Assembly (NCBI GenBank): GCA_024663395.1
Contig: JANFAH010000063.1
Coordinates: 248,001-312,000 of the forward strand
From: Pisolithus tinctorius
Taxonomy: Eukaryota; Basidiomycota; Agaricomycetes; Boletales; Pisolithaceae
Direction of reading: 5' to 3'
Length of the DNA: 64,000 nucleotides
In this document: positions 1 to 64,000 of the stretch, in pieces
How the letters are laid out: every line of letters starts with the position of its first letter
Numbering within the stretch: position 1 is the first letter of the stretch
Translations under genes and position numbers: made by a program
Notes under the pieces: model-generated
The model's database searches: none
What the model saw: the letters and a program-made list of their open reading frames with translations, nothing else
What the model was told of the DNA's origin: nothing

Positions 1-892
1 GCTGCGATACGTGGCTACCGCGTAAACGAATCGAGCGCCCGAGATCTCATATCCACCGTTTGGAACATACTCGGTAACGATTTGGACGGCACGGCAAGCA
101 TTGTCAATGGGATCGTCGATCTGTTAGACGAAGAAAGTAAAAAATCTGATTTGTTAGCGTCATGGAATGGCTTCAAAATCGAGGTGAGGCTTGTCTACTT
201 GACGTGCAAGTCATGATCTCAAACAAAGCCAGCAACGCCAACATTTCCCTGAATTGGTGCCCACCTCTGTGGGCACCGCTTACGCAGGCGTTGCCAGCGG
301 AAGAGTCATCAGCGCCAAAAAGGCTACGTCGCGTTCCTCCCGACAGACTTCTCGACAGGTCTGGGACCGTGTAGCGCAGGCAGCTAGTTCTTCAGCTCCC
401 CGCATGAATTCACCCCTCCCGTCCAGAGCAGTGGCTGAACGATTCCCGGCGTTACCTCGACCGTCTCCGGCTTCTGTAGCTCCGCAGCCCCAACCACAGA
501 GAGCGTCTGCCTCTGCGTCGGTGGCGACCTACCACTCCCTACCCGTATCGCCATCTACAACACCGGGGGCATCTGCCGGACGTCGGAAACCACCTCCATC
601 ATTTTCACTCGGTGCATTTCCAGAGCTTCCGTCATCCACAAATACACGCCCCAGACCTCCGTTGGCCGGGAATCCTTCGCTGAGGAATATTATTGGCGAC
701 CCGTTGCCATCCGGTTCAGCGTGGGGAGCAGCCGCGCCCGATTCGACACCAAATAATAACGGTAACAGCGTCACAGAGACTACCCCAAGGTCAACGTTTG
801 GACTTGGCAAAGAAGGTGAAGGGGGAAAGGGCAAGAAGGGGAAAGGGAAACAGCGGCAAACGCTTTTCACTTTTGGTTCATTCCCGACTTGA
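1..892 (+). CDS. HEL2: E3 ubiquitin ligase Hel2/ZNF598, C-terminal part
   Basis: Hel2 (ZNF598) is the RING-type ubiquitin ligase that marks collided ribosomes on small-subunit proteins in ribosome quality control. Only the end is present; the gene enters from the left edge. Exon 1-183 reads in frame 1 and contains SARDLISTVWNILG and a run ending NGFKIE. An intron at 184-232 (gtgagg...ccag) joins it in phase 0 to QRQHFPELVPTSVG, the conserved C-terminal block I know from fungal Hel2 proteins. A Ser/Pro-rich linker follows, then a Lys/Gly-rich tail ending KGKQRQTLFTFGSFPT before the stop at 890-892. The N-terminal RING and zinc fingers lie outside the window. The assignment rests on remembered family motifs, not on an alignment. 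The tandem duplication starts about 200 bp downstream, so this gene marks its left border. Confidence 0.75.
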
Positions 893-1104
893 CACAGCTT
901 AGAAGCCGAGAGATGTGAAGTGTAAAAGTGATATACAATCGTATCATAGGCAGCCCCCACCTAGTCTTAGCATGCTCAATCTGATGTCGACCTACCTCAG
1001 AGAGGGCACTCAGGGGCAAGTAAGAGCACACTCTCCCACTTAAATAGTCTAATTAGACAATATGCTTATTTTGATGGGTGAGATACCTCAAATATGTCAT
1101 CTTG

Positions 1105-2110
1105 GACACACATCTACCTCCCCCTACTCAAAGATTCCTCTCTACAAACATCCCTCTCCATTGCTCAACTTATCGGTGCAGTAGTCCGCACCGACACCCA
1201 CCGCACCGCCGTCATCGAATGGTTCCCGTCCCAAGAACGCCAAAAAGAAATAAAAAATCGAAGAGGATGGGAGAAACGTGATGTCGTCTACCAGGCTGCG
1301 TGGTAAACACGGAACTTGGGTCCCTCGTCACCTTATCGCTATGATCCAAAAAAAAAGGATAGCAAGGTAAGCATGTGTCAGGTCGTCGTGTAACCGGGAT
1401 ACAGACACAGGAGGCCGCTTTATCTTCTGTGGGAGGACCAACGATGGACAATCCTTCCGTGGCAAAGACCTTGCCCAAAACATTGTTGGAAGGTATGTTT
1501 GGCGTCTGCTCCTATGGTCATATTTTAACTTCAAGACGCTCGAAGTTCCTGTTCCTGCTCTTAAACTCGTTTTGGCGCATGCCAAGAGTCGGGTGACGAG
1601 CGTACAACTAGCGGCTTCGTGATGATCAGTTTACTGCGTGTCTGCATGTCCATGCATTCACACTAGATCATATAGTGCTACTCACATCATCCGTGCTCAA
1701 GGCAACCACCACCCAGGACATTTGGACCACACAGCAGTCGTAACCTCTGTCCACGCTGTCAACCTCATCATTTCCTCGACGTCCGAGCAGCCGCAAAGCC
1801 AAGTCAAAGCATGCTATACGCTGTGTGAGTAGTTCTCGCACTGCCGGGGGTGTTCTGGTGGCCCGTTTCCATACAAATCCACTTGTCAGGGGTGGAATAG
1901 ATTCTTGCGTCGAAGCAGCTGGCTAGGCCGTTCTAGCCAGTTTAGCATCTCTTGCCAAATCGATCACATCCGAGAAGACAATGACGGTCGGGGAGTCGAC
2001 GCGCATGATAGCAGGGTCAGCTAGGTGACTTCACATCAGGTGTTCAAGGAAGACGAGGATGTGCATGTAATTGCTGCTTCGTCGGCGACGGCGTGTAACC
2101 TCGTCGACGA
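1105..2110 (+). pseudogene. GID5/ARMC8 armadillo gene, decayed copy A
   Basis: This 5'-truncated copy of the GID5/ARMC8 gene has its full version at 36477-39468. Homology begins abruptly near 1105 with YLPLLKDSSLQTSLSIAQL. It continues through the block with RQKEIKNRRGWEK, a degenerate middle region, and the block encoding VFKEDEDVHVIAASSATA near 2040-2100. The part upstream of 1105 (N-terminal armadillo repeats) is absent. A stop follows YQAAW at about 1304-1306, where copy C reads on. As in copy B, about 300 bp encoding the repeats before VFKKEDEDV are deleted, and the last third of the gene is missing. The shared deletion means copies A and B descend from one already damaged copy. No function is expected. 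Confidence 0.75.
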
Positions 2111-2279
2111 TTTCTTCCCTTTGCGTCTGTTGACGCGAGGTCGATCAACGAGTGCGAGAGGAGATCGGAGAGGTAGAGAAGCGTAGTCCGGAGGGTGTAC
2201 CACGTCACATTGATGGGGGTTGGGAAGCAGGGAAGAAAATGGAAGCGTCGTTTGGGGAGGTGCGAAGTTCTTGACTTCA

Positions 2280-3000
2280 GGCACAGCATAGTTGACAGAC
2301 CCGATTAATATGTCTGTCGCAGGGGGAAATTTTCCACGTTAACCCTATAGACGAGTTCTTCTTGACTCGTGTTACATACTCTTGCTGACATGCTTGAGCC
2401 TTGCACTTTGTGGCAGGCGGCGGCCTGAGAAGCGTAATGTATTTACCGGCAGCCCTAATTGCGTTGCCCTGTGTCACACTTTGTGTTCCGGCGACTTTCG
2501 CGAGAGTCATTGTGAAACATACCGTCTCCCTCGAAGCCGGTGACATCGACGTCGCTTTCAGACCCTAGTTCGCAACTTGGTTGCCGGTCGGTGTGACTGT
2601 ACCACCTGATAATCTACTGACTGCAAAATTGTAGCCACCTTCTCCCTTGCCCTTGCGTCCCTCCCCTCGGCGATACATATTACAAAAGGGGGCGAGGGCA
2701 GCACCTCCAAGCTCATCGCATCCTCGACCGGTACAACCAAAGTGCTCGCAATCCCATCTGTATTTCCACCTCTTTTCTTTTCTCGTTCATTGAGAGACAT
2801 TTTCTGGCCACATATATGAGCGCCATCACCAGTATCGTGCCTCTTCACCTCGTCGGCCAGGATACGGAGTAAATGGATGCGTTAGTTTATCTGGAAGATA
2901 GGGGAGATCGTCATTGCGGAGGCTAGTGATGGGCGCAGGAAGAGCGACTTTATGAACATGAGCGACGACAAGGACAAGGGAGGCTGAAGGCGAGGTTCCA
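2280..3000 (-). other. Unidentified minus-strand coding remnant (copy A)
   Basis: I do not recognise this. On the minus strand several open stretches have the look of split exons. One near 2558-2848 includes KRHDTGDGAHICGQKMS, a Lys/Arg-rich stretch, and DAMSLEVLPSPPFVICIA. Another near 2277-2546 includes DSRESRRNTKCDTGQ in an alternative frame. A homologous segment lies at about 20250-20900 with the same residues and in-frame changes (for example DVMSLEVLPSPPFVICTA). It sits between the truncated GID5 copy and the GTPase start in both repeats, so it is part of the 18 kb unit. Stops and frame changes leave open whether it is a live intron-rich gene or a fragment brought in when GID5 was truncated. 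Confidence 0.3.
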
Positions 3001-3366
3001 AAAACGCAAACCGATACCTTCGCTATTCACCACTTGTAACGCCCTGCATTCGATTAGTACCTTGCTTCGATGCCGAGCTTTAATGTGACCGGTTCTTTCT
3101 GTTTGCACAACCCGACCACCGATGTGATAATAGTGTTAGTTGGACATAAAAAGCAGAACATATACTTTTCGCACCAGAAGAAAAGCTGGTTACAATTCGG
3201 GATCAGAGTGGCGCAGCGCAGCGCTTGATTATCGAGTGTCAGGCGCCTTCACATCGATCAAGGAGTCCGCAGCTCCACGCCCTTTCCACTCGTCCGCCTT
3301 CATCTCATAGCATAGCATACTGTCTCCTACGACACTCCGAGAACCTCGGTCGTCCTTGCATCATTT

Positions 3367-6300
3367 ATGGCTCCTGGGTGTTTCAATACACTGTGGTGTG
3401 TACGACAGCCACCTTCTCCAAGCAATGACAGAATCGTTCCACGAGTCCCTGCTCCGATGGGATCTCCTCAACCAAGTACGCCCCCATCCAGTGCGGATAT
3501 TCATATTCTTGTACTGAGTGGAGTTTCTGTCTAATTCTCCATCAGGTGATCCCGTTCTTGCACGCGCTGAAGACGTACCCCCAGGTAAGTGTTTTACTTA
3601 TGATAAACGGGACAAGCCTAACAACGTTAACAACCAGTGTCTCTCTCTTCGCGTCCTACTTATCGCTTAGATCCTGCGGCGGCTGACGAGCATGTCGATC
3701 GCATCAGTCGTTTTCGCGTTCTTGTCATGGGCAGAGCAAATGCTGGTAAAACGACGATCTTGCAGAGGATTTGTAGTACTACCGATCAACCAGAAATTTT
3801 CAATGGAGAAGGACAGCGGGTAAGTAAGTTTCATGTGATTTTTTGAGGTTAATGACACGTTGGGCTATGCCTAGGTGGATGATGATGTAGTGCAGGGTTC
3901 AATAGCGGTAGGTTGCCTCATGAATGTTATGCAACATATATGTTCAATGTATCCAGCGTGGCTACCATGACATTGGTATTGAGCTGGTGTTTCCGAGTAA
4001 CCCACGCTTTGTATTCCACGATTCTTGTGGATTTGAAGCTGGAAGTCCAGAACAATTTGTCCAGATGAAGAATTTTGTGATAGAACGTGCCAAAACAACC
4101 AAACTAGACAAGAGAATCCATGCTATCTGGTAAGCATGCCACGGCTGGCAACTTTGAGTGTACTGATGATGACATCATTTGGTTGGTCATGAAATGAAGG
4201 TTCTGCATTCCATTGACTGAGAGCCACAGAATGGTTACAGCTGCTGAAAGAAAGTTTTTTGATGAGTGTGATACAGGATATGGTGTGTACATATCCATAT
4301 ATTTTGTGTTTGTATAATTTTATGTGTTTCCACAGTTCCTGTCATAGTATTGGCAACAAAGGCAGATAGCTTGGAACTTGAAGCTGTCCAGGCATTTGAG
4401 GACCAAGGTCTGCTTGTAGAAGATGAAGCAGGGGAAACAGCACTGGTGGAAAAGATTAAGAATGACTACATGGCAAAACTTAAGAATTGGTTGAAGGAGA
4501 CTAAGTTTCCACCTTGTGACTATTTGTCACTCACTGGTGAGTAGCCTACATATTGTTGTAACATGGCACACTGGATGAGACACCACTGCAGGAATGGACC
4601 AAGAGGGTGCAGATTGCAAACCTCTACTGACTTGCACAGTGAATGCATTGAAGGAGGAAAGCCTGCAACAACTCCTCATCTCCACACAGCAGACTAACCT
4701 GGAATTGTGCATTGAATTTGCTATAATGAAGTAGGTGACAAAGCTGAACATCTACAATATACTGACAGGTGCAAGGACATTGAAGATGTGCATGAATAGG
4801 AAGGTTGGGCAAATTGGACACAGAGTCCTCTCCTCTATCCTTTCAACATGGTTTCCATATGTAAGAGAAAATTGTGTTTTACATATGTTTGAGAGGCTGA
4901 TGAATTTATAGGAAGTAAGTACAACTCTGCAGCTCAGTGCAGGTTAAATGTGGTGATGGGCTCATTGTTGGCATTGGTTTAATAGTATGTAAGTGCATCT
5001 ATGGCATGGTGGAGCTTGCATGCTGATCATAGTCACTGCTACCTTGTTGGACATGGGCTAATAGCAAGTGAGTGAGGCCATGGTATGTAGGTGGTGGATG
5101 CATGTTGATGACATGTGCTGTGATGTTGTTGGACTTGGGTTAATAGTTTGTGAGTGGAATCATGACTGCAAGTAAAGGATGGATACTAACCATGAAGTTC
5201 ACTCCCACCCCATTGGACTTGGGTTAAAAGCAAGTGAGTGGTCATGGCAGGTGGTCAAGCATGCATGCTGATCATGTTCATTGCTGTGCTGTTGGACTTG
5301 GTAAACAGTTTGTGAGTGGACTGATGGCAGGTGATGGATGGATGCTGACCATGTTCGCTGCTGCCTGGTTTGACTTGGTTCGATAGCAAGTAAGTGGAGT
5401 TGTGGTAGGTGGTAGCAGATGCAAGCTGATCTTGTCTATTGCTGCCATGTGGTACTTGGGCACATAGGGAGTAAGTAGAGTCATAGCAGGTAGTGGTGGA
5501 TGTACATTGACCACATCCACTGCTGTCCTGTGGGACTTGGGTGCATAGATTGTAAGTGGAGTCATAGCAGGTAGAGGTGGAGGTGGATTATTGACCCATG
5601 TTTGTTGTTGCCCTGCTGGACTGGATTCACAGTTGGTCAGTGCAGTCATGGCATATGGTGAATACATACTGACCATGTGCACAACTGCCTGGATGGACTG
5701 GGATTGATAGAAAGTGAGTGGAGTTATGACAGGTGGTGGTGACTGACCATGGCCACTGCTGGCCTGTTGGGCTTGGTTCATAGGGAGTGAGTGGAGTCAT
5801 GGCAGGTGGTGAATGTATGCTAATGATGCTTGCTACTTCCCTGTTGGACTTGGGTTTACAGTTGGTCAGTGGAGACATGGCAGGCAATAGTGGATGGTTG
5901 CTGACTATGTTCACTGTTGCCCTATTGGACTTGGGTTCAAAGTGGGTGAGTGGTATCATGAAATGTGGTGGTAGATGTATACTAACTGTGTTTGCCACTA
6001 CTGTGTTGAACATGGTAGAATGTGAGTGGAAGTATGGTCAGTGGTGACATATACATGCTAAGCATGGGTCACTTCCACCCTGTTGGGCTTTGGCTCATAG
6101 ACTGTGAGTGGAATCATAGCAGGTGGTGATAGATGTATGCTAATAATCATATCATCTTCACTGCCACCCTGTTGGACATGGGTGTATAGGTTGTGAGTGG
6201 AGTCATGGCAGGTTGTGGCAGATGCATGCTGATCATGTACACTGTTGTCCCATTGGACTTGGGTCCATAGCAAGTGAGTGGATGCATGGCAAATGGTACA

Positions 6301-9300
6301 TGCTGATCATGTCTGTTGCTGCCCTGTTGGATCTTGGTTCATAGGGAGTAAGTAGCATTATGACAGGTGGTGGTGGATGTTTGCTGATGATCTTCACTGC
6401 TGCTCTGCTGGATTTGGGTTTGTAGCTTGTGAGTGGAGTCATGGCAAGTAGCAGTAAATGGGTGCTGATTGTGCTGTTGCACTTGGTCCATAGCAAGTGA
6501 GTGGTTATAGCAGGTGGTGCATACTGATGGCGTTCACTGTTATTGAATGGATTCATAGCAAGTAAGTGCAGTGTTGTGATGAGTATGATGAATGGGTGTT
6601 GACTATCTCAATTGTCACTGGGATACTGTTGGATTTGGGGTGATAGCATGTGAGTGGAGCCATGGCTGGAGGAGGAGGATGGATACTGACTACACATGTC
6701 CACTGCTGCCCTGTGGGACTTGGGTTCATAGGTTGTGAGTGGAGTATTGGAAGGTGGAGGAGGATTGCTGACCATGTGGACTGCTGTCCAATTCAACTTG
6801 GGCACACAGTTGGTCAGTGGAGTAATTCTGGTGGAGATGCTTGCTAACCATGTTGGATGTTGCACTGTTGGCCTTGGATTTATAGGGAGTGGGTGGAGTT
6901 TTCATGTGTAGTGGTAGGTCCATACTGACCATGTGTGTTGCTGCTTTGTTGGTCTTGGATTCATAGGGGGTGAGTGAAGTCATGGGGAGGTAGTGAGGAT
7001 CTTTGCTTACCATGCCAACTGCTACCCTGTTCATAGGAAGTGGGTGAAGTCATGTCAGGTGACAGTGGATGGTTACTGACTGTATTCACTGGTGCACTAT
7101 TGGTCTTGGGTTCATAGGTTGTGAGTGAAGACTAGCAGGTGGTGGTGGGTGCTTACTGATTATATTCATTGTTGTCCTGTTGGACTTGGGTTCACAGTTG
7201 GTGATTGGTCTCAGGGCAAGTTGTGAAGGATGCTTGCTGACATGTTTATTGCCACTTTGTTGGACTTGGGTTGATAGCAAGTCAGTGGAGCCATGGTAGA
7301 TGATGATGCATGCTGACCCTTTTCAATGCCACACTTTTGGACTTGGATTCATAGCAAGTGAGTGAAGACAAAGCATGTTGTGATGCATGGACTCTTACCA
7401 TTTTAATTACCACTGGGTCCCTGTTGGACTTGGGTTGATAGCAAGTGAGTGGGCCATGGTTGGTTCTGATGCATGAATGCTGACCATGTCCACTATGCAC
7501 CTGTTGGGCCTGCATCTATAGGGTGTGAGTGTAGCCATGACAGGTGGTGTTAGATATATGCTGATCATGTTCCTGTTGAAATTGTGCTGATAGCGAGTGA
7601 GTGGAGTCATGGCCATGGGCCAGTAATGGTGGATGTCTCTGATCATGTGCACTGCCAACCTGTTGGACTTGGGGTCATAGGGAGTGAGTAAAGTCATGGC
7701 TGGTAATAAAGGATGCATGCTTACCATGTTCATTGTTGCCCATTGTACCTGGCTTCACAGTTGGTGAGTGATGTCATAGCAAGTTATGGAGGATCTACAT
7801 ATGTATGTATACTGACCCTCATCACTCCCACCCTTTTGGACTTGGGACCATAGATTGTGAGTGGAGTTGCAGCAGATGGTGATAGGGGCAGGCTGATCAT
7901 TTTTCTGCCACCCTGTGGGACTTTGGTTCACAGTTTGTGAGTGCAGCCATGGCAGATGGTGAAGTATGGATTCTGTGTAGCTGACCATGTTCATGTCTGA
8001 TCTATTGGACTTGGACTCATAGTTTGTGAGTGCAGTCAATGCCAGTGGAGGAGGATATATACTTACCATTTTCATGCTGCCCTGTTAAACCTGGCCCCAT
8101 AGGGAGTAAGTGGACTGATGGAGTGGTGGTTAATACTTGCTGATCATACTCACTGCCAACATGTTGGATTTGGGTTCATAGCAAGTGAGTGAAGTCATGG
8201 CATCTGAAGGTGGATTCATGCTGATAATGTGCTCTGTTGTACTGTTGTACTTGGATCCATAGCATGTGAGTGGTGTTATTATAGGAGATTGTGGATTTTT
8301 ACTGACTATGATAATTGCCACCTATTGCACTTGGGTCTGCAGGAAGTGAGTGGAGCCATGGGAAGTGGCAGTGGATATATGCTGACCTTTACTACTGTGT
8401 TGTTGGACTTCCCTTCATAGTTGGTAAGTTATGTAACAGTGGTGGATGGATGTTGACCATGCTCACTGCTGCACCATTGGACTTGGGTTGATAGCAAGTG
8501 AGTGGAGCCATCACAAGTGGTGGTGGGTGGATGCTCACCATGTTGAATGCCAACCTGTTGGTCTTTGGTTGACAGCAAGTGAGTAGAGTCACAGCAGATA
8601 AAGGAGGATGTAAGCTGACCATGATTATTCTTGATTCTCAGCAAGTGAGTAGAGTCATAGCTAGTGGGGGTAGATGGGTGCTGACTATGTTCACTGCCCC
8701 CCACTTGGGTTGGTAGCAAGTGAGTTGAGTCATAGCAAGTGGTGGCAGATAAATGCTGACCATTTTCATTGCTGCTTTGGGGCTTTGCTTCATAGATTGT
8801 GAGGGGAGTCATGACAGGTGGTGATGGATTGATGCTAACCATGTTTAATACTGGCCTACTGGACTTTCATTCACAGCTGGTGGGTTGAATCATGACAAGT
8901 GGTGGTGTATTTTTGCTAACCAGGATCACTACTGCCCTACTGGACTTGTGTTGATAGCAAGTGAGTGGGGCCATGACAGGTGGCAGTACATAGATGCATA
9001 CTGACCATGTTCACTCTCACCCTTTTGGACTTGGATTCATAGCAAGTGAGTGGATTTCTGGCTGGTGGTGGAGGATGCATGTTGACCATATTCACTGTTG
9101 CCTTGTTGAATGTGGGCTTATAGTTTGTGAGCAAAGATATGGCAGGGGATGATGAGTGCATGCTAACCAGGTTCACTACCACCCTATTGGTATTGGGTTG
9201 ATAGTTTGTGAGTGGAGTCATAGTAGGTAGTGCCAGATCCATGCTGACTATGTTCAATGTCACCTTGTTTGGCATGGGTTTAATAGCAAGTGAGTGCAGC

Positions 9301-11032
9301 CATGGAAAGCAGTGATGGATGCATGCTGACCATGTTCACTGCCACCCCATTGGACTTGGGTTCATACATAGGTTGTGAGTGGAGTTATTGCAGGTTGTTG
9401 TAAATGTGCTGAATGTGTTTACTGCTGTCTTGTTGGACTTGTGCCTATAGCTTGTGAGTGCAGTCATGGTAGATGGAGGTGGATGCATGTTCACCATGTT
9501 CACCACCATCTTGTTGGACTTTGGTTCACAGCAAGTGAGTGCAATCTAGCAGGTGGATACATACTGAGGATGTTCATTGGTTCCCTGTTAAATTTGGATA
9601 TATATAGCAAGTATGTGTATGACTGGTGCTAATTTCTGAGGGCTGAGCACATCCATTGCCCTCCTGTTTGGTTGATAGGGAGTGAGTAGAGTCATTTTCC
9701 ATGGTGATGCCACATGCTCATTGCAGACCATATTCACTGTCACCTTGTTGGACTTGGGTTCACAGCAAGTGAGCAGAGTTAAAGATAGCCTGTGCTTGCA
9801 CATGCTCACTGAAATCCTATTGCATTTTATGTCATAGATAGTGAGATTTGTTTAATGTCCACACTGAGCAGCTCTTAACATTTAACAGATGGTCAGCATA
9901 ATTGATTGATGCATGGTTAACATGTTATTCCAAAATATCTTCCAGGATGTAGGTACATCCTCTGATGCAATATAACATTGATTCCTATGTTTTGATGTCT
10001 GTCAGAATGTTAGTGCTCATAAATGTTCAGAATTACACAACTTGCTAATCTCTTTTGTGTAGGATGTATGGGTCTAATTGAACTGGGCATTCAATAATTA
10101 CTAATACATTTACAGTTGGTTTGTGGCCTTTCTTCTTCACTCAAATTGGATTTCATAATTCCATTGATACACTTCTTAGGTTGTAAGTTTAATCTATTTC
10201 TATTTCTGTTGGCATTGACTGATTATTTTATTCTAAATGTCAGCCTGCCATTTACCATGACCAACCCCTCAAGATTCCCCATTTGTCTCTTTCAAAAAAA
10301 TCTTCTATGAAATATATTGCACAACATGGCATTGGTAAAGAACACATTCTGATTGTTTGAATGACATTGCTCATGATTGGAGGTGCCATACTTGTGTTTG
10401 AGTACTTATACTTCTTGTTGCAAGACAAAGCAAGAGAGGGTGATCTGCAGGACAACCTCACTCAGGCTGTCAAGCAATATCAAACTTCAGGGGTCCATGA
10501 CAATGTCAACAAGCTTATTGACAGAGCCTTTCAAGAGCATGGTGAAGATGTAGAGGTTTTATGCCCCATCCTTGTGGATATTGCAAAGGAGAATCAGATG
10601 TGTAAGGCACCCATATCCTCCACACATTTGAATATTAAGCCTAATTTTATCCAGCAAAAAATCTGAAGTAGGAGAGGATAGATAATTTGATTGCTTGAGT
10701 GGTTGACTGACTGCTATGTTTGTTATCCCTGTGCCTTTTGAAATTTATGCATGTGCTTGCTGAAAACATTCACTGATGTGCAGGACCTTGCATTGGAACA
10801 TGCCATCCAACTTGGTGATTCCAGTGTTTACATATCCAAAAATGCTGATGATATCAAATAGTATAACATATGTAATGTACATAGAAGAATTGTTGAAAGT
10901 AAGCCAAAGCTTTAACTCTCATGCATAGACTTCAATCCTATCTCTTGTAATTCATTCTCATGCCCTTCTTTGTCCTTACTATGGTTTAAAAATCCAGTCC
11001 AGACCATCCTGTTTTCTGGCATAAAAACATAG
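3367..11032 (+). CDS. GRANAGKT-type GTPase with a one-codon-exon region, copy A
   Basis: Predicted membrane-associated GTP-binding protein of a family expanded in Agaricomycetes; its biological role is not known to me. ATG at 3367 starts MAPGCFNTLW. Exons 3367-3475, 3546-3584, 3638-3819, 3875-3907, 3957-4129, 4200-4282, 4336-4536, 4592-4730 and 4776-4860 join in frame (348 codons). G1 is GRANAGKT, G3 is DSCG in FHDSCGFEAG, G4 is TKAD in VLATKADS. Then come 69 single-codon exons (4912-10182), then exons 10244-10334, 10383-10599 and 10784-10898. The 10383 exon starts with a hydrophobic run (AILVFEYLYFLL) that could be a membrane segment. The final exon depends on which acceptor is used: 10998-11024 ends SCFLA, 11003-11032 ends GIKT. 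The total is about 566 residues. The start is supported by copy B, which matches codon for codon upstream of the P-loop. The exon structure is inferred from splice sites and paralogue comparison. Confidence 0.75.
4912..10182 (+). repeat. Array of 69 single-codon exons separated by repeat-like introns (copy A)
   Basis: About 62 tandem units of roughly 77 bp, then six or seven unique introns. Each unit runs from a GTGAGT/GTAAGT-type donor, through a G-rich body and a CTGAC/CTAAC branch-like site, to a TGGACTTGGGTTCATAG-type acceptor. Exactly three variable bases then precede the next donor. The first triplets start at 4912, 4986, 5065, 5147, 5231, 5309, 5387, 5468, 5549, 5633, 5711, 5784, 5862, 5943, 6019, 6101, 6190 and 6271. 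Triplet starts continue to the last at 9766, 9838, 9889, 9946, 10006, 10063, 10116 and 10180. Counts: CAA 20, GGA 7, TTG 7, TTT 6, GTT 5, GAA 3, ATT 3; no stop codon and no triplet ending in AG. The preceding exon ends in phase 0 at 4860 and the following one starts in phase 0 at 10244. The alternative is a minisatellite inside one 5.4 kb intron. Conservation of the encoded peptide with copy B argues against that. Confidence 0.8.
9841..10243 (+). other. Seven unique introns with single-codon exons at the array end (copy A)
   Basis: Introns 9841-9888, 9892-9945, 9949-10005, 10009-10062, 10066-10115, 10119-10179 and 10183-10243 are not members of the 77 bp repeat, but they still separate single codons (ATG, GAT, AAT, GAT, TTG, GTT). 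Each has a GT donor and a pyrimidine-rich CAG/TAG end. Copy B has counterparts of nearly the same lengths at 28422-28828, with codons ATG, GAT, AAT, AAT, TTG, ATT. Similar intron sequences in both copies show that they predate the duplication. They are the strongest sign that one-codon exons are not an artefact of repeat periodicity. Confidence 0.75.
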
Positions 11033-11918
11033 CAACTGGATCAAAACTGACAATCATGGTGCAGTTTCCTTAGAGTTGGGCACCTGTAACTGGTTTTCTC
11101 ATGCTTTGGGTATGAAATGTCCAATCACCTAGTTCATATGTACTGTACATATGTATATCCAATCTTTGCACATTTTGGATTGTTTATTGAATTTATCAAG
11201 AACAAAGACAAATGAGACCAGAATGTAAGTGGGAGGGCATGTTCCATGATACTTGTACAATGTGCCTTGCAGCAGCATTACCTGAAAGCATCAAAAATGC
11301 AAAATTGTCCAATGGTACACTTTGTATTCATCAGTTCACAATGTAGACCACTGTTTGGGAGACTCCAAGTAAGTGCCCCATCAGCCTCCACAAACCATGC
11401 CAATGTTGTGACAGAGCATTAGGCTTCACCATGAATGAAGTGCAGCAGTGAATGTGGTCACACACAGGGACCAAGCCAACCTCTATTCAGACAGTTTTCT
11501 AACATGCTGTACATACATAGCACCCCTCCAATGTTAGAAACCCATGTATCATAGACCATGCACAGAAAGATAGCAATTAGATGTTGGAGGAGTCAACAAC
11601 ATCCTACACTGTCAAGCATGAATCCAGACATGAAATACAGCCAACAACCTTGGTGATATGCAGCTTAGTCCAAAATCATGATCATGCCACCTGTGCAGTC
11701 ATGGATTGTCTATTGCCACCCCAGCCAAATGCAATAGTCAAAGTCCAACTACAATGAATGCCATGTCCATGCCATGAAGCAATGTCATATACAAAGTGTT
11801 CACAAAAAGTCTGCCAAGGCCTCACAGAGCATTGCACACAGTGTCCAGGAAGCAAGACCTGAAGTACATGACAGTAAGACAAAAGATACCATCAGTAGTG
11901 AGGTGTATTCATACCCAA
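11033..11918. other. Intergenic, no gene seen
   Basis: CpG-poor sequence downstream of GTPase copy A. I see no open frame of convincing composition, no RNA gene and no obvious repeat. Some of it may be 3' untranslated sequence of the GTPase. Confidence 0.5.
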
Positions 11919-12830
11919 TCATGCCCACCTTCCTTTACCCTTACCCTTTGGACCACTAACAGCAACCTTGCCCTCACCAGAATTCAACACATCCAGAACA
12001 TCAATGTTGCCCACAGAGAACTGAGATAACAGAGGCAATGGTGTCTGCACCCCCCTGTCTTTAGTGACAAAAGAGGAAGGTGGTCTGAGCATCAACAATG
12101 CTGAGGAACTACTGCCTCCAGAAGCAGCCAAGGTCACATCATGACTAGATGCCAACATAGAGCATAACCAACACAGCAGAAATAAAGGGTACCCACAGGG
12201 GAGATGCAGTCATCTCCTCAAAGTGGAATGTCCCACTACTACAAGATGTTCCTCAACTCCACAAAAACCCCACCTGCAGGTGCAGCCCCACAGAAATGAT
12301 CTGTGTACAAGACAGTCATGTTCAAATTTGGAACTGGTGTCCTACACCAGCAAGGATGGGAGCTATCAAAACAACATTGAGATGCAAAATGCAGGGGAGA
12401 GACATCACTCACACTACAGTTGAGGACATTGTCACATTGTGCACAAAATCTGACAATGTCACCAGGAATGCCTTGGTGACACCATCTGGCAGAGAGAATG
12501 CATGTGTGGTAACAGTACCCAGGCCAAAGATAAAGGGGTAGGGGCTATCAGGGATGCATGTTTCATGCTCCTCACTACTCAGATTGCCAGGGACAGCTGC
12601 AAGATAGAGGCTTTGAGTAAAATAGGGTCATGGGGAATGGATGATGGGATGTAAGACCTTGCAATAATATATGCCACTGAGTCATCCACAAGCAACATGT
12701 TGAAGGGACTGTAAATGTGCAGTTGTGCAGGAAAGACCACACCTGACATACACTGCACAGTGGTGTCATATAAGCAGTGACAGGCCTTTGCCCCACTGCT
12801 GCCTCTTGTTGACTGTACATGATCCCCCCC
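11919..12830 (-). pseudogene. Remnant of a dispersed OB-fold-like gene family
   Basis: On the minus strand the segment 12579-12830 encodes YDTTVQCMSGVVFPAQLHIY followed by NMLLVDDSVAYIIARSYIP. After a frame change, PYPFIFGLGTVTTHAFSLP and FLVTLSDFVHNVTMSSTV follow. Beyond an intron-like gap come TPVPNLNMTVLYTD and GGVFVELRNI. This order matches a repetitive Agaricomycete gene family with a predicted nucleic-acid-binding OB-like fold that is often found next to transposable elements. A Ser-rich tail ending GPKGKGKGRWA at 11919-12158 is consistent with the family's basic C-terminus. Frame changes and a stop suggest a dead copy. Recognition is from memory of the family, and the function of the family is not established. 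Confidence 0.45.
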
Positions 12831-12840
12831 CCCCCCCCCC
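12824..12840 (+). repeat. Poly-C tract followed by an A-rich run
   Basis: Seventeen consecutive C bases, followed directly by an A-rich run. It lies within the minus-strand OB-fold-like remnant and reads as poly-Gly (GGGGG) there. It is a likely site of slippage and sequencing error. Confidence 0.9.
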
Positions 12841-15070
12841 AAACAAAAAAAAAACATGAAGAAACCTACAACAGCAGTCATCAACATATCCATATCCACT
12901 GGGAGAACACACAACAGAGACCATAGCATGCACCACATTTTATAACCCAGAGCCCCCACTATGGATGCTGAGTGTCATGACTGTGCATTTATCCTAAGTC
13001 CCCACCCACTCCACCCACTACTCCACTGGTCATTCACTCACTCCACACCAACTCTGCCTGCCCTCTATCATTTACATGTCTTCTCTGCTCTGCCTATGAG
13101 CAGACTTGGTACCTGTCTGCTGTCAAACCATGTGAACTGGTCTACAGGAGGTCATGTGACCAACCTTTGGCCTCCTCCTTGACACTGCACAGTCAGGTAC
13201 TCCACAGTGTGTGCACCTCATGGTTCAGCACCTAGACTGTTTCCTTTCTGGTCTGTTCAATGTTACCCACCATATGTTCTCCATCTACCCTTCATTCATC
13301 ATCCAGGAAGTTTTACTTGAAAATTTACAAGTCTCCATATGTCAGTTCTGATTCTGATTACTGTACCTCCATAGTAGTATAAAAGCATGTACAGTACTCT
13401 GTTGTTCCTCAGTATGAATATCACCAAAGTTCCTACTCTGTGTCTCCTCCATCTTCTGTCTGTCAGAGTTATCTCCAAACTTCCATCTGGTCTCTTCCTC
13501 TGAAATATGAGTGCTGAGATTTGTGCAAGGGGGTAGTGCATGAGCTAAGCCTGACACCCTCACTCCATTCCACTCCTGTCTTGGTGGACTTCATCCCTGC
13601 CAATCCTCCACTAGTCAGAGTTCTGTTTTGACTGTGTCAGACTTGCTTCTGTTGTAGGTCATGACTTCTGCAAAGCATGTGACTAGGGGAAAGAAGGGAA
13701 AATTCCCTATGGTCATCCCAAGGGGTGCTGAGTGGGAAAGAGAGGCAGAATATGACACTAGAGGTGTATAGGTAGATGAGTGAGAGTTGCAGAATTTAAT
13801 TCCAGAGACTTGTGGGTGTGCAAAGAGTGAATGGACTGGGTATATGAAATTCTGAGCTACAATCTGGACATGAAAAGGGACTTCTTGATGCAGAAGGTGC
13901 AGGGAGCACAAAAGACTCTGAAAACACTGTAGATGCTAGACTCAAAGGGCACTTTAGACTCTGGGGACTCTTTTAGACTCACAAAGGACACACAGATAGT
14001 GACTCCAAAGGTGGGTGGTATTTTTCCAACACTAAGGCAGAATTATAGAGTACATGGGATGTAGGTATGAGTCAGAATAAGGTGGGGTGGGAAAACTAAA
14101 ACTCTGGAAAATAAAGACAAGTGTGACAGACATCAGTGAAGTACAGATTCATGTGAAATAGTCCAGTATGTGGTAAATGAGAGTGAAAGGAACAAAGGGC
14201 AAGATGGATATCTTCCAGCAGAATGGGGGTATATGTAAGAGGTGAAAGACAAAGCTGGTAGGGAGTGCAGGAACACTGGAGAGAGGATCATATGAATGCA
14301 AAGAAAGGCTTGCAGAATCTTTTGGGGCAACAGGGGTAACTAGAAGTTTTACTGGCATCTGGCAAGATCAGCTGGTGATGTGGCAGGGCAGTGGTTAGGT
14401 TGTGGAATCCAAGATCAATGCACTGATGACTCCAGTTGATGTGTTGATGGTCAGGGAAAAACTCCAAAGCCAAAAGGGGGTAGGACAATACATAAGGCAA
14501 CATGTGGAAAGAATTCTGAAGAGGTAGCACTGATAGGGGCTTGGCTTGGAGGTGGTGTAATTAATTGACTGTATGTTGTTTCAGCCTCAGGGAGTATATG
14601 GCTCCCTACACCATACCTCTCCCCAGACCTTGTTAAGCATTGGAGTTGGTTGGAGTAGGCCCAGACTTAACACTGAGCAACTACCCATCCTCAATGCATC
14701 TGCCCCACACAAAGTGTTCACAGTCCATGTGGCAACATGAGCAACCATACTCAAAAGGCACCAACAGCACACCACCCCACACACTATGGGGCAGACCCAA
14801 ATAAACAAAAACAAAAACATTGGACATGGGCAAGATAAGGGTAATTCATTTTTTCTCAGCATTTCTTAGTCCCAGTTAACTACATTTCACTCAACCATCT
14901 CTTCTAACAAAATTTCAAGAACCTAGAGAATCTTCATAGACACATTAGGGCATGTAGGTTTTAACATGTAGAATAGTGCTGCTACCCCATCAATTTTTTG
15001 AATTACTGTACATTGGCACACTTTCACATGACATTGGATGGAACTGCACAAGCCCTGCCTTAGGAGCAAC
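12841..15070. other. CpG-poor region without a supportable gene
   Basis: More than 2 kb of TG/CA-rich sequence with only short, biased open frames. On the minus strand near 14290-14530 a stretch (LEFFPDHQHINWSHQCIDLG) vaguely resembles the protease region of a Ty3/gypsy polyprotein, but nothing downstream supports a reverse transcriptase. Most likely old transposon sequence eroded by C-to-T change. The CpG-poor state ends sharply at the stop codon of the TPR gene at 15071. Confidence 0.4.
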
Positions 15071-18000
15071 TCACATGCGAAGTTGCCTCATCTTCACATT
15101 AATCTCCTCGCGCAACATCACAATCCGAGTATCCAAACGCAACAACATATCTGTCTCTCGTGCACACAAGGCTTGGGCATGTGCAAGGCTGTCCCTCGCA
15201 CTCTTGATCGCGCGTTTCCAAACTTCCAGTACCGTTTCACCTTCAACGGGATTCCCCCCTCCCATCACAACAGACCTCCGTTCACCTTCCTTCATATCCA
15301 GAACAGCCAGTTCGAAATGGGTCATTCCACCCACCCAACTATTCACATCCACATCCTGATAGTGTTTCAAGGCATCATGAAGCAACTTCCGCGCACCAGC
15401 GTAGTCTCCCAACGTCCGGTGCAAGATTCCCAAAATAAGTGAACGCACCGCCAATTCGTCTGATGTGTCCAGATCGAGAACTGTCCCAGGCTGTCGCATA
15501 CTCGATGAAGACCCCACATGCTCAGTCTGTATGTCCACAGGAGGTGTGAGTGCAGTCAACTCCGCGATATGCGCCAAAGCCGTTTCCTTATCGGCGTGCG
15601 CATATGTGTTCTTCGCTACATAGAAAATAGAGTTAGTCGCCTATTCGATATCTCAATCGCCATTACGAACCGACAGCGAGTTCTACAGAGAGGTAACTCG
15701 GTCAGCAGGTCCACTACATGCGATACACAGCATATCGGCTCCACCTTCTACAGGGCTAATCTTCACAGATTCCGCGAATCGCTTGGGGTCTCCTCCCCGA
15801 CGGCCATGTTTCTTCTTGTAAAACTCAACTACGAGCATGATCAGGCTCTGGCTAAAAGGCATATTGAATAACGTACGCTTCTTCTTGATAAGCACTTCTG
15901 TGGGCATGTCCCTACCTCTTCGCTTATCTAAAACTGCCGGGAGTTTATCGAACAGTCTCTGAGCCTCGTCCAATTGTCTGACGGACACGTAGCACCCTGA
16001 CAGACGTTACTCCTACTTAACATACAGTCAAATGGGACACACCAGCGGCAAGGAAGTGATACGTCGCGCGATTCCTGAAATCCACAAAGCGGAGTCAAAC
16101 TCGTACGTAAAGGGGGGTATAAGCAGCCCAACCCACCAACTATTCATCTTTGAGACATCCATAAACACTTGCGCACTCTCTTCATATCTTCTGCACTGAG
16201 ACAGCGTCCATGCTAGCTCAATGACCAACTATTCGCCACATACGACACACGGGATGCGTCAGTCTTGGACGGATTCACCCAGTAAGAAGCGGTGCGACAC
16301 ATACCAGTTCGTCGACTTGCGGCAATGATCTTTGTTGTCGACCCTCCTGAAGTGTAACAATAGCTCCCTCCGAATCACCAGATATGCGTTGGATTCTGGC
16401 CTATGATGGTGTGTCCTATGATGAAAACAAACGACATCCATGAGACCGCTGACTAACTTTATTCAGCATGCACAAAGACAGCTTAGGATGTCGATGCAAT
16501 AGCCTGGCATAACACGATCAGACTACCAGCTGAACGACACATACCTAAAAGAGATACATACCTCCTTACGATACTCTTGCATTGATCCGTGATGTGCTGC
16601 TCATCTGCATGATATCCGGACGCGAGCAATAGGCTACCGTAGTATGTCGTCAACAGTAACCTAACATATGCACGCAGTCAATCCAAATGCAAACGACTTA
16701 TAAGAACCATCATGCCATAACCAGAGTCAGCTTTCCGTGCTTTCAGTGACACCTAAACCACATACGCTCCAATCGAGGCAAACTGAAGAGAGGTACTGAC
16801 CCTGCAAACATGGCGTGCACGTCTGTGCGTGCAGCAGATACTGCAAGCGCTTTGAGTCCCAATTCCCTGTCATAGTTATACCCAAAAAGTCTGGCCAGGT
16901 TCCTATGTATATGCCACAGCCAGAGGTATTAGTGGGTCATTGGTCCAATTCATCCGATCTACTCAGCGCCCGCCAAAGTTGCTTCAACACAAATACGTAC
17001 CTTATCTTCGCAGGCAGTAAAGACAAGGCTAGATTGAACAATCCGTACCCTGAGAAAGAATGGGAGATTCCTTAGAGAAAGGGAAATCTAAAACAAACAA
17101 GGAGATACCCACCAAACGCTACCCCTGACAATATGAATTCTTCAACAGGTCCGTTAGCAGGATTGGTGATGGTACCGAGGACGGGCGTGGGAGTAGTCAG
17201 TGCACCGAGTCCTGACCACCGAACGAATAATCTGGACGTCCGAACGGGGATAGCAGGGGTCGCCTCAGCATATTGTAAACGGGTCTCTGATGGCTGGCGA
17301 GATGCTGCAGGTGTTGGTTGGCTTGGTGTCGCATATCCATCTAGCCCGGTGGGGTATAGCATTTTAAACCACCTAGCGGCCCAGTAAGCATCTTACGGAG
17401 ATCGACCAAGTCGAAAAGACTTGCTTTTTGAACTTTGAGCGTGCCCTGAAAGAAAGGCAGTGTGCGAGAATAAGAGGGAGGGAGGACAAACAAGGTAAGA
17501 AGGGCTTGCCTGTTGATCTCATACCTGGAGGGATTTCAGTGTGAGCCGTGTGGTGCGGGGGCAAAGAACGGAGACTGACAAACACTGTAAGTACCCTTTG
17601 TACGATTGGCTGTGTGCAGTGAACAAGTACATCAGTGAACTTGCCTGCTGGACAGGCATGAGTGAAAAAATACCACGTACGAGAGAGCGTGAACCAGCCC
17701 GAGGAAAATGATGATGTCGTTGTGGAGGATTTCCCATTCGATGCCCGGTTGGAAACGATGGCTCGGGGCAGATGATTTGGCAAGTTTCATCTGTTTCCTG
17801 GCGCGTTGTTCAGCGAGGGTCAAGTCTTCCAAGCCATACTCCACGAGTTCGGGCTTCACTGGGGGGTGAGTCCGAGTTCGCATCGGTCAGGGGGACATGC
17901 TAGACGAACATCCATTGACAATACAACTTTCAGGAGTGCACATACGCCGCGTCCCATAAGGGTAAACGGTGAGTTCCCCAGCCCCTCCGTGGCAAAGACG

Positions 18001-18092
18001 TTGAGAGCGGCCTCCACATCGTTTGCGAAGGCCAGGTCGAGGGCTCGCGTTGTGAGACGGAGCATCTCTTCAGTGTCCAGTGCATGGGCCAT
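15071..18092 (-). CDS. IML2: IML2/TTC39-like TPR protein, copy A
   Basis: Member of the IML2/TTC39 (former DUF3808) family of tetratricopeptide proteins; yeast Iml2 is implicated in lipid droplet and inclusion-body clearance. Start at 18092 (MAHALDTEEMLRL). Recognisable blocks follow in family order: EYGLEDLTLAEQRARKQMKLA with FQPGIEWEI near 17750; EEFILSGVAFGGYL, the family's glycine-rich helix, near 17130; and a TPR block including YEESAQVFMDVSKMNSWW near 16160. Then come the LPAVLDKRRGRDMP block, FYKKKHGRRGGDPKRFAESV and ISPVE near 15800-15900. The C-terminal block has [11 protein letters not shown] and [19 protein letters not shown], ending QLRM at 15071. Several short introns interrupt it; where I resolved one (after IKKK) the frame is kept. 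It is divergent from the GID5 copy next to it and has a paralogue at 33256-36256. Confidence 0.7.
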
Positions 18093-18249
18093 CTCTGTCT
18101 TGCATATAGCGGGAAGAACGAGGCGTGGAGAGATATGCAGAAAGTCGAAGATCTCGCTGTGGCCGCCCAGAGGCAAGAGGAAGAGAACTTCGCGTGGTCT
18201 CGCGCGTAGGCCATGTTTTTTCCCAGTGTTACACAGTGCAGTCCGTTAA

Positions 18250-18449
18250 ACATGAAATGCAGCTCAACATAACCCTTTTTTTGCAATACAACTGTCAGAT
18301 CTTCGGAAACGAATTTTCATCATCAGTAGATTCCAGCAAGACCAGTATTGTTGTCGATGTACAAGGGACCTTCCCGTGACACTGTGTGGCTGTACAGCAC
18401 TGCACAGCAATGTTGTGGTTACTGTTACGTAAGCACTTAGCCTATTTCC
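18250..18449. repeat. Insertion between TPR and GID5 copies, related to sequence at 30.87 kb
   Basis: Between the divergent TPR and GID5 genes of this copy, sequence around 18364-18410 (GGGACCTTCCCGTGACACTG and the following GGCTGTACAGCACTGCACAG) also occurs, with changes, near 30871-30945. The corresponding intergenic region beside copy C (36257-36476) lacks it. It is therefore probably a fragment of a dispersed element. Confidence 0.45.
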
Positions 18450-20110
18450 ATGACCGTGCGCCAGATCACAGTCGGTTCGCTCAAGCAGCTCAAGAACGCC
18501 GTCATCGGAAACCCGTCTGCAAAGTTATCGCTTGCCAGAGACTCTGCATTCATCCATCTGTATCGATACATTGCAAGATTTGTTGGCTGAAATGCTAATA
18601 CACCCGCAGACTCGTCAGTTGTCTTAACCATCCCATAACACCAAGCAATTGCGAAGCTCAGGGCTCGCAAGATGACATCCGCATCGAAGCTGTCCACATC
18701 ATTTCATCCTTGGCATACGGTACATCCATCCTGTATCTACAGAACTTCTGAGGCTCATACCCACTTTCGTGTTCGACAGGTTCGGAAACAGTGCTATCCG
18801 GTCTACTCCGTGCCAACGCCCACCAAGAGGTCGTTCGTGCACTCACGAGTCCGCATGCGTTAGGCACACCTCAATTGAAGGCGGCACTTGCACGCGGCCT
18901 ACGTGTGCTTGCGAGCTCGATGGCCGATGTCGTGGGTCCTTCACAGGGACCTATGCGCACGTACACATCAGAACATCGCGCGGAAGCCAAGGTTGCACTC
19001 AGCTTTCTCTTCGAAGTAGGTTGTTTGCCTATATGCACTGGTCGAGTGCGACAGCTGATGGAAAATTGGCACCATGGATCAGTATGAATGTCTTGACGTT
19101 TACCTCCCCCTACTCGAAGATTCCTCTCTACAAACATCCCTCTCCATTGCTCAACTTATCAGTGCAGCAGTCCGCACTGACACCCACCGCACCGCCATCA
19201 TCGAATGGTTCCCGCCCAAAGAACGCCAAAAAGAAATAAAAAAATCGAAGAGGATGGGAGAAACATGATGTCATCTACCAGGCTACCTGGTAGACACGGA
19301 ACTTGGGTCCTTCGTCACCTTATCGCTATGATCCAACAAAAAGGGTTGCAAGGAAAGCATGTGTCAGGCCGCCGTGTAACCGGGATACAGACACAAGAAG
19401 CCGCTTTATCTTCTGTGGTAGCACCGGTGATGGAAAATCCTTCCGTGGCAAACACCTTGGCCAAGAAACTGTTGGAAGGTACGTTTATCGCGTGCTCCTA
19501 TGGTTGTATTTTGACTTCACGATGCTCGAAGCTCTTGTTCCTGCTCTTAAACTTGTTTTGGCACGTGCCAAGAGCTGGGTAACGAGCGTACAGCTGGCGG
19601 CTTCATGATGGTCAGTTTACTGCGTGTATGCATGTTCATGCATTCACACTAGGTCATTTAGTGCTACTCACATCATCCGTGCTCAAGGCAACCACCCTCC
19701 AGGTCATTCGGACCACACAGCAGTCCTAACCTCTATCCACGTTGTCAACCTCACCATTTCCTCGACGTCCAAGCAGCCGCAAAGCCAGATCAAAGCATGC
19801 TATGCGCTATGTGAGTAGCTCTCGTACCGCCTAGCGTTTTCTGTACAGATTCACTTGTCAAGAACGAAAAAGATTTTTGCTTCGAAGCAGCGGGCTAGGG
19901 GCGTACTAGCCAGTTTAGCATCTCTTGCTAAATCGATTACATCCGAGAAGACAGTGACCGTTGTGGAGTCGACGAGCCCGATAGCAGGGTCAGCTTGGCG
20001 GCGCCGCATCAGGTGTTCAAGAAGGAAGACGAGAATGTGCATGTGATTGCTGCTTCGTTGGCGACGGCGTGTAACCTCGTCGACGATTTCTTCCCTTTGC
20101 TTCTGTTGAC
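18450..20110 (+). pseudogene. GID5/ARMC8 armadillo gene, decayed copy B
   Basis: This copy starts like the full-length gene at 36477: MTVRQITVGSLKQLKNAVIG at 18450. It shares the exon encoding GLLRANAHQEVVRALTSPHA and the MDQYECLDVYLPLLEDS exon at 19074. An extra A in the A-run near 19238 shifts the frame, giving KKSKRMGET then a stop, whereas copy C reads KNRRGWEK. Further on, blocks corresponding to HIIRAQGNH and VFKKEDENVHVIAASLATAC survive. About 300 bp between IAGSA and VFKKEDE are missing, and the last third of the gene is absent, exactly as in copy A. Near-identity with copy C over the first 700 bp indicates a recent duplication or gene conversion there. Confidence 0.8.
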
Positions 20111-20249
20111 GAAAGATCGATCAATGAGTGCAAGAGGAGATCAGAGATGTAGAGAAGCGTACTCCGGAGGGTGTACCACGTCACGTTGATGGGGTTTGGG
20201 GAGCAGGGAAGAAAAACCAAGTGTCGTTTTGGGAGGTGTGAAGCTCTTG

Positions 20250-20900
20250 ACTTCAGGCACAGCATAGTTGACAGACTCGATTAATATCTGTCGCAGGCGG
20301 AAAATTTCCACGTCATCCCTATAGACCAGTTCTTCTTGACTCGTGTTGCATACTCTTACTGACATACTTGAGCCTTGTACTTCGTGGCAGACGGCGGCCT
20401 AAGAAGCATAACGTATTCACCGGCAGCCCTGCGTTGCCCTGTGTCATACTTCGTGTTCCGGCGACTTTCGCGAGAATCATTGTGAAACATACCATCTCCC
20501 TTGAAGCCGGTGACGCCCGCGTCACTTCCAGACCCTAATTCGCAGCTTCCTTGCCCTTACCCTTGCATCCCTCCTCATCGGCGGTACATATTACAAAAGG
20601 GGGCGAGGGCAGCACCTCCAAGCTCATCACATCCTCGACCGGTACAAATAAAGAGTTCACAATCGCATCTGTATTCCTACCTCTTTTCTTTCCTCGTTCA
20701 TCGTGAGACGATCTGAGGCCAGGTGCATCACCGGCGTCGTGCCTCTTCACCTCGTCGGCCAGGATTCGGAGTAAAGTGGATGCGTTAGCCTGTCTGGAAG
20801 ATAGGGGAGGATTGCCATCGCGGAGGCATGCGATGGACGTAGGAAGAGCGACTTCATGAGCATGAACGATGACAAGGACAAAGGAGGCTGAGGGCGAGGG
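20250..20900 (-). other. Unidentified minus-strand coding remnant (copy B)
   Basis: Counterpart of the segment at 2280-3000. The clearest open stretch is 20535-20750, starting KRHDAGDAPGLRSSHDERGK and containing DVMSLEVLPSPPFVICTA. I do not recognise the family. Compared with copy A, substitutions mostly keep the reading frame in this stretch, which hints at past coding. From about 20900 to 21850 this copy also has sequence not seen in copy A and I find no gene in it. Confidence 0.3.
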
Positions 20901-21850
20901 TACGCCACAAGATGTGATCGTCGCTCATCATGGTGACGAGGAAAATGCGACTTGCACCGATCATGTGCATTGAGAATATGGGTTTAGTGGGGAACGCCGA
21001 GGACGAGGGAAGTGAGCAGCAGCAGTGCGTTTCCAACCCCTCTTCGCCAGCAACCGACAACGGTCTCGACCAAATGCTGATCCACGCCCCCTGGAAACGA
21101 CTGTCGCTCTCGCCTGTACAATTTGCGTCCCCGCCTTACCCGAGTCGACATTAGCTATCAAGCCTTCTGCGTCAGTACTTGAACAGTGCGTTGCTTCTGG
21201 GCGCTTCGGCCTTCCATGGGTAATGTTGCTGTACCTTCACCTATTCCCCAGCTACCCCTCCCGCACCCATATCTCGCGGACGCGAACGTCTGAAAAAGGC
21301 GCGTTCCTTCTGTACAGCTTTATTGATCCAAAGGCTGATTCAGACGAGCGCATGTCCTCGTAGAAGTGGAGAAGCTTTATCGAGATTGGCATTGCTTGCT
21401 TGGCGTGGCATGATCCTGTGCTGCATAGCCCTCCCATTCTCCCATCCTCTTGCGCATAACGGATACACCGATCCGATGCATTTCGTTGCATTGCTCCCGC
21501 TAAAGATCTAGCTATACCTTAAGCTCCAAAAACGCATACTAATTCCTTCGATGTCGAACTTTAACACGTCCGGTTCTTCCTGTTTGTACAATTCGACCAC
21601 TGGTGTAATAGTAGGGTTACTTTCAACACAAAAGCCAGAACATATACTTAGCACGTACTTTTTGTGCCAGAAGAAAAACTGGTACAATTTGGGATCAGAG
21701 TGGCGTAGCGCTGTGCCAGGCCTCAGGCGCCTTCATATCGATCAAAGAGTCCGCAGCTCCACGCCCTTTCCACTCGTCCGCCTCCATCTCATAGCATAGC
21801 GTACTGTCTCCTACGACACACCAAGAACCTCGGTCATCCTTGCATCGTTT

Positions 21851-24800
21851 ATGGCTCCTAGGCTTTTCAATACACTGTGGCGTGTACGGCAGCCACTTTC
21901 ACCAAGCGCCAACGCACTCGTTCCACGAGTTCTTGCTCCCATAGAATCTCCTCAGCCAAGTACGTCCGCATCCAGTGCCGATATTCATATTCTCGTACTG
22001 AGTGGAGTTGCTGTCTAATTCTCCATCAGGTGATCCCGTTCTTGCACGCACTGAAGAATTACCCCCAGGTGAGTGTTTTACTTGTGATAGATGGGACAAG
22101 CCTAACAATGTTAACGACCAGTGTCACTGGATCCTGCGACGGCTGACGAGCATGTAGATCGCATCAGTCGTTTTCGTGTTCTTGTCATGGGCAGAGCAAA
22201 TGCTGGTAAAACGACGATCTTGCAGAGGATTTGTAGTACTACCGATCAGCCAGAAATTTTCAATGGAGAAGGACAGCAGGTGTGTATGTTGCATCGGATT
22301 TTTTGAGGTTAATGACGTGTTGGACTATGTTTAGCTGGATGCTGGTGTAGTGCGGGGTTCAATAGCGGTAGGTTGTCTCACAAATGTTATGCAACATATA
22401 TGTTCAATGTATCCAGCGTGGCTACCATGACGTTGGGATTGAGCTGGTCTTTCCGACTAACCCACGCTTTGTATTCCATGATTCTTGTGGATTTGAAGCT
22501 GGAAGTCCAGAACAATTTGTCCAGATGAAGAAATTTGTGATGGAACGTGCCAAAACAACCAAACTAGACAAGAGAATCCATGCTATCTGGTAAGCATGCC
22601 ACGGCTGGCAACTTTGAGTGTACTGACGGTGACACCATTTGGTTGATTATGAAATGAAGGTTTTGCATTCCATTGACTGACAGCCACAGAATGGTTACAG
22701 CTGCTGAAAGGAAGTTTTTTGATGAGTGTGATACAGGGCATGGTGTGTACATATCCATATATTTTGTGTTTGTATAATTTTAGTGTCTCCACAGTTCCTG
22801 TCATAGTATTGGCAACAAAGGCAGATAGTTTGGAGCTTGAGGCTGCTCAAGAATTTGAGGACCAAGGCTTGCATGTAGAAGATGGAGCAGAGGAAGCAGG
22901 ACTGGAGGAAAAGATTAAGAATGAACACATGGCAAAGCTCAAGGGTTGGTTGAACAAGACTAAGTTTCCACCTTGTGACTATCTGTCACTCACTGGTAAG
23001 TAGCCTACATATTACCTGTAAGATGGCCCAGTGGATGAGAAATCACTACAGGAATGGATGAAGAGGGTGCAGATTGTACACCTCTACTGACTTGCACAGC
23101 AAATGCATTAGGGGAGGGGGGACTGCAACAACTCCTCATCTCCACACAGCAGACTAACCTGGGGCTGTGTATTGAATTTGCTATAATGAAGTAAGTGATG
23201 AAGCTGAAGATCTACAATGTACTGACAGGTGCAAGGACATTGAAGATGTGCATGAATAAGAAGGTTGGGCAAATTGGACACAGAGTCCTCTCCTCTATCC
23301 TTTCAAAGTGGTTTCCATATGTAAGGAATGAGTGTATTGTATATGTGAGAGGCTGATGGATTAATAGGAAGTAAGTGAAACTCTCAAAGTGACTGCTTAG
23401 TGCAGGCTAAATGTAGTGATGGCTGTTGTCCTTGGTGTGATAGTATGTAAGTGCATCTATGGCAAGGTAGTGGTGGATGTGTGGTGACCACATTCATTGC
23501 AACCCTTTGTGACATGGGTTCATAGCAAGTGAGTGGTGTTATGGTAGGTGTAGGAGGATGGATACTGACCATATTCACTACTGCCCTGTGGGATGTGGGT
23601 TCACAGTTTGTGGGTGAACTCACTACAATAGGTGATGAATGGATGCTGACCTTGTTCACTCCCACCCCAATGGACTTGGGCTGAAAGCAAGTGAGTAAAG
23701 TTACAGATGATGGAGGATGCATGCTAATTACATTTACTGCTTCCCTGTGGGACTTGGATGGGCAGTTTGTAGGTGTATTCATATCAGATAGTGGATGATG
23801 GATGCTAATCATATTCACTGCTGCTCTGGTGGACTTGTGGTCATAGGGGGTGAGTGGAATCATGGCAGATGGTGGTAGATGCAAGCTTATCATGTCTGCT
23901 ACTACCTGGTTGGGTTGGACTGGGGTTCACAGGGAGTGAGTGCAGTGATGGAAAGTGGTGGTGGATGCTTGCTGACAATGTTTACTACTGCCCTGTTGGA
24001 TTTGGGTTCAAAGCGAGTGAGTGGAGTCAAGACAGGTGGATGTGGATGTTTGTTGACCATGTTCATGTTCATTGCTACCCTGTTGGACTTGGGCTCCTAG
24101 GTTGTGAGTGGAGTAATAGCAGGTGGTGGTGGATTGCTGACCATGGTCCCTGCTGCACTGTTGGACTTGGGCTCATAGGGAGTGAGTGAAGTCAGGGAAA
24201 GTAGTGGTGGATGCTAGCTGATAGTTTTCACTTCTGCCCTCTTGGACTTGGGTTTAAAGCAAGTGGGTGGAGTCATAATAGGTGGTGGTGGATGCTTGCT
24301 GACCATGTAAATTGCTACCCTGTTGGGCTTGGGTTCATAGGTTGTGAGTGGAGTAATGGCAGGTTGTGGTGGATTGTTGGATTGCTGACCATGTTCATTG
24401 CCACCTTGTTGGACTTGGGTTCACAGTTGGTCAGTGGAATTGTGGCAGGTGGTAGTGGATGCATGCTGACCCTGTACATTGCTGGTCTGGTGATTATAGC
24501 AAGTAAGTGGAGTCATGGCAGGGGTGGTAGAGCAGGCTGACTACCTTATTGGATTTGGGGTCATAGGGAGTGAGTAGAACCATGGCAGGTGGTGGTAGAT
24601 GCATGCTGACTATGTTCACTGCCACTCTGTTGGACTTGGGTCCACAGTTGGTGAGTGGAGTCATGGTGGGTGGTGGTGGGTGTATGCTGACTTGTTTGAC
24701 TTGCACTCACAGTTTGTGAGTGGAGTCATTGCAGGTGGTGGGGGATGGATGCTTACAGTGTTTACTGCTGCCTTGTTGGATCTGGGTTCATAGCAAGTGA

Positions 24801-27800
24801 GTGGAGGCATGGCAGGTAATGATGATGATGCATGCTGACTGTGTTCACTAATGCCCTGGTGGACTTGGGGGGTCATAGACTGTGAGTGAGGACAGCAAGT
24901 GATAATGGATGCATGCTCACCATAGGCACTGCCTATTGGACTTGGGTTCATAGGTTGTGAGCAGAGTCATGGCAAGTGTTGGTAGATGCATGCTGACTAT
25001 GTTCACTGTTGCTCTGGGGGACTTGGGGGTATAGCAAGTGAGTGAAGTTATGTCAGGTGGTGCACACTGATCATGCTAACTGCTACCATGTTGGACTTTG
25101 GTTTATAGGAAGTAAGTAGAGTCATGGCAGGTGGTGAAGGATCATGTTGATGGTGTTCACTGCTGCTCTTCTGGATTTGGGTTCATAGCAAGTGAGTAGA
25201 GCCATGGCATGTGGTGGTGGTTGCATGCTGACCATGTGAACTAGCAAGTAAGCAGAGTCATGCCAGGTGGAGGAGGGTTGCTGACCATGTTCAATCCTGC
25301 CCTGTTGGGCTTTGGTTCACAGTTGGTTAGTGGAGTGACAGGCAGTGGTTGATGGATGCTGATCATGTGCACTGCCACCCTGATGGACTTGGATTCATAG
25401 CAAGTGAGTAGGCTCATAGTAGGTGATGGTTGAAGCAAGCTGACCATGGCCATTACTGCCCATTGTGACTTGGGTCCACAGTGGGTGAGTGGAGTGATGG
25501 TAGTGATGGCCATTGCTGACCATGGTCACTGCTGTCCTGTTGGATTTGGGTTCACAGTTGGTCAGTGAAGTCATGGCAGGTGGTGGTAGATGCAAGCTGA
25601 CCTGTTGCACTTGGGGTCATAGGGAGTGAGTGGAGTCATGGCAGGTCATGGTGAATGCTTGCTGACCTGTTGGTCTTGGGTTCATAGGGTGTGAGTGGAG
25701 TCATAGTCACTGGTAGTGGGTTTATGTTGACCTTATGCTTTGCTGCCCTGTTGCACTTGGGTTCATAGGAAGTAAGTGGAGTCATGGCAGGTGGTGGTGA
25801 ATGTTGTTGACCATGTTCACTGTTGCCCTACTGGTCTTGGGTTCATAGATTGTGAGTGGAGACATAGCAGGTGATGGGTGCCTACTGATTACTGTCCTGT
25901 TGCACTTGATTACACAGTTGGTAAGTAGATTTATGGCAGCTGGTGGTGGATATTAATTTTCATTGCCATTCTGTTGTACTGGGTTTCATAGCAAGTGAGT
26001 GCAGTTATGGCTGGTAGTGGCAGATGGATGTCAGCCATGCTGATTGCTGCCTTGTGGGACTTGGGTTCATAGGGAGTGAGTGGTGTCATAGCAAGTGGAG
26101 GATGCATGTTGATCATGTTCTCTAATGCCCTGTTGGATTTGTGTCAATAGCGAGTGAGTAGAGTCATGTCCTACTCATGGCTGGTGGTAGATGCATGCTC
26201 ACCATGACAACTCCCAACCTGTTGGACTTGGGTTTATAGGGAGTAAGTGAAGTCATGGAAAGAGGTGCTGGATGTATGCTTAACATGTTCACTGTTGCCC
26301 TGTTGGCCTTTGATTCATAGTTGGTGAGTGGCATCATGGTAGGTGGAGGAGGACACATGGTGACCATGTTCACTGTCACACTGTTGCCCTTTGGTTCATA
26401 GCTTGTGAGTGGAGTCATGGCACGTAATGATGGATGAGACCTGACTTTGTTTGTTGCCTTCCTGTTGCACCTGGGTTCATAGTTTGTGAGTAGAGTTATG
26501 ACAACTGGTGATGGATGGATACTGAGCAATTGACCATTGCCACTATCAACCTGTTGTACATACCTTGGCACATAGTTTGTGAGTGGAGTCATGGGAGGTG
26601 GTGGTGGATGCATGTTCACCATGTTCATTGTGGTCCTGTTGCATGTGGGTTGATAGGGAGTGAGTGGACTCATGGTTATTAGTGGTGGATGTTTGCTTAT
26701 TATGTCTCATGCAAAAACTTGTGGACCTGGCTTCCTAGCAAGTGTGTGGAGTCATTGCATGTGGTGGTGAATCCATTCTGACCATGTGCACTGCTGCCCA
26801 TTGTTCTTGGGTCCCCAGCAAGTGAGTGGGGTCATCACATGTGGCAGATGACTACTAACCATGTTTACTGCTACCCTATTGCACTTGGGTTGACAGGAAG
26901 TGGGTCCAGTCATGGCTGGTGGTGGAGCATGTTTGCTAACCCTGTTCAACACCCTGTTGTTGGACTTTGGCTCATAGTTTGTGAGTGGAATCATGGCAGA
27001 TGGTGGAGGACACATTCTAACCATGCTTATTTCCATCTTGTTGGACTTGGGTTGATAGCAAGTGAGTGGAATGCAAGTGGTAGTGGATGATGTTGAGCAT
27101 GTTCCCTGCTGCCCTGTTGACCTTGGATTATAGCAAGTGTGTGCAGTCATGCCAGCAGGTGGTGGTGCATGCATACTGACCATGTTTACTCCCTCCCTGT
27201 TGGACCTGTGTTGATAGCAAGTGAGTGGAATAATGGCAGGCAGTGGTGGAGGATGCATGCTGACTATGTTCACTGCTGTCCTGCTGGCATTGGTTTCATA
27301 GCAAGTGAGGGGCATCATTGCTGGCAGTTGTGGACCCATGCTAACCATGCTCACCACTGTTTTTGAACTTTGCTCTATAGCTTGTGAGGGCAGTCATTGC
27401 AGGTGGTGATGGATGGTTGCTGACCATATTTCTGGTGATCCTGTTGAACTTCTGTTTACAGTTTGTGAGTAGGATGATCATCCATGGAGGGTTTGCATGT
27501 TTGTTAACCATGTGTACCACACCCTGTTGCACTGATAGCAAGTGAGTGGAGTTGTTGCAGGTTGGGGTGGATTGAGATTGAGATTGACTATATTTGCTGT
27601 TATGTTGTTGGACTTTGGTTTATAGCAAGTGAGTGGAGCCATGACTTGTAGTGGTTATCTGTGGATATATGCTAATCATGTTCCTGTTGCCCTGTTGGAT
27701 GTGGTTCATAGTTTGTGAGTGGGATGATGCCAGGGGGTGATGGATCCATGCTGACCATGTTCAATGTCACCCTGTTGGTGTTGGGTTCATAGTTTGTGGG

Positions 27801-29415
27801 TGGAGCCATAGTGAGTGGTGGAGGATGTATGCTGACCATGTTTATTGCCACCCTGCTGCACTTGGGTTAATAGCAAGTGAGCAAAATTCATTGTAGGTGG
27901 CAGTAGATACATTCTGACTGCTGCCCTTCTGGACTTGGGCTCATAGATTGTGAGTGGATTTGGAGTCATGGCAAGTGGTGGTTGATGATTGCTGACTCTG
28001 TGCAATGCCATCTTGCTGACATTGGGCTCATAGTTTGTGAGTGGAATCATGGCCAATGATGGTGGATGCATGCTGACCATGTTTACTGCCATCTTGTTGC
28101 ACTTGGGTTGATAGCAAGTAAGTGGAGTTTAACAGGTGGTGGTTGACCATGTTCACTGTTGTCTGTTAAACTTGGATTCATAGCAAGTATGTGCAGTCAT
28201 GGAAGGTGGTGGTGTATGTTTGCTGATCACATCCATTGCCTACCTGCTGCACTTTGGTTCACAGGCAGTGAGTAGGATTGTGGCATGTAGTGATGTATGC
28301 ATGCTGATTATGTTCACCATGACCTTGTTGGACTTGGGTTTGTAGCAAGTGAGTGGTGTCAAACAGCAGTGGTAGTTGCACCCTGACCATTTCTACTACA
28401 AATTTGTTGGTGACATAGGTGGTGAGATTTGTGTAATGTCCATACTGTATTTCACAGTTTGTAACACAATACAGATGGTAAGCATTGTTAATTGATGTAT
28501 TGAGCTTTCATTTAACATTACCATCAGGATGTAGGTGCATGCTTTCATGGAATATCACTTTGATCCTCAGATCTCCATGTTTATCTGTCAGAATGTCAGT
28601 GATCATCAGTCCTCATGGTCTTCCAAACTGCTGAAGTATTTTGTGTAGAATGTATGAGTCTACCTGAATTGAGCATGCAATAGTTGCTAATATATTTACA
28701 GTTGGTCTGTGGTCTTGTTTTCTCATTTACATTGGTTTTTACAGTTCTCATGGTGCAATCTTCAGATTGTAAGTTTTATCTGTTTGTTGCATTTTGTAGC
28801 ACTGAGACTTTTCCATTTAAAATGTTAGCCTGCTATTTACCATGACCAGCCCCTCAAAATGCCCAAATTGTCCTCCTCAATGCAATCTTCTATGAAGTTC
28901 ATTGCACAACATGGCATTGGTAAATAATACCTTCTGATGGTTTGGTTAACATAATTTATGATTGTAGGTGCCATACTTGTGTTTGAGTATTTGTACTTCT
29001 TGTTGCAAGGCAAAGGAAGAAAGGGTGATTTGCAGGAGAACCTGACTTTGGCTGTCAAACACTACCAAACTTCAGGTATCCATGCTAATGTTAATGGGCT
29101 TATTGACAAAGCCTTTCAGGAGCATGGTGAAAATGCAGAGGTTTTATGCTCCATCTTTTTGGATATTGCAAAGAAGAATCAGATGTGTAAGACATTGTTT
29201 GCTCCACACATTTGAAAGTTTAACCTTACATGTCACCCAGCAACAATATTAAGTAGCAAAGGATAGATCCTACATTTGCTGAAGTGGTTCAGTGAGACTG
29301 CTGTATTTCCTATCAATGTAGCATTTGAAGAACAGATGCAGATGCATGTACTTTTGAAAATCTTCACTGTTGAAAAGAACCTTGCAGAACTTTGAGCTGG
29401 CTGTCTGTGCATTAG
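21851..29415 (+). CDS. GRANAGKT-type GTPase with a one-codon-exon region, copy B
   Basis: Paralogue of the gene at 3367. ATG at 21851 (MAPRLFNTLWRVRQPLSPS). Exons 21851-21959, 22030-22068, 22122-22279, 22335-22367, 22417-22589, 22660-22742, 22795-22995, 23052-23190 and 23236-23320 join in frame (340 codons, eight fewer than copy A just before the G domain). G1 GRANAGKT, G3 DSCG and G4 TKAD are kept. Then come 71 single-codon exons (23368-28768), exon 28829-28919 (PAIYHDQPLKMPKL...), exon 28968-29184 with hydrophobic AILVFEYLYFLL, and probably a short last exon at 29388-29415 ending SVH. The C-terminus is about 40 residues shorter than in copy A, because the exon equivalent to 10784-10898 meets an early stop. 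The total is about 522 residues. Intact frame across all conventional exons suggests a working gene or a very recent loss. Confidence 0.72.
23368..28768 (+). repeat. Array of 71 single-codon exons separated by repeat-like introns (copy B)
   Basis: Same organisation as copy A, with a mean unit of about 77 bp. The first triplets are at 23368 (GAA), 23444 (TAT), 23526 (CAA) and 23607 (TTT). The last are at 28419 (GTG), 28475 (ATG), 28528 (GAT), 28592 (AAT), 28649 (AAT), 28702 (TTG) and 28766 (ATT). The first six codons are identical to copy A. CAA occurs 22 times; no triplet is a stop or ends in AG. One intron is unusually short (about 53 nt, ending at 25239-25245), yet it still has donor, CTGAC and TAG. 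Relative to copy A there are four additional codons after position 6 and two fewer in the middle. These are therefore gains or losses of whole intron-plus-codon units that keep the frame. Confidence 0.8.
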
Positions 29416-29759
29416 GGATTACTTGGCACATAACAAGATGCAATGCCAGTTGACATTGTATTGCAAGGTGTATGTCTCCAGAAATTCTGTATTGTTTCTG
29501 CACCTATGCTATCCCTTGCTTCCTTAGCCAAAACCAGCTTGAACTTTCAGAGGCATTAGGATCCCCAAGCACACCAAAAATGCAACTGCAGATCCTCATG
29601 CATGGGATATCATGATGGCTTTTGCAAATGGAACAATCAAATCCCTACCAGAAGCAGAGGAGAAATTGTTAGTACACCTTGGACATTAGTATGATTTCAC
29701 ACAGTGGAGGATGGCCTTTGACAAGGTTTTTAAAGCTGAAGTTCACTGGTCTGCTGCTA
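29416..29759. other. Downstream of GTPase copy B, no gene seen
   Basis: CpG-poor sequence. A short open stretch near 29560-29690 has no recognisable content. Copy A has no obvious counterpart, so the two units differ from here to the TPR gene. Confidence 0.45.
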
Positions 29760-31010
29760 TCAGTCATCAGGAAACTAACACTTTACTATTTTGACTTTTT
29801 TGGAAGGAATCTACTATCTGTGCTTTTTTTGACCACATACAGCATTGAAGAATGGACACAGAATAGAATCTATTAAGACAAGTTAGTAACACTAAGTGGA
29901 TGATATGTCTGAGCCAAGAAGACTAGAAAATGTCTTGAAATTCAGAGATATTGAGCCACTGGTGTGATACACACTGCCTGAGAGAAAAATCACAATATCT
30001 CTTTGAAACCTCCATCAATCTGAATGTATGTTGTATCTACTGAAAGCTATGAATTAGATGGTTTGAACTAGTGTTGCTGCAGCTCAGCTCCAAAGGCTGA
30101 GCTGCTCAACAACAAGCAGCCTAGTCACTATGACAACTATTACCAAATGTAGCCTTGTGTTGCCACATACCAAATCCACAATAATTATTTTAATACTTAA
30201 TACTATAGATGTGGAATGGCCCTTAGCTTAGGGCAGCTCCCTGAGCTGCAGCAACACTAGTTTGAACAGGACCAAAATTAGCAAGAACAGTGCAGTCATA
30301 CCTGCAGTGGCCAGTGTTCCCACAGGTATGATTCCCATGTCCCACAGGCATGGTAGCACTATTCTTGCTGACTTTGGTCTTGTTCAAACCATCTAATTCA
30401 TAGCTTTTAGTAGATACCACATATATTCAAATTATCAGAGGTTTCAAAGAGATATTGTGATTTTTCTCTCAGACAGTGTGTATCACACCAGTGGCTCAAC
30501 ATCTCTGAATTTCAAGACATTTCCTAGTCTTCTTGGCTCAGATATATCATCCACTTAGTATTACTGACTTGTCTTAACAGATTCCATTCTCTTTTCATTC
30601 TTCAATGCTGTATATGGTCAAAAAAAGTACAGATAGTAGGTTCCATCCAAAAAAGTCCATCAGCAAAAGACCTTTTTTGGCACAGTGTGACAGCCACTAC
30701 AGTGTCACACAGTAGCACAGAACACCCTAAAACATGCAATATTACTCAAAATAACACATACACTGCTATGCTAATGATACAGCCAGACTACTTAGCATAT
30801 ATAGATTCCAATTAAAATATATTTGTGCTCTGAAATGCAGTATTTCAGTGTGCTGTGGTCACTGGACAGTGGGGGACCTTCCTGTGGCACTGTGGCACCT
30901 GTAGGTGGCTGTACAGCACTGCACAGCAACTTTGGGTTTTGCTGATGTCACAAATAGTCACAATAGTCACAAAAAAAGTCAAAATAGTAAAGTGTTAATT
31001 TCCTGATGAC
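29760..31010. repeat. Large imperfect palindrome, interrupted by two insertions
   Basis: Sequence from about 29764 to 30068 is repeated in inverted orientation between about 30380 and 31007. For example, ATCAGGAAACTAACACTTTA on the left pairs with the region near 30990-31010, and the ATACAGCATTGAAGAATG segment pairs with 30600-30615. The symmetry continues inward to a centre near 30310-30320. Two insertions break it: a 191 bp hAT-like element at 30069-30259 and about 310 bp at 30658-30968. The arms differ at scattered positions, so this is an old fold-back element rather than an assembly artefact. Confidence 0.65.
30069..30259. mobile_element. Non-autonomous hAT-like MITE, 191 bp
   Basis: Terminal inverted repeats of about 19 bp (TAGTGTTGCTGCAGCTCAG at the left and its reverse complement at the right) enclose 150 bp without coding capacity. 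An exact 8 bp direct repeat GTTTGAAC flanks the element (30061-30068 and 30260-30267). An 8 bp target duplication is typical of the hAT superfamily. The uninterrupted form of the target can be read from the opposite palindrome arm. Confidence 0.75.
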
Positions 31011-31034
31011 TCAAGAGTCTAAAGCAAAAAAGAA

Positions 31035-31750
31035 GTGACTCACCATACTGCAGGATTGATGCAGAACCACACCTATCCATTTCTCCCTGAACTCAATCAA
31101 ACAGAAAACAATTTGATGGGTGCCATAGATGACCTTCATGCAAGAAAGTACATACAAGGAACAAGACTGACATTTGAGGAACTTCTAACCTGGTTGAGGA
31201 GAGGGAGGTTGGGTATTCTCCATACCATTACCCAGGGGGTGATGCAGATATTGCAGCAGAAGTGAAACAGGGCTGTGAGGTGCAGAGTGAGGAGAGCAAC
31301 AGTGACAATGAGTGTAGCAGAGATGAAAGTAACAAAGGTATGAATTCTCAGTGTACAAAGTAGTCACTGAGGTGGAAAAGAACAGTGCAGAAAATTTATA
31401 GTACTGTAACTAGTAAGCACAATGACATCAGAATTTAATTCTGAAGGTCAGAGAAAAACTCTGAGCACTCTGAGCAAAATTCTGAGACATTACCATAGCT
31501 CCAGAATGCATACTTGACAGAAAGTGGCAATGTCAAAGATGGCAACAAGGTAACACTGCAGCAAGGCATCAAACTATATCTTGAACTTGAGAAGTTAAGC
31601 TTACAGCATGCCAATATCAGTGGCCTGGACATCCATGGATTACAGAGTCAGCTTCTGAAACTTCATGCACATCTGTACAAGGTCCAATTTCAATTTCTCA
31701 CACAAGTTTCCCTAGACTGCTACTTCTCCAAAAAATCTCCTACACCATAG
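31035..31750 (+). pseudogene. DDE (pogo/Tigger-like) transposase, C-terminal remnant
   Basis: The plus strand encodes AIDDLHARKYIQGTRLTFEE, then after a one-base frame change EEREVGYSPYHYPGGDADIA with an acidic Ser-rich stretch. At 31514-31750 it encodes LELEKLSLQHANISGLDIHG ending near VSLDCYFSKK. This order (a TFEELL block, a PGGD..IA block, an acidic linker and a final LDxYF) matches the C-terminus of CENP-B/pogo-type DDE transposases common in Agaricomycetes. The catalytic core is not present. No terminal repeats were identified. Confidence 0.5.
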
Positions 31751-33255
31751 CTCAATTATTTTTATGATTTCTTTCCTTTTGTCTCATTCTCACTCATCTT
31801 AGCTAGGAACTTAATACAATCATGTGAGAAATATAATTAAGTATGTGTCAAGCAACCAGCCCCCACTTGCCAGCAGTTGGCATGATAGTTGTCACATCTG
31901 TCACACTATGTGTGACAACATTGCATAGAATCTCATAGTACATGGGTTAATTTGGGGACCAACATCATACACTATGAGAGAGTCCACTGTATCTCCCTCC
32001 TTGACCCCTGACTCCTACCAGACTGAGAAGAACTGATCTTAACAACACCTTTCTACACCTACATTACTAAATCACATGACTCAGGCACCATGTTGTAGCC
32101 AGGAACCACTGCCACAATCCAGCCCACCAAATGCAAGATTCCCATGTCTTCCAGCACTATATTACATTCCCCCCAAAACAGCCAAACATTACAATTTGGG
32201 GTTGACACAGATACACCCACAGGTGTAGACAGCAGACAGTGGGCACAATATGGGGATGATCAATGAATGTTGAACAATAAAATGATCAAACAAATAGCCA
32301 CATGCATTTAGATGTATTTGGTGTCCTCATATGTATAGCCACCTCAAAGTCTGAAAACACATTTTCCTCTGTTTTCAAGGACCAGGGGCTTGTTCCTGGA
32401 TGCCATGAGGCCAGGTCTGTAAACTCTTTGTCCTCAACAATCATACCAGACTGTTAAGTCCAATCACATGGCTTCTTTTTTGTGAGGGGGAGGGGGAACT
32501 GCATGCATTGGAGTTAGTGTTTTGTTTGTATTTGTCATGTCAGGAAGTGTCATGCAGACAACCATGGACAGTGGCATGTGCCACTTGTGTATTGATGCCA
32601 CTGGTGTCAGCAATGACATTACTATCAGTTACAAGTTTATTCAGCAAGAATATATACTGGACCATGTTACTATACATGAGGAATTTACTGCTGAGTCCAT
32701 GCACCCTAGAGGAGTGTTGTTGGTATGTTGTACAAGCTCAGTATGCAAGTTTGTGGAACAGTTCCCTTTCCTGACATTGAAGGATATTAGATCTATTATG
32801 GATTTCCACAAAGTGGTTTTGCATAGTTGCCTGTGCTGTCAGGGGTGTGTGTGCCCCCCATCCTCCACATCATTGAAGATTGCTCATAGGTCCTTCTCTG
32901 AGCATACAGACAAATACTCACCAAGCAATAGTTATGTCATCTACTATCCTATATAGTCAACCCCACCTGGCATTGTTTGATAAACACATGCACTGTGGGC
33001 TTTCCCATTCCATGTCACATTTCCACAGTACTGATTGACTCTTACAAAAACATTGGACATGCACACACTTGATAGTTTTGCTTGCAAAACTAAGTAAATA
33101 CATTACATGCTTCCTCCAAATGCATCCAGGAGTGCCTGGAGGGCTTTGGTATTGTACATACAAAGTAGTGTAACACATTTCAAAATCATCCATTACCCAC
33201 CCCCACCTACCCACAACCTCCACTACAAAACCACACACCTCCACTCCACATATGC
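31751..33255. other. CpG-poor region without a supportable gene
   Basis: An open frame of 144 codons at 32522-32956 has a plausible composition (Cys-rich, with CHLCIDATG and CCQGCVCPP), but I recognise no family and it has no counterpart in the other unit. The rest holds no gene that I can support. CpG reappears immediately at the TPR stop codon at 33256. Confidence 0.35.
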
Positions 33256-36200
33256 TCAATCGCGAAGCTGCCTCACCTTCATATCAATCTCCTCGCGTAA
33301 CTTCATGATCCGACCACCCAACCGCGACGATAAATCCGTCTCTCGCGTGCACAGCGCACGGGCGCGTGCAAGGGCGTCCTTGGCACTCTTGATCGCATGA
33401 TTCCAAACTTCCAGTACCGCTTCACCTCCCACAGGATTCCCCTCACTCATTGCGGCAGATCTCTGTTCACCTTCCTTCATATCCAGCACAGCCAGCTCGA
33501 AATGAGTCACCCCACCAACCCAACTATTCACATCCCCATTCTGATAGTGTTTCAGGGCATCGTGGAGCAACTTTCGTGCACCAGCGTAGTCACCCAACGT
33601 CCGGTGCAATATTCCCAAAATAAACGAACGCACTGCGAACTCGTCTGACGTGTCCAGGTCGGGAAGCGTCCAAGGCTGCTGCACACTCGACGAAGACCGC
33701 ACATACTCAGTTTGTATGTCCATAGGCGGTGTGAGTGCAGTCAACTCTTCGATATGCGCCAAGGCCGATTCCTTATCAGCATGTGCATGTGCATTCCACA
33801 CTACATCGGAAATAGAGTCAGTGACCCATTTGGTATCTATTGCCATTACCAACCGATAGCAAATTCTACGGAGACATAAATCGGTCAGTAAGTTCATTGC
33901 ATGCAATACACAGCATATCAGCCCCACCTTCTGCAGGGCTAATCTTCATAGACTCCACGAATCGCTCGGGATCTCCACCCCGACGAGTATGTTTCGCCTT
34001 GTAGAACTCAACTGTGAGCACAATCAGGCTTTGGCCGAAAGGTCAAGTGGGCAACATACGCTTCTTCTTGATAAACACTTCTATAGGCATGTTCCTTCTT
34101 CGTTTATCTATGGCTTCCGGGAGTGCATTAAACATTTTCTGAGCCTTGTCTAATTGTCCAATGCACACGTAGCACCCTGGAGGATGTTACTGCCTACTCA
34201 GCATGCGGTCGAACGAGACACACCAGCAGCGAGGAAGTGATACGTCGCATGACTCCTGAAATTCACAAGAATGCCAAGTCAAACTTGTCCGTAAGGGGGG
34301 GAAAGCAATCTAACCCACCAATTCTTCATCTTTGCGACCTCCGTAAACGCTTGCGCACTCGCTTCATATTGTCTACATTGAAATAGTGTCCATGCTAGCT
34401 CCAATGCCAACTACTTGTCAAATACGACATATGGGTGCATCAGTCTTGGACACACTGACATGGAAAGTACGATACCCATGCATCGACTTGCGGCAATGAT
34501 TTAAGTTGTAATCCTTCTTGAAGTGTAATGATCGCCCCCTTGGGATCACCTGTCATGCGTTGGATCTTGGCCTATGATAGATTGTCCTATGATGGAAACA
34601 GATGATATACATGAGAGTGCTGACTTACTTTATTGAGTATCCAAAGAGACCATCTAGGATGTTGCTGCAATACCCTGGCATAATACAATCAGACCGCCAG
34701 GTGAACGACATATACCCAAAAGAGATACACACATACCTCCCTACGATACCTGTGTATTGATCTATGATGTGCTTCTCATCCGCTTGATATCCGGATGCGA
34801 GTAACAAGCCACCATAGTATGCTATCAACACCAACCTAGCATGTGCATATAGTCAATGCAAACGCAAACGGCTTTTAAGAACCATCTCATGGCCAGAGTC
34901 AACTTTGCGTGTCTTCGGTGCCACCCAGACTACATACGTAAATGAAATGAAGAGAGATACTGACCCTGCAATGACAGCATGCAGGTCTGTGCCTGCAGCA
35001 GACACTTCAAGCGCTTTAAGTGCCAATTGTCTGTCGTGGCTATACCCAAGAAATCCGACCAGGTTCCTATATGCCACAGCATATAAGTGTCAGCGAGTTA
35101 ATTCCATTCATTCAGTCCACTCAGCACCCGTCAAAGTTCCGTGTGTCGATGCAAATACTTACCTCAATGTTGCAGGCAACGAATACAAGACTAGATTGCA
35201 GAGTCCATACCCTAAGGAAGAATGGAAATTACCATTTCCTTAGAGAAAGGGATATTAAAAATAACAAAAGGGTGCCTACCAAGCGCCGCTGATGACAATA
35301 TGAGCTCTTCGACAGACCCACTGACAGGGTTGATGATGGTGCGGGGAACAGGCTTGGGCTTAGTCAGGTTACCGAGTCCCGTCCACCGAGCAAGGAATCC
35401 GGACAGTCGAACGGGGATAGAGGGTGTTGTCGTAGCATGTTGTAAATTTGTCTTTGAAGGATTGTGGGATGCTGCAGGTGCGGATTGGCGTGCCGTCACA
35501 TATGCATCTAGCCCGTTGGGGTATACCGTTTTGAACAACCTGGTGTTACGGTGAGCATTTTAAGATTGAACACCAAGTCAGGCAGACTTGCTTTTTGTAT
35601 GTCGAGTATGCTCTGATAGAGGCAAGGTGTGAAAACGGAAAAAGGAGGCAAGATGGACAGGATGAAAAGGGCTTACTTATTGAGTTCATACCTAGAAGAA
35701 TCTCAGCATGAGTCGTGTTGCACATGGGCAAAAAACGGAGACTGACAAACACAGGATGTATCCCTTGAGTGATTCGCTGTGTGCATAAGTGCATCGATGA
35801 GGCTGGATGGGGAAGAAGATGCATGACTGCACATTACCACGTACGAGAGTGCGCGAGTCAGCCCAAGGAAAACGATTGCGTCGGTGCGGATGACCTCCCA
35901 TTCGATGCCCGGTTGGAAACGATGACTCGAGGTGGTCGATTTAGCAAGCTTCATGTGTTTCCTGGCACTTTTTTCGGCGAGGGTCAAGTCCTTCGCTGCA
36001 TCCTCCACGAGTTCGGGCTTCACAGGGGGGTGGGTCCGAGTTCGCGTCAGTCAAGGGGATATGCTGGACGAACCTCCATGCCCAGTGCAGCATTCAACAG
36101 TGCACATATGCCGCGCGCCTTGAGGAGAAAGGGTGAATCCTCCTGTCCGCCTGCCTTAAAGACGTCGAGAGCGGCTTCCACCTTGTTTTCAAAGAGTAGG

Positions 36201-36256
36201 TCGAGGCATTGCATTTCGAGACGAAGGATCTCTTCAGCGTCCAGTGCAGCAACCAT
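33256..36256 (-). CDS. IML2: IML2/TTC39-like TPR protein, copy B
   Basis: Paralogue of 15071-18092. Start at 36256 ([16 protein letters not shown]). Blocks in order: [33 protein letters not shown] with FQPGIEWEV near 35950; [11 protein letters not shown] near 35290; [10 protein letters not shown] joined to [15 protein letters not shown] near 34150-34250; KKRRNMP-like [36 protein letters not shown] then ISPAE near 33950. The C-terminal exon, from within 33927 to 33256, contains [11 protein letters not shown] and [19 protein letters not shown]. The introns I checked preserve the frame (after IKKK and after HFLAA). With GID5 copy C it forms a divergent pair separated by about 220 bp, probably sharing a promoter region. 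The family role is outer-membrane or lipid-droplet associated; this is inferred from homology only. Confidence 0.72.
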
Positions 36257-36476
36257 CTCTGTCCTGAATATTTCAGTAGCCTACAGATTATTCGTGAATC
36301 GGTTTATTCAAGCACTGTAGGCTGCCAGTCGAAGACCTCGTTGAGGCCACCTGGCCTTGAGGGCGAGGCCATTAATGTATTCTGCCTCATGGTTATGGTC
36401 TGACACGACGATCACGTCCGAATTCCGACAGAACAACGTTCCGAGACGCGACGACCCAAGCTCGCTAGTCCATTTC

Positions 36477-39468
36477 ATGACCGTGCGCCAGATTACGGTC
36501 GGCTCGCTCAAGCAGCTCAAGAACGCCGTCATCGGGAACCCATCTGCAAAGTTATCGCTTGCCAGAGACTCTGCATTCATCCATCTGTACCGATACATTG
36601 CAAGATTTGTTGGCTGGATGCTAATACACACCGCAGACTCGTCAGTTGTCTCAACCATCCCATAACACCGAGCACTTGCGAAGCCCAGGGCTCGCAAGAT
36701 GACATCCGCATCGAAGCTGTCCACATCATTTCATCCTTGGCATACGGTACATCCATCCTGTACCTACAGAATTTCTGAGGCTCATACCCACTTTCGTGTT
36801 CGACAGGTTCGGAAACAGCGCTATCCGGTCTACTCCGTGCCAACGCCCACCAAGAGGTCGTTCGTGCACTCACGAGTCCGCATGCATTAGGCACACCTCA
36901 ATTGAAGGCGGCACTTGCACGCGGCCTACGTGTGCTTGCGAGCTCGATGGCCGATGTCGTGGGTCCTTCACAGGGACCTATGCGCACGTACACACCAGAA
37001 CATCGCGCGGAAGCCAAGGTTGCACTCAGCTTTCTCTTCGAAGTAAGTTGTTTGCCTATATGCACTGGTCGAGTGCGACAGCTGATGGAAAACTGGCACC
37101 ATGGATCAGTGTGAATGTCTTGACGTCTACCTCCCCCTACTCGAAGATTCCTCTCTACAAACATCCCTCTCCATTGCTCAACTTATCGGTGCAGCAGTCC
37201 GCACCGACACCCACCGCACCGCTATCATCGAATGGCTCCCGCCCCAAGAACGCCAAAAAGAAATAAAAAATCGAAGAGGATGGGAGAAACATGACGTCGT
37301 CTACCAAGCTGCGAATGGTAGACACGGAGCTTGGGTCCTTCGTCACCTTGTCGCTATGGTCCAAAAAAAGGATAGTAAGGTAAGTATGTGTCACGTCGTT
37401 TGTCAGAGTCGTGTAACCGGGATACAGACACAAGAAGCCGCTTTATCTTCCTTGGGAGCATTGGCGATGGACAATCCTTCCGTGGCAAACATTTTGACCA
37501 AGACACCGTTGGAAGGTACGTTTGACATCCGCTCCTATGGACATATCTCATCGTCAGGACGCTCGAAGCTCCTGTCCCTGCTCTTAACCTTGTTTTGACG
37601 CATGCTAAGAGCCGTGTGACGAGCGTACAGTTGGCGGCTTCGTTGTGGTCAGTCTACTGCATGTACGCGTATCCATGCGTTCACACACAACATTTAGTGC
37701 TACTCACATCATCCGTGCTCAAGGCAACCACTACCCAGGACATTTGGACCACACAGCAGTCCTAACCGTCATCCACGTTGTCAACCGCATCCTTTCCTCG
37801 ACGTCCGAGCAGCCGCAAAGCCAAATCAAAGCATGCTATACGCTATGTGAGTAGCTCTCGTACTGCCGAACGTGTTCCGATGGCCCATTTTCTGTACAGA
37901 TTCACTTGTCAGGGACGAAAAGGATTTCTGCGTCGAAGCAGCTGACCAGGGCGTACTAGCCAGTTTAGCATCTCTTGTGAAATCGATCACACCTATAGAA
38001 AACAGTGACGGCTGGGAAATCGACGAGCCCGATAGCAGGGTCAGCTTGAGGGAGGTTTGTCTACGTTTTTTTCTCTGCGCGAGTTCACACGTCACTCATG
38101 AGTTGCCTGTAGGCAGCCCTCAAAGCCATTGCAGCCATCTCACTTTTCGACAAGGTGATCAAGCGGGAGGTAGCCGACACATACGATCTCATACCTATTA
38201 TACAAGCTTGCCTCACAGACAAGAACGTCGGCGTGCGATGTTCGGCATGTCATTGCTTGCGCTCACTGAGTCGGGATACGGCTGTGATTAAGACGAATAT
38301 TACAGATAGTGGTGCTGGGATGGCGTTGTATCAAGTGTTCAAGAAGGAAGACGAGGATGTGCGCGTGATTGCTGCGTCGTTGGCAACGGTGTGTAACCTT
38401 GTCAACGATTTCTCCCCTTTGCGTAAGGTGAGTGTGACGATGTTCTCGCTCGCCGGTTTCATGCCTGTTTGCTTATCACTACTGGTATGCCCCGAATTAT
38501 CAATAGGTCATGTTGGAAGACGGCCTGTTGCCGAGGCTGATGCAATTATTTGGGATGGAGGACCAGGAGATTAGGGTTAGCGTGTTATGGGCCATAAAGA
38601 ACCTTCTAGCGAAAAGCCAATCGTCAACGAAAGACATGGTCATGCAACATTTAGGGTGGTCACAGCTACCAGAGTACGCTCCTTTCCACAAGCATCTCGG
38701 GTGCTCCGTCATCTAATGTATACTCTTGGCACTAGTCTCGCAAACGATTCAGATCCGGAGATACAAGAACAGGCATTCGCTATTTTGCGCAACCTCACTG
38801 ATGACGAAACAGGTGTCAGCTTGGTTTTCGAATCGATGGGCGGCGATACTCTTGCGAATTGTCTTTCTGCGGGTTTGGACTCCCCACATGAATTAGTAAC
38901 TCGAGAAGTATGTCTTTTTTCTTACCATCTTTCCTGAAGCTGCCACGTCCCTATGTCTTTCGCACCCGCCATTGCATTGGATGTCATCGTACTGATCCAA
39001 CCACCCCCAACCCGCCAGACGACCTACGTGCTGGGGAACATCGCCAACAGCTCCCGGTCCCAGCAAGATCTCATGTTCACGCACCCGCACATCCTTGACG
39101 GGATACATCACTGTCTTGCAGATGCCCGCCCTGGGACACGTGTTCCACTGGTTGGATGTCTGCTGACTCTGCTCCGTACCAACCCCCGACGGAAGCGCGA
39201 CCTCATAGAAGCAGGGTTTGTTTCAACACTTCGGCATCTCTGCGAGCGGAGTGGTGGCGGTGGATCTGGTGGCGGGATCAGTGTGGGCGGAAGCGGGAGC
39301 CTGGCCATGAGCACGAGTCCTGTAGGCCCAAGACATCATATGCATCTGTACCATTTGCATCATCCGCATCGGCATATGATATGTCCGGAGGACGATAGGG
39401 AGGCTGCCGTACTTGCGAAGCAGGTGCTAGATTTGATGGATCCATCGACAATTGGGGAGATGCTGTGA
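36477..39468 (+). CDS. GID5: GID complex armadillo subunit Gid5/ARMC8 (full-length copy C)
   Basis: Gid5 (yeast Vid28, animal ARMC8) is the armadillo-repeat scaffold of the GID/CTLH ubiquitin ligase that recruits substrate receptors. Start at 36477 (MTVRQITVGSLKQLKNAVIG; the KNAVIGN motif is typical of the N-terminus). Blocks in order: GLLRANAHQEVVRALTSPHA, the exon at 37101, PVPALNLVLTHAKSRVTSVQ, HIIRAQGNHYPGHLDHTAVL, LASLASLVKSITPIENSDG, DKNVGVRCSACHCLRSLSRD. Then VFKKEDEDVRVIAASLATVC followed by NDFSPL matches ARMC8 well, then the LLPRLMQLFG, EIQEQAFAILRNLTDD and TYVLGNIANSS repeats. The tail has a Gly-rich insert and a His-rich run before QVLDLMDPSTIGEML. At least ten short introns keep the frame. 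Of the three copies it is the only one with an intact 3' part. Confidence 0.8.
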
Positions 39469-39696
39469 TGACTGTATCTACTGGAGATCACTGGTGTTTT
39501 AGGTATTTCTTCTAACGAAATGATTGTACACACTTTCAAGAAAAATGGATAGGCACCCTGCAAAAAGCGTGTTGATACCGCGAGGTTGAGTTACGCTGGC
39601 AACTACAGTAACTGGGCAGCTGCAACTTACGCGCAACGAGCTTTTCCGCTGGTGTTCACGAATGTGCACTGTACTGTGATGTCATCTATTACCCAC
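39469..39696. other. GID5 3' flank, no gene seen
   Basis: Presumed 3' untranslated sequence and spacer before the transposon cluster. No structure noted. Confidence 0.5.
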
Positions 39697-39831
39697 AGTT
39701 GTATGACGCTGCATCTGTGACATTACAGCCATTTGCGGAAAAGATGAGACTTGTGGCGTGATTTTTACCAATTAGAGACTTGTAGATTATACAGTAAATC
39801 TTTGTTGATTGTCAGGTGTCCTGGAACCACA

Positions 39832-42528
39832 ATGGTCTTCCACACGATCTCTCGTGATGTGAAGCTGGCTGCTATCCACCTTCATGACCGTGGCCTCTTG
39901 GATATTCCTGACACACTTAGTGTCTGCAATTTCTCAAGGAGCATGTTCTACTGTATCCTGAGGCTCTTACAAGAGACAGGCAATGTCGTGAAACTACAGG
40001 ATAACAGAAATCAAGGGCAGCCTCATACTCTTGATCGTGAAGACATCAACTATCTTCTGCAGCTCATTCACTGAAAACCTGACTACTTTCTTGATGAACT
40101 CCTCTCCCTCCTCCATACAAACCAATTCATCTCTGTCCACTACTCTCTTATCCATCATGAGCTAGAGCATTTAGGAATGAGCTGCAAGAAACTCAAGAAG
40201 ATTGCCATTGAGAGAAATGAGGATTTATGGACTAACTTCATGGCACGAATGGCACAGTAAGTTTCCTGTTATCATCACTTTTGTCGTGTCATTGATCACC
40301 AAAGATATGATCCCTCCTACCTTGGCTTCATTGATGAAACATCTAAGGATGAACAAACACTTTCACGATGCTATGGGTGCTCAAAGAGAGGCAGACAAGC
40401 ACAGAAAAAGCAAGTCTTTGTTCATGGACAATGCATCTCAACTTGTGCTCTACTTGCACTCAATGGAATCATTGTGGGTATGGCCATTGAGGGCTCAGTC
40501 ACCCATGATAAGTTTATGGAATGGCTTGAGCATGATGTGGTACAGTGAGGGACAAAAGTGTTGCAATGTTTGTGAGGTGTGACTTGTTGCTGATGTAGCT
40601 CAGGCTATTCTGCACAGATAATCATGATACCTATACCATTAGAAAGGGGTGACTCTAAGCTTTCCAGAGCACTAAGGTTCAGTGCAAACAAAGCAATACA
40701 TGCTGAGATACACCCTATTCTTTCTGAAAAGTGCATTGCAATGCTTTTGTCCCTGACAGGTGAAATCATGAAATGTGGCCTTTTGTATTGGATTAAGGGC
40801 ATGGAGGATGGGAAAAAATGATTACATAATAAGCCACATGATCATCCAGATGATTTGTCAGCATGTAAACAATGACAAACATTGGACTTGTACCATTAAT
40901 CCTCCCTCTTTTACCACAACTCATGAAATCATCTCTCTAGCTCACATGGTCATTTTCTCAAGGAATTCTTATCAAATACTGGTGGCCACCACAGTGCCAT
41001 CAGTATAACATGCTCTCAGAACCATCAGTTCCTTAAAAAACCTGCTGTCAGTCATTTCCTGGACTGTTTCTCTCCCCATGCCTGATGTGTTCTGGGACTA
41101 ATCAGTACTTGGAAGGCTGAAAATGTTATGGAGGTCAATCTGGCACTTCAGAACATGATGTACAAACCAGTCCCCTCTCAACCAATGCATTTCTGGCACA
41201 GGGACAGTGGTATGGAAGTTAGGGCAAGACAAAATCCTCTTTACCCCTGGGTGTCATCAGAAGGATATGCTACTAAACTGCCATGGAGCAGAATTCTGTG
41301 CTTCCATCTGGCCCTGAATATTGCCTTTGGTCACATATGGCCAAATAATCCTTCCCCAGTCATCTACAGTTCAGATCAGAGCAAGATCTAGTGAACCCTC
41401 TTATGGTGCTCAGAGCACAAGGAGGTTTTGTCTCACCCCAACTTCCATACCAGTGGTCCTGTGCCAGAAATGCATTGGTTGAGAGGGGACTGGTTTGTAC
41501 ATCATGTTCTGAAGTGCCAGATTGACCTCCATAACATTTTCAGCCTTCCAAGTACTGATTAGTCCCAGAACACATCAGGCATGGGGAGAGAAACAGTCCA
41601 GGAAATGACTGACAGCAGGTTTTTTAAGGAACTGATGGTTCTGAGAGCATGTTATACTGATGGCACTGTGGTGGCCACCAGTATTTGATAAGAATTCCTT
41701 GAGAAAATGACCATGTGAGCTAGAGAGATGATTTCATGAGTTGTGGTAAAAGAGGGAGGATTAATGGTACAAGTCCAATGTTTGTCATTGTTTACATGCT
41801 GACAAATCATCTGGATGATCATGTGGCTTATTATGTAATCATTTTTTCCCATCCTCCATGCCCTTAATCCAATACAAAAGGCCACATTTCATGATTTCAC
41901 CTGTCAGGGACAAAAGCATTGCAATGCACTTTTCAGAAAGAATAGGGTGTATCTCAGCATGTATTGCTTTGTTTGCACTGAACCTTAGTGCTCTGGAAAG
42001 CTTAGAGTCACCCCTTTCTAATGGTATAGGTATCATGATTATCTGTGCAGAATAGCCTGAGCTACATCAGCAACAAGTCACACCTCACAAACATTGCAAT
42101 GCTTTTGTCCCTCACTGTATGTGTATCATGTACAGACCTAGTGATCACAACTGATTGGCAGATGTAGCTACCAAAATGTCAGCCATACCCAGGCCCCCTC
42201 AGTGTCCTTATCATGGACAATGCAAAGATCCACCATGGAGATGATGTCCTTGAGCTGGCCAACCATTTTGGTATGATGAGCCTTCCTATCACATGGTGTT
42301 TTTCTCACCTTCCACTTAGGTGTTTGAATTGAGTATTTGCTGCCATACTCCCCAGACCTCAACCCTATTGAAGAGGCATTTTCAAAGATCAAGAATTGGT
42401 TACATCGATACAATGAATACTACCATGCAACAACTGATGATGGTGTTATTTTTGATATGCTCGAGGTCCTAGATGTCATCACGGAAGATGATGCACATGG
42501 GTATTTCATCCATGCCAGTTATTTCTAG
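39832..42528 (+). pseudogene. Tc1/mariner (IS630-like) transposase, interrupted
   Basis: The transposase moves the surrounding element by cut and paste. The N-terminal helix-turn-helix part starts at 39832 (MVFHTISRDVKLAAIHLHDR). After a stop or intron near 40072 the frame resumes with YSLIHHELEHLGMSCKKLK, then LGFIDETSKDEQ (first catalytic Asp) near 40320-40350 and EGSVTHDKFMEWLEHDV at 40530. The frame is then split by the element at 40543-42117. It resumes with VLIMDNAKIHHGDDVLEL (second Asp) near 42210 and YSPDLNPIEEAFSKIKNWLH (third acidic residue) near 42345-42410. The end HGYFIHASYF is at 42528. The core motifs survive, so loss of function is probably due mainly to the nested insertion. 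Confidence 0.75.
40543..42117. mobile_element. Fold-back element with inverted repeats of about 700 bp
   Basis: 1,575 bp with near-perfect arms (40543-~41240 and ~41420-42117) around a unique centre of about 180 bp. Any position p on the left pairs with 82660-p on the right; for example the 77-codon open frames at 40775-41008 (plus) and 41652-41885 (minus) are identical. Ends start CAGTGAGGGACAAAAG. TA dinucleotides flank it (40541-40542 and 42118-42119), as for Tc1/mariner relatives. It encodes no transposase, so it is presumably mobilised in trans. Arm identity implies a recent insertion. Confidence 0.8.
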
Positions 42529-42728
42529 TATGGAGCTTGCATATCATGGTACATACATAGCTTGAATATGCACACATACATACCTTGTCACTTTTTGTTC
42601 ATTTTGATGCCATTTCCTCTGAGTAAAAATGGCTGTGGATGCCTTGGTGCTAAAGGGAGACTGCATGGGGGACAATGAATTGATTGTGCAGCAGAAGTAA
42701 AGTACATGATGACATGAATTTCGGGTAT

Positions 42729-44269
42729 TTAGGTATGGATGGGGGTTGACCATTGCTTGACTGCATCCCATAAGTCTGCAATCTCACCATGCATGAAGTG
42801 CATTTCCTTGAGGTCCTTGATCATCATAAAACAGAGGGAACGTGCTTTGCGAAAGGAATTCTCTTGAAGCTTCTTTAGGATATCATCACTGAGGTCATAA
42901 TGGGCACAGAAATCGACAATTGGCATGTCATTGCCTGGGAGGTGAGTTGCAGGGAGAAGGAGGTCCGAATTAGCAGTGTCATTGTGGGGTGGTAAAATCT
43001 GTGGGCCTGTATTGCGAGTAAGACTGAGGATATCACTGCCAAGTGTCACATTGATCACTGGTGCTGCAGCAGATGCAGTGAAATTTTTTGACTCGAGGGT
43101 AGCAAGACATCGTTGAAGAATGGGGCTAAGCTTCTCTTGGGCAATAGCACCATTTTGTTTGACTGCATTGAAGAGCTGATGGGTTGGTGGCTTGTCTAAT
43201 GTTGCACAGTCAGTCCCTTTCAGCTGCAAAAAAATAAGTACAGAAAACATAGGAGGAGTGCCATGTCATACCATTGCAGATGCCCAGCAGTTGAAATGTT
43301 TGTGGCTCAGAGGGAAATGCTCTCCAAGAGTGGTAACATAGCAGTGGGTAGATGGACATGCGCCATCAGGTTTCTTGCACACCCAGACATCATGGAGGAG
43401 CTGAATGTTCTTGCTGACCTTGATATTTCCAGGCAATTCTGCTGGTTCCTTCTGTCAAAACACGTTCAATAGTGAATGAGTGAAAACAGCCTGAAAACTT
43501 ACTTTCTTTTTGTTTGCTTTGACTGCTTTTGAGCCACCACCATCATCTTCATCATCTAGTTTGGCACTGGAGCTTGTCCCTTGGGCTATGGTGGGTTTTT
43601 GCTGTGCGATGATATGGATGGTTGGGTTCAGGGATGCCATGTTGTCAACTTGTGAGCTCAGGGTTTTATAGTGGTCTTCACATGACAAAGGAAGTCCAGG
43701 TTTGGGGAGAACTCACGGAATATAGAATGTAACATCATAGTCATCAATACTGATAGTCTTGGGAGAAAGTATCTGTTCAACTCTTGAAAGCATGCAGGCA
43801 AGGAGCATGTCCCAGGGTTCATCACTAGGCTGAAATTCAAATGAGGCTGTCTTCACTTCACATTTGGACATTGGTTTCTTGAGCTCAGATGCAGCCATGG
43901 CATTCACAATGAAGGTTATGACCTTCTTTGGCTTCTCAGCAGCTGAATGCATGGCAGAAGTGGATATATGCACATCAGTCCCCCTCAGCAAGTCATGTGC
44001 TAGTGCCACTTACCTTCTTTCCTGCATTTCCTCTTCTTTGAAACAGTGGGGGGTGGCATTAGGTTGAGTGGAGAGGCTGCTGGGTCTACTGGATCCAGGT
44101 CTGGCTGTGGCTCAATAACATCAGGGGTGGGGGTGGAGTCTGCATCCCTGTGTATAATGTCCACACACACATCTCCATTATTACTTGCCCCACTCTGGCT
44201 TGAATCATCAAAATCATCATACTCCATCAACAGATGGATGGGTGGAATGCCTTCCAAGTCTTGAGACAT
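42729..44269 (-). CDS. Passenger gene of unknown function in the Tc1/mariner element
   Basis: An intron-containing minus-strand gene of a repetitive Agaricomycete family whose function I do not know. Start at 44269 (MSQDLEGIPPIHLL), followed by an acidic region and a basic KKRKCRK patch. Then come PKKVITFIVNAMAASEL and VEQILSPKTISIDDYDVTFY. After an intron come LSCEDHYKTLSSQVDNMA and a Lys-rich linker. The exon near 43270-43465 carries a Cys/His cluster (VWVCKKPDGACPSTHCYV, then FPLSHKHFNCWASAM) that may bind zinc. The last exon, 43223-42729, ends with FCAHYDLSDDILKKLQE and MKEMHFMHG-like LKEMHFMHGEIADLWDAVK, a SAM-like helical segment. Frames are open throughout; one intron boundary near 44008 could not be phased. 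It lies wholly inside the element's inverted repeats. Confidence 0.6.
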
Positions 44270-44456
44270 GTTCTGGCTTGATCACATGCAGGTTGAGATG
44301 TATATTATCAGGTCACATTACAGATTTTTACCAAGTCTACAAGTCTCTAATTGGTAAAAATCACACCGCAAGTCTCATCTTTTCCACAAATGGCTGTAAA
44401 CAAACAAAAATAAAACAGCCAATTGCACAACTTTTGCAGTAATGCGCAGAAAGTTT

Positions 44457-44728
44457 TGTTGAAGGAAAGCCGAGACGAGGGACCTAGGAAGGAGACTCAG
44501 GCTTCAGTTAGAAGAAGTCTATATTCACAGCTAACCTAGGAAGGAGACTACAGTAGTAAGTCAGTAAGGTAGCTATTAATTAACAAAGAAGAACAGTTAC
44601 CTCAGGCTTCAGTTAGAAGAAGTCTGAGGTACACCTGAAGGAAAAACAAACATCCTAAGTGCGAAGATTTATTATGTAAGCTTGTACAATGTAAGCAAAA
44701 GTCAGATAAAGGTGGTAACACTTCAACA
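44457..44728 (-). repeat. Copia 3' LTR
   Basis: 272 bp. It contains about 50 bp more than the 5' LTR, because a segment including TCAGGCTTCAGTTAGAAGAA is partly duplicated. The rest differs from the 5' LTR at only a few positions near its start, so insertion was fairly recent. Confidence 0.85.
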
Positions 44729-44750
44729 CACCCCCTCAGCATAACAAGAC

Positions 44751-45680
44751 TTAGAAAATAATACCCATACCAGAAGAGAAATGCTCATGCTTCTCGTGCG
44801 ATAACCCCTTGGTGAGGACATCAGCCACCTGCTCATTCGTAGACACATACTGTACTGCCAGGTCTCCACTCTCCACCTTTTCATGAATAAAATGATGACA
44901 GATTGATATGTGCTTGGTGCAATCATGGAACATGGCATTGGCAGTTAGCGCTATTGCAGATTGATTGTCGACTAGAAGGGGGGTTGATCACGTGATCTTG
45001 ACTGCATCCAGTTCATGGAGCAAGGTGCGAACCCAAAGGAGTTCCTTTCCAGCTGCCGAAACTGCCATGTACTCGGCTTCTGTGCTCGACAGGGCTATGG
45101 AGGTTTGTTTCTTCGAAGACCAGCTTACAGCTCCACCAGACAGGGTGAAGACATAGCCTGAGACTGAGCAATGGTCATTAATATCTGCAGCCCAGTCCAC
45201 ATCAGCATAACCTACAAGGGAGCCATTAGGGTTGCTTGTGTACTGTAGATGTGCACTCGAAGTTTTACACAGGTACCAGTAGACTCACTTCAGCACAGAC
45301 CAATGTCAGTCTCCAGGGGTAGTGGCATGCCTGCTGAGTACACCTACAGCAAAGGCAAGATCAGGTCGTGTCGCCAACATGGCATACATCAGCGTGCCAA
45401 GTGCTGACTGATACAACTGAAGATCACATGCAGGAGCATCAAGTTTTTTGAGTTTTAGGTTTTGCTCAATGGGTGTGGACATGGTCCGGCCATCCTGCAT
45501 GCCTATGCACTCGAGAATCAACTCTATATAGTGACGTTGAGAGAGTTCTATCACTCCCTTGTTGTGGTCTCGTATAATCTCCATCCCGAGTATCCAACGG
45601 GCTTCCCCTAAGTCCGAGAGGTCATACTTGGCTGACAGTTGGGTTTTTAAGCATTCGATGGCTTCGCAGTGTCACACACC
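44751..45680 (-). pseudogene. Copia pol, end of reverse transcriptase and RNase H
   Basis: Minus-strand reading: CLKTQLSAKYDLSDLGEARW then ILGMEI near 45590-45660, the typical end of the copia reverse transcriptase. YQSALGTLMYAMLATRPDLA follows near 45380. RNase H has SGYVFTLSGGAVSWSSKKQT and SLSSTEAEYMA-like ALSSTEAEYMAVSAAGKEL near 45050-45160, then TKHISICHHFIHEKVESGD and ADVLTKGL near 44800-44930. One frame break lies between 45200 and 45306. It is separated from the first part of the reverse transcriptase by the insertion at about 45680-47515. Confidence 0.8.
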
Positions 45681-47515
45681 AAAGGTGTTGTGGACATGGT
45701 TACAGCTGACTCTGCCTAACTCATTGACGAGTTGCGCACAATGCCCAAGCATGCAGATGAAGACTAAAGGCCTCATGCGTAGAAAGACTGTCAGACATTA
45801 ACAATCATCCTTCGCACAAGAATGAGTCATCAGTGCTAAAGAGAAAAGAGGAAGCAAGTTAAGCGCATGTTAAAGGTTTTTAGTGCCCGTGTATGGCATT
45901 CCGGTTTTCATCGTATCTCCACCATTTCTAAAGATATCGACTCCATTCCCACACTCGCTTAAAGTGCTCAGCCCCACGATTCTTCCTTCCAAATTTGGAG
46001 AGGATCCTCGCACCCTGCACATTTCTACAGCACTCCATCCATCAGACGCTCATTTCGCTAAGTCCATCAATCATGGCCACCTCTTCGTTGATCACCTCGC
46101 TTGTCTCATTTGCCAGAGACAGTGGCTATGTATATCTGCCAGGTGTTCCCACCAGCTTCCATCCTGAAGCCCCCTGGTTCATCCCGTCATTGTCAGCCCT
46201 GTCTCATCCCATGCAGCTTGGTCAGTGTGTTCTCCTTGTCAGTATGACTTCCAGAAGGACGTTCTTTGGTCGCCTCAGGTCTGTCACTCGGTTAGAAAGG
46301 TCTTATGTGGTCGTTTCAGTCTCCCCGGTTGATGAAGCATATGGATCGTTCCTCCCTGCTCCCTGCACTGTCTTTATTCCAGTCTCATCCATCATTCTTC
46401 CCACATTGCGACAGCTGCAGCATAATCTACTGTCCTCCAGCCTCCCTGATCGCATTCATGACGAGTATGACATGCATCTTGCCTTCTTACTGCAAGATCC
46501 AGCAGAAGACGTCCCCCCTTCTCCTCCTCCTCCATCAGAACCCCATTCATGAAGTTTTTGTTAACTTTGCTGAGAGGATGAAAGGGTGGGAGATGCGATT
46601 GCATATGCTCTCGTTGCCCCACAGACCCCCAATGCCCTAGCCCCCTTTGACACCTGACTCATGCCCTTCAATTCTGGAATTAATACTTCCCTATCTGGAA
46701 ACACTGTCCATCTGTCATGCCATCTTTGGATCTAGAGATGTCTCCGCCGAGATCTAACTTGCATTGCCACCCCCTAATGTGATATCAGTGCACTTACTCA
46801 GTTTCTGATTCTATTTGACTCATTTTGTGATATTTTGACTATCCTTGACTCATTCATTGCCAATACTTACCAATCTTCTTTGCTTGCTTACTTTTCATTT
46901 CTCACTTACTCATCATGATTACCCAGTCCTTACTCATTACTTACCAAGTGTTTGTGCCTTGTTTGTCACAAGCTGTGCTCCCCCCACAGTATATAAACCC
47001 CCGTGTACTTAGCTACCAGGAAGCAATCAGAAGCCATTCACTCAGCAGTCAGTCAGTTCTTCAGTGCATAACTCGTTGTCAACAGTTGAGGCTCATTCGG
47101 AAGAGTCTATCTGTCTCCATTCATATCATTGGTAGTTGAGGCTCTATGAAGGGGTCTATCTACCTCCATCATTTATCTGAAGCTTCCTCTTAGTCAGCAG
47201 TCTTGCTTAGTCATCCATCCACTCCTGCGTAACTTGTCAACGACTTGCACCAGGAGCACATTGTATCAAAGTCCATCATTCAAGAAGTCCTTTCAGCTGA
47301 ACACCCCTGCTCTGTTCAGCATCCCCTTCTCAATCAGCATTCATTCATCCTCTCCTGCATAACTCATCAACGACTTGCACTAGGAGCACCCTCCCATTGA
47401 AGTTTCCCCCTCTTAGGTTTCTGCACTCCAGGTTCCACAGAGGCACACCACCACTCGCACTTTATTTGTCTTTGGTGTTGGATTTGTTTGGTTTATACCA
47501 GCAGTCCACACTTTG
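45680..47515. mobile_element. Insertion inside the copia reverse transcriptase, LTR-like
   Basis: About 1.84 kb separates two halves of the copia reverse transcriptase. It holds a 185-codon plus-strand open frame at 45995-46552 (MERILAPCTFLQ...) that I do not recognise. A long AC/TC-rich stretch follows from about 46780 (TGTGATATCAG) with a TATA box (TATATAAA near 46992) and a repeated motif (CATCAACGACTTGCAC-like, near 47240 and 47360). TG start, TATA box and lack of coding suggest the LTR and 3' end of another retroelement, probably Ty3/gypsy. A second LTR and the target duplication were not found. Confidence 0.4.
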
Positions 47516-48356
47516 ACTCACAGCGGCTCTTTGACAGGATTAGTTTATCATTGACATACACAACTATGATGATTAAGACACCATCATTGACTTTAAAAAA
47601 TAGGCTATGGTCTGCGTTGCTGCGTGTGAATCCAAGTGACTCAAAGACTTCTCAAAGTCTTGTATACCAGGATTTTGGAGCTTGTTTGAGTCTGTAAAGC
47701 GCACGATAAAGGCGCCAGACGATGTTACTAGAGTCACAAAAACCTGGAGGGGGACGAAGATAAATTTCTTCCTCGAGTTTGCCATTTAAAAAGGCAGATT
47801 TCACATCCATCTGATGAACTTCGAGGTTGTACTTAGCAGCAAGGGCAAGCAGAATTCTTATTGTAGAGAACTTGGCTACGGGTGCAAATGTCTCCGTGTA
47901 GTCAATGCCATGCACCTGCGTAAACCCTTTTGCGATGAGTCACACCTTGTATTTATCAATTTCACCTGTCGGTCCTTGTTTTATTTTGTAGACCCATTTC
48001 GAGTCAATGATCTTTTGATCGGGCGGCCGAGGAACCTCCTCATATAATCCTATATTTTTAAATGTTGTGAGTTCATTGGCCATGGCTGCATACCAGTGAT
48101 CAGCGTCAGGATGACACATTGCCTCTGTGAAGGTTGTGGGTTCGTGATCACATGATGTGTTTGCTTGGTAAGCATTGTGGTGTTGCTGTTCACCATGAGG
48201 CCTATCACCGCCTTCACTCGCTGTTTCCATGCTCTCTGGCGCTCTCTCGCCACTCCCACCACCTTCGTCCCTTCCCACAGTGTCCCCCACCACAGGTAGT
48301 GTCCATTGTTCATAGGCATTGATGAAATACCTTTGATCATCATCTTTTACAGGCAT
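47516..48356 (-). pseudogene. Copia pol, first part of reverse transcriptase
   Basis: Minus-strand reading: MCHPDADHWYAAMANELTTF and SKWVYKIKQGPTGEIDKYKV near 47940-48140. Then comes DYTETFAPVAKFSTIRILLA with MDVKSAFLNGKLEEEIYLRP (catalytic DVKSAFLNG) near 47750-47900. Near 47540 VLIIVVYVNDKLI carries YVND where active enzymes have YVDD, so a catalytic Asp is replaced by Asn. A stop lies near 47935 and the domain is cut by the insertion to the left. Confidence 0.8.
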
Positions 48357-48719
48357 TTTTCAAATTCTAGATGATCTTCTGACACCTGGAGGTGGAATTG
48401 GGACCAGATATGGTCCTGGAGGCGTGCATGATGACCCAGGGCATTGACCAGGCATAAGTGTCGCCTGGTGCCTTCGTTCCAAGGTGCATTTGTCCTCATT
48501 GTTCCCATGGTTTGACCCACTAACCCCTTTTTCACTCTGGACTTGAATTTCGGGCTCAGGCATCAAAACAGCCTGGTCATTTGTGATCACCTCATCACCA
48601 TTAGTAGCTGTAGTGTCGTCTATGTCCCCCCAGTCATGTACTAGGTTATTTCCTCTTTCTGAGGCCGCATCTGAGCTGTCAGAGCCACTATTTCCCTCTG
48701 TAGGTGGGTACTTGTGCCC

Positions 48720-49937
48720 TCAAGTGTTCTGATCACTGATAGCAGGCACTACAGGCTTCGTTTCCTTGATGACAACATCAATCTGGACTCGGGACTTGTC
48801 CATCCCATCTCCCTCATCAAAAACGACATCATGCAACTCCACAATCCGACCCGAAGTCTTCTGTACACAGGTGTATGCCTTCTTGTTCTCTGAGTAGCCT
48901 AGGAACTGACATTTGAGGGACTTAACTCCCAGCTTCTGCCACTTTTCCTCAGGTATGTGGGTATGTGCTGTGCATCCAAAAACCCATAGATGAGAAATTC
49001 CTGGTTTATTTCCTGTGTATGCTTCATAGGGTGTAAGATCTTGCTTGAGCGCCCTTGTAGGCAGGTGATTTATTATGTGTGCTGCATGGAGGATTGCATC
49101 TCCCCAGTACTTGTTGGGTAGGCCAGCGTCGCTTAACATAGCACATGCAGACTCTACAATGGTGCAGTTCATGTGCTCTGCTACTCCATTTTCCTGTGGT
49201 GTATACACATTTGTCTTCTCATGGTGTATCCCTTTGGACTTCAGGTAGACTTCGAATTCCTTCGAGCCATATTTGCCACCACCATCACTGCGAAGGTAGT
49301 TTGGCCAACAACCTGTCTCTGCTTCTGCTCTCTCGAAGTACTGCTTCATGAGTGCAAAGACTTCGTCCTTCGATTTAGCCAATTTTACCACTAGATGATG
49401 TGAATGGCCATCAATGAAGGTTACAAAGTACTTGTGGCCTGTCCATGCTGTTGTCTCCATGGGTCCACACACATCTGTGTAGGTCCGATGTAGTACATGC
49501 AGATTTTCCACATCTGACTTTGATGAAATAGGTTCTCGGTGTTGTTTGCCTTCAAGGCAGGCCCTGCACGTGTGTGTGCTAATCTCCCTGGTCCCTATTA
49601 TATCCATTCCAGACACCATGTCCTTGTCCAACAGATTTAAGACATGTCTGACATTGGCATGTCCAAGACAGTGGTGCCACATAATTAGAGTAGCTTTGGA
49701 CATTGTCGTCTGAGAGGTGAGAGCCATGTATGGCTCATTCACATCAAGTGCATCTGGGGTATTGATGATATAGGCAGCATGGCTCCCTGATACGACACTA
49801 GCTTCAAGTATGTAGAGGGATCTGCGTTTGGTGGCAAGAGCTACAACCTGGCCTTGTGCATGAACCTGGCATGTCTGTTCTCCAAAGGTAACCTTTAGTC
49901 CTTTCGAGGCCAAAGAGGGGACTGACACAAGATTCAT
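48720..49937 (-). pseudogene. Copia pol, integrase domain
   Basis: An open 405-codon frame. The HHCC zinc region has MWHHCLGHANVRHVL and CRACLEGK. The catalytic core has TDVCGPMET (Asp), YLRSDGGGKYGS (Asp) and TPQENGVAEHMN (Glu), so the DDE triad is kept. The GKY context differs from the usual GGEY. The downstream part (GYSENKKAYTC...VVFDEG) is typical of copia integrase C-termini. Confidence 0.88.
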
Positions 49938-49964
49938 GTCGAGATCAGGAACATAATATACATC

Positions 49965-50996
49965 TCACAGGATGGTTTTGCTTGTGCATCCATCCTCAAG
50001 GTGCATGGAGAGTTCAATTCTCCCCTTGCCTATGGCTTGGATTGTTCTGCCATCGCCAATGATCACCAGTTGAGAGGGTACCAGTTTTCTGAATGTCATA
50101 AACCATGACTGCTGGCAGCACATGTGTGCAGAGGCCCCAGAGTCTATGACCCACTCTGATGAGCTGGTTTCTGGGTGTGCACAAGCTACAAATAAGTGAA
50201 GAGGGCCTTCCTCTTCTTCTGCCATGGCCGCAATCTTTGCTGCCAGTTCTGACTTCTCCTTAGACTTGTCCTTATCCACATGCAAGGTACTTTGGGATGG
50301 AGCTTTGGCTGCTTCGTCTGCTTTCTTCTTGTAGCATTTGTCCTCTGTGTGTCCCGTCTTGCCACATGGTGCATAGGCACACTTCTTCTCTTTTTTCTTC
50401 TTGTCCACCACTTTTGACTTCTTGCCTGTGTTCGTCTTTGCAGTGAGAGCAGAATGTGACTTCAAAGTTTGTTGTGACTTTTCTTCGACAAGGACTTGGG
50501 AAATAACCATCTCAGGAGTTATCTTGTCATTCGATGACATTAGGATTGTGCGGAGGGTAGAGTATGATGGTGGGAGTGAGATGACCATCGCGATGGCTAC
50601 AAGTGAGTCCTTGAGTGGTTGTCCAAGTGAGGCGAGGATGTGAGCCTTCTGATGCATTGCATTCAGCTGCATCTCCATTGGTTGGTCATCTGCAAGTGTT
50701 CCTTGGAACAACTCACCAATAAGGCAAGCAATAGTCTGCTTTCCTTTTCCTTCGTATCTCTCACCAAGTCTCTTCCATGTCTCAGCAGCAGTTTTCACAT
50801 ATAGTACTCTGCTAAGGGGTTCATCCTTGAGCATGAGTGTGATTTGTGCACATGCTTCCTGGTCCTTGAGGAGCCATTCCTCATACTCGTCAGGATGAGT
50901 TTTCTGGTCTGGAGGTTTTACCTCTGTGTCTGTACCAGCAACAATGGTCCAGAGGCCATGAACTGTCAAGACTTTTTGCATTTGGAATTTCCACAT
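49965..50996 (-). CDS. Copia gag and protease
   Basis: A 343-codon frame. Gag region: MWKFQMQKVLTVHGLW, AETWKRLGERYEGKGKQTIA and a capsid helix region. A zinc knuckle, CAYAPCGKTGHTEDKC, has CX4CX4HX4C spacing. After an acidic linker comes the aspartic protease motif VIDSGASAHMC. The frame ends at TIL followed by TGA where related elements read on into DVYYVPDL and integrase. A CGA to TGA transition would explain it. Confidence 0.85.
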   Translation of the reverse strand: MWKFQMQKVLTVHGLWTIVAGTDTEVKPPDQKTHPDEYEEWLLKDQEACAQITLMLKDEPLSRVLYVKTAAETWKRLGERYEGKGKQTIACLIGELFQGTLADDQPMEMQLNAMHQKAHILASLGQPLKDSLVAIAMVISLPPSYSTLRTILMSSNDKITPEMVISQVLVEEKSQQTLKSHSALTAKTNTGKKSKVVDKKKKEKKCAYAPCGKTGHTEDKCYKKKADEAAKAPSQSTLHVDKDKSKEKSELAAKIAAMAEEEEGPLHLFVACAHPETSSSEWVIDSGASAHMCCQQSWFMTFRKLVPSQLVIIGDGRTIQAIGKGRIELSMHLEDGCTSKTIL

Positions 50997-51204
50997 TTGA
51001 TAGTTTGAACCATCATCTGCAAGGGGAGCTATGTCATAGAGTCAACTCAAGCCTTGTGAGACTCTCGTAGAAGTAGAGGCTGATGTAGTTGCACTTGTGG
51101 ATGGGCCTAGAGCCTGAGACATTGACACTGAAGGTCCAGATGACATGTCTTGTTGTATACTGTGGTACCACTTGGTTCAAGTTTGCTACTGTAAGGTTAG
51201 AGCT

Positions 51205-51221
51205 GCTCGGGGCTCATAACC
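51205..51221 (-). promoter_or_regulatory. Copia primer-binding site (initiator tRNA-Met half)
   Basis: Directly inside the 5' LTR; on the minus strand it reads GGTTATGAGCCC, complementary to the anticodon arm of initiator tRNA-Met. Copia elements prime with this internal half molecule. Confidence 0.65.
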
Positions 51222-51441
51222 TGTTGAAGGAAAGCTGAGATGAGGGACCTAGGAAGGAGACTACAGTAGTAAGTCAGTAAGGTAGCTATTAATTAACAAA
51301 GAAGAACAGTTACCTCAGGCTTCAGTTAGAAGAAGTCTGAGGTACACCTGAAGGAAAAACAAACATCCTAAGTGCGAAGATTTATTATGTAAGCTTGTAC
51401 AATGTAAGCAAAAGTCAGATAAAGGTGGTAACACTTCAACA
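51222..51441 (-). repeat. Copia 5' LTR
   Basis: 220 bp, TG...CA ends, identical to the left LTR over nearly its whole length apart from the missing segment. It contains the promoter for the minus-strand transcript. Confidence 0.85.
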
Positions 51442-52810
51442 AGCTTGCAGGTGGCTGTGCTCACAGCTACTGACTAAGCAGGGCATGTGCATGGGGGAGC
51501 AAGCAAGTCAGGGCTACACGCACTCCTCACCCATTCCTTGGGACTTGTTTCGATGCTACTGTACATAACCCATGTAATAATGGGTATTTTTGCCAGGAAA
51601 CAGGCCCAAATTCACTAGGCCAGTGATGACTTGTGGCACAGAGTTCAGTCACATGAATTTGCAGGTGGTGATGCCATGTGAATTTCCCAAAGGAGCAATC
51701 CCACCACCAGGCGGGAGGGGCAGCAGAGGGGGTCGAGCATTCGAGCAGGCCCTGTGGGGCATCACGGCCTCATGGATTGGGCGGGATGACTGGGGAGGGT
51801 GCCAATGAACTGTGTTCACATCCTGCCTACATTTATCTATTGTATCTGCCCTCCTAGCTAGTGCAAAGTGGTGCAAGGTGGCTGTGTTAAAAATTATGCA
51901 GGGGTAGTATAAAAAGTTGCACAGGAGGAGTACTGCAAAAGTCGCGCAATCAGCTGTTTTATTTTTGTTTGTTTAATGTTACAGATGCAGTGTCATAGTG
52001 TCATACAGTTGGGTCTCCAATGTCCATCGAAAAAGGTTGCCGTCACGAATGACACGTTTCGTTCCCCATGGAGGTGACTATGTAGTTTCTGTTCGGCGCT
52101 TCGTTTCTTAGTGCACCAGAAGACAAAAAAGTTAGACTTAGTTTGAATTGCCTTTCACTACGTATTTATTCTCAGCAATGACCCGTCGTTCGGGTACAGG
52201 ATCTTCGGAGCCAGGGACCGGCGCCCGCGCCGCTATGATTGTGCATCGTAAACAAGGTTCACCACCCTACGCACTCTCACAAGAATGGCTAGCCCTTAGG
52301 GGTGATTTCTAGATCATTAGTAGTCGTCAAGATAAGATTCAGAAAAGAACCAAAGGGTTCGTTCTATCAAACTCAAAGCAATCCTGTGAGTACCGTTAAG
52401 TATTGTCGGACGTTGGCGCCATGTAAGTACGAGGCGGGCATCATAGACAGCTGCGGACACGTTGCGCTTAAGTACTTCAAACGGTTAGCATACTGATGAA
52501 CTCTGCTGGACGACACTCTAACCCTCATAACTCCCGATGCAGGCCGAGAGCCGGTTCAAAATCTGAGGTAATGCTTGAGCGTACGGTCCATACGTCATAA
52601 AGATAGTGTCAACCACGAGGTCGGGTATCGTAACTTCGTAATCGTTTCTCCGTAGTACATATGTAGGTATTCTACAGGTAATTAGGCGACATCTTAGATC
52701 GTACAGGGAACCTATTTACGAGTTGTTCTGATGCGCAAGTAATATGATAGGCGCTGGTGGCCATCGGGTATCTGAATACATACCTAGCACGCATCTGGTA
52801 AAGCCACCTG
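51442..52810. other. Interior of the older element and intergenic spacer
   Basis: 51442-52006 is the right part of the older inverted-repeat element. 52007-52810 shows no gene, no tRNA that I can see and no clear repeat. It includes the 3' flank of the acyltransferase gene. Confidence 0.4.
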
Positions 52811-54565
52811 TCATATCCAACCAATCCAATTTCTTAGCACTCGGGACACGGCACTATGAACAAGGGTGTAGATCCGGGGGCTCTGAGGCGAAGTGGTGAA
52901 AGCGTGACGATCCTGGAACTCTTCCAACTGAAAACCGCGAGAAAAAATCTCCTCCAACCTAGCCTTTAGCACTATGGGGACGCCAATGGAAATGTCAACA
53001 GAACCGGCACGTGCATGCCAAGTGTTATCAGCCCCCTTGACGGGATTGGATCGGAAAGAGCGCAAGTAAAACTTCGAAAATCCACACGTGTGGAATCTCG
53101 TGCCGTCTGGAAAACCAAAGTGTGCGTTACACCAATCAATGCTGGAGCCAAGTCAGCACAAATTCGAATGCACTTAGGAGGATGGTCTTCACCAAGTATT
53201 TGAGTTGCCAACTATCACATCGTCGTGAGGTGGGAAAAGGAACACCTTCCCCAAGTTCGCTTGATTGAGCATACGATCACCTGCAACGCTCAGATAGTCC
53301 CCGAGGTACTGGGCATCTCTAGTGCGCATGATAGACATGTGGATTGCGCTTGCGATCCCTGCAATGTCTACAGGCAGCCTATCTGCAATTGCCTGCGAGA
53401 GGAAAAATCCAATTAATCACAGATACCACGGGTACACAAGCACGAAACTTGCTGTACGCACATTCGAAAACGCGTTTCCTGCAACGTTCTCTTCGATGAA
53501 TGGAGCACTGACACCCCGATACTGATATGTAGACATAAGACATCACGTCGATTTATCGTACGCCTCACTTACATTGCACACATTAGTGACGATACGAATA
53601 GGCTTCTCTTGGACGAGGTTGAAAACAGTGACGATATAAGCGGTAAGACAATCTTGAGTAGAAAGTGCTTGGTATCCACTCTCGTTGACCATCACGCGCA
53701 GCCTACGGAGTTCTTCACCGGAAAACCGCCATTGAAGATTCTGGACTCCGGCGTTAGCTTCGAAGAATGCTGCTCCAAGCTCAGCGGAGGGATAAGGATC
53801 ATGTAGATGACGGATCTTGTCATGGTACTTCGTAGCGATCTCGTCAGAAGGAGGCGGGAAGTCATATTTCTTGAATGTGAATGATGGAAACTCGGGTAAC
53901 TTGCACTGGTAGAGCTGTGAAAACGTGTGCATAAAACGATACGTGGCAATCGCGTCCCCTGTGCTATGTTTGTCAGTTTCTCCTGCTTACCGAGATCGTG
54001 GACAGACCTAAAGCATGATGCCAGGATACACCGATACAAGTCTCTTCCTCGAAAAAGGTAAGTTTCAAACAGAGCAATGGCCTTTCTTTGTCAACAATAT
54101 CGGCACCATCTGAATGGCAGCTCAGAAGAGGAGATAAATCTTCTTGTAGGACATAGTCGTTTTGTAGAACCGAGCTTAACGGCCTTTCTCGCTCATAGCT
54201 GACATCTAGCGGCACGCCAGAGTTTGTCAGCTCTATCTGAATATGATCATCATGAGTGATCCATGCGCGATGACAATTGGCACCCCTTACAGACCAACGG
54301 CCACCACAGCAACGCATTCGTCCGGCTGCAGAAGGGTACATAGAGAGTGCCTGCGAAAGGGCACTCTCGAACCTTTCCAATTCAATCACTCCAGGAATAA
54401 CGTGGACATTGTCAACCTGTCCAAGCAGCGTTGATGAGTAGGATGACGCTAATAGCCCCGTAACCGACGCACATAAGCCAGCCACAAATCGTAACCAGGT
54501 AGCTCAACGGCAGCTTGATCGTGAAGCACGGTGGGCAGCTTGGGAATGATGAGATGCTGCATCAT
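52811..54565 (-). CDS. BAHD-type acyltransferase (transferase family PF02458-like)
   Basis: Acyl-CoA-dependent O- or N-acyltransferase of the fungal BAHD group; substrate unknown. ATG at 54565 (MMQHLIIPKLP...). Exon 54473-54565, then 54008-54416 (VDNVHVIPGVIELERFESAL...), 53573-53958 and later exons join in frame. The catalytic HxxxD motif is split by an intron (53959-54007): HHALG joins GDAIATYRF to give HHALGD. Later blocks are STQDCLTAYIVTVF, YRGVSAPFIEENVAGNAFSN and AIADRLPVDIAGIASAIHMS. The DFGWG-like motif region is DWCNAHFGFPDGTRFHTCGF followed by FYLRSFRSNPVKGA, ending LRNWIGWI at 52811. Five or six short introns; every phase that I checked is consistent. Probably intact, perhaps in secondary metabolism, but no cluster partner is visible here. 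Confidence 0.8.
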
Positions 54566-55387
54566 GGGATGAAACACGGGGGGGCAAGAAAGAGTTCAGC
54601 AAAGGACGGCTGCGATTTTATCACGGAACGCACCCCGAATCGGAAAACTGGGACTGTTTTTTCGGTCAACTGTCCAGCATTTTGACAATGAGTTACGCGG
54701 GGTGTGCGGTGTCCGCGGTCAGCGAGTTCCCGCTGTCAGCCGAGAGTACGTCATTCATAAAATTTATCGACTTTGCACCTAAGACTTCGGAACCTGAGTG
54801 GTCAGTGCTATTAGCTAACCTCCATTTGGCTAAGCTTCGCACTGCGGATGTGGCGAAGAGAGCGACGGCCATATAAGCCTTCATAAGCAACCAGACAGAA
54901 CTGGTTAGTCTATGTCAGTTTGTGGCACATGGCACAAAGGGCCATCGCGAGGGCCCCGACGACTCCTGAGTCGCGACGACGACGAATGGATTGACTGGCA
55001 TGCAGGGTAATTTAGAGGCACAGCTCAAATTAAATCGCATGGATGTTTATAATCGCTTATGATGATGTACCACGCAGTCTCAATGAAGGGGCCCGGAATA
55101 TGGACTGTCCACGAGATAGTACAAGATGCCAAGCAAATTAGATTGCATATGTTCACGCAAATGAAGTCAAGGAAGAACAAACCTCAACAGCATCCGACGA
55201 GCGCACGATTCATCCCCGAATACTAAAAGTCGATAGAGCATAAAATCCACGTGCAGGCAAGTGCTAGTATGCAAGTCTGTCGCATCACTGTGCATGTCAG
55301 CAAGTACTGTTTATCAATTGTCCGGTACTTAGAGTACAGTAGCAACGACGTGTCAGTAAAATCGCCACGTACATGGTGCCCGGCCAT
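54566..55387. other. Intergenic, no gene seen
   Basis: Contains the promoter of the acyltransferase and the 3' flank of the mL54 gene. Open frames at 54682-54876 are short and lack a recognisable motif. Confidence 0.5.
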
Positions 55388-55852
55388 TCAACGCGCCCCA
55401 AATTTATTCTTATCCCTCAACAACTGGCGATTCTCCCTCCTCAAGCGTCTCTTTTCCGCATCGCTCCCCGGTTCAACGTCTTCCACCGGGGATCTCTTCT
55501 TGGGGTTCGTCAGGTCCCATAACCAACTTGGGTAGTCAGCGTCCGGCATGGCGAGAACGGGAGGTTGTCCTTTGAGGTAGTTCAATCCCGTCAGGACTGT
55601 TCCGGCTGGACACGACGAGATGGGCGGTTCTGAAGATGGAGGAGGAAGGTTGAGAAACGAAACGCTGAATGGAAGTGAAAGAGATGACTTACTTAGGTCT
55701 TCCAGAGACGGTGATGTTGCTGACTTTGCCGTCGATGGCTTCTTCTCTGCCGATGCGCTACCAGCTTGCCTAGGACCGATAGCGAGGGTGCGAGAGAAGA
55801 AAAACGCGAGTCTGCGGTGCGGAGATGCGCGGGGACACACCAACAACGACAT
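55388..55852 (-). CDS. MRPL37: Mitochondrial large-subunit ribosomal protein mL54 (MRPL37)
   Basis: Component of the mitochondrial ribosome. The probable start is MSLLVCPRAS at 55852, an Arg/Ser-rich mitochondrial presequence without acidic residues. The conserved block is ISSCPAGTVLTGLNYLKGQP followed by VLAMPDADYPSWLWDL and a basic C-terminus with ENRQLLRDKNKFGAR. An intron between about 55620 and 55690 joins LEDL to KPPISSCP in frame. The unspliced reading through SSLSLPFSV is also open, so the intron is inferred from the family's usual sequence. Further upstream the frame stays open to 55924, so the start could be earlier. Confidence 0.8.
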   Translation of the reverse strand: MSLLVCPRASPHRRLAFFFSRTLAIGPRQAGSASAEKKPSTAKSATSPSLEDLSKSSLSLPFSVSFLNLPPPSSEPPISSCPAGTVLTGLNYLKGQPPVLAMPDADYPSWLWDLTNPKKRSPVEDVEPGSDAEKRRLRRENRQLLRDKNKFGAR

Positions 55853-56074
55853 GGATGCAGTCGTGCTTGAGGAGACGCGTCGGAATTTTCGAAACCACGC
55901 GCCACGCGGTAATCTTCTGTACACAACCTCGACTAGCTACACGCGGGATGCCCTCGTGAATATCACAAGGCAATAACTATGCAGTAACATAGATACATGG
56001 TCAAGAAAATAATATGTACTATATCTGACAGTAACGCTCATACATACTACGTGGGCGCCTCGTGCCGGCCGCAC

Positions 56075-58996
56075 CTAGAAAATACCCGATCCCGGCAACA
56101 ACTGCGAAGACTCGTGCCCACGACCTTCAAATTCATCATCAACCGAACTCACATCTTCCGCTTCCGCATCCAGCGACAAGGAATACGGCATCACATTACT
56201 TCTCCGCCCACTATCCTCAAAGTCTAACGGTTCGTGCTCAAAAGGATTGACGTCAGTTTCGGGCGTCGCTGGTGGCAACGGACGTATCGGTTCCGGCGGT
56301 ACATCTAACAGAACAGCGCGCGAGAGTGGCGGTTGACGAGGTGGAGATTTGTATCGTGTAGGTGGAGATGATGGCGGCCGTACTTGTTCGGTTGTTGGCG
56401 CTGGTGGTGTAGTAGTCGTGACAAGCGTCGCATGCGGCGCACGCACCGCACCGACAGGCCTGATGTGAGAAGATGGCGTGGATACACGCGGTGTGGCGAC
56501 GGCCGGCTGGACAACGCACTGCTGCTGGGCCCGCGGCTGAAGGTCGTATTCGAACTAGGCCAAAAACGACCGTCATCACTCCGAAAAAGCATTATAAAGA
56601 AGCTAGCAACTCACAGCAGCGAACACATCTTCCCTCCGTCTCAGTCCAACGTCCTTGTCGATACAATAACACATGTATAACACGTCCGCACTGCGCGCCG
56701 AAATAACGATATACAAGGTGCAACAACGTAAGTCAAGGTCAAAACTCGCATGAACAAGATCATCACGTACGTATCCTTGACGAGACCCACACAATACAAC
56801 CCTACTAGTGCAGTAACGCCGCCTGCCAACATCGCAGATCCCAAGGCCGAATCGGGCGCGTTAAGTGTGTGTGCGACAAACAGGTACGTCAGGAGCGCGA
56901 ATGGGAAGGTCATCGTCAACGGTGCGTAGGTTAGCATCGTGAGCTGGGCTTCAATTATCAACATGAAAACCAGGAACATGTCAGATCGCGACCCGGCCGA
57001 ATAGAATAGAATGAAATTTCACGTACGTTCGGTCTTGAACTTTCGCCGGTACCGTCCCGCGTTGGATGTCTCTACCGCAATCGTCAGAGCGCGAGCGCGT
57101 CTGGCGCTCGGGAAGAATGGATCGCCAGTGAGGCCCGCGTAGATAAGCGCGTATCGACTCAGTGAAGAAGTGACGCTTTCTAGGTAAGCCACGGCCATAC
57201 CCACACCCACGCTGATAGGCTGCAACCACGGTCGAAGTACGATCGGGAAGTAAGAAGGTAGGAGCCGTAATGCGAGCGTCAGAAGACTCAAGACCCGAAT
57301 ACCAGCAAGTATTAGTGCACCCAAAACGATCGAACCGAGAGAGGGATAGGTAGCCCGAAAAAGCGCAGCGTGGATAATGTGTGTGTCAGTGGACAGTGGC
57401 GGAGGCTGTTCTGGGCTGCATAGCTCATCAGCACTGCGGAGTAACTCGAAGAAGAACCGAACGGAGACGAACTCAGCATAGTACCACGCGCCAATGACCC
57501 CTGCAGAGGTAGTACGCAAGATCCCTCGTGCGACGCCCCAGCTCCAAAGCCATACGCAAACTGCGCCTACAATAGCCCAGTCCGCCCATTCGCGTAGATG
57601 CCCTTCGACAGTTCCACCACTCGAATCTTCGATATAGCCAATCAGAACGAGACGGAAGATCAAAGTGAGGAAAGGGATTGATGCGAACAATGTCAAGAGA
57701 AGAATTGCAGGGGAGAGAGCAAGAAGGAACGGATTGGCAATTAAGAGTTGAGAGGCGAGATCTAGTATAGATGACGTGGAATGAATTTCCCTCGGAAGAT
57801 CGACCAGTCGGCGTGCGGTAAGGAACGACAGCACGAGAGGTATGAGCGAGAATAACCGCAAACTGAGATCGTCAGGAAGTTCCCAGTCAAATAAAGACAG
57901 TCAGAACAAGCGAAAAATACCCCGGATGCAAGAAAGCAAGGAAAACGACTTACCCAACCGTTTCTCCCCATGTTGGTTCCTGATCGCCATCCCACATGAA
58001 ACTGCCTGCGAAAGCCCATATTGCGGAGATGAAAAGCGTGGCAGGTATAAATACGGATGTTGCCACCATGACAGGTCTAACAAAAATCCTCAACAGAAAA
58101 ATATGCAGATATGCAACGGCAGCGCTGAGGAATGTGAGGATCGTGAGCAGCGGGACTGTGTGCAGTAACGTGATATAAGGTACGGGCCCTCTTGATTTTC
58201 CGGGTTTCCGGCCGAGGAAGAGTAAAAGCACGGAGAAGAAGAGACATATCGAAACCCCAGTGCACCATACGATTGTCCACGTCGAGTCGTTGAATTTGCG
58301 ACGAGGGAGTGACCGCTTTGGGTCGGGTAGGGAGAATACGTCAAGAGGTCGGGTAGTTCCGTCCCTCGGTAGTAGTGACTGGGTGAGCGATAAGGAGAGA
58401 GGTTCTCGACTCTGTCGTGGCGGCGGAGGGGGCGGGGTCTGTAACCGTTTATGACGAGGCGTTGATGGCTGTCCCAGCATGGCCAAAGATCCTGGAGAGT
58501 CAAGAGAAGAACGTGAAGATGGCGATGGAGATGGCGATGGCGACCGGGGAGCTCGTCTAGGTGGTGATGCCTGGTGAGCAAGCCATCCCTTTGGAAAGTC
58601 CTGGGACTCTGCTTGACCGTAATTAGATGCCAACAGACGGGCAGACTGGGCGGCATGGCGAGATGCGCCTGGGGGCATTTCATCTCCGTCCTCATCCTGG
58701 TCCAGACGTAGATATGGATCCTCCTCTTCGTCCATGTCAGCGCGCACTTTCCCCGTGCCCGACCGACCACCACCACTGCTACTACCAATGCCTCTGCGTG
58801 ATACCCTACTCGCTCGGCTGTCTCGCAGATGTGGATCATCAAGGTCGGCGACGTCATGGTCGTTGTCGTTCCCATTCCGGGATCCTTCATCGTCGGTGGT
58901 GAACGAGAAGAAAAGTGGCTGGGAAGAAGACAGACTCGACTCTGGATGCTGTTGCATTAAGAATTCAGATGCATATTGGGCGAACGACTTGGCCAT
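56075..58996 (-). CDS. PNS1: Choline-transporter-like protein Pns1 (CTL/SLC44 family)
   Basis: Multi-pass plasma-membrane protein of the CTL family; the transported substrate in fungi is unsettled. Start MAKSFAQYASEFLMQQ at 58996. A long Ser/Pro/Asp-rich cytoplasmic N-terminus (about 220 residues) includes DLDDPHLRDSRASRV and many SPSPS repeats. The first membrane segment is near TIVWCTGVSICLFFSVLLLF, with several more to 57019. Family signatures are AGVIGAWYYAEFVSVRFFFE and SRYALIYAGLTGDPFF with PSARRA. A later exon, 56979-56641, has LTYAPLTMTFPFALLTYLFV and GLYCVGLVKDTYV. The C-terminal tail is Ser/Pro-rich with DSGRRSNVMPYSLSLD and ends at 56075. An inverted fragment of the N-terminal region lies at 63.1-63.7 kb. 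Confidence 0.85.
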
Positions 58997-59332
58997 CGCC
59001 TCTGTTCTGGTCGTTTGGCAAGCCCACTTGCACTCGGGTCTTGGACGCTGGGGCACTGGACAGGCGTTGTACTGGCATTCGAAATAGGGCGACGCATCCG
59101 CTGGGAAGGAGCTTCCTAATTTGGATTACTGAGTCTTTTAGTGCAGGGCCCCTCTCCGACTAATGCATACCATTCAGCATATGTACGTTTGACAGTATTG
59201 CCACAGTATAATGTGTGTAGTAGACATAACAAGTCAACCCGGTGAAGGCGCTAGCACTAGAAAGGACACTCCAAACCCAAGCATCCCTCGAGCTCCCCTA
59301 GCCAGGAATTCCTACAGTAGTTCCAACGTCTC

Positions 59333-62239
59333 TCATTTCCTCCGTTGGGACGAAGTCTCGGTGGAAAACGCTTGAGCCTGCACATTATAGAGATGTGCGT
59401 ACTCTCCTCCCAGTGCTACCAGCTCCACGTGTGTCCCCGTTTCGACGACCTGGCCATCCTTGACACATCTATAGATGCCGTTGTCAGCCGAAGCCACATG
59501 ATAGTAGGATCGGAACCCAGCTCCGTTCGACACTTACATGATCAAATCGGCGTGCTTGGTTAGATGTCCAAACCGGTGCGTCACGAACAACATCGTCCTG
59601 CCTTCCCTCGCACCGCGAAGATGTGCGAACAATTGGAATTCTCCTGCGGGATCCAACGCTGAGCTCGGTTCGTCGACCGTGACAAGCTTGACAGGAGTAG
59701 AAAGAAGTCGCATGAACGTTCGTGCACTGTGACCAAAATGGAGGGTGTAAAGGGCGGAATTGGCACATTTTCTAAGGTGATGAGGGATGGGACATGCTTA
59801 CGCGACGAGTCGTTGACGTTCTCCTCCTACATTGAAAAATAATGGATAAGGGGAACTACGAAAATGAAAGAGAACACGCACCCGACACACTGGTTGATTT
59901 TGTGAACGATTCATGCATCTTCTCCAACTCTGCATCTCCCCTTCCGTTAAAACTAATGTGCCCATCCGACCGAGGATCCAAAGTCGTGTTTATACCCTCC
60001 GAGAATTTATTTACGGTCTTCTCCGCGCCTGAAAGTCGCAGTGATTCCTGGACAATCTCCGCGGTAGCTTCGTGCTTGTCCGTGCCAAGATCTGCACCAT
60101 CAGGCGCACCCAATACGATGTTCTCTCGAATGGATAGTGGAAACAAGTCGTGTTCCTGTGTGAGCATTGCAAATCTTCTTCGCAAGTCTTGTATACGATA
60201 TTCTTGGATGGGTACACCGTCGATGAGAATCGTACCCGAGTTCGCATCGTAGAAACGACTTAGGAGTTTAAGGATCGTCGTTTTACCACTCCCATTACTA
60301 CCAACGATGATTACGAGTTGACCAGGTTGGATCGTAAACGAAACAGAAGATAGGGCAGAGCGACCTGTCTTCGCAGCAGGATAATTGAAGGAGACATTTC
60401 TGATATCACCGCCATCCCATAAATCCAGGTTATCAAAAAAGCAATGGAGATGAGACGCGGACACACCTGAATTCCACAGCGGTTCCTTTCTGATTATCGT
60501 GTCCTGGTCGTGGGTATGGTGTTTCCCCGTCCACCATTTGAGGTTTATTGTCTAACCCCCCGTAGAACCGTTCCACAGATGCTACTGTTTCGAGTAAAGG
60601 ATTAGTCCATATCATTAGCTCTGTGAACGTTCGTCTCAGAGAAATGTTCGTTCGTTCGACAACCGCCAACTGTGCAAGGGATATTTTCGACGGAGTGAAC
60701 AGCGCAATGAACGCAGCATATAACTATATAATATATATATAATATATATATATATAGATCAATGTAAGAAATTCGATCTCCTTGGACGAGAACCGACCAC
60801 ACGTACCATGACAGCTTGCGGACACAATTCAGAAAGCACTTGCGAAAATAGAGGATTCTGCGATCGATACAACATTTCAGGCATCGTATCGGGTATGTCG
60901 CGTAAGTTCTCTTGGGTCTTGCGATATTCTGCACAAATGATTGGTTCTTCTAAGTAAGCTACTCAAATTCGAAAATGGGAAGATGGATCGGAATTACCTC
61001 GAATTAAATAGTCTTCGATGCCGGCTGCGATCACTTCAGACTTGAGGCGTTCGTCTGCAAGCTTGAGGAGTGCCGATTTACGGAGATACGACTCGTTGAC
61101 TGGTTGTACTACATACTCTAATTTTATAAAGAGAAATAAACCTGAGTATTCCTGCACATATGAAGTAAGAGATACGTACTTTTCCCCCACAACTGTCTAT
61201 TTAATAACATGCTATCGGCAAACATGGGAGCTAAGCTGAGAAGAACGAATGTGACACCAGCATGTTGGAAACCAGTGTTAACAACATGGACAATGAGGCG
61301 AAGTTGGAGAAGGGTGGAGAGGATACTTTGTGCGAGTCTGAGTGAAAGCTCGAGGCAGTGGAATACCGCAGCAGGGTCACGTGCTGATTCAAAAACAGAA
61401 GAAGCTAGCGTGATGAATGAGCTAGGTTAGCATGTCCAGATGCAATATGGGCTGACTCTGTGATGGTGTAGACAAGTTACAAGATAGCTTGGCTGGGAAT
61501 CGGATATTGAACACGACCATCAAGCACGGGTAACAGATGTAGAGTGCGAACCTTCAAACAGACGCTCCTCCATACTATGCTTAACTCGCATCCTATATAT
61601 TTCCATTGTCTTTGTACTGCCCCCCCAGCATGAGCGGACAGACACAAATTGATTCCACGATATCATACTCACGATGTCCAATTTATGATGCTCGTCAACA
61701 AAGAACACGATATCCTTGCTACAGCAGCCCACAACAGATCATTTCCAGACTGATCTTCTAGACTTTGAGATATATGATGCTCGATCTACCATTGTCAGCC
61801 GGCATCTTATCTGGCCACATGCCTCAAAAGAAGTAGAAAGCCTTACGTATGACAACAATCTGCTGGAAAAATAAAGCGAGAGCGTATCTTCCACAGCACA
61901 CCACAGCGTTGCCAAGATCAGGAATAGAAGCATCGAAGGACTAATTGCGTACAAATCCCCACATGCACGGCGGACGAGGGGGATAACGTTCGCAATATCA
62001 TGGTAAAACCGCAAGCCGGGAAGTCTGACTGAGGACAAGGATTCGTTTGCGATGATGACACGCCATACGCCGAGTCTGATCTCCGTATACTTTGAATTAT
62101 CTTTGAAAGGTCGTTCGACGATTGGTATGGCGGTTGTGAGAAGATTCCAGAGAGTCATGACCGTCGTCTGGAGGGAGGTTTGGCGGTATAGGGCGTCGTC
62201 AAAATCGCTGTGTGTAGTAATCGGAGAGAACTGGGCCAA
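59333..62239 (-). CDS. ABC half transporter (ABCB-like)
   Basis: ATP-driven membrane transporter; substrate unknown. The transmembrane part starts MAQFSPITTHSDFDDALYRQ at 62239 and includes SMLLFLILATLWCAVEDTLS and later helices to about 60600, broken by many short introns. Nucleotide-binding domain: VSFNYPAAKTGRSALSSVSF, Walker A VGSNGSGKTT at about 60280, Q-loop region MLTQEHDLFPLSIRENI, signature VGGERQR near 59815 (split from the rest by introns), Walker B LVTVDEPSSALDP and the H-loop FVTHRFGH. The end is ETGTHVELVALGGEYAHLYN then SSQRRK at 59333. The signature has VGG where LSGG is usual. The exon boundaries of the membrane part are approximate. Confidence 0.8.
60720..60760. repeat. AT microsatellite in an ABC transporter intron
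   Basis: A run of alternating T and A with short interruptions, inside a probable intron or inter-exon region of the transporter gene. Confidence 0.8.
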
Positions 62240-63080
62240 GGGCGAGGAAACGGACCTTGGATTAATATACCACCTTACATTGAATCGAGGGGCTGTAGTA
62301 CTGCTTCAACCGGGAACCATACATAAGGCGTGAGGCACCGATCAGAAGTTGCCAGGCTGTACGGAAAACCTCGACGTCACAGCAAATCGGGTGCACCGGT
62401 CGCAAACAGCATGAATGAATACCGACAAGGTACCCGGGGCGAATTACGGTAAAGTAGTACTCAGTCAGTTTGATGTGTACGGACTCATCAGAACAGGCCG
62501 GTGTGACTCGAACAGGCGCCAGTCGCTGGCCCTTGATTGAGACGACTCGTAACACAGTAATCAGTGTGAGACAATAGGTCTCCATGTCAGTGAGTAATAT
62601 CCCGAGATAAAAGAAGTGGTTTGATCATATGCGGGTACCAGTCCTCGAGTTTTTGCTACTCTGAGTGTATGACTGGAGTGAGGTCCGAAAACCAGATTAG
62701 TCAGCTAATAACCTTTGCAAGACCCGCCATCCAACATGTTGTCAGGACAGGGGGTATTCCTCACAGGCTTGCAAAAACACTAACCATTCTCGCAGTTTCC
62801 GTCCAATCAGAAATTTCCAGGGATCAGACTCAGAGCCAAGTTCATCCCCTCGCGAGTACGATCCAGATGACAACATTGTCACCGTCGCCGAGTCAGATTT
62901 ACCTCAGGCTGTGCCCGAAAGTCAGAAGTCGCTGGCGTGTCAGCCTGATCCGCGTGACGGCCGATGTCTCATTGCGAATTCGACTTGTCAAGCTACCATC
63001 GAGATATGCCACCTGGTGGCCCGCTCCACAGACCACTCAATCGTCTGTTCTTTTCTTTATTATCTCTCAGAGCACTTTGC
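62240..63080. other. ABC transporter upstream region, no further gene seen
   Basis: Short open frames on both strands without recognisable content. It probably contains the transporter promoter. Confidence 0.4.
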
Positions 63081-63700
63081 CTTTCCAGTGTGCAAAGAGC
63101 CGGAACGGGAACGACAACAGCGACTATGACCCCACCGACCTCGATGATCCACATCTGCGAGATAGACGTGCGAGTAAAGTATTGCGAAGAGGCGTTGGTA
63201 GGGTAGTGATCGAACGACGAGGGGGAAAGTATGCGCTGACATAGGCGAAGAGGAGGATCCATATCTATGTCTAGACCAGGACGAAGACGGAGATCTATGA
63301 GATGCCACCAGGCGCATCTCACCATACAGCTCAGCCTGCCCGTTTGATGGCATCTAATTACCGTCAAGCAGAGTCGCAGGACTTCCCAAAGGGATGGCTT
63401 GCTCACTAGGCATCACCACCGAGATGAGCTTCCCGGTCGCTATCGCCATCTTCGCGTTCTTCTCCTGACTCTTCAGGGTCTTTAGCCTTGCTGGGACAAT
63501 CGCCAACGCGTCGCCATAAACGGCTAGATACCCCGCCGCCACGACAGAGTCGAGAACCTCTCCCTATCACTCACTCGTTCCTGCCGAGGGACGGAATCAC
63601 CCCATTGTTGATGTGTTCTTCCTATGATCAATCCCTTTCATTCGAGATGGCCCTCTGCTCATAACACAGCCGCCAGTGGGAGGCAACCAATCAATCGGAT
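63081..63700 (+). pseudogene. Inverted fragment of the PNS1 N-terminal region
   Basis: Plus-strand sequence encodes NSDYDPTDLDDPHLRDRRAS, then KYALT. After stops and shifts it gives EEEDPYLCLDQDEDGD, MPPGAS, ASNYRQAESQDFPKGWLAHQ and RRHKRLDTPPP with REPLP. These match, in order, the cytoplasmic N-terminus of the PNS1 gene at 58300-58900 on the other strand. In-frame stops (for example after the KYALT block and in the ASPPR region) show it is dead. It begins and ends without the membrane domain, so it is a partial inverted duplication. Confidence 0.8.
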
Positions 63701-64000
63701 GCGTTATCTCAGCAAGCAACACTCGATGCAAAACCGAGTTCGTCCAGTGTCGGTGGAGGCTTTTTTTTACACAACGCCAGTTTTACATTGTCCTGCTTTC
63801 CATTCGCTACCCCGACCACTCTGTCCAACCACTACCAGTATGAGTCCGACAAGAACTTAGATGAAATGACAAGTCTGTCAACGTCTACGAAATCATTTGC
63901 AACAATCCCATAGTCCAAGTTAGAAGGAAAAATGTCCATGTGAAGAGAAGAGCTGTGTCCATCCGTTTCGTTGGTTACGTCACTGTGATTGACTTGTTCA
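63701..64000. other. Right edge, no gene seen
   Basis: Nothing that I can support. Confidence 0.4.

Follow-up and report, generated by a model that had tools for sequence, protein, structure and literature searches.

Schistosome micro-exon genes (MEGs) contain exons of 3-81 bp and introns of up to 5 kbp (PMC10526429), and form a gene family encoding variable secreted proteins with alternatively spliced isoforms (PMC10526429, PMC10399815). Two further reports describe a single spliced 3-nt micro-exon in Drosophila homothorax (PMC7392893), and a functional, regulated microexon in the Xlr2 gene of a filamentous fungus, Trichoderma (PMC11121469). The Pisolithus tinctorius genes described here resemble MEGs in having numerous short exons per gene, variable proteins, perhaps alternatively spliced isoforms, and a gene family, but each exon of their arrays is one codon, tandem introns of ~77 nt stand in place of the long ones, and the protein is a fungal GTPase. 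As in homothorax, 3-nt exons are predicted to be spliced, although there are dozens in a row rather than one per gene, and Xlr2 is likewise fungal but involves a single regulated exon.

Near-identical tandem units with one hypervariable spot, reshuffled by recombination, are familiar from TAL-effector repeats. In those proteins the backbone of the repeat is itself protein and carries a hypervariable pair of residues, whereas in Pisolithus it would leave as introns and the variable codon would stay; the repeat is intronic, and the predicted peptides are not built from long repeated units. Recursive splicing, stwintrons and introners share adjacent splice sites or repeated intron sequences with our arrays, but recursive splice sites leave no exon while each array step would leave one codon, and introners are dispersed rather than tandem. 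Among the entries listed by a literature search that covered the openings of abstracts, mainly of open-access journal articles, none described arrays of one-codon exons.

Two arrays of predicted one-codon exons

The window, meaning the whole 64,000-nucleotide stretch of DNA that was analysed, contains two GTPase-encoding genes, each interrupted by such an array. The features are as follows, all on the + strand.

3367..4860, +, gene 1 pre-array exons, GTPase-encoding, ordinary introns between them; by-eye prediction of the start codon
4776-4860, +, last pre-array exon of gene 1, ending in phase 0 (...STWFPY)
4861..10243, +, array 1, in which 70 introns alternate with 69 one-codon exons; the predicted peptide has 69 residues
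4912-4914 and 10180-10182, +, first and last one-codon exons of array 1
9889..10182, +, last six one-codon exons of array 1, ATG GAT AAT GAT TTG GTT (MDNDLV)
10244..10334, +, gene 1 post-array exon, phase 0, PAIYHDQPLKIPHLSLSKKSSMKYIAQHGIG; end judged by eye
10383..10601, +, following exon of gene 1, C-terminal part, AILVFEYLYFLLQ...KENQM; 100% match at C63:258382-258600
21852..23320, +, gene 2 pre-array exons, GTPase-encoding; start codon approximate; GenBank BKA82DRAFT_811872 (P0002)
23321..28828, +, array 2, 71 one-codon exons; predicted peptide EYQFQFGGRVGQVLQGLFQTVQEQQLQWLGGEILQGRGLLFFGQQEFQQQQLFQQFFQIFQQAQVMDNNLI
23368-23370 and 28766-28768, +, first and last one-codon exons of array 2
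28829..28920, +, gene 2 post-array exon, phase 0, PAIYHDQPLK...; end judged by eye

The pre-array exons of gene 1 encode the P-loop GRANAGKTT together with ...HDSCGFEAGS... and ...KADSLE..., and the exon joins, including the one before the array, match GenBank proteins P0001 and P0002. The original prediction described 69 units with intron-like signals and 3-nt junctions in this gene, and the sequence agrees: AG-NNN-GT is found at all 69 junctions (4912-10182), with TAG (50), CAG (17) or AAG (2) as acceptor and GTRAGT as donor in 51 of 69. The strict form YAG-N3-GTRAGT occurs 49 times, compared to a mean of 0.19 and a maximum of 2 in 200 first-order Markov simulations, and no other YAG-to-GTRAGT spacing between 0 and 12 nt was found in array 1. 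The absence of stop codons that it noted was confirmed (0 of 69 triplets), and the triplets give the peptide EYQFQFQGILKGLWNTVQGLQQHVLGGEVLQQQGRGLIFFGQHELQQQQILQQFFQVLQQGQIMDNDLV; read unspliced, the array has 124, 108 and 103 stops in the three frames. Phase 0 also holds on both sides as it described, with ...STWFPY before the array and PAIYHDQP... after it. The introns between codons (n=68) measure 48-90 nt with a median of 77, and are not the long introns of schistosome MEGs. Their length is divisible by 3 in 34 of 68 cases, so the frame is independent of intron length. Around the last six codons the introns are 48-61 nt and, by eye, unlike the 77-nt repeat, and the 3-nt exons persist.

The original prediction described this layout in one GTPase gene, but it is not confined to that gene. 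Array 2, which the original prediction did not mention, shows AG-N3-GT at 71/71 junctions with no stop among its 71 triplets, and its last six codons (MDNNLI) share 4 of 6 with those of array 1. Only one unit of array 1 can be aligned with array 2 at an intron identity of at least 0.85, which is not enough to compare codon conservation. Against the near-identical copy on contig C45, all 19 aligned triplets are the same. The GenBank protein P0002 is a partial model of gene 2, which stops inside the first array units.

In 118 aligned window introns, conservation is among the highest at the donor, the AG and the A of a CTGAC motif (99%), and a YTRAY motif is present in 104 of the 118, most commonly 39 nt from the 3′ end. 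With GT-AG ends, a donor consensus and a branch-site-like motif, the array introns are of the U2 spliceosomal type.

A family-wide layout in GTPase genes

Pisolithus tinctorius has 106 gene copies that share both flanking exons, 1.8-12 kb apart. One-codon units were found in 84 of 85 partly overlapping stretches examined; L056 has none, and the parsing of L069 and L075 leaves many gaps. Out of 1,322 array-unit matches, 100 were examined; they belong to 34 genes, and each is located 3′ of GTPase exons. The one-codon-per-exon layout is a family-wide organisation across GTPase genes. Across 84 sequences with 749 unique junctions, acceptor and donor are separated by exactly 3 nt at 743. In the wide sense these are micro-exon genes, since tiny exons with lengths divisible by 3 make up a long stretch of the coding sequence. 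Departures include two junctions in L081, with spacings of 2 and 7, a GC donor in one L085 unit and a stop triplet inside the array of L079. A single stop is seen in the 743 triplets against 63.9 expected, if the three triplet positions are taken as independent.

Stop avoidance is partly confounded, as TAA, TGA and TAG at a junction also create competing splice signals; other triplets that would confuse splicing (NTA, NGT) are likewise rare.

Membership of the TRAFAC class of P-loop GTPases follows from the GxxxxGK[ST] P-loop and from the GTPase fold in the predicted structure of a relative, P0058. Pfam Arf/MMR_HSR1 matches to the pre-array exons are weak and below cut-off, and the fold search gave a tie among GTPase families only. 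The genes could belong to the interferon-inducible (IRG), septin or dynamin-like GTPases, or to a family absent from the fold list.

Proteins and gene models that carry array codons

The most direct indication of how the arrays are read comes from sister genes. P0099 (source ‘lgn’) is a protein of 467 aa from a contig of 1,695 nt, and its pre-array residues match the exons of locus C109 (L085) at 232 of 233 compared positions, the exception, K344, being a codon split by an intron. After WFPNTK it continues with 43 consecutive codons of the C109 array in the order of the genome, where they extend over 3,445 bp and take in the unit with the GC donor; residue 44 of the array part is Q, where the C109 genome has CGA. 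The 1,695-nt contig leaves no space for introns, which suggests that P0099 derives from a transcript. P0035 agrees with locus C15 (L079) at 228/228 compared residues and ends in ADGFYG, the first six array codons of C15. The first seven triplets of this array are GCA GAT GGG TTT TAT GGA TGA, and P0035 terminates at the seventh. As the longest contig in the P0035 cluster is 6,075 nt, the case for a transcript is here only the unbroken frame across introns. The RNA origin of the ‘lgn’ contigs thus depends on the sequence match, to which the short contig is added for P0099, and on this footing P0099 and P0035 are most likely proteins from spliced transcripts of the sister genes C109 and C15. A third case, P0030 (GenBank BKA82DRAFT_4223615, on contig C41 of 611,571 bases), carries 44 array codons in order; compared to the 47 triplets parsed from C41, it is short of three residues, namely the initial K, a G inside the series and the final D.

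Because P0099, P0035 and P0030 carry array codons in order, splicing and translation of the one-codon exons are most likely, and for the window genes this predicts segments of 69 and 71 amino acids encoded codon by codon. We therefore regard the arrays as coding minisatellites, whose one-codon exons are spliced in frame in the genes of this GTPase family, including both window genes, with a probability of about 0.92. The original prediction proposed cDNA across the array as its test, and this is answered via the sister genes; its claim that the array of gene 1 is translated into about 69 residues is supported by the 43 codons of P0099 and the six of P0035, while no transcript protein of either window gene appears among the best 120 of 428, 309 and 835 matches in three protein searches.

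Several other proteins are informative about the family. P0058 and P0064 (contigs of 1,703 and 1,889 nt) pass from a GTPase into a variable peptide and on to a conserved C-terminus. First exons in the Pisolithus tinctorius genome are at best ~80% identical to P0058, so it was rejected as a gene of this genome and comes from another species or gene. P0014 was ruled out as a product of C34:111900-115400 owing to mismatching exons, and a search for its own gene did not find one. P0011, at an identity of at least 97%, matches the examined loci over 36 residues only.

Since every array exon is symmetric, with 3 nt in phase 0, skipping any of them would keep the frame, and free pairing of donors and acceptors could give each gene many in-frame peptides with differing subsets of codons. 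The internal G missing from P0030 has normal-looking splice sites, and the ends of P0050 and P0020 read by eye like a retained array intron, both of which are in keeping with alternative use. However, P0099 and P0035 run through 43 and six codons with no skips, and retained introns may equally reflect incomplete splicing, so that we consider alternative one-codon exons possible but improbable, at about one chance in four.

Somewhat less probable still is that the window copies are dead, with a methylated, silenced array and splice signals inherited from functional sisters. The search result for the window genes fits this, as does a CpG observed/expected ratio that does not exceed 0.1 between 4 and 15 kb or 0.04 between 23 and 33 kb. 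Yet loci with transcript-like proteins or models are equally depleted (L079 0.025, L080 0.029, L085 0.040), for which reason CpG depletion was rejected as a mark of silencing, and the exons that were read are open, with no stop among the triplets of array 1 (69) or array 2 (71).

It is very improbable that the array is a minisatellite without coding function within a single long intron, with 4860 joined to 10244 and a unit that is intron-like by origin. This explanation would account for the resemblance of the tandem structure to a minisatellite and for two models, P0004 (WFPY|PSIS) and P0076 (WFPNTK|LSLEV), in which the flanking exons are joined directly; given these models, an array-skipping isoform may exist. 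An array that is always skipped is nevertheless very unlikely for the family, since P0099 and P0035 carry array codons, the latter up to its stop triplet, and for the family this explanation was rejected on these two proteins. The near-invariant spacing of 3 and the persistence of 3-nt exons amid the dissimilar final introns of array 1 also speak against it, and a neutral repeat is not expected to fix donor, spacing and acceptor yet vary the triplet.

Codon variation and its implications

In three young arrays the introns are 98-99% identical, whereas per-site variation is 25-49 times higher in the codon; the excess is 7-fold in L083 and 2-fold in L076. In L080, 379 unit pairs have introns of identical sequence, and the triplets differ in 335 of these pairs. 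In 5/5 arrays tested the exon triplet is the most variable 3-base window, ranking first of 76 to 79. Long arrays of 80-bp units are difficult to assemble and near-identical copies have array loci of unequal length, but an assembly artefact is the least credible explanation of this pattern, as it would not confine variation to the exon triplet and the C109 codon order recurs in the separately assembled contig of P0099. L082 and L083 differ at 0 of 3,280 aligned bases, with a single internal gap of 239 bases that corresponds to three whole units, encoding E-R-G.

In the coding reading, the ~80 bp repeat unit would be a complete spliceosomal intron (~77 bases) plus one codon. The window genes would be spliced like their sisters, with ~70 introns removed and 69 (gene 1) or 71 (gene 2) codons joined in frame, to yield a variable peptide that follows the GTPase domain and precedes a helical domain at the C-terminus. 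A 3-nt exon cannot host both splice complexes simultaneously, and the original argument that it is too small for U1 and U2AF together seems reasonable; removal mostly from 5′ to 3′, with the growing upstream exon receiving each codon, would lift this steric problem. Through recombination within the look-alike introns an array could gain, lose or exchange entire units, so that residues are added, removed or swapped; no frameshift would result, because each unit holds one phase-0 codon. Selection may maintain the diversity of the codons.

We infer that the array peptide may provide this expanded GTPase family with a diversified surface for recognition or binding, although it is modelled at low confidence in P0058, which leaves a binding surface without structural support. 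More tentatively, and with the odds somewhat against it, the arrays could form a codon-shuffling architecture, in which single-residue exons in interchangeable intron cassettes would permit recombination to edit a recognition segment in frame, residue by residue, with codons running 25-49 times ahead of introns in the youngest arrays, and in which free pairing of ~70 equivalent splice sites would give one gene a library of in-frame peptides, in a family of ~100 GTPase genes acting in self/nonself or partner recognition.

If the coding reading is true, dozens of consecutive 3-nt exons are spliced, and coding exons need not be large enough for recognition, contrary to a working assumption. Similar genes may hide in other genomes, since gene models miss the layout, as with the gene 2 model that ends early and others that skip the array. 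The genomic layout would permit a protein segment to be rewritten residue by residue without frameshift. A fungus would then allow direct tests of how exons are recognised and in what order they are spliced, of concerted evolution, and of how hypervariable protein regions arise.

Probable one-codon exons in the window and across the assembly

The layout originally noticed for array 1, with AG-NNN-GT at 69 of 69 junctions and no stop triplets, was confirmed in the window (G000:C63:248001-312000, from an assembly of 92.5 Mb).

4912-4914 (first) to 10180-10182 (last), one-codon exons of array 1, gene 1

Using the strict pattern YAG-N3-GTRAGT we see 49 occurrences, where 200 Markov simulations average 0.19; the same pairing is absent at every other spacing from 0 to 12. 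Array 2, in the GTPase gene 2 lying 18.5 kb downstream of gene 1, has AG-NNN-GT at 71/71 junctions. Between-unit identity in the window arrays is 76–77% for introns and 34–38% for triplets. Around the last six codons in array 1 the introns are 48–61 nt long and by eye are unlike the repeat; these codons, MDNDLV in array 1 and MDNNLI in array 2, are kept at four of six positions, as is the 3-nt spacing. A minisatellite that was drifting would not be expected to retain them among such introns.

A query with the pre-array exon found 150 places in the genome (180 candidates, 150 scored), and one with the post-array exon found 122. For 106 of the 125 pre-array places used, a post-array exon (about 113 used) lies no more than 14 kb away on that strand, at a distance of 1,788–11,968 bases (median 3,960). 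Pairs that are nearly identical, and may be alleles or recent duplicates, are each counted separately. Judged from the distance between flanking exons, and as an estimate only, family genes may carry roughly 11 to 140 codons. A 23-base unit pattern gave 1,322 matches with up to three mismatches and none for its reversed control; all 100 matches checked lie 3′ of a GTPase exon, within 13 kb, in 34 genes. Among 85 sampled locus stretches, many partial and some overlapping, 84 have at least five chained units and one (L056) has none; L069 and L075 left many gaps when parsed into units.

Triplet composition and divergence of units

Junctions were scored in 83 stretches and the window, using acceptor and donor profiles that were trained on the window and blind to the triplet. 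The spacing is 3 at 743 of 749 unique junctions, the six exceptions having spacings of 2 (n = 2), 6 (n = 1) and 7 (n = 3). The 743 triplets include 40 of the 64 possible kinds and encode every one of the 20 amino acids, most commonly G, Q, F, E and L. A single stop occurs among them, compared to 63.9 predicted from independent positions, and a looser scan excluding L079 gave no stops at 793 junctions. C is never the third base among the 743 (one AAC appears in the looser scan), as is expected where CpG has been lost. Few triplets have the form NTA or NGT, which probably reflects the competing splice sites that they would create, and this weakens the argument from stop avoidance. Codon choice is skewed: Q is CAA 87 times and CAG 3 times, G is GGA (85), GGT (9) or GGG (6), and F is TTT 81 times. 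Several amino acids thus rely mainly on one codon, as if codon cassettes from a small set were shuffled.

For units of the commonest length in L080 (42/46), L078 (17/20) and L006 (28/31), the per-site difference is 1.3–2.3% in introns and 57–66% in triplets, a ratio of 25–49; the ratio is 7 in L083 (26/34 units) and 2 in L076 (9/36 units). The codon differs in 335 of the 379 unit pairs of L080 that have identical introns. Our best guess is that diversifying selection plus homogenisation gave rise to these diverse codons among identical introns, with targeted mutation a possible alternative source. Close relatives differ by whole units. Apart from unequal stretch ends and one internal gap of 239 bases, which corresponds to the loss of codons E-R-G, L082 and L083 match exactly across 3,280 bases. 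L081 is 96% identical to both, and may be in decay, since additional units are missing and its junctions include one spacing of 2 and one of 7. Between gene 1 and a near copy of it on contig C45, 19/19 aligned triplets are shared and the introns are 97–98% alike; the copy lacks one Q unit.

Proteins carrying array codons

The database protein P0099 agrees with the exons of L085 (contig C109) at 232 of 233 pre-array residues, the remaining one being an intron-split codon. Its next residues, DLPPYEQPQYQQQEGETREQWYERRYQEEQEQEQQHEQEYQEQ, follow the order of the genomic triplets exactly, through 43 codons over 3,445 bp; the chance of such a match is about 4e-48 at the observed codon frequencies. 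It confirms four units that the parser had missed, one with a GC donor, and its last residue mismatches the genomic triplet. Its source contig is 1,695 nt long, too small for the 3.4-kb genomic stretch, so P0099 most likely derives from RNA. Its source tag, 'lgn', presumably denotes assemblies of public sequencing runs.

P0035 agrees with L079 at 228/228 residues and ends in ADGFYG, exactly at the only stop among the 743 triplets.

C15:590798-595936 (L079), position 1407, reverse strand, TGA stop as the seventh one-codon exon

This copy therefore seems to encode a truncated product. One member contig of the P0035 cluster is 6,075 nt long, so the size argument for an RNA origin does not help here. 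The GenBank model P0030 (contig C41) contains in order 44 of 47 parsed array codons; the three missing are the initial K, a G within the series and the final D. The C-terminal ends of P0050 and P0020 look by eye like retained array intron. Annotation of the family often stops inside the first array units or close to them: P0001, P0002, P0013, P0029 and many other GenBank models end about 5 to 35 residues past WFPY/WFPF/WFPN.

We infer that introns would leave in 5′ to 3′ order, each removal adding one codon to the upstream exon, such that two complexes would never be needed on one 3-nt exon. The partial transcripts are compatible with this order, but are biased as evidence because tracing a reading frame begins at its 5′ end. 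In the parts of the literature returned by our search we found no arrays of one-codon exons, and the nearest known system there is the schistosome micro-exon genes, with exons of 3–81 bp and introns of up to 5 kbp (PMC10526429).

Surroundings of the arrays and proposed function

The CpG observed/expected ratio lies close to 0 (at most 0.1) over 4001-15000 and 23001-33000, covering the arrays and the stretches 3′ of them, and returns abruptly to normal at the borders. The depletion is equally strong in L079, L080, L085 and L083 and milder in L073 and L076 (0.12–0.14); it suggests dense CpG methylation. Other features of the window are as follows.

1081-2900, 19080-20900 and 37100-38400, a gene-like stretch present three times (by eye)
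30050-30450, inverted repeat, by eye resembling a small foldback element
39870-40560, reading frame starting MVFHTISRDVKLAAIHLHDRGLLD (read by eye)
about 40560-42000, apparent long inverted repeat adjoining this frame

Two of the gene-like copies look degenerate by eye; each immediately precedes one of the GTPase genes, as if gene and neighbour had been duplicated together. The frame at 39870-40560 resembles a Tc1/IS630-type transposase.

A Pfam search of the GTPase part returned Arf, MMR_HSR1 and similar families, weakly and all below cut-off, and a fold search of the GTPase domain gave a near-tie of septins, IRG immunity GTPases, EngB and dynamin-like proteins. The structure model of a relative, P0058 (62 sequences, mean pLDDT 76, pTM 0.73), shows two domains, a GTPase and a helical one at the C-terminus, which mostly score above 80 in pLDDT; the variable segment (about 365-410) scores about 45–69. 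As the family is expanded and the segment hypervariable, we infer a suggested role for these GTPases in recognition.
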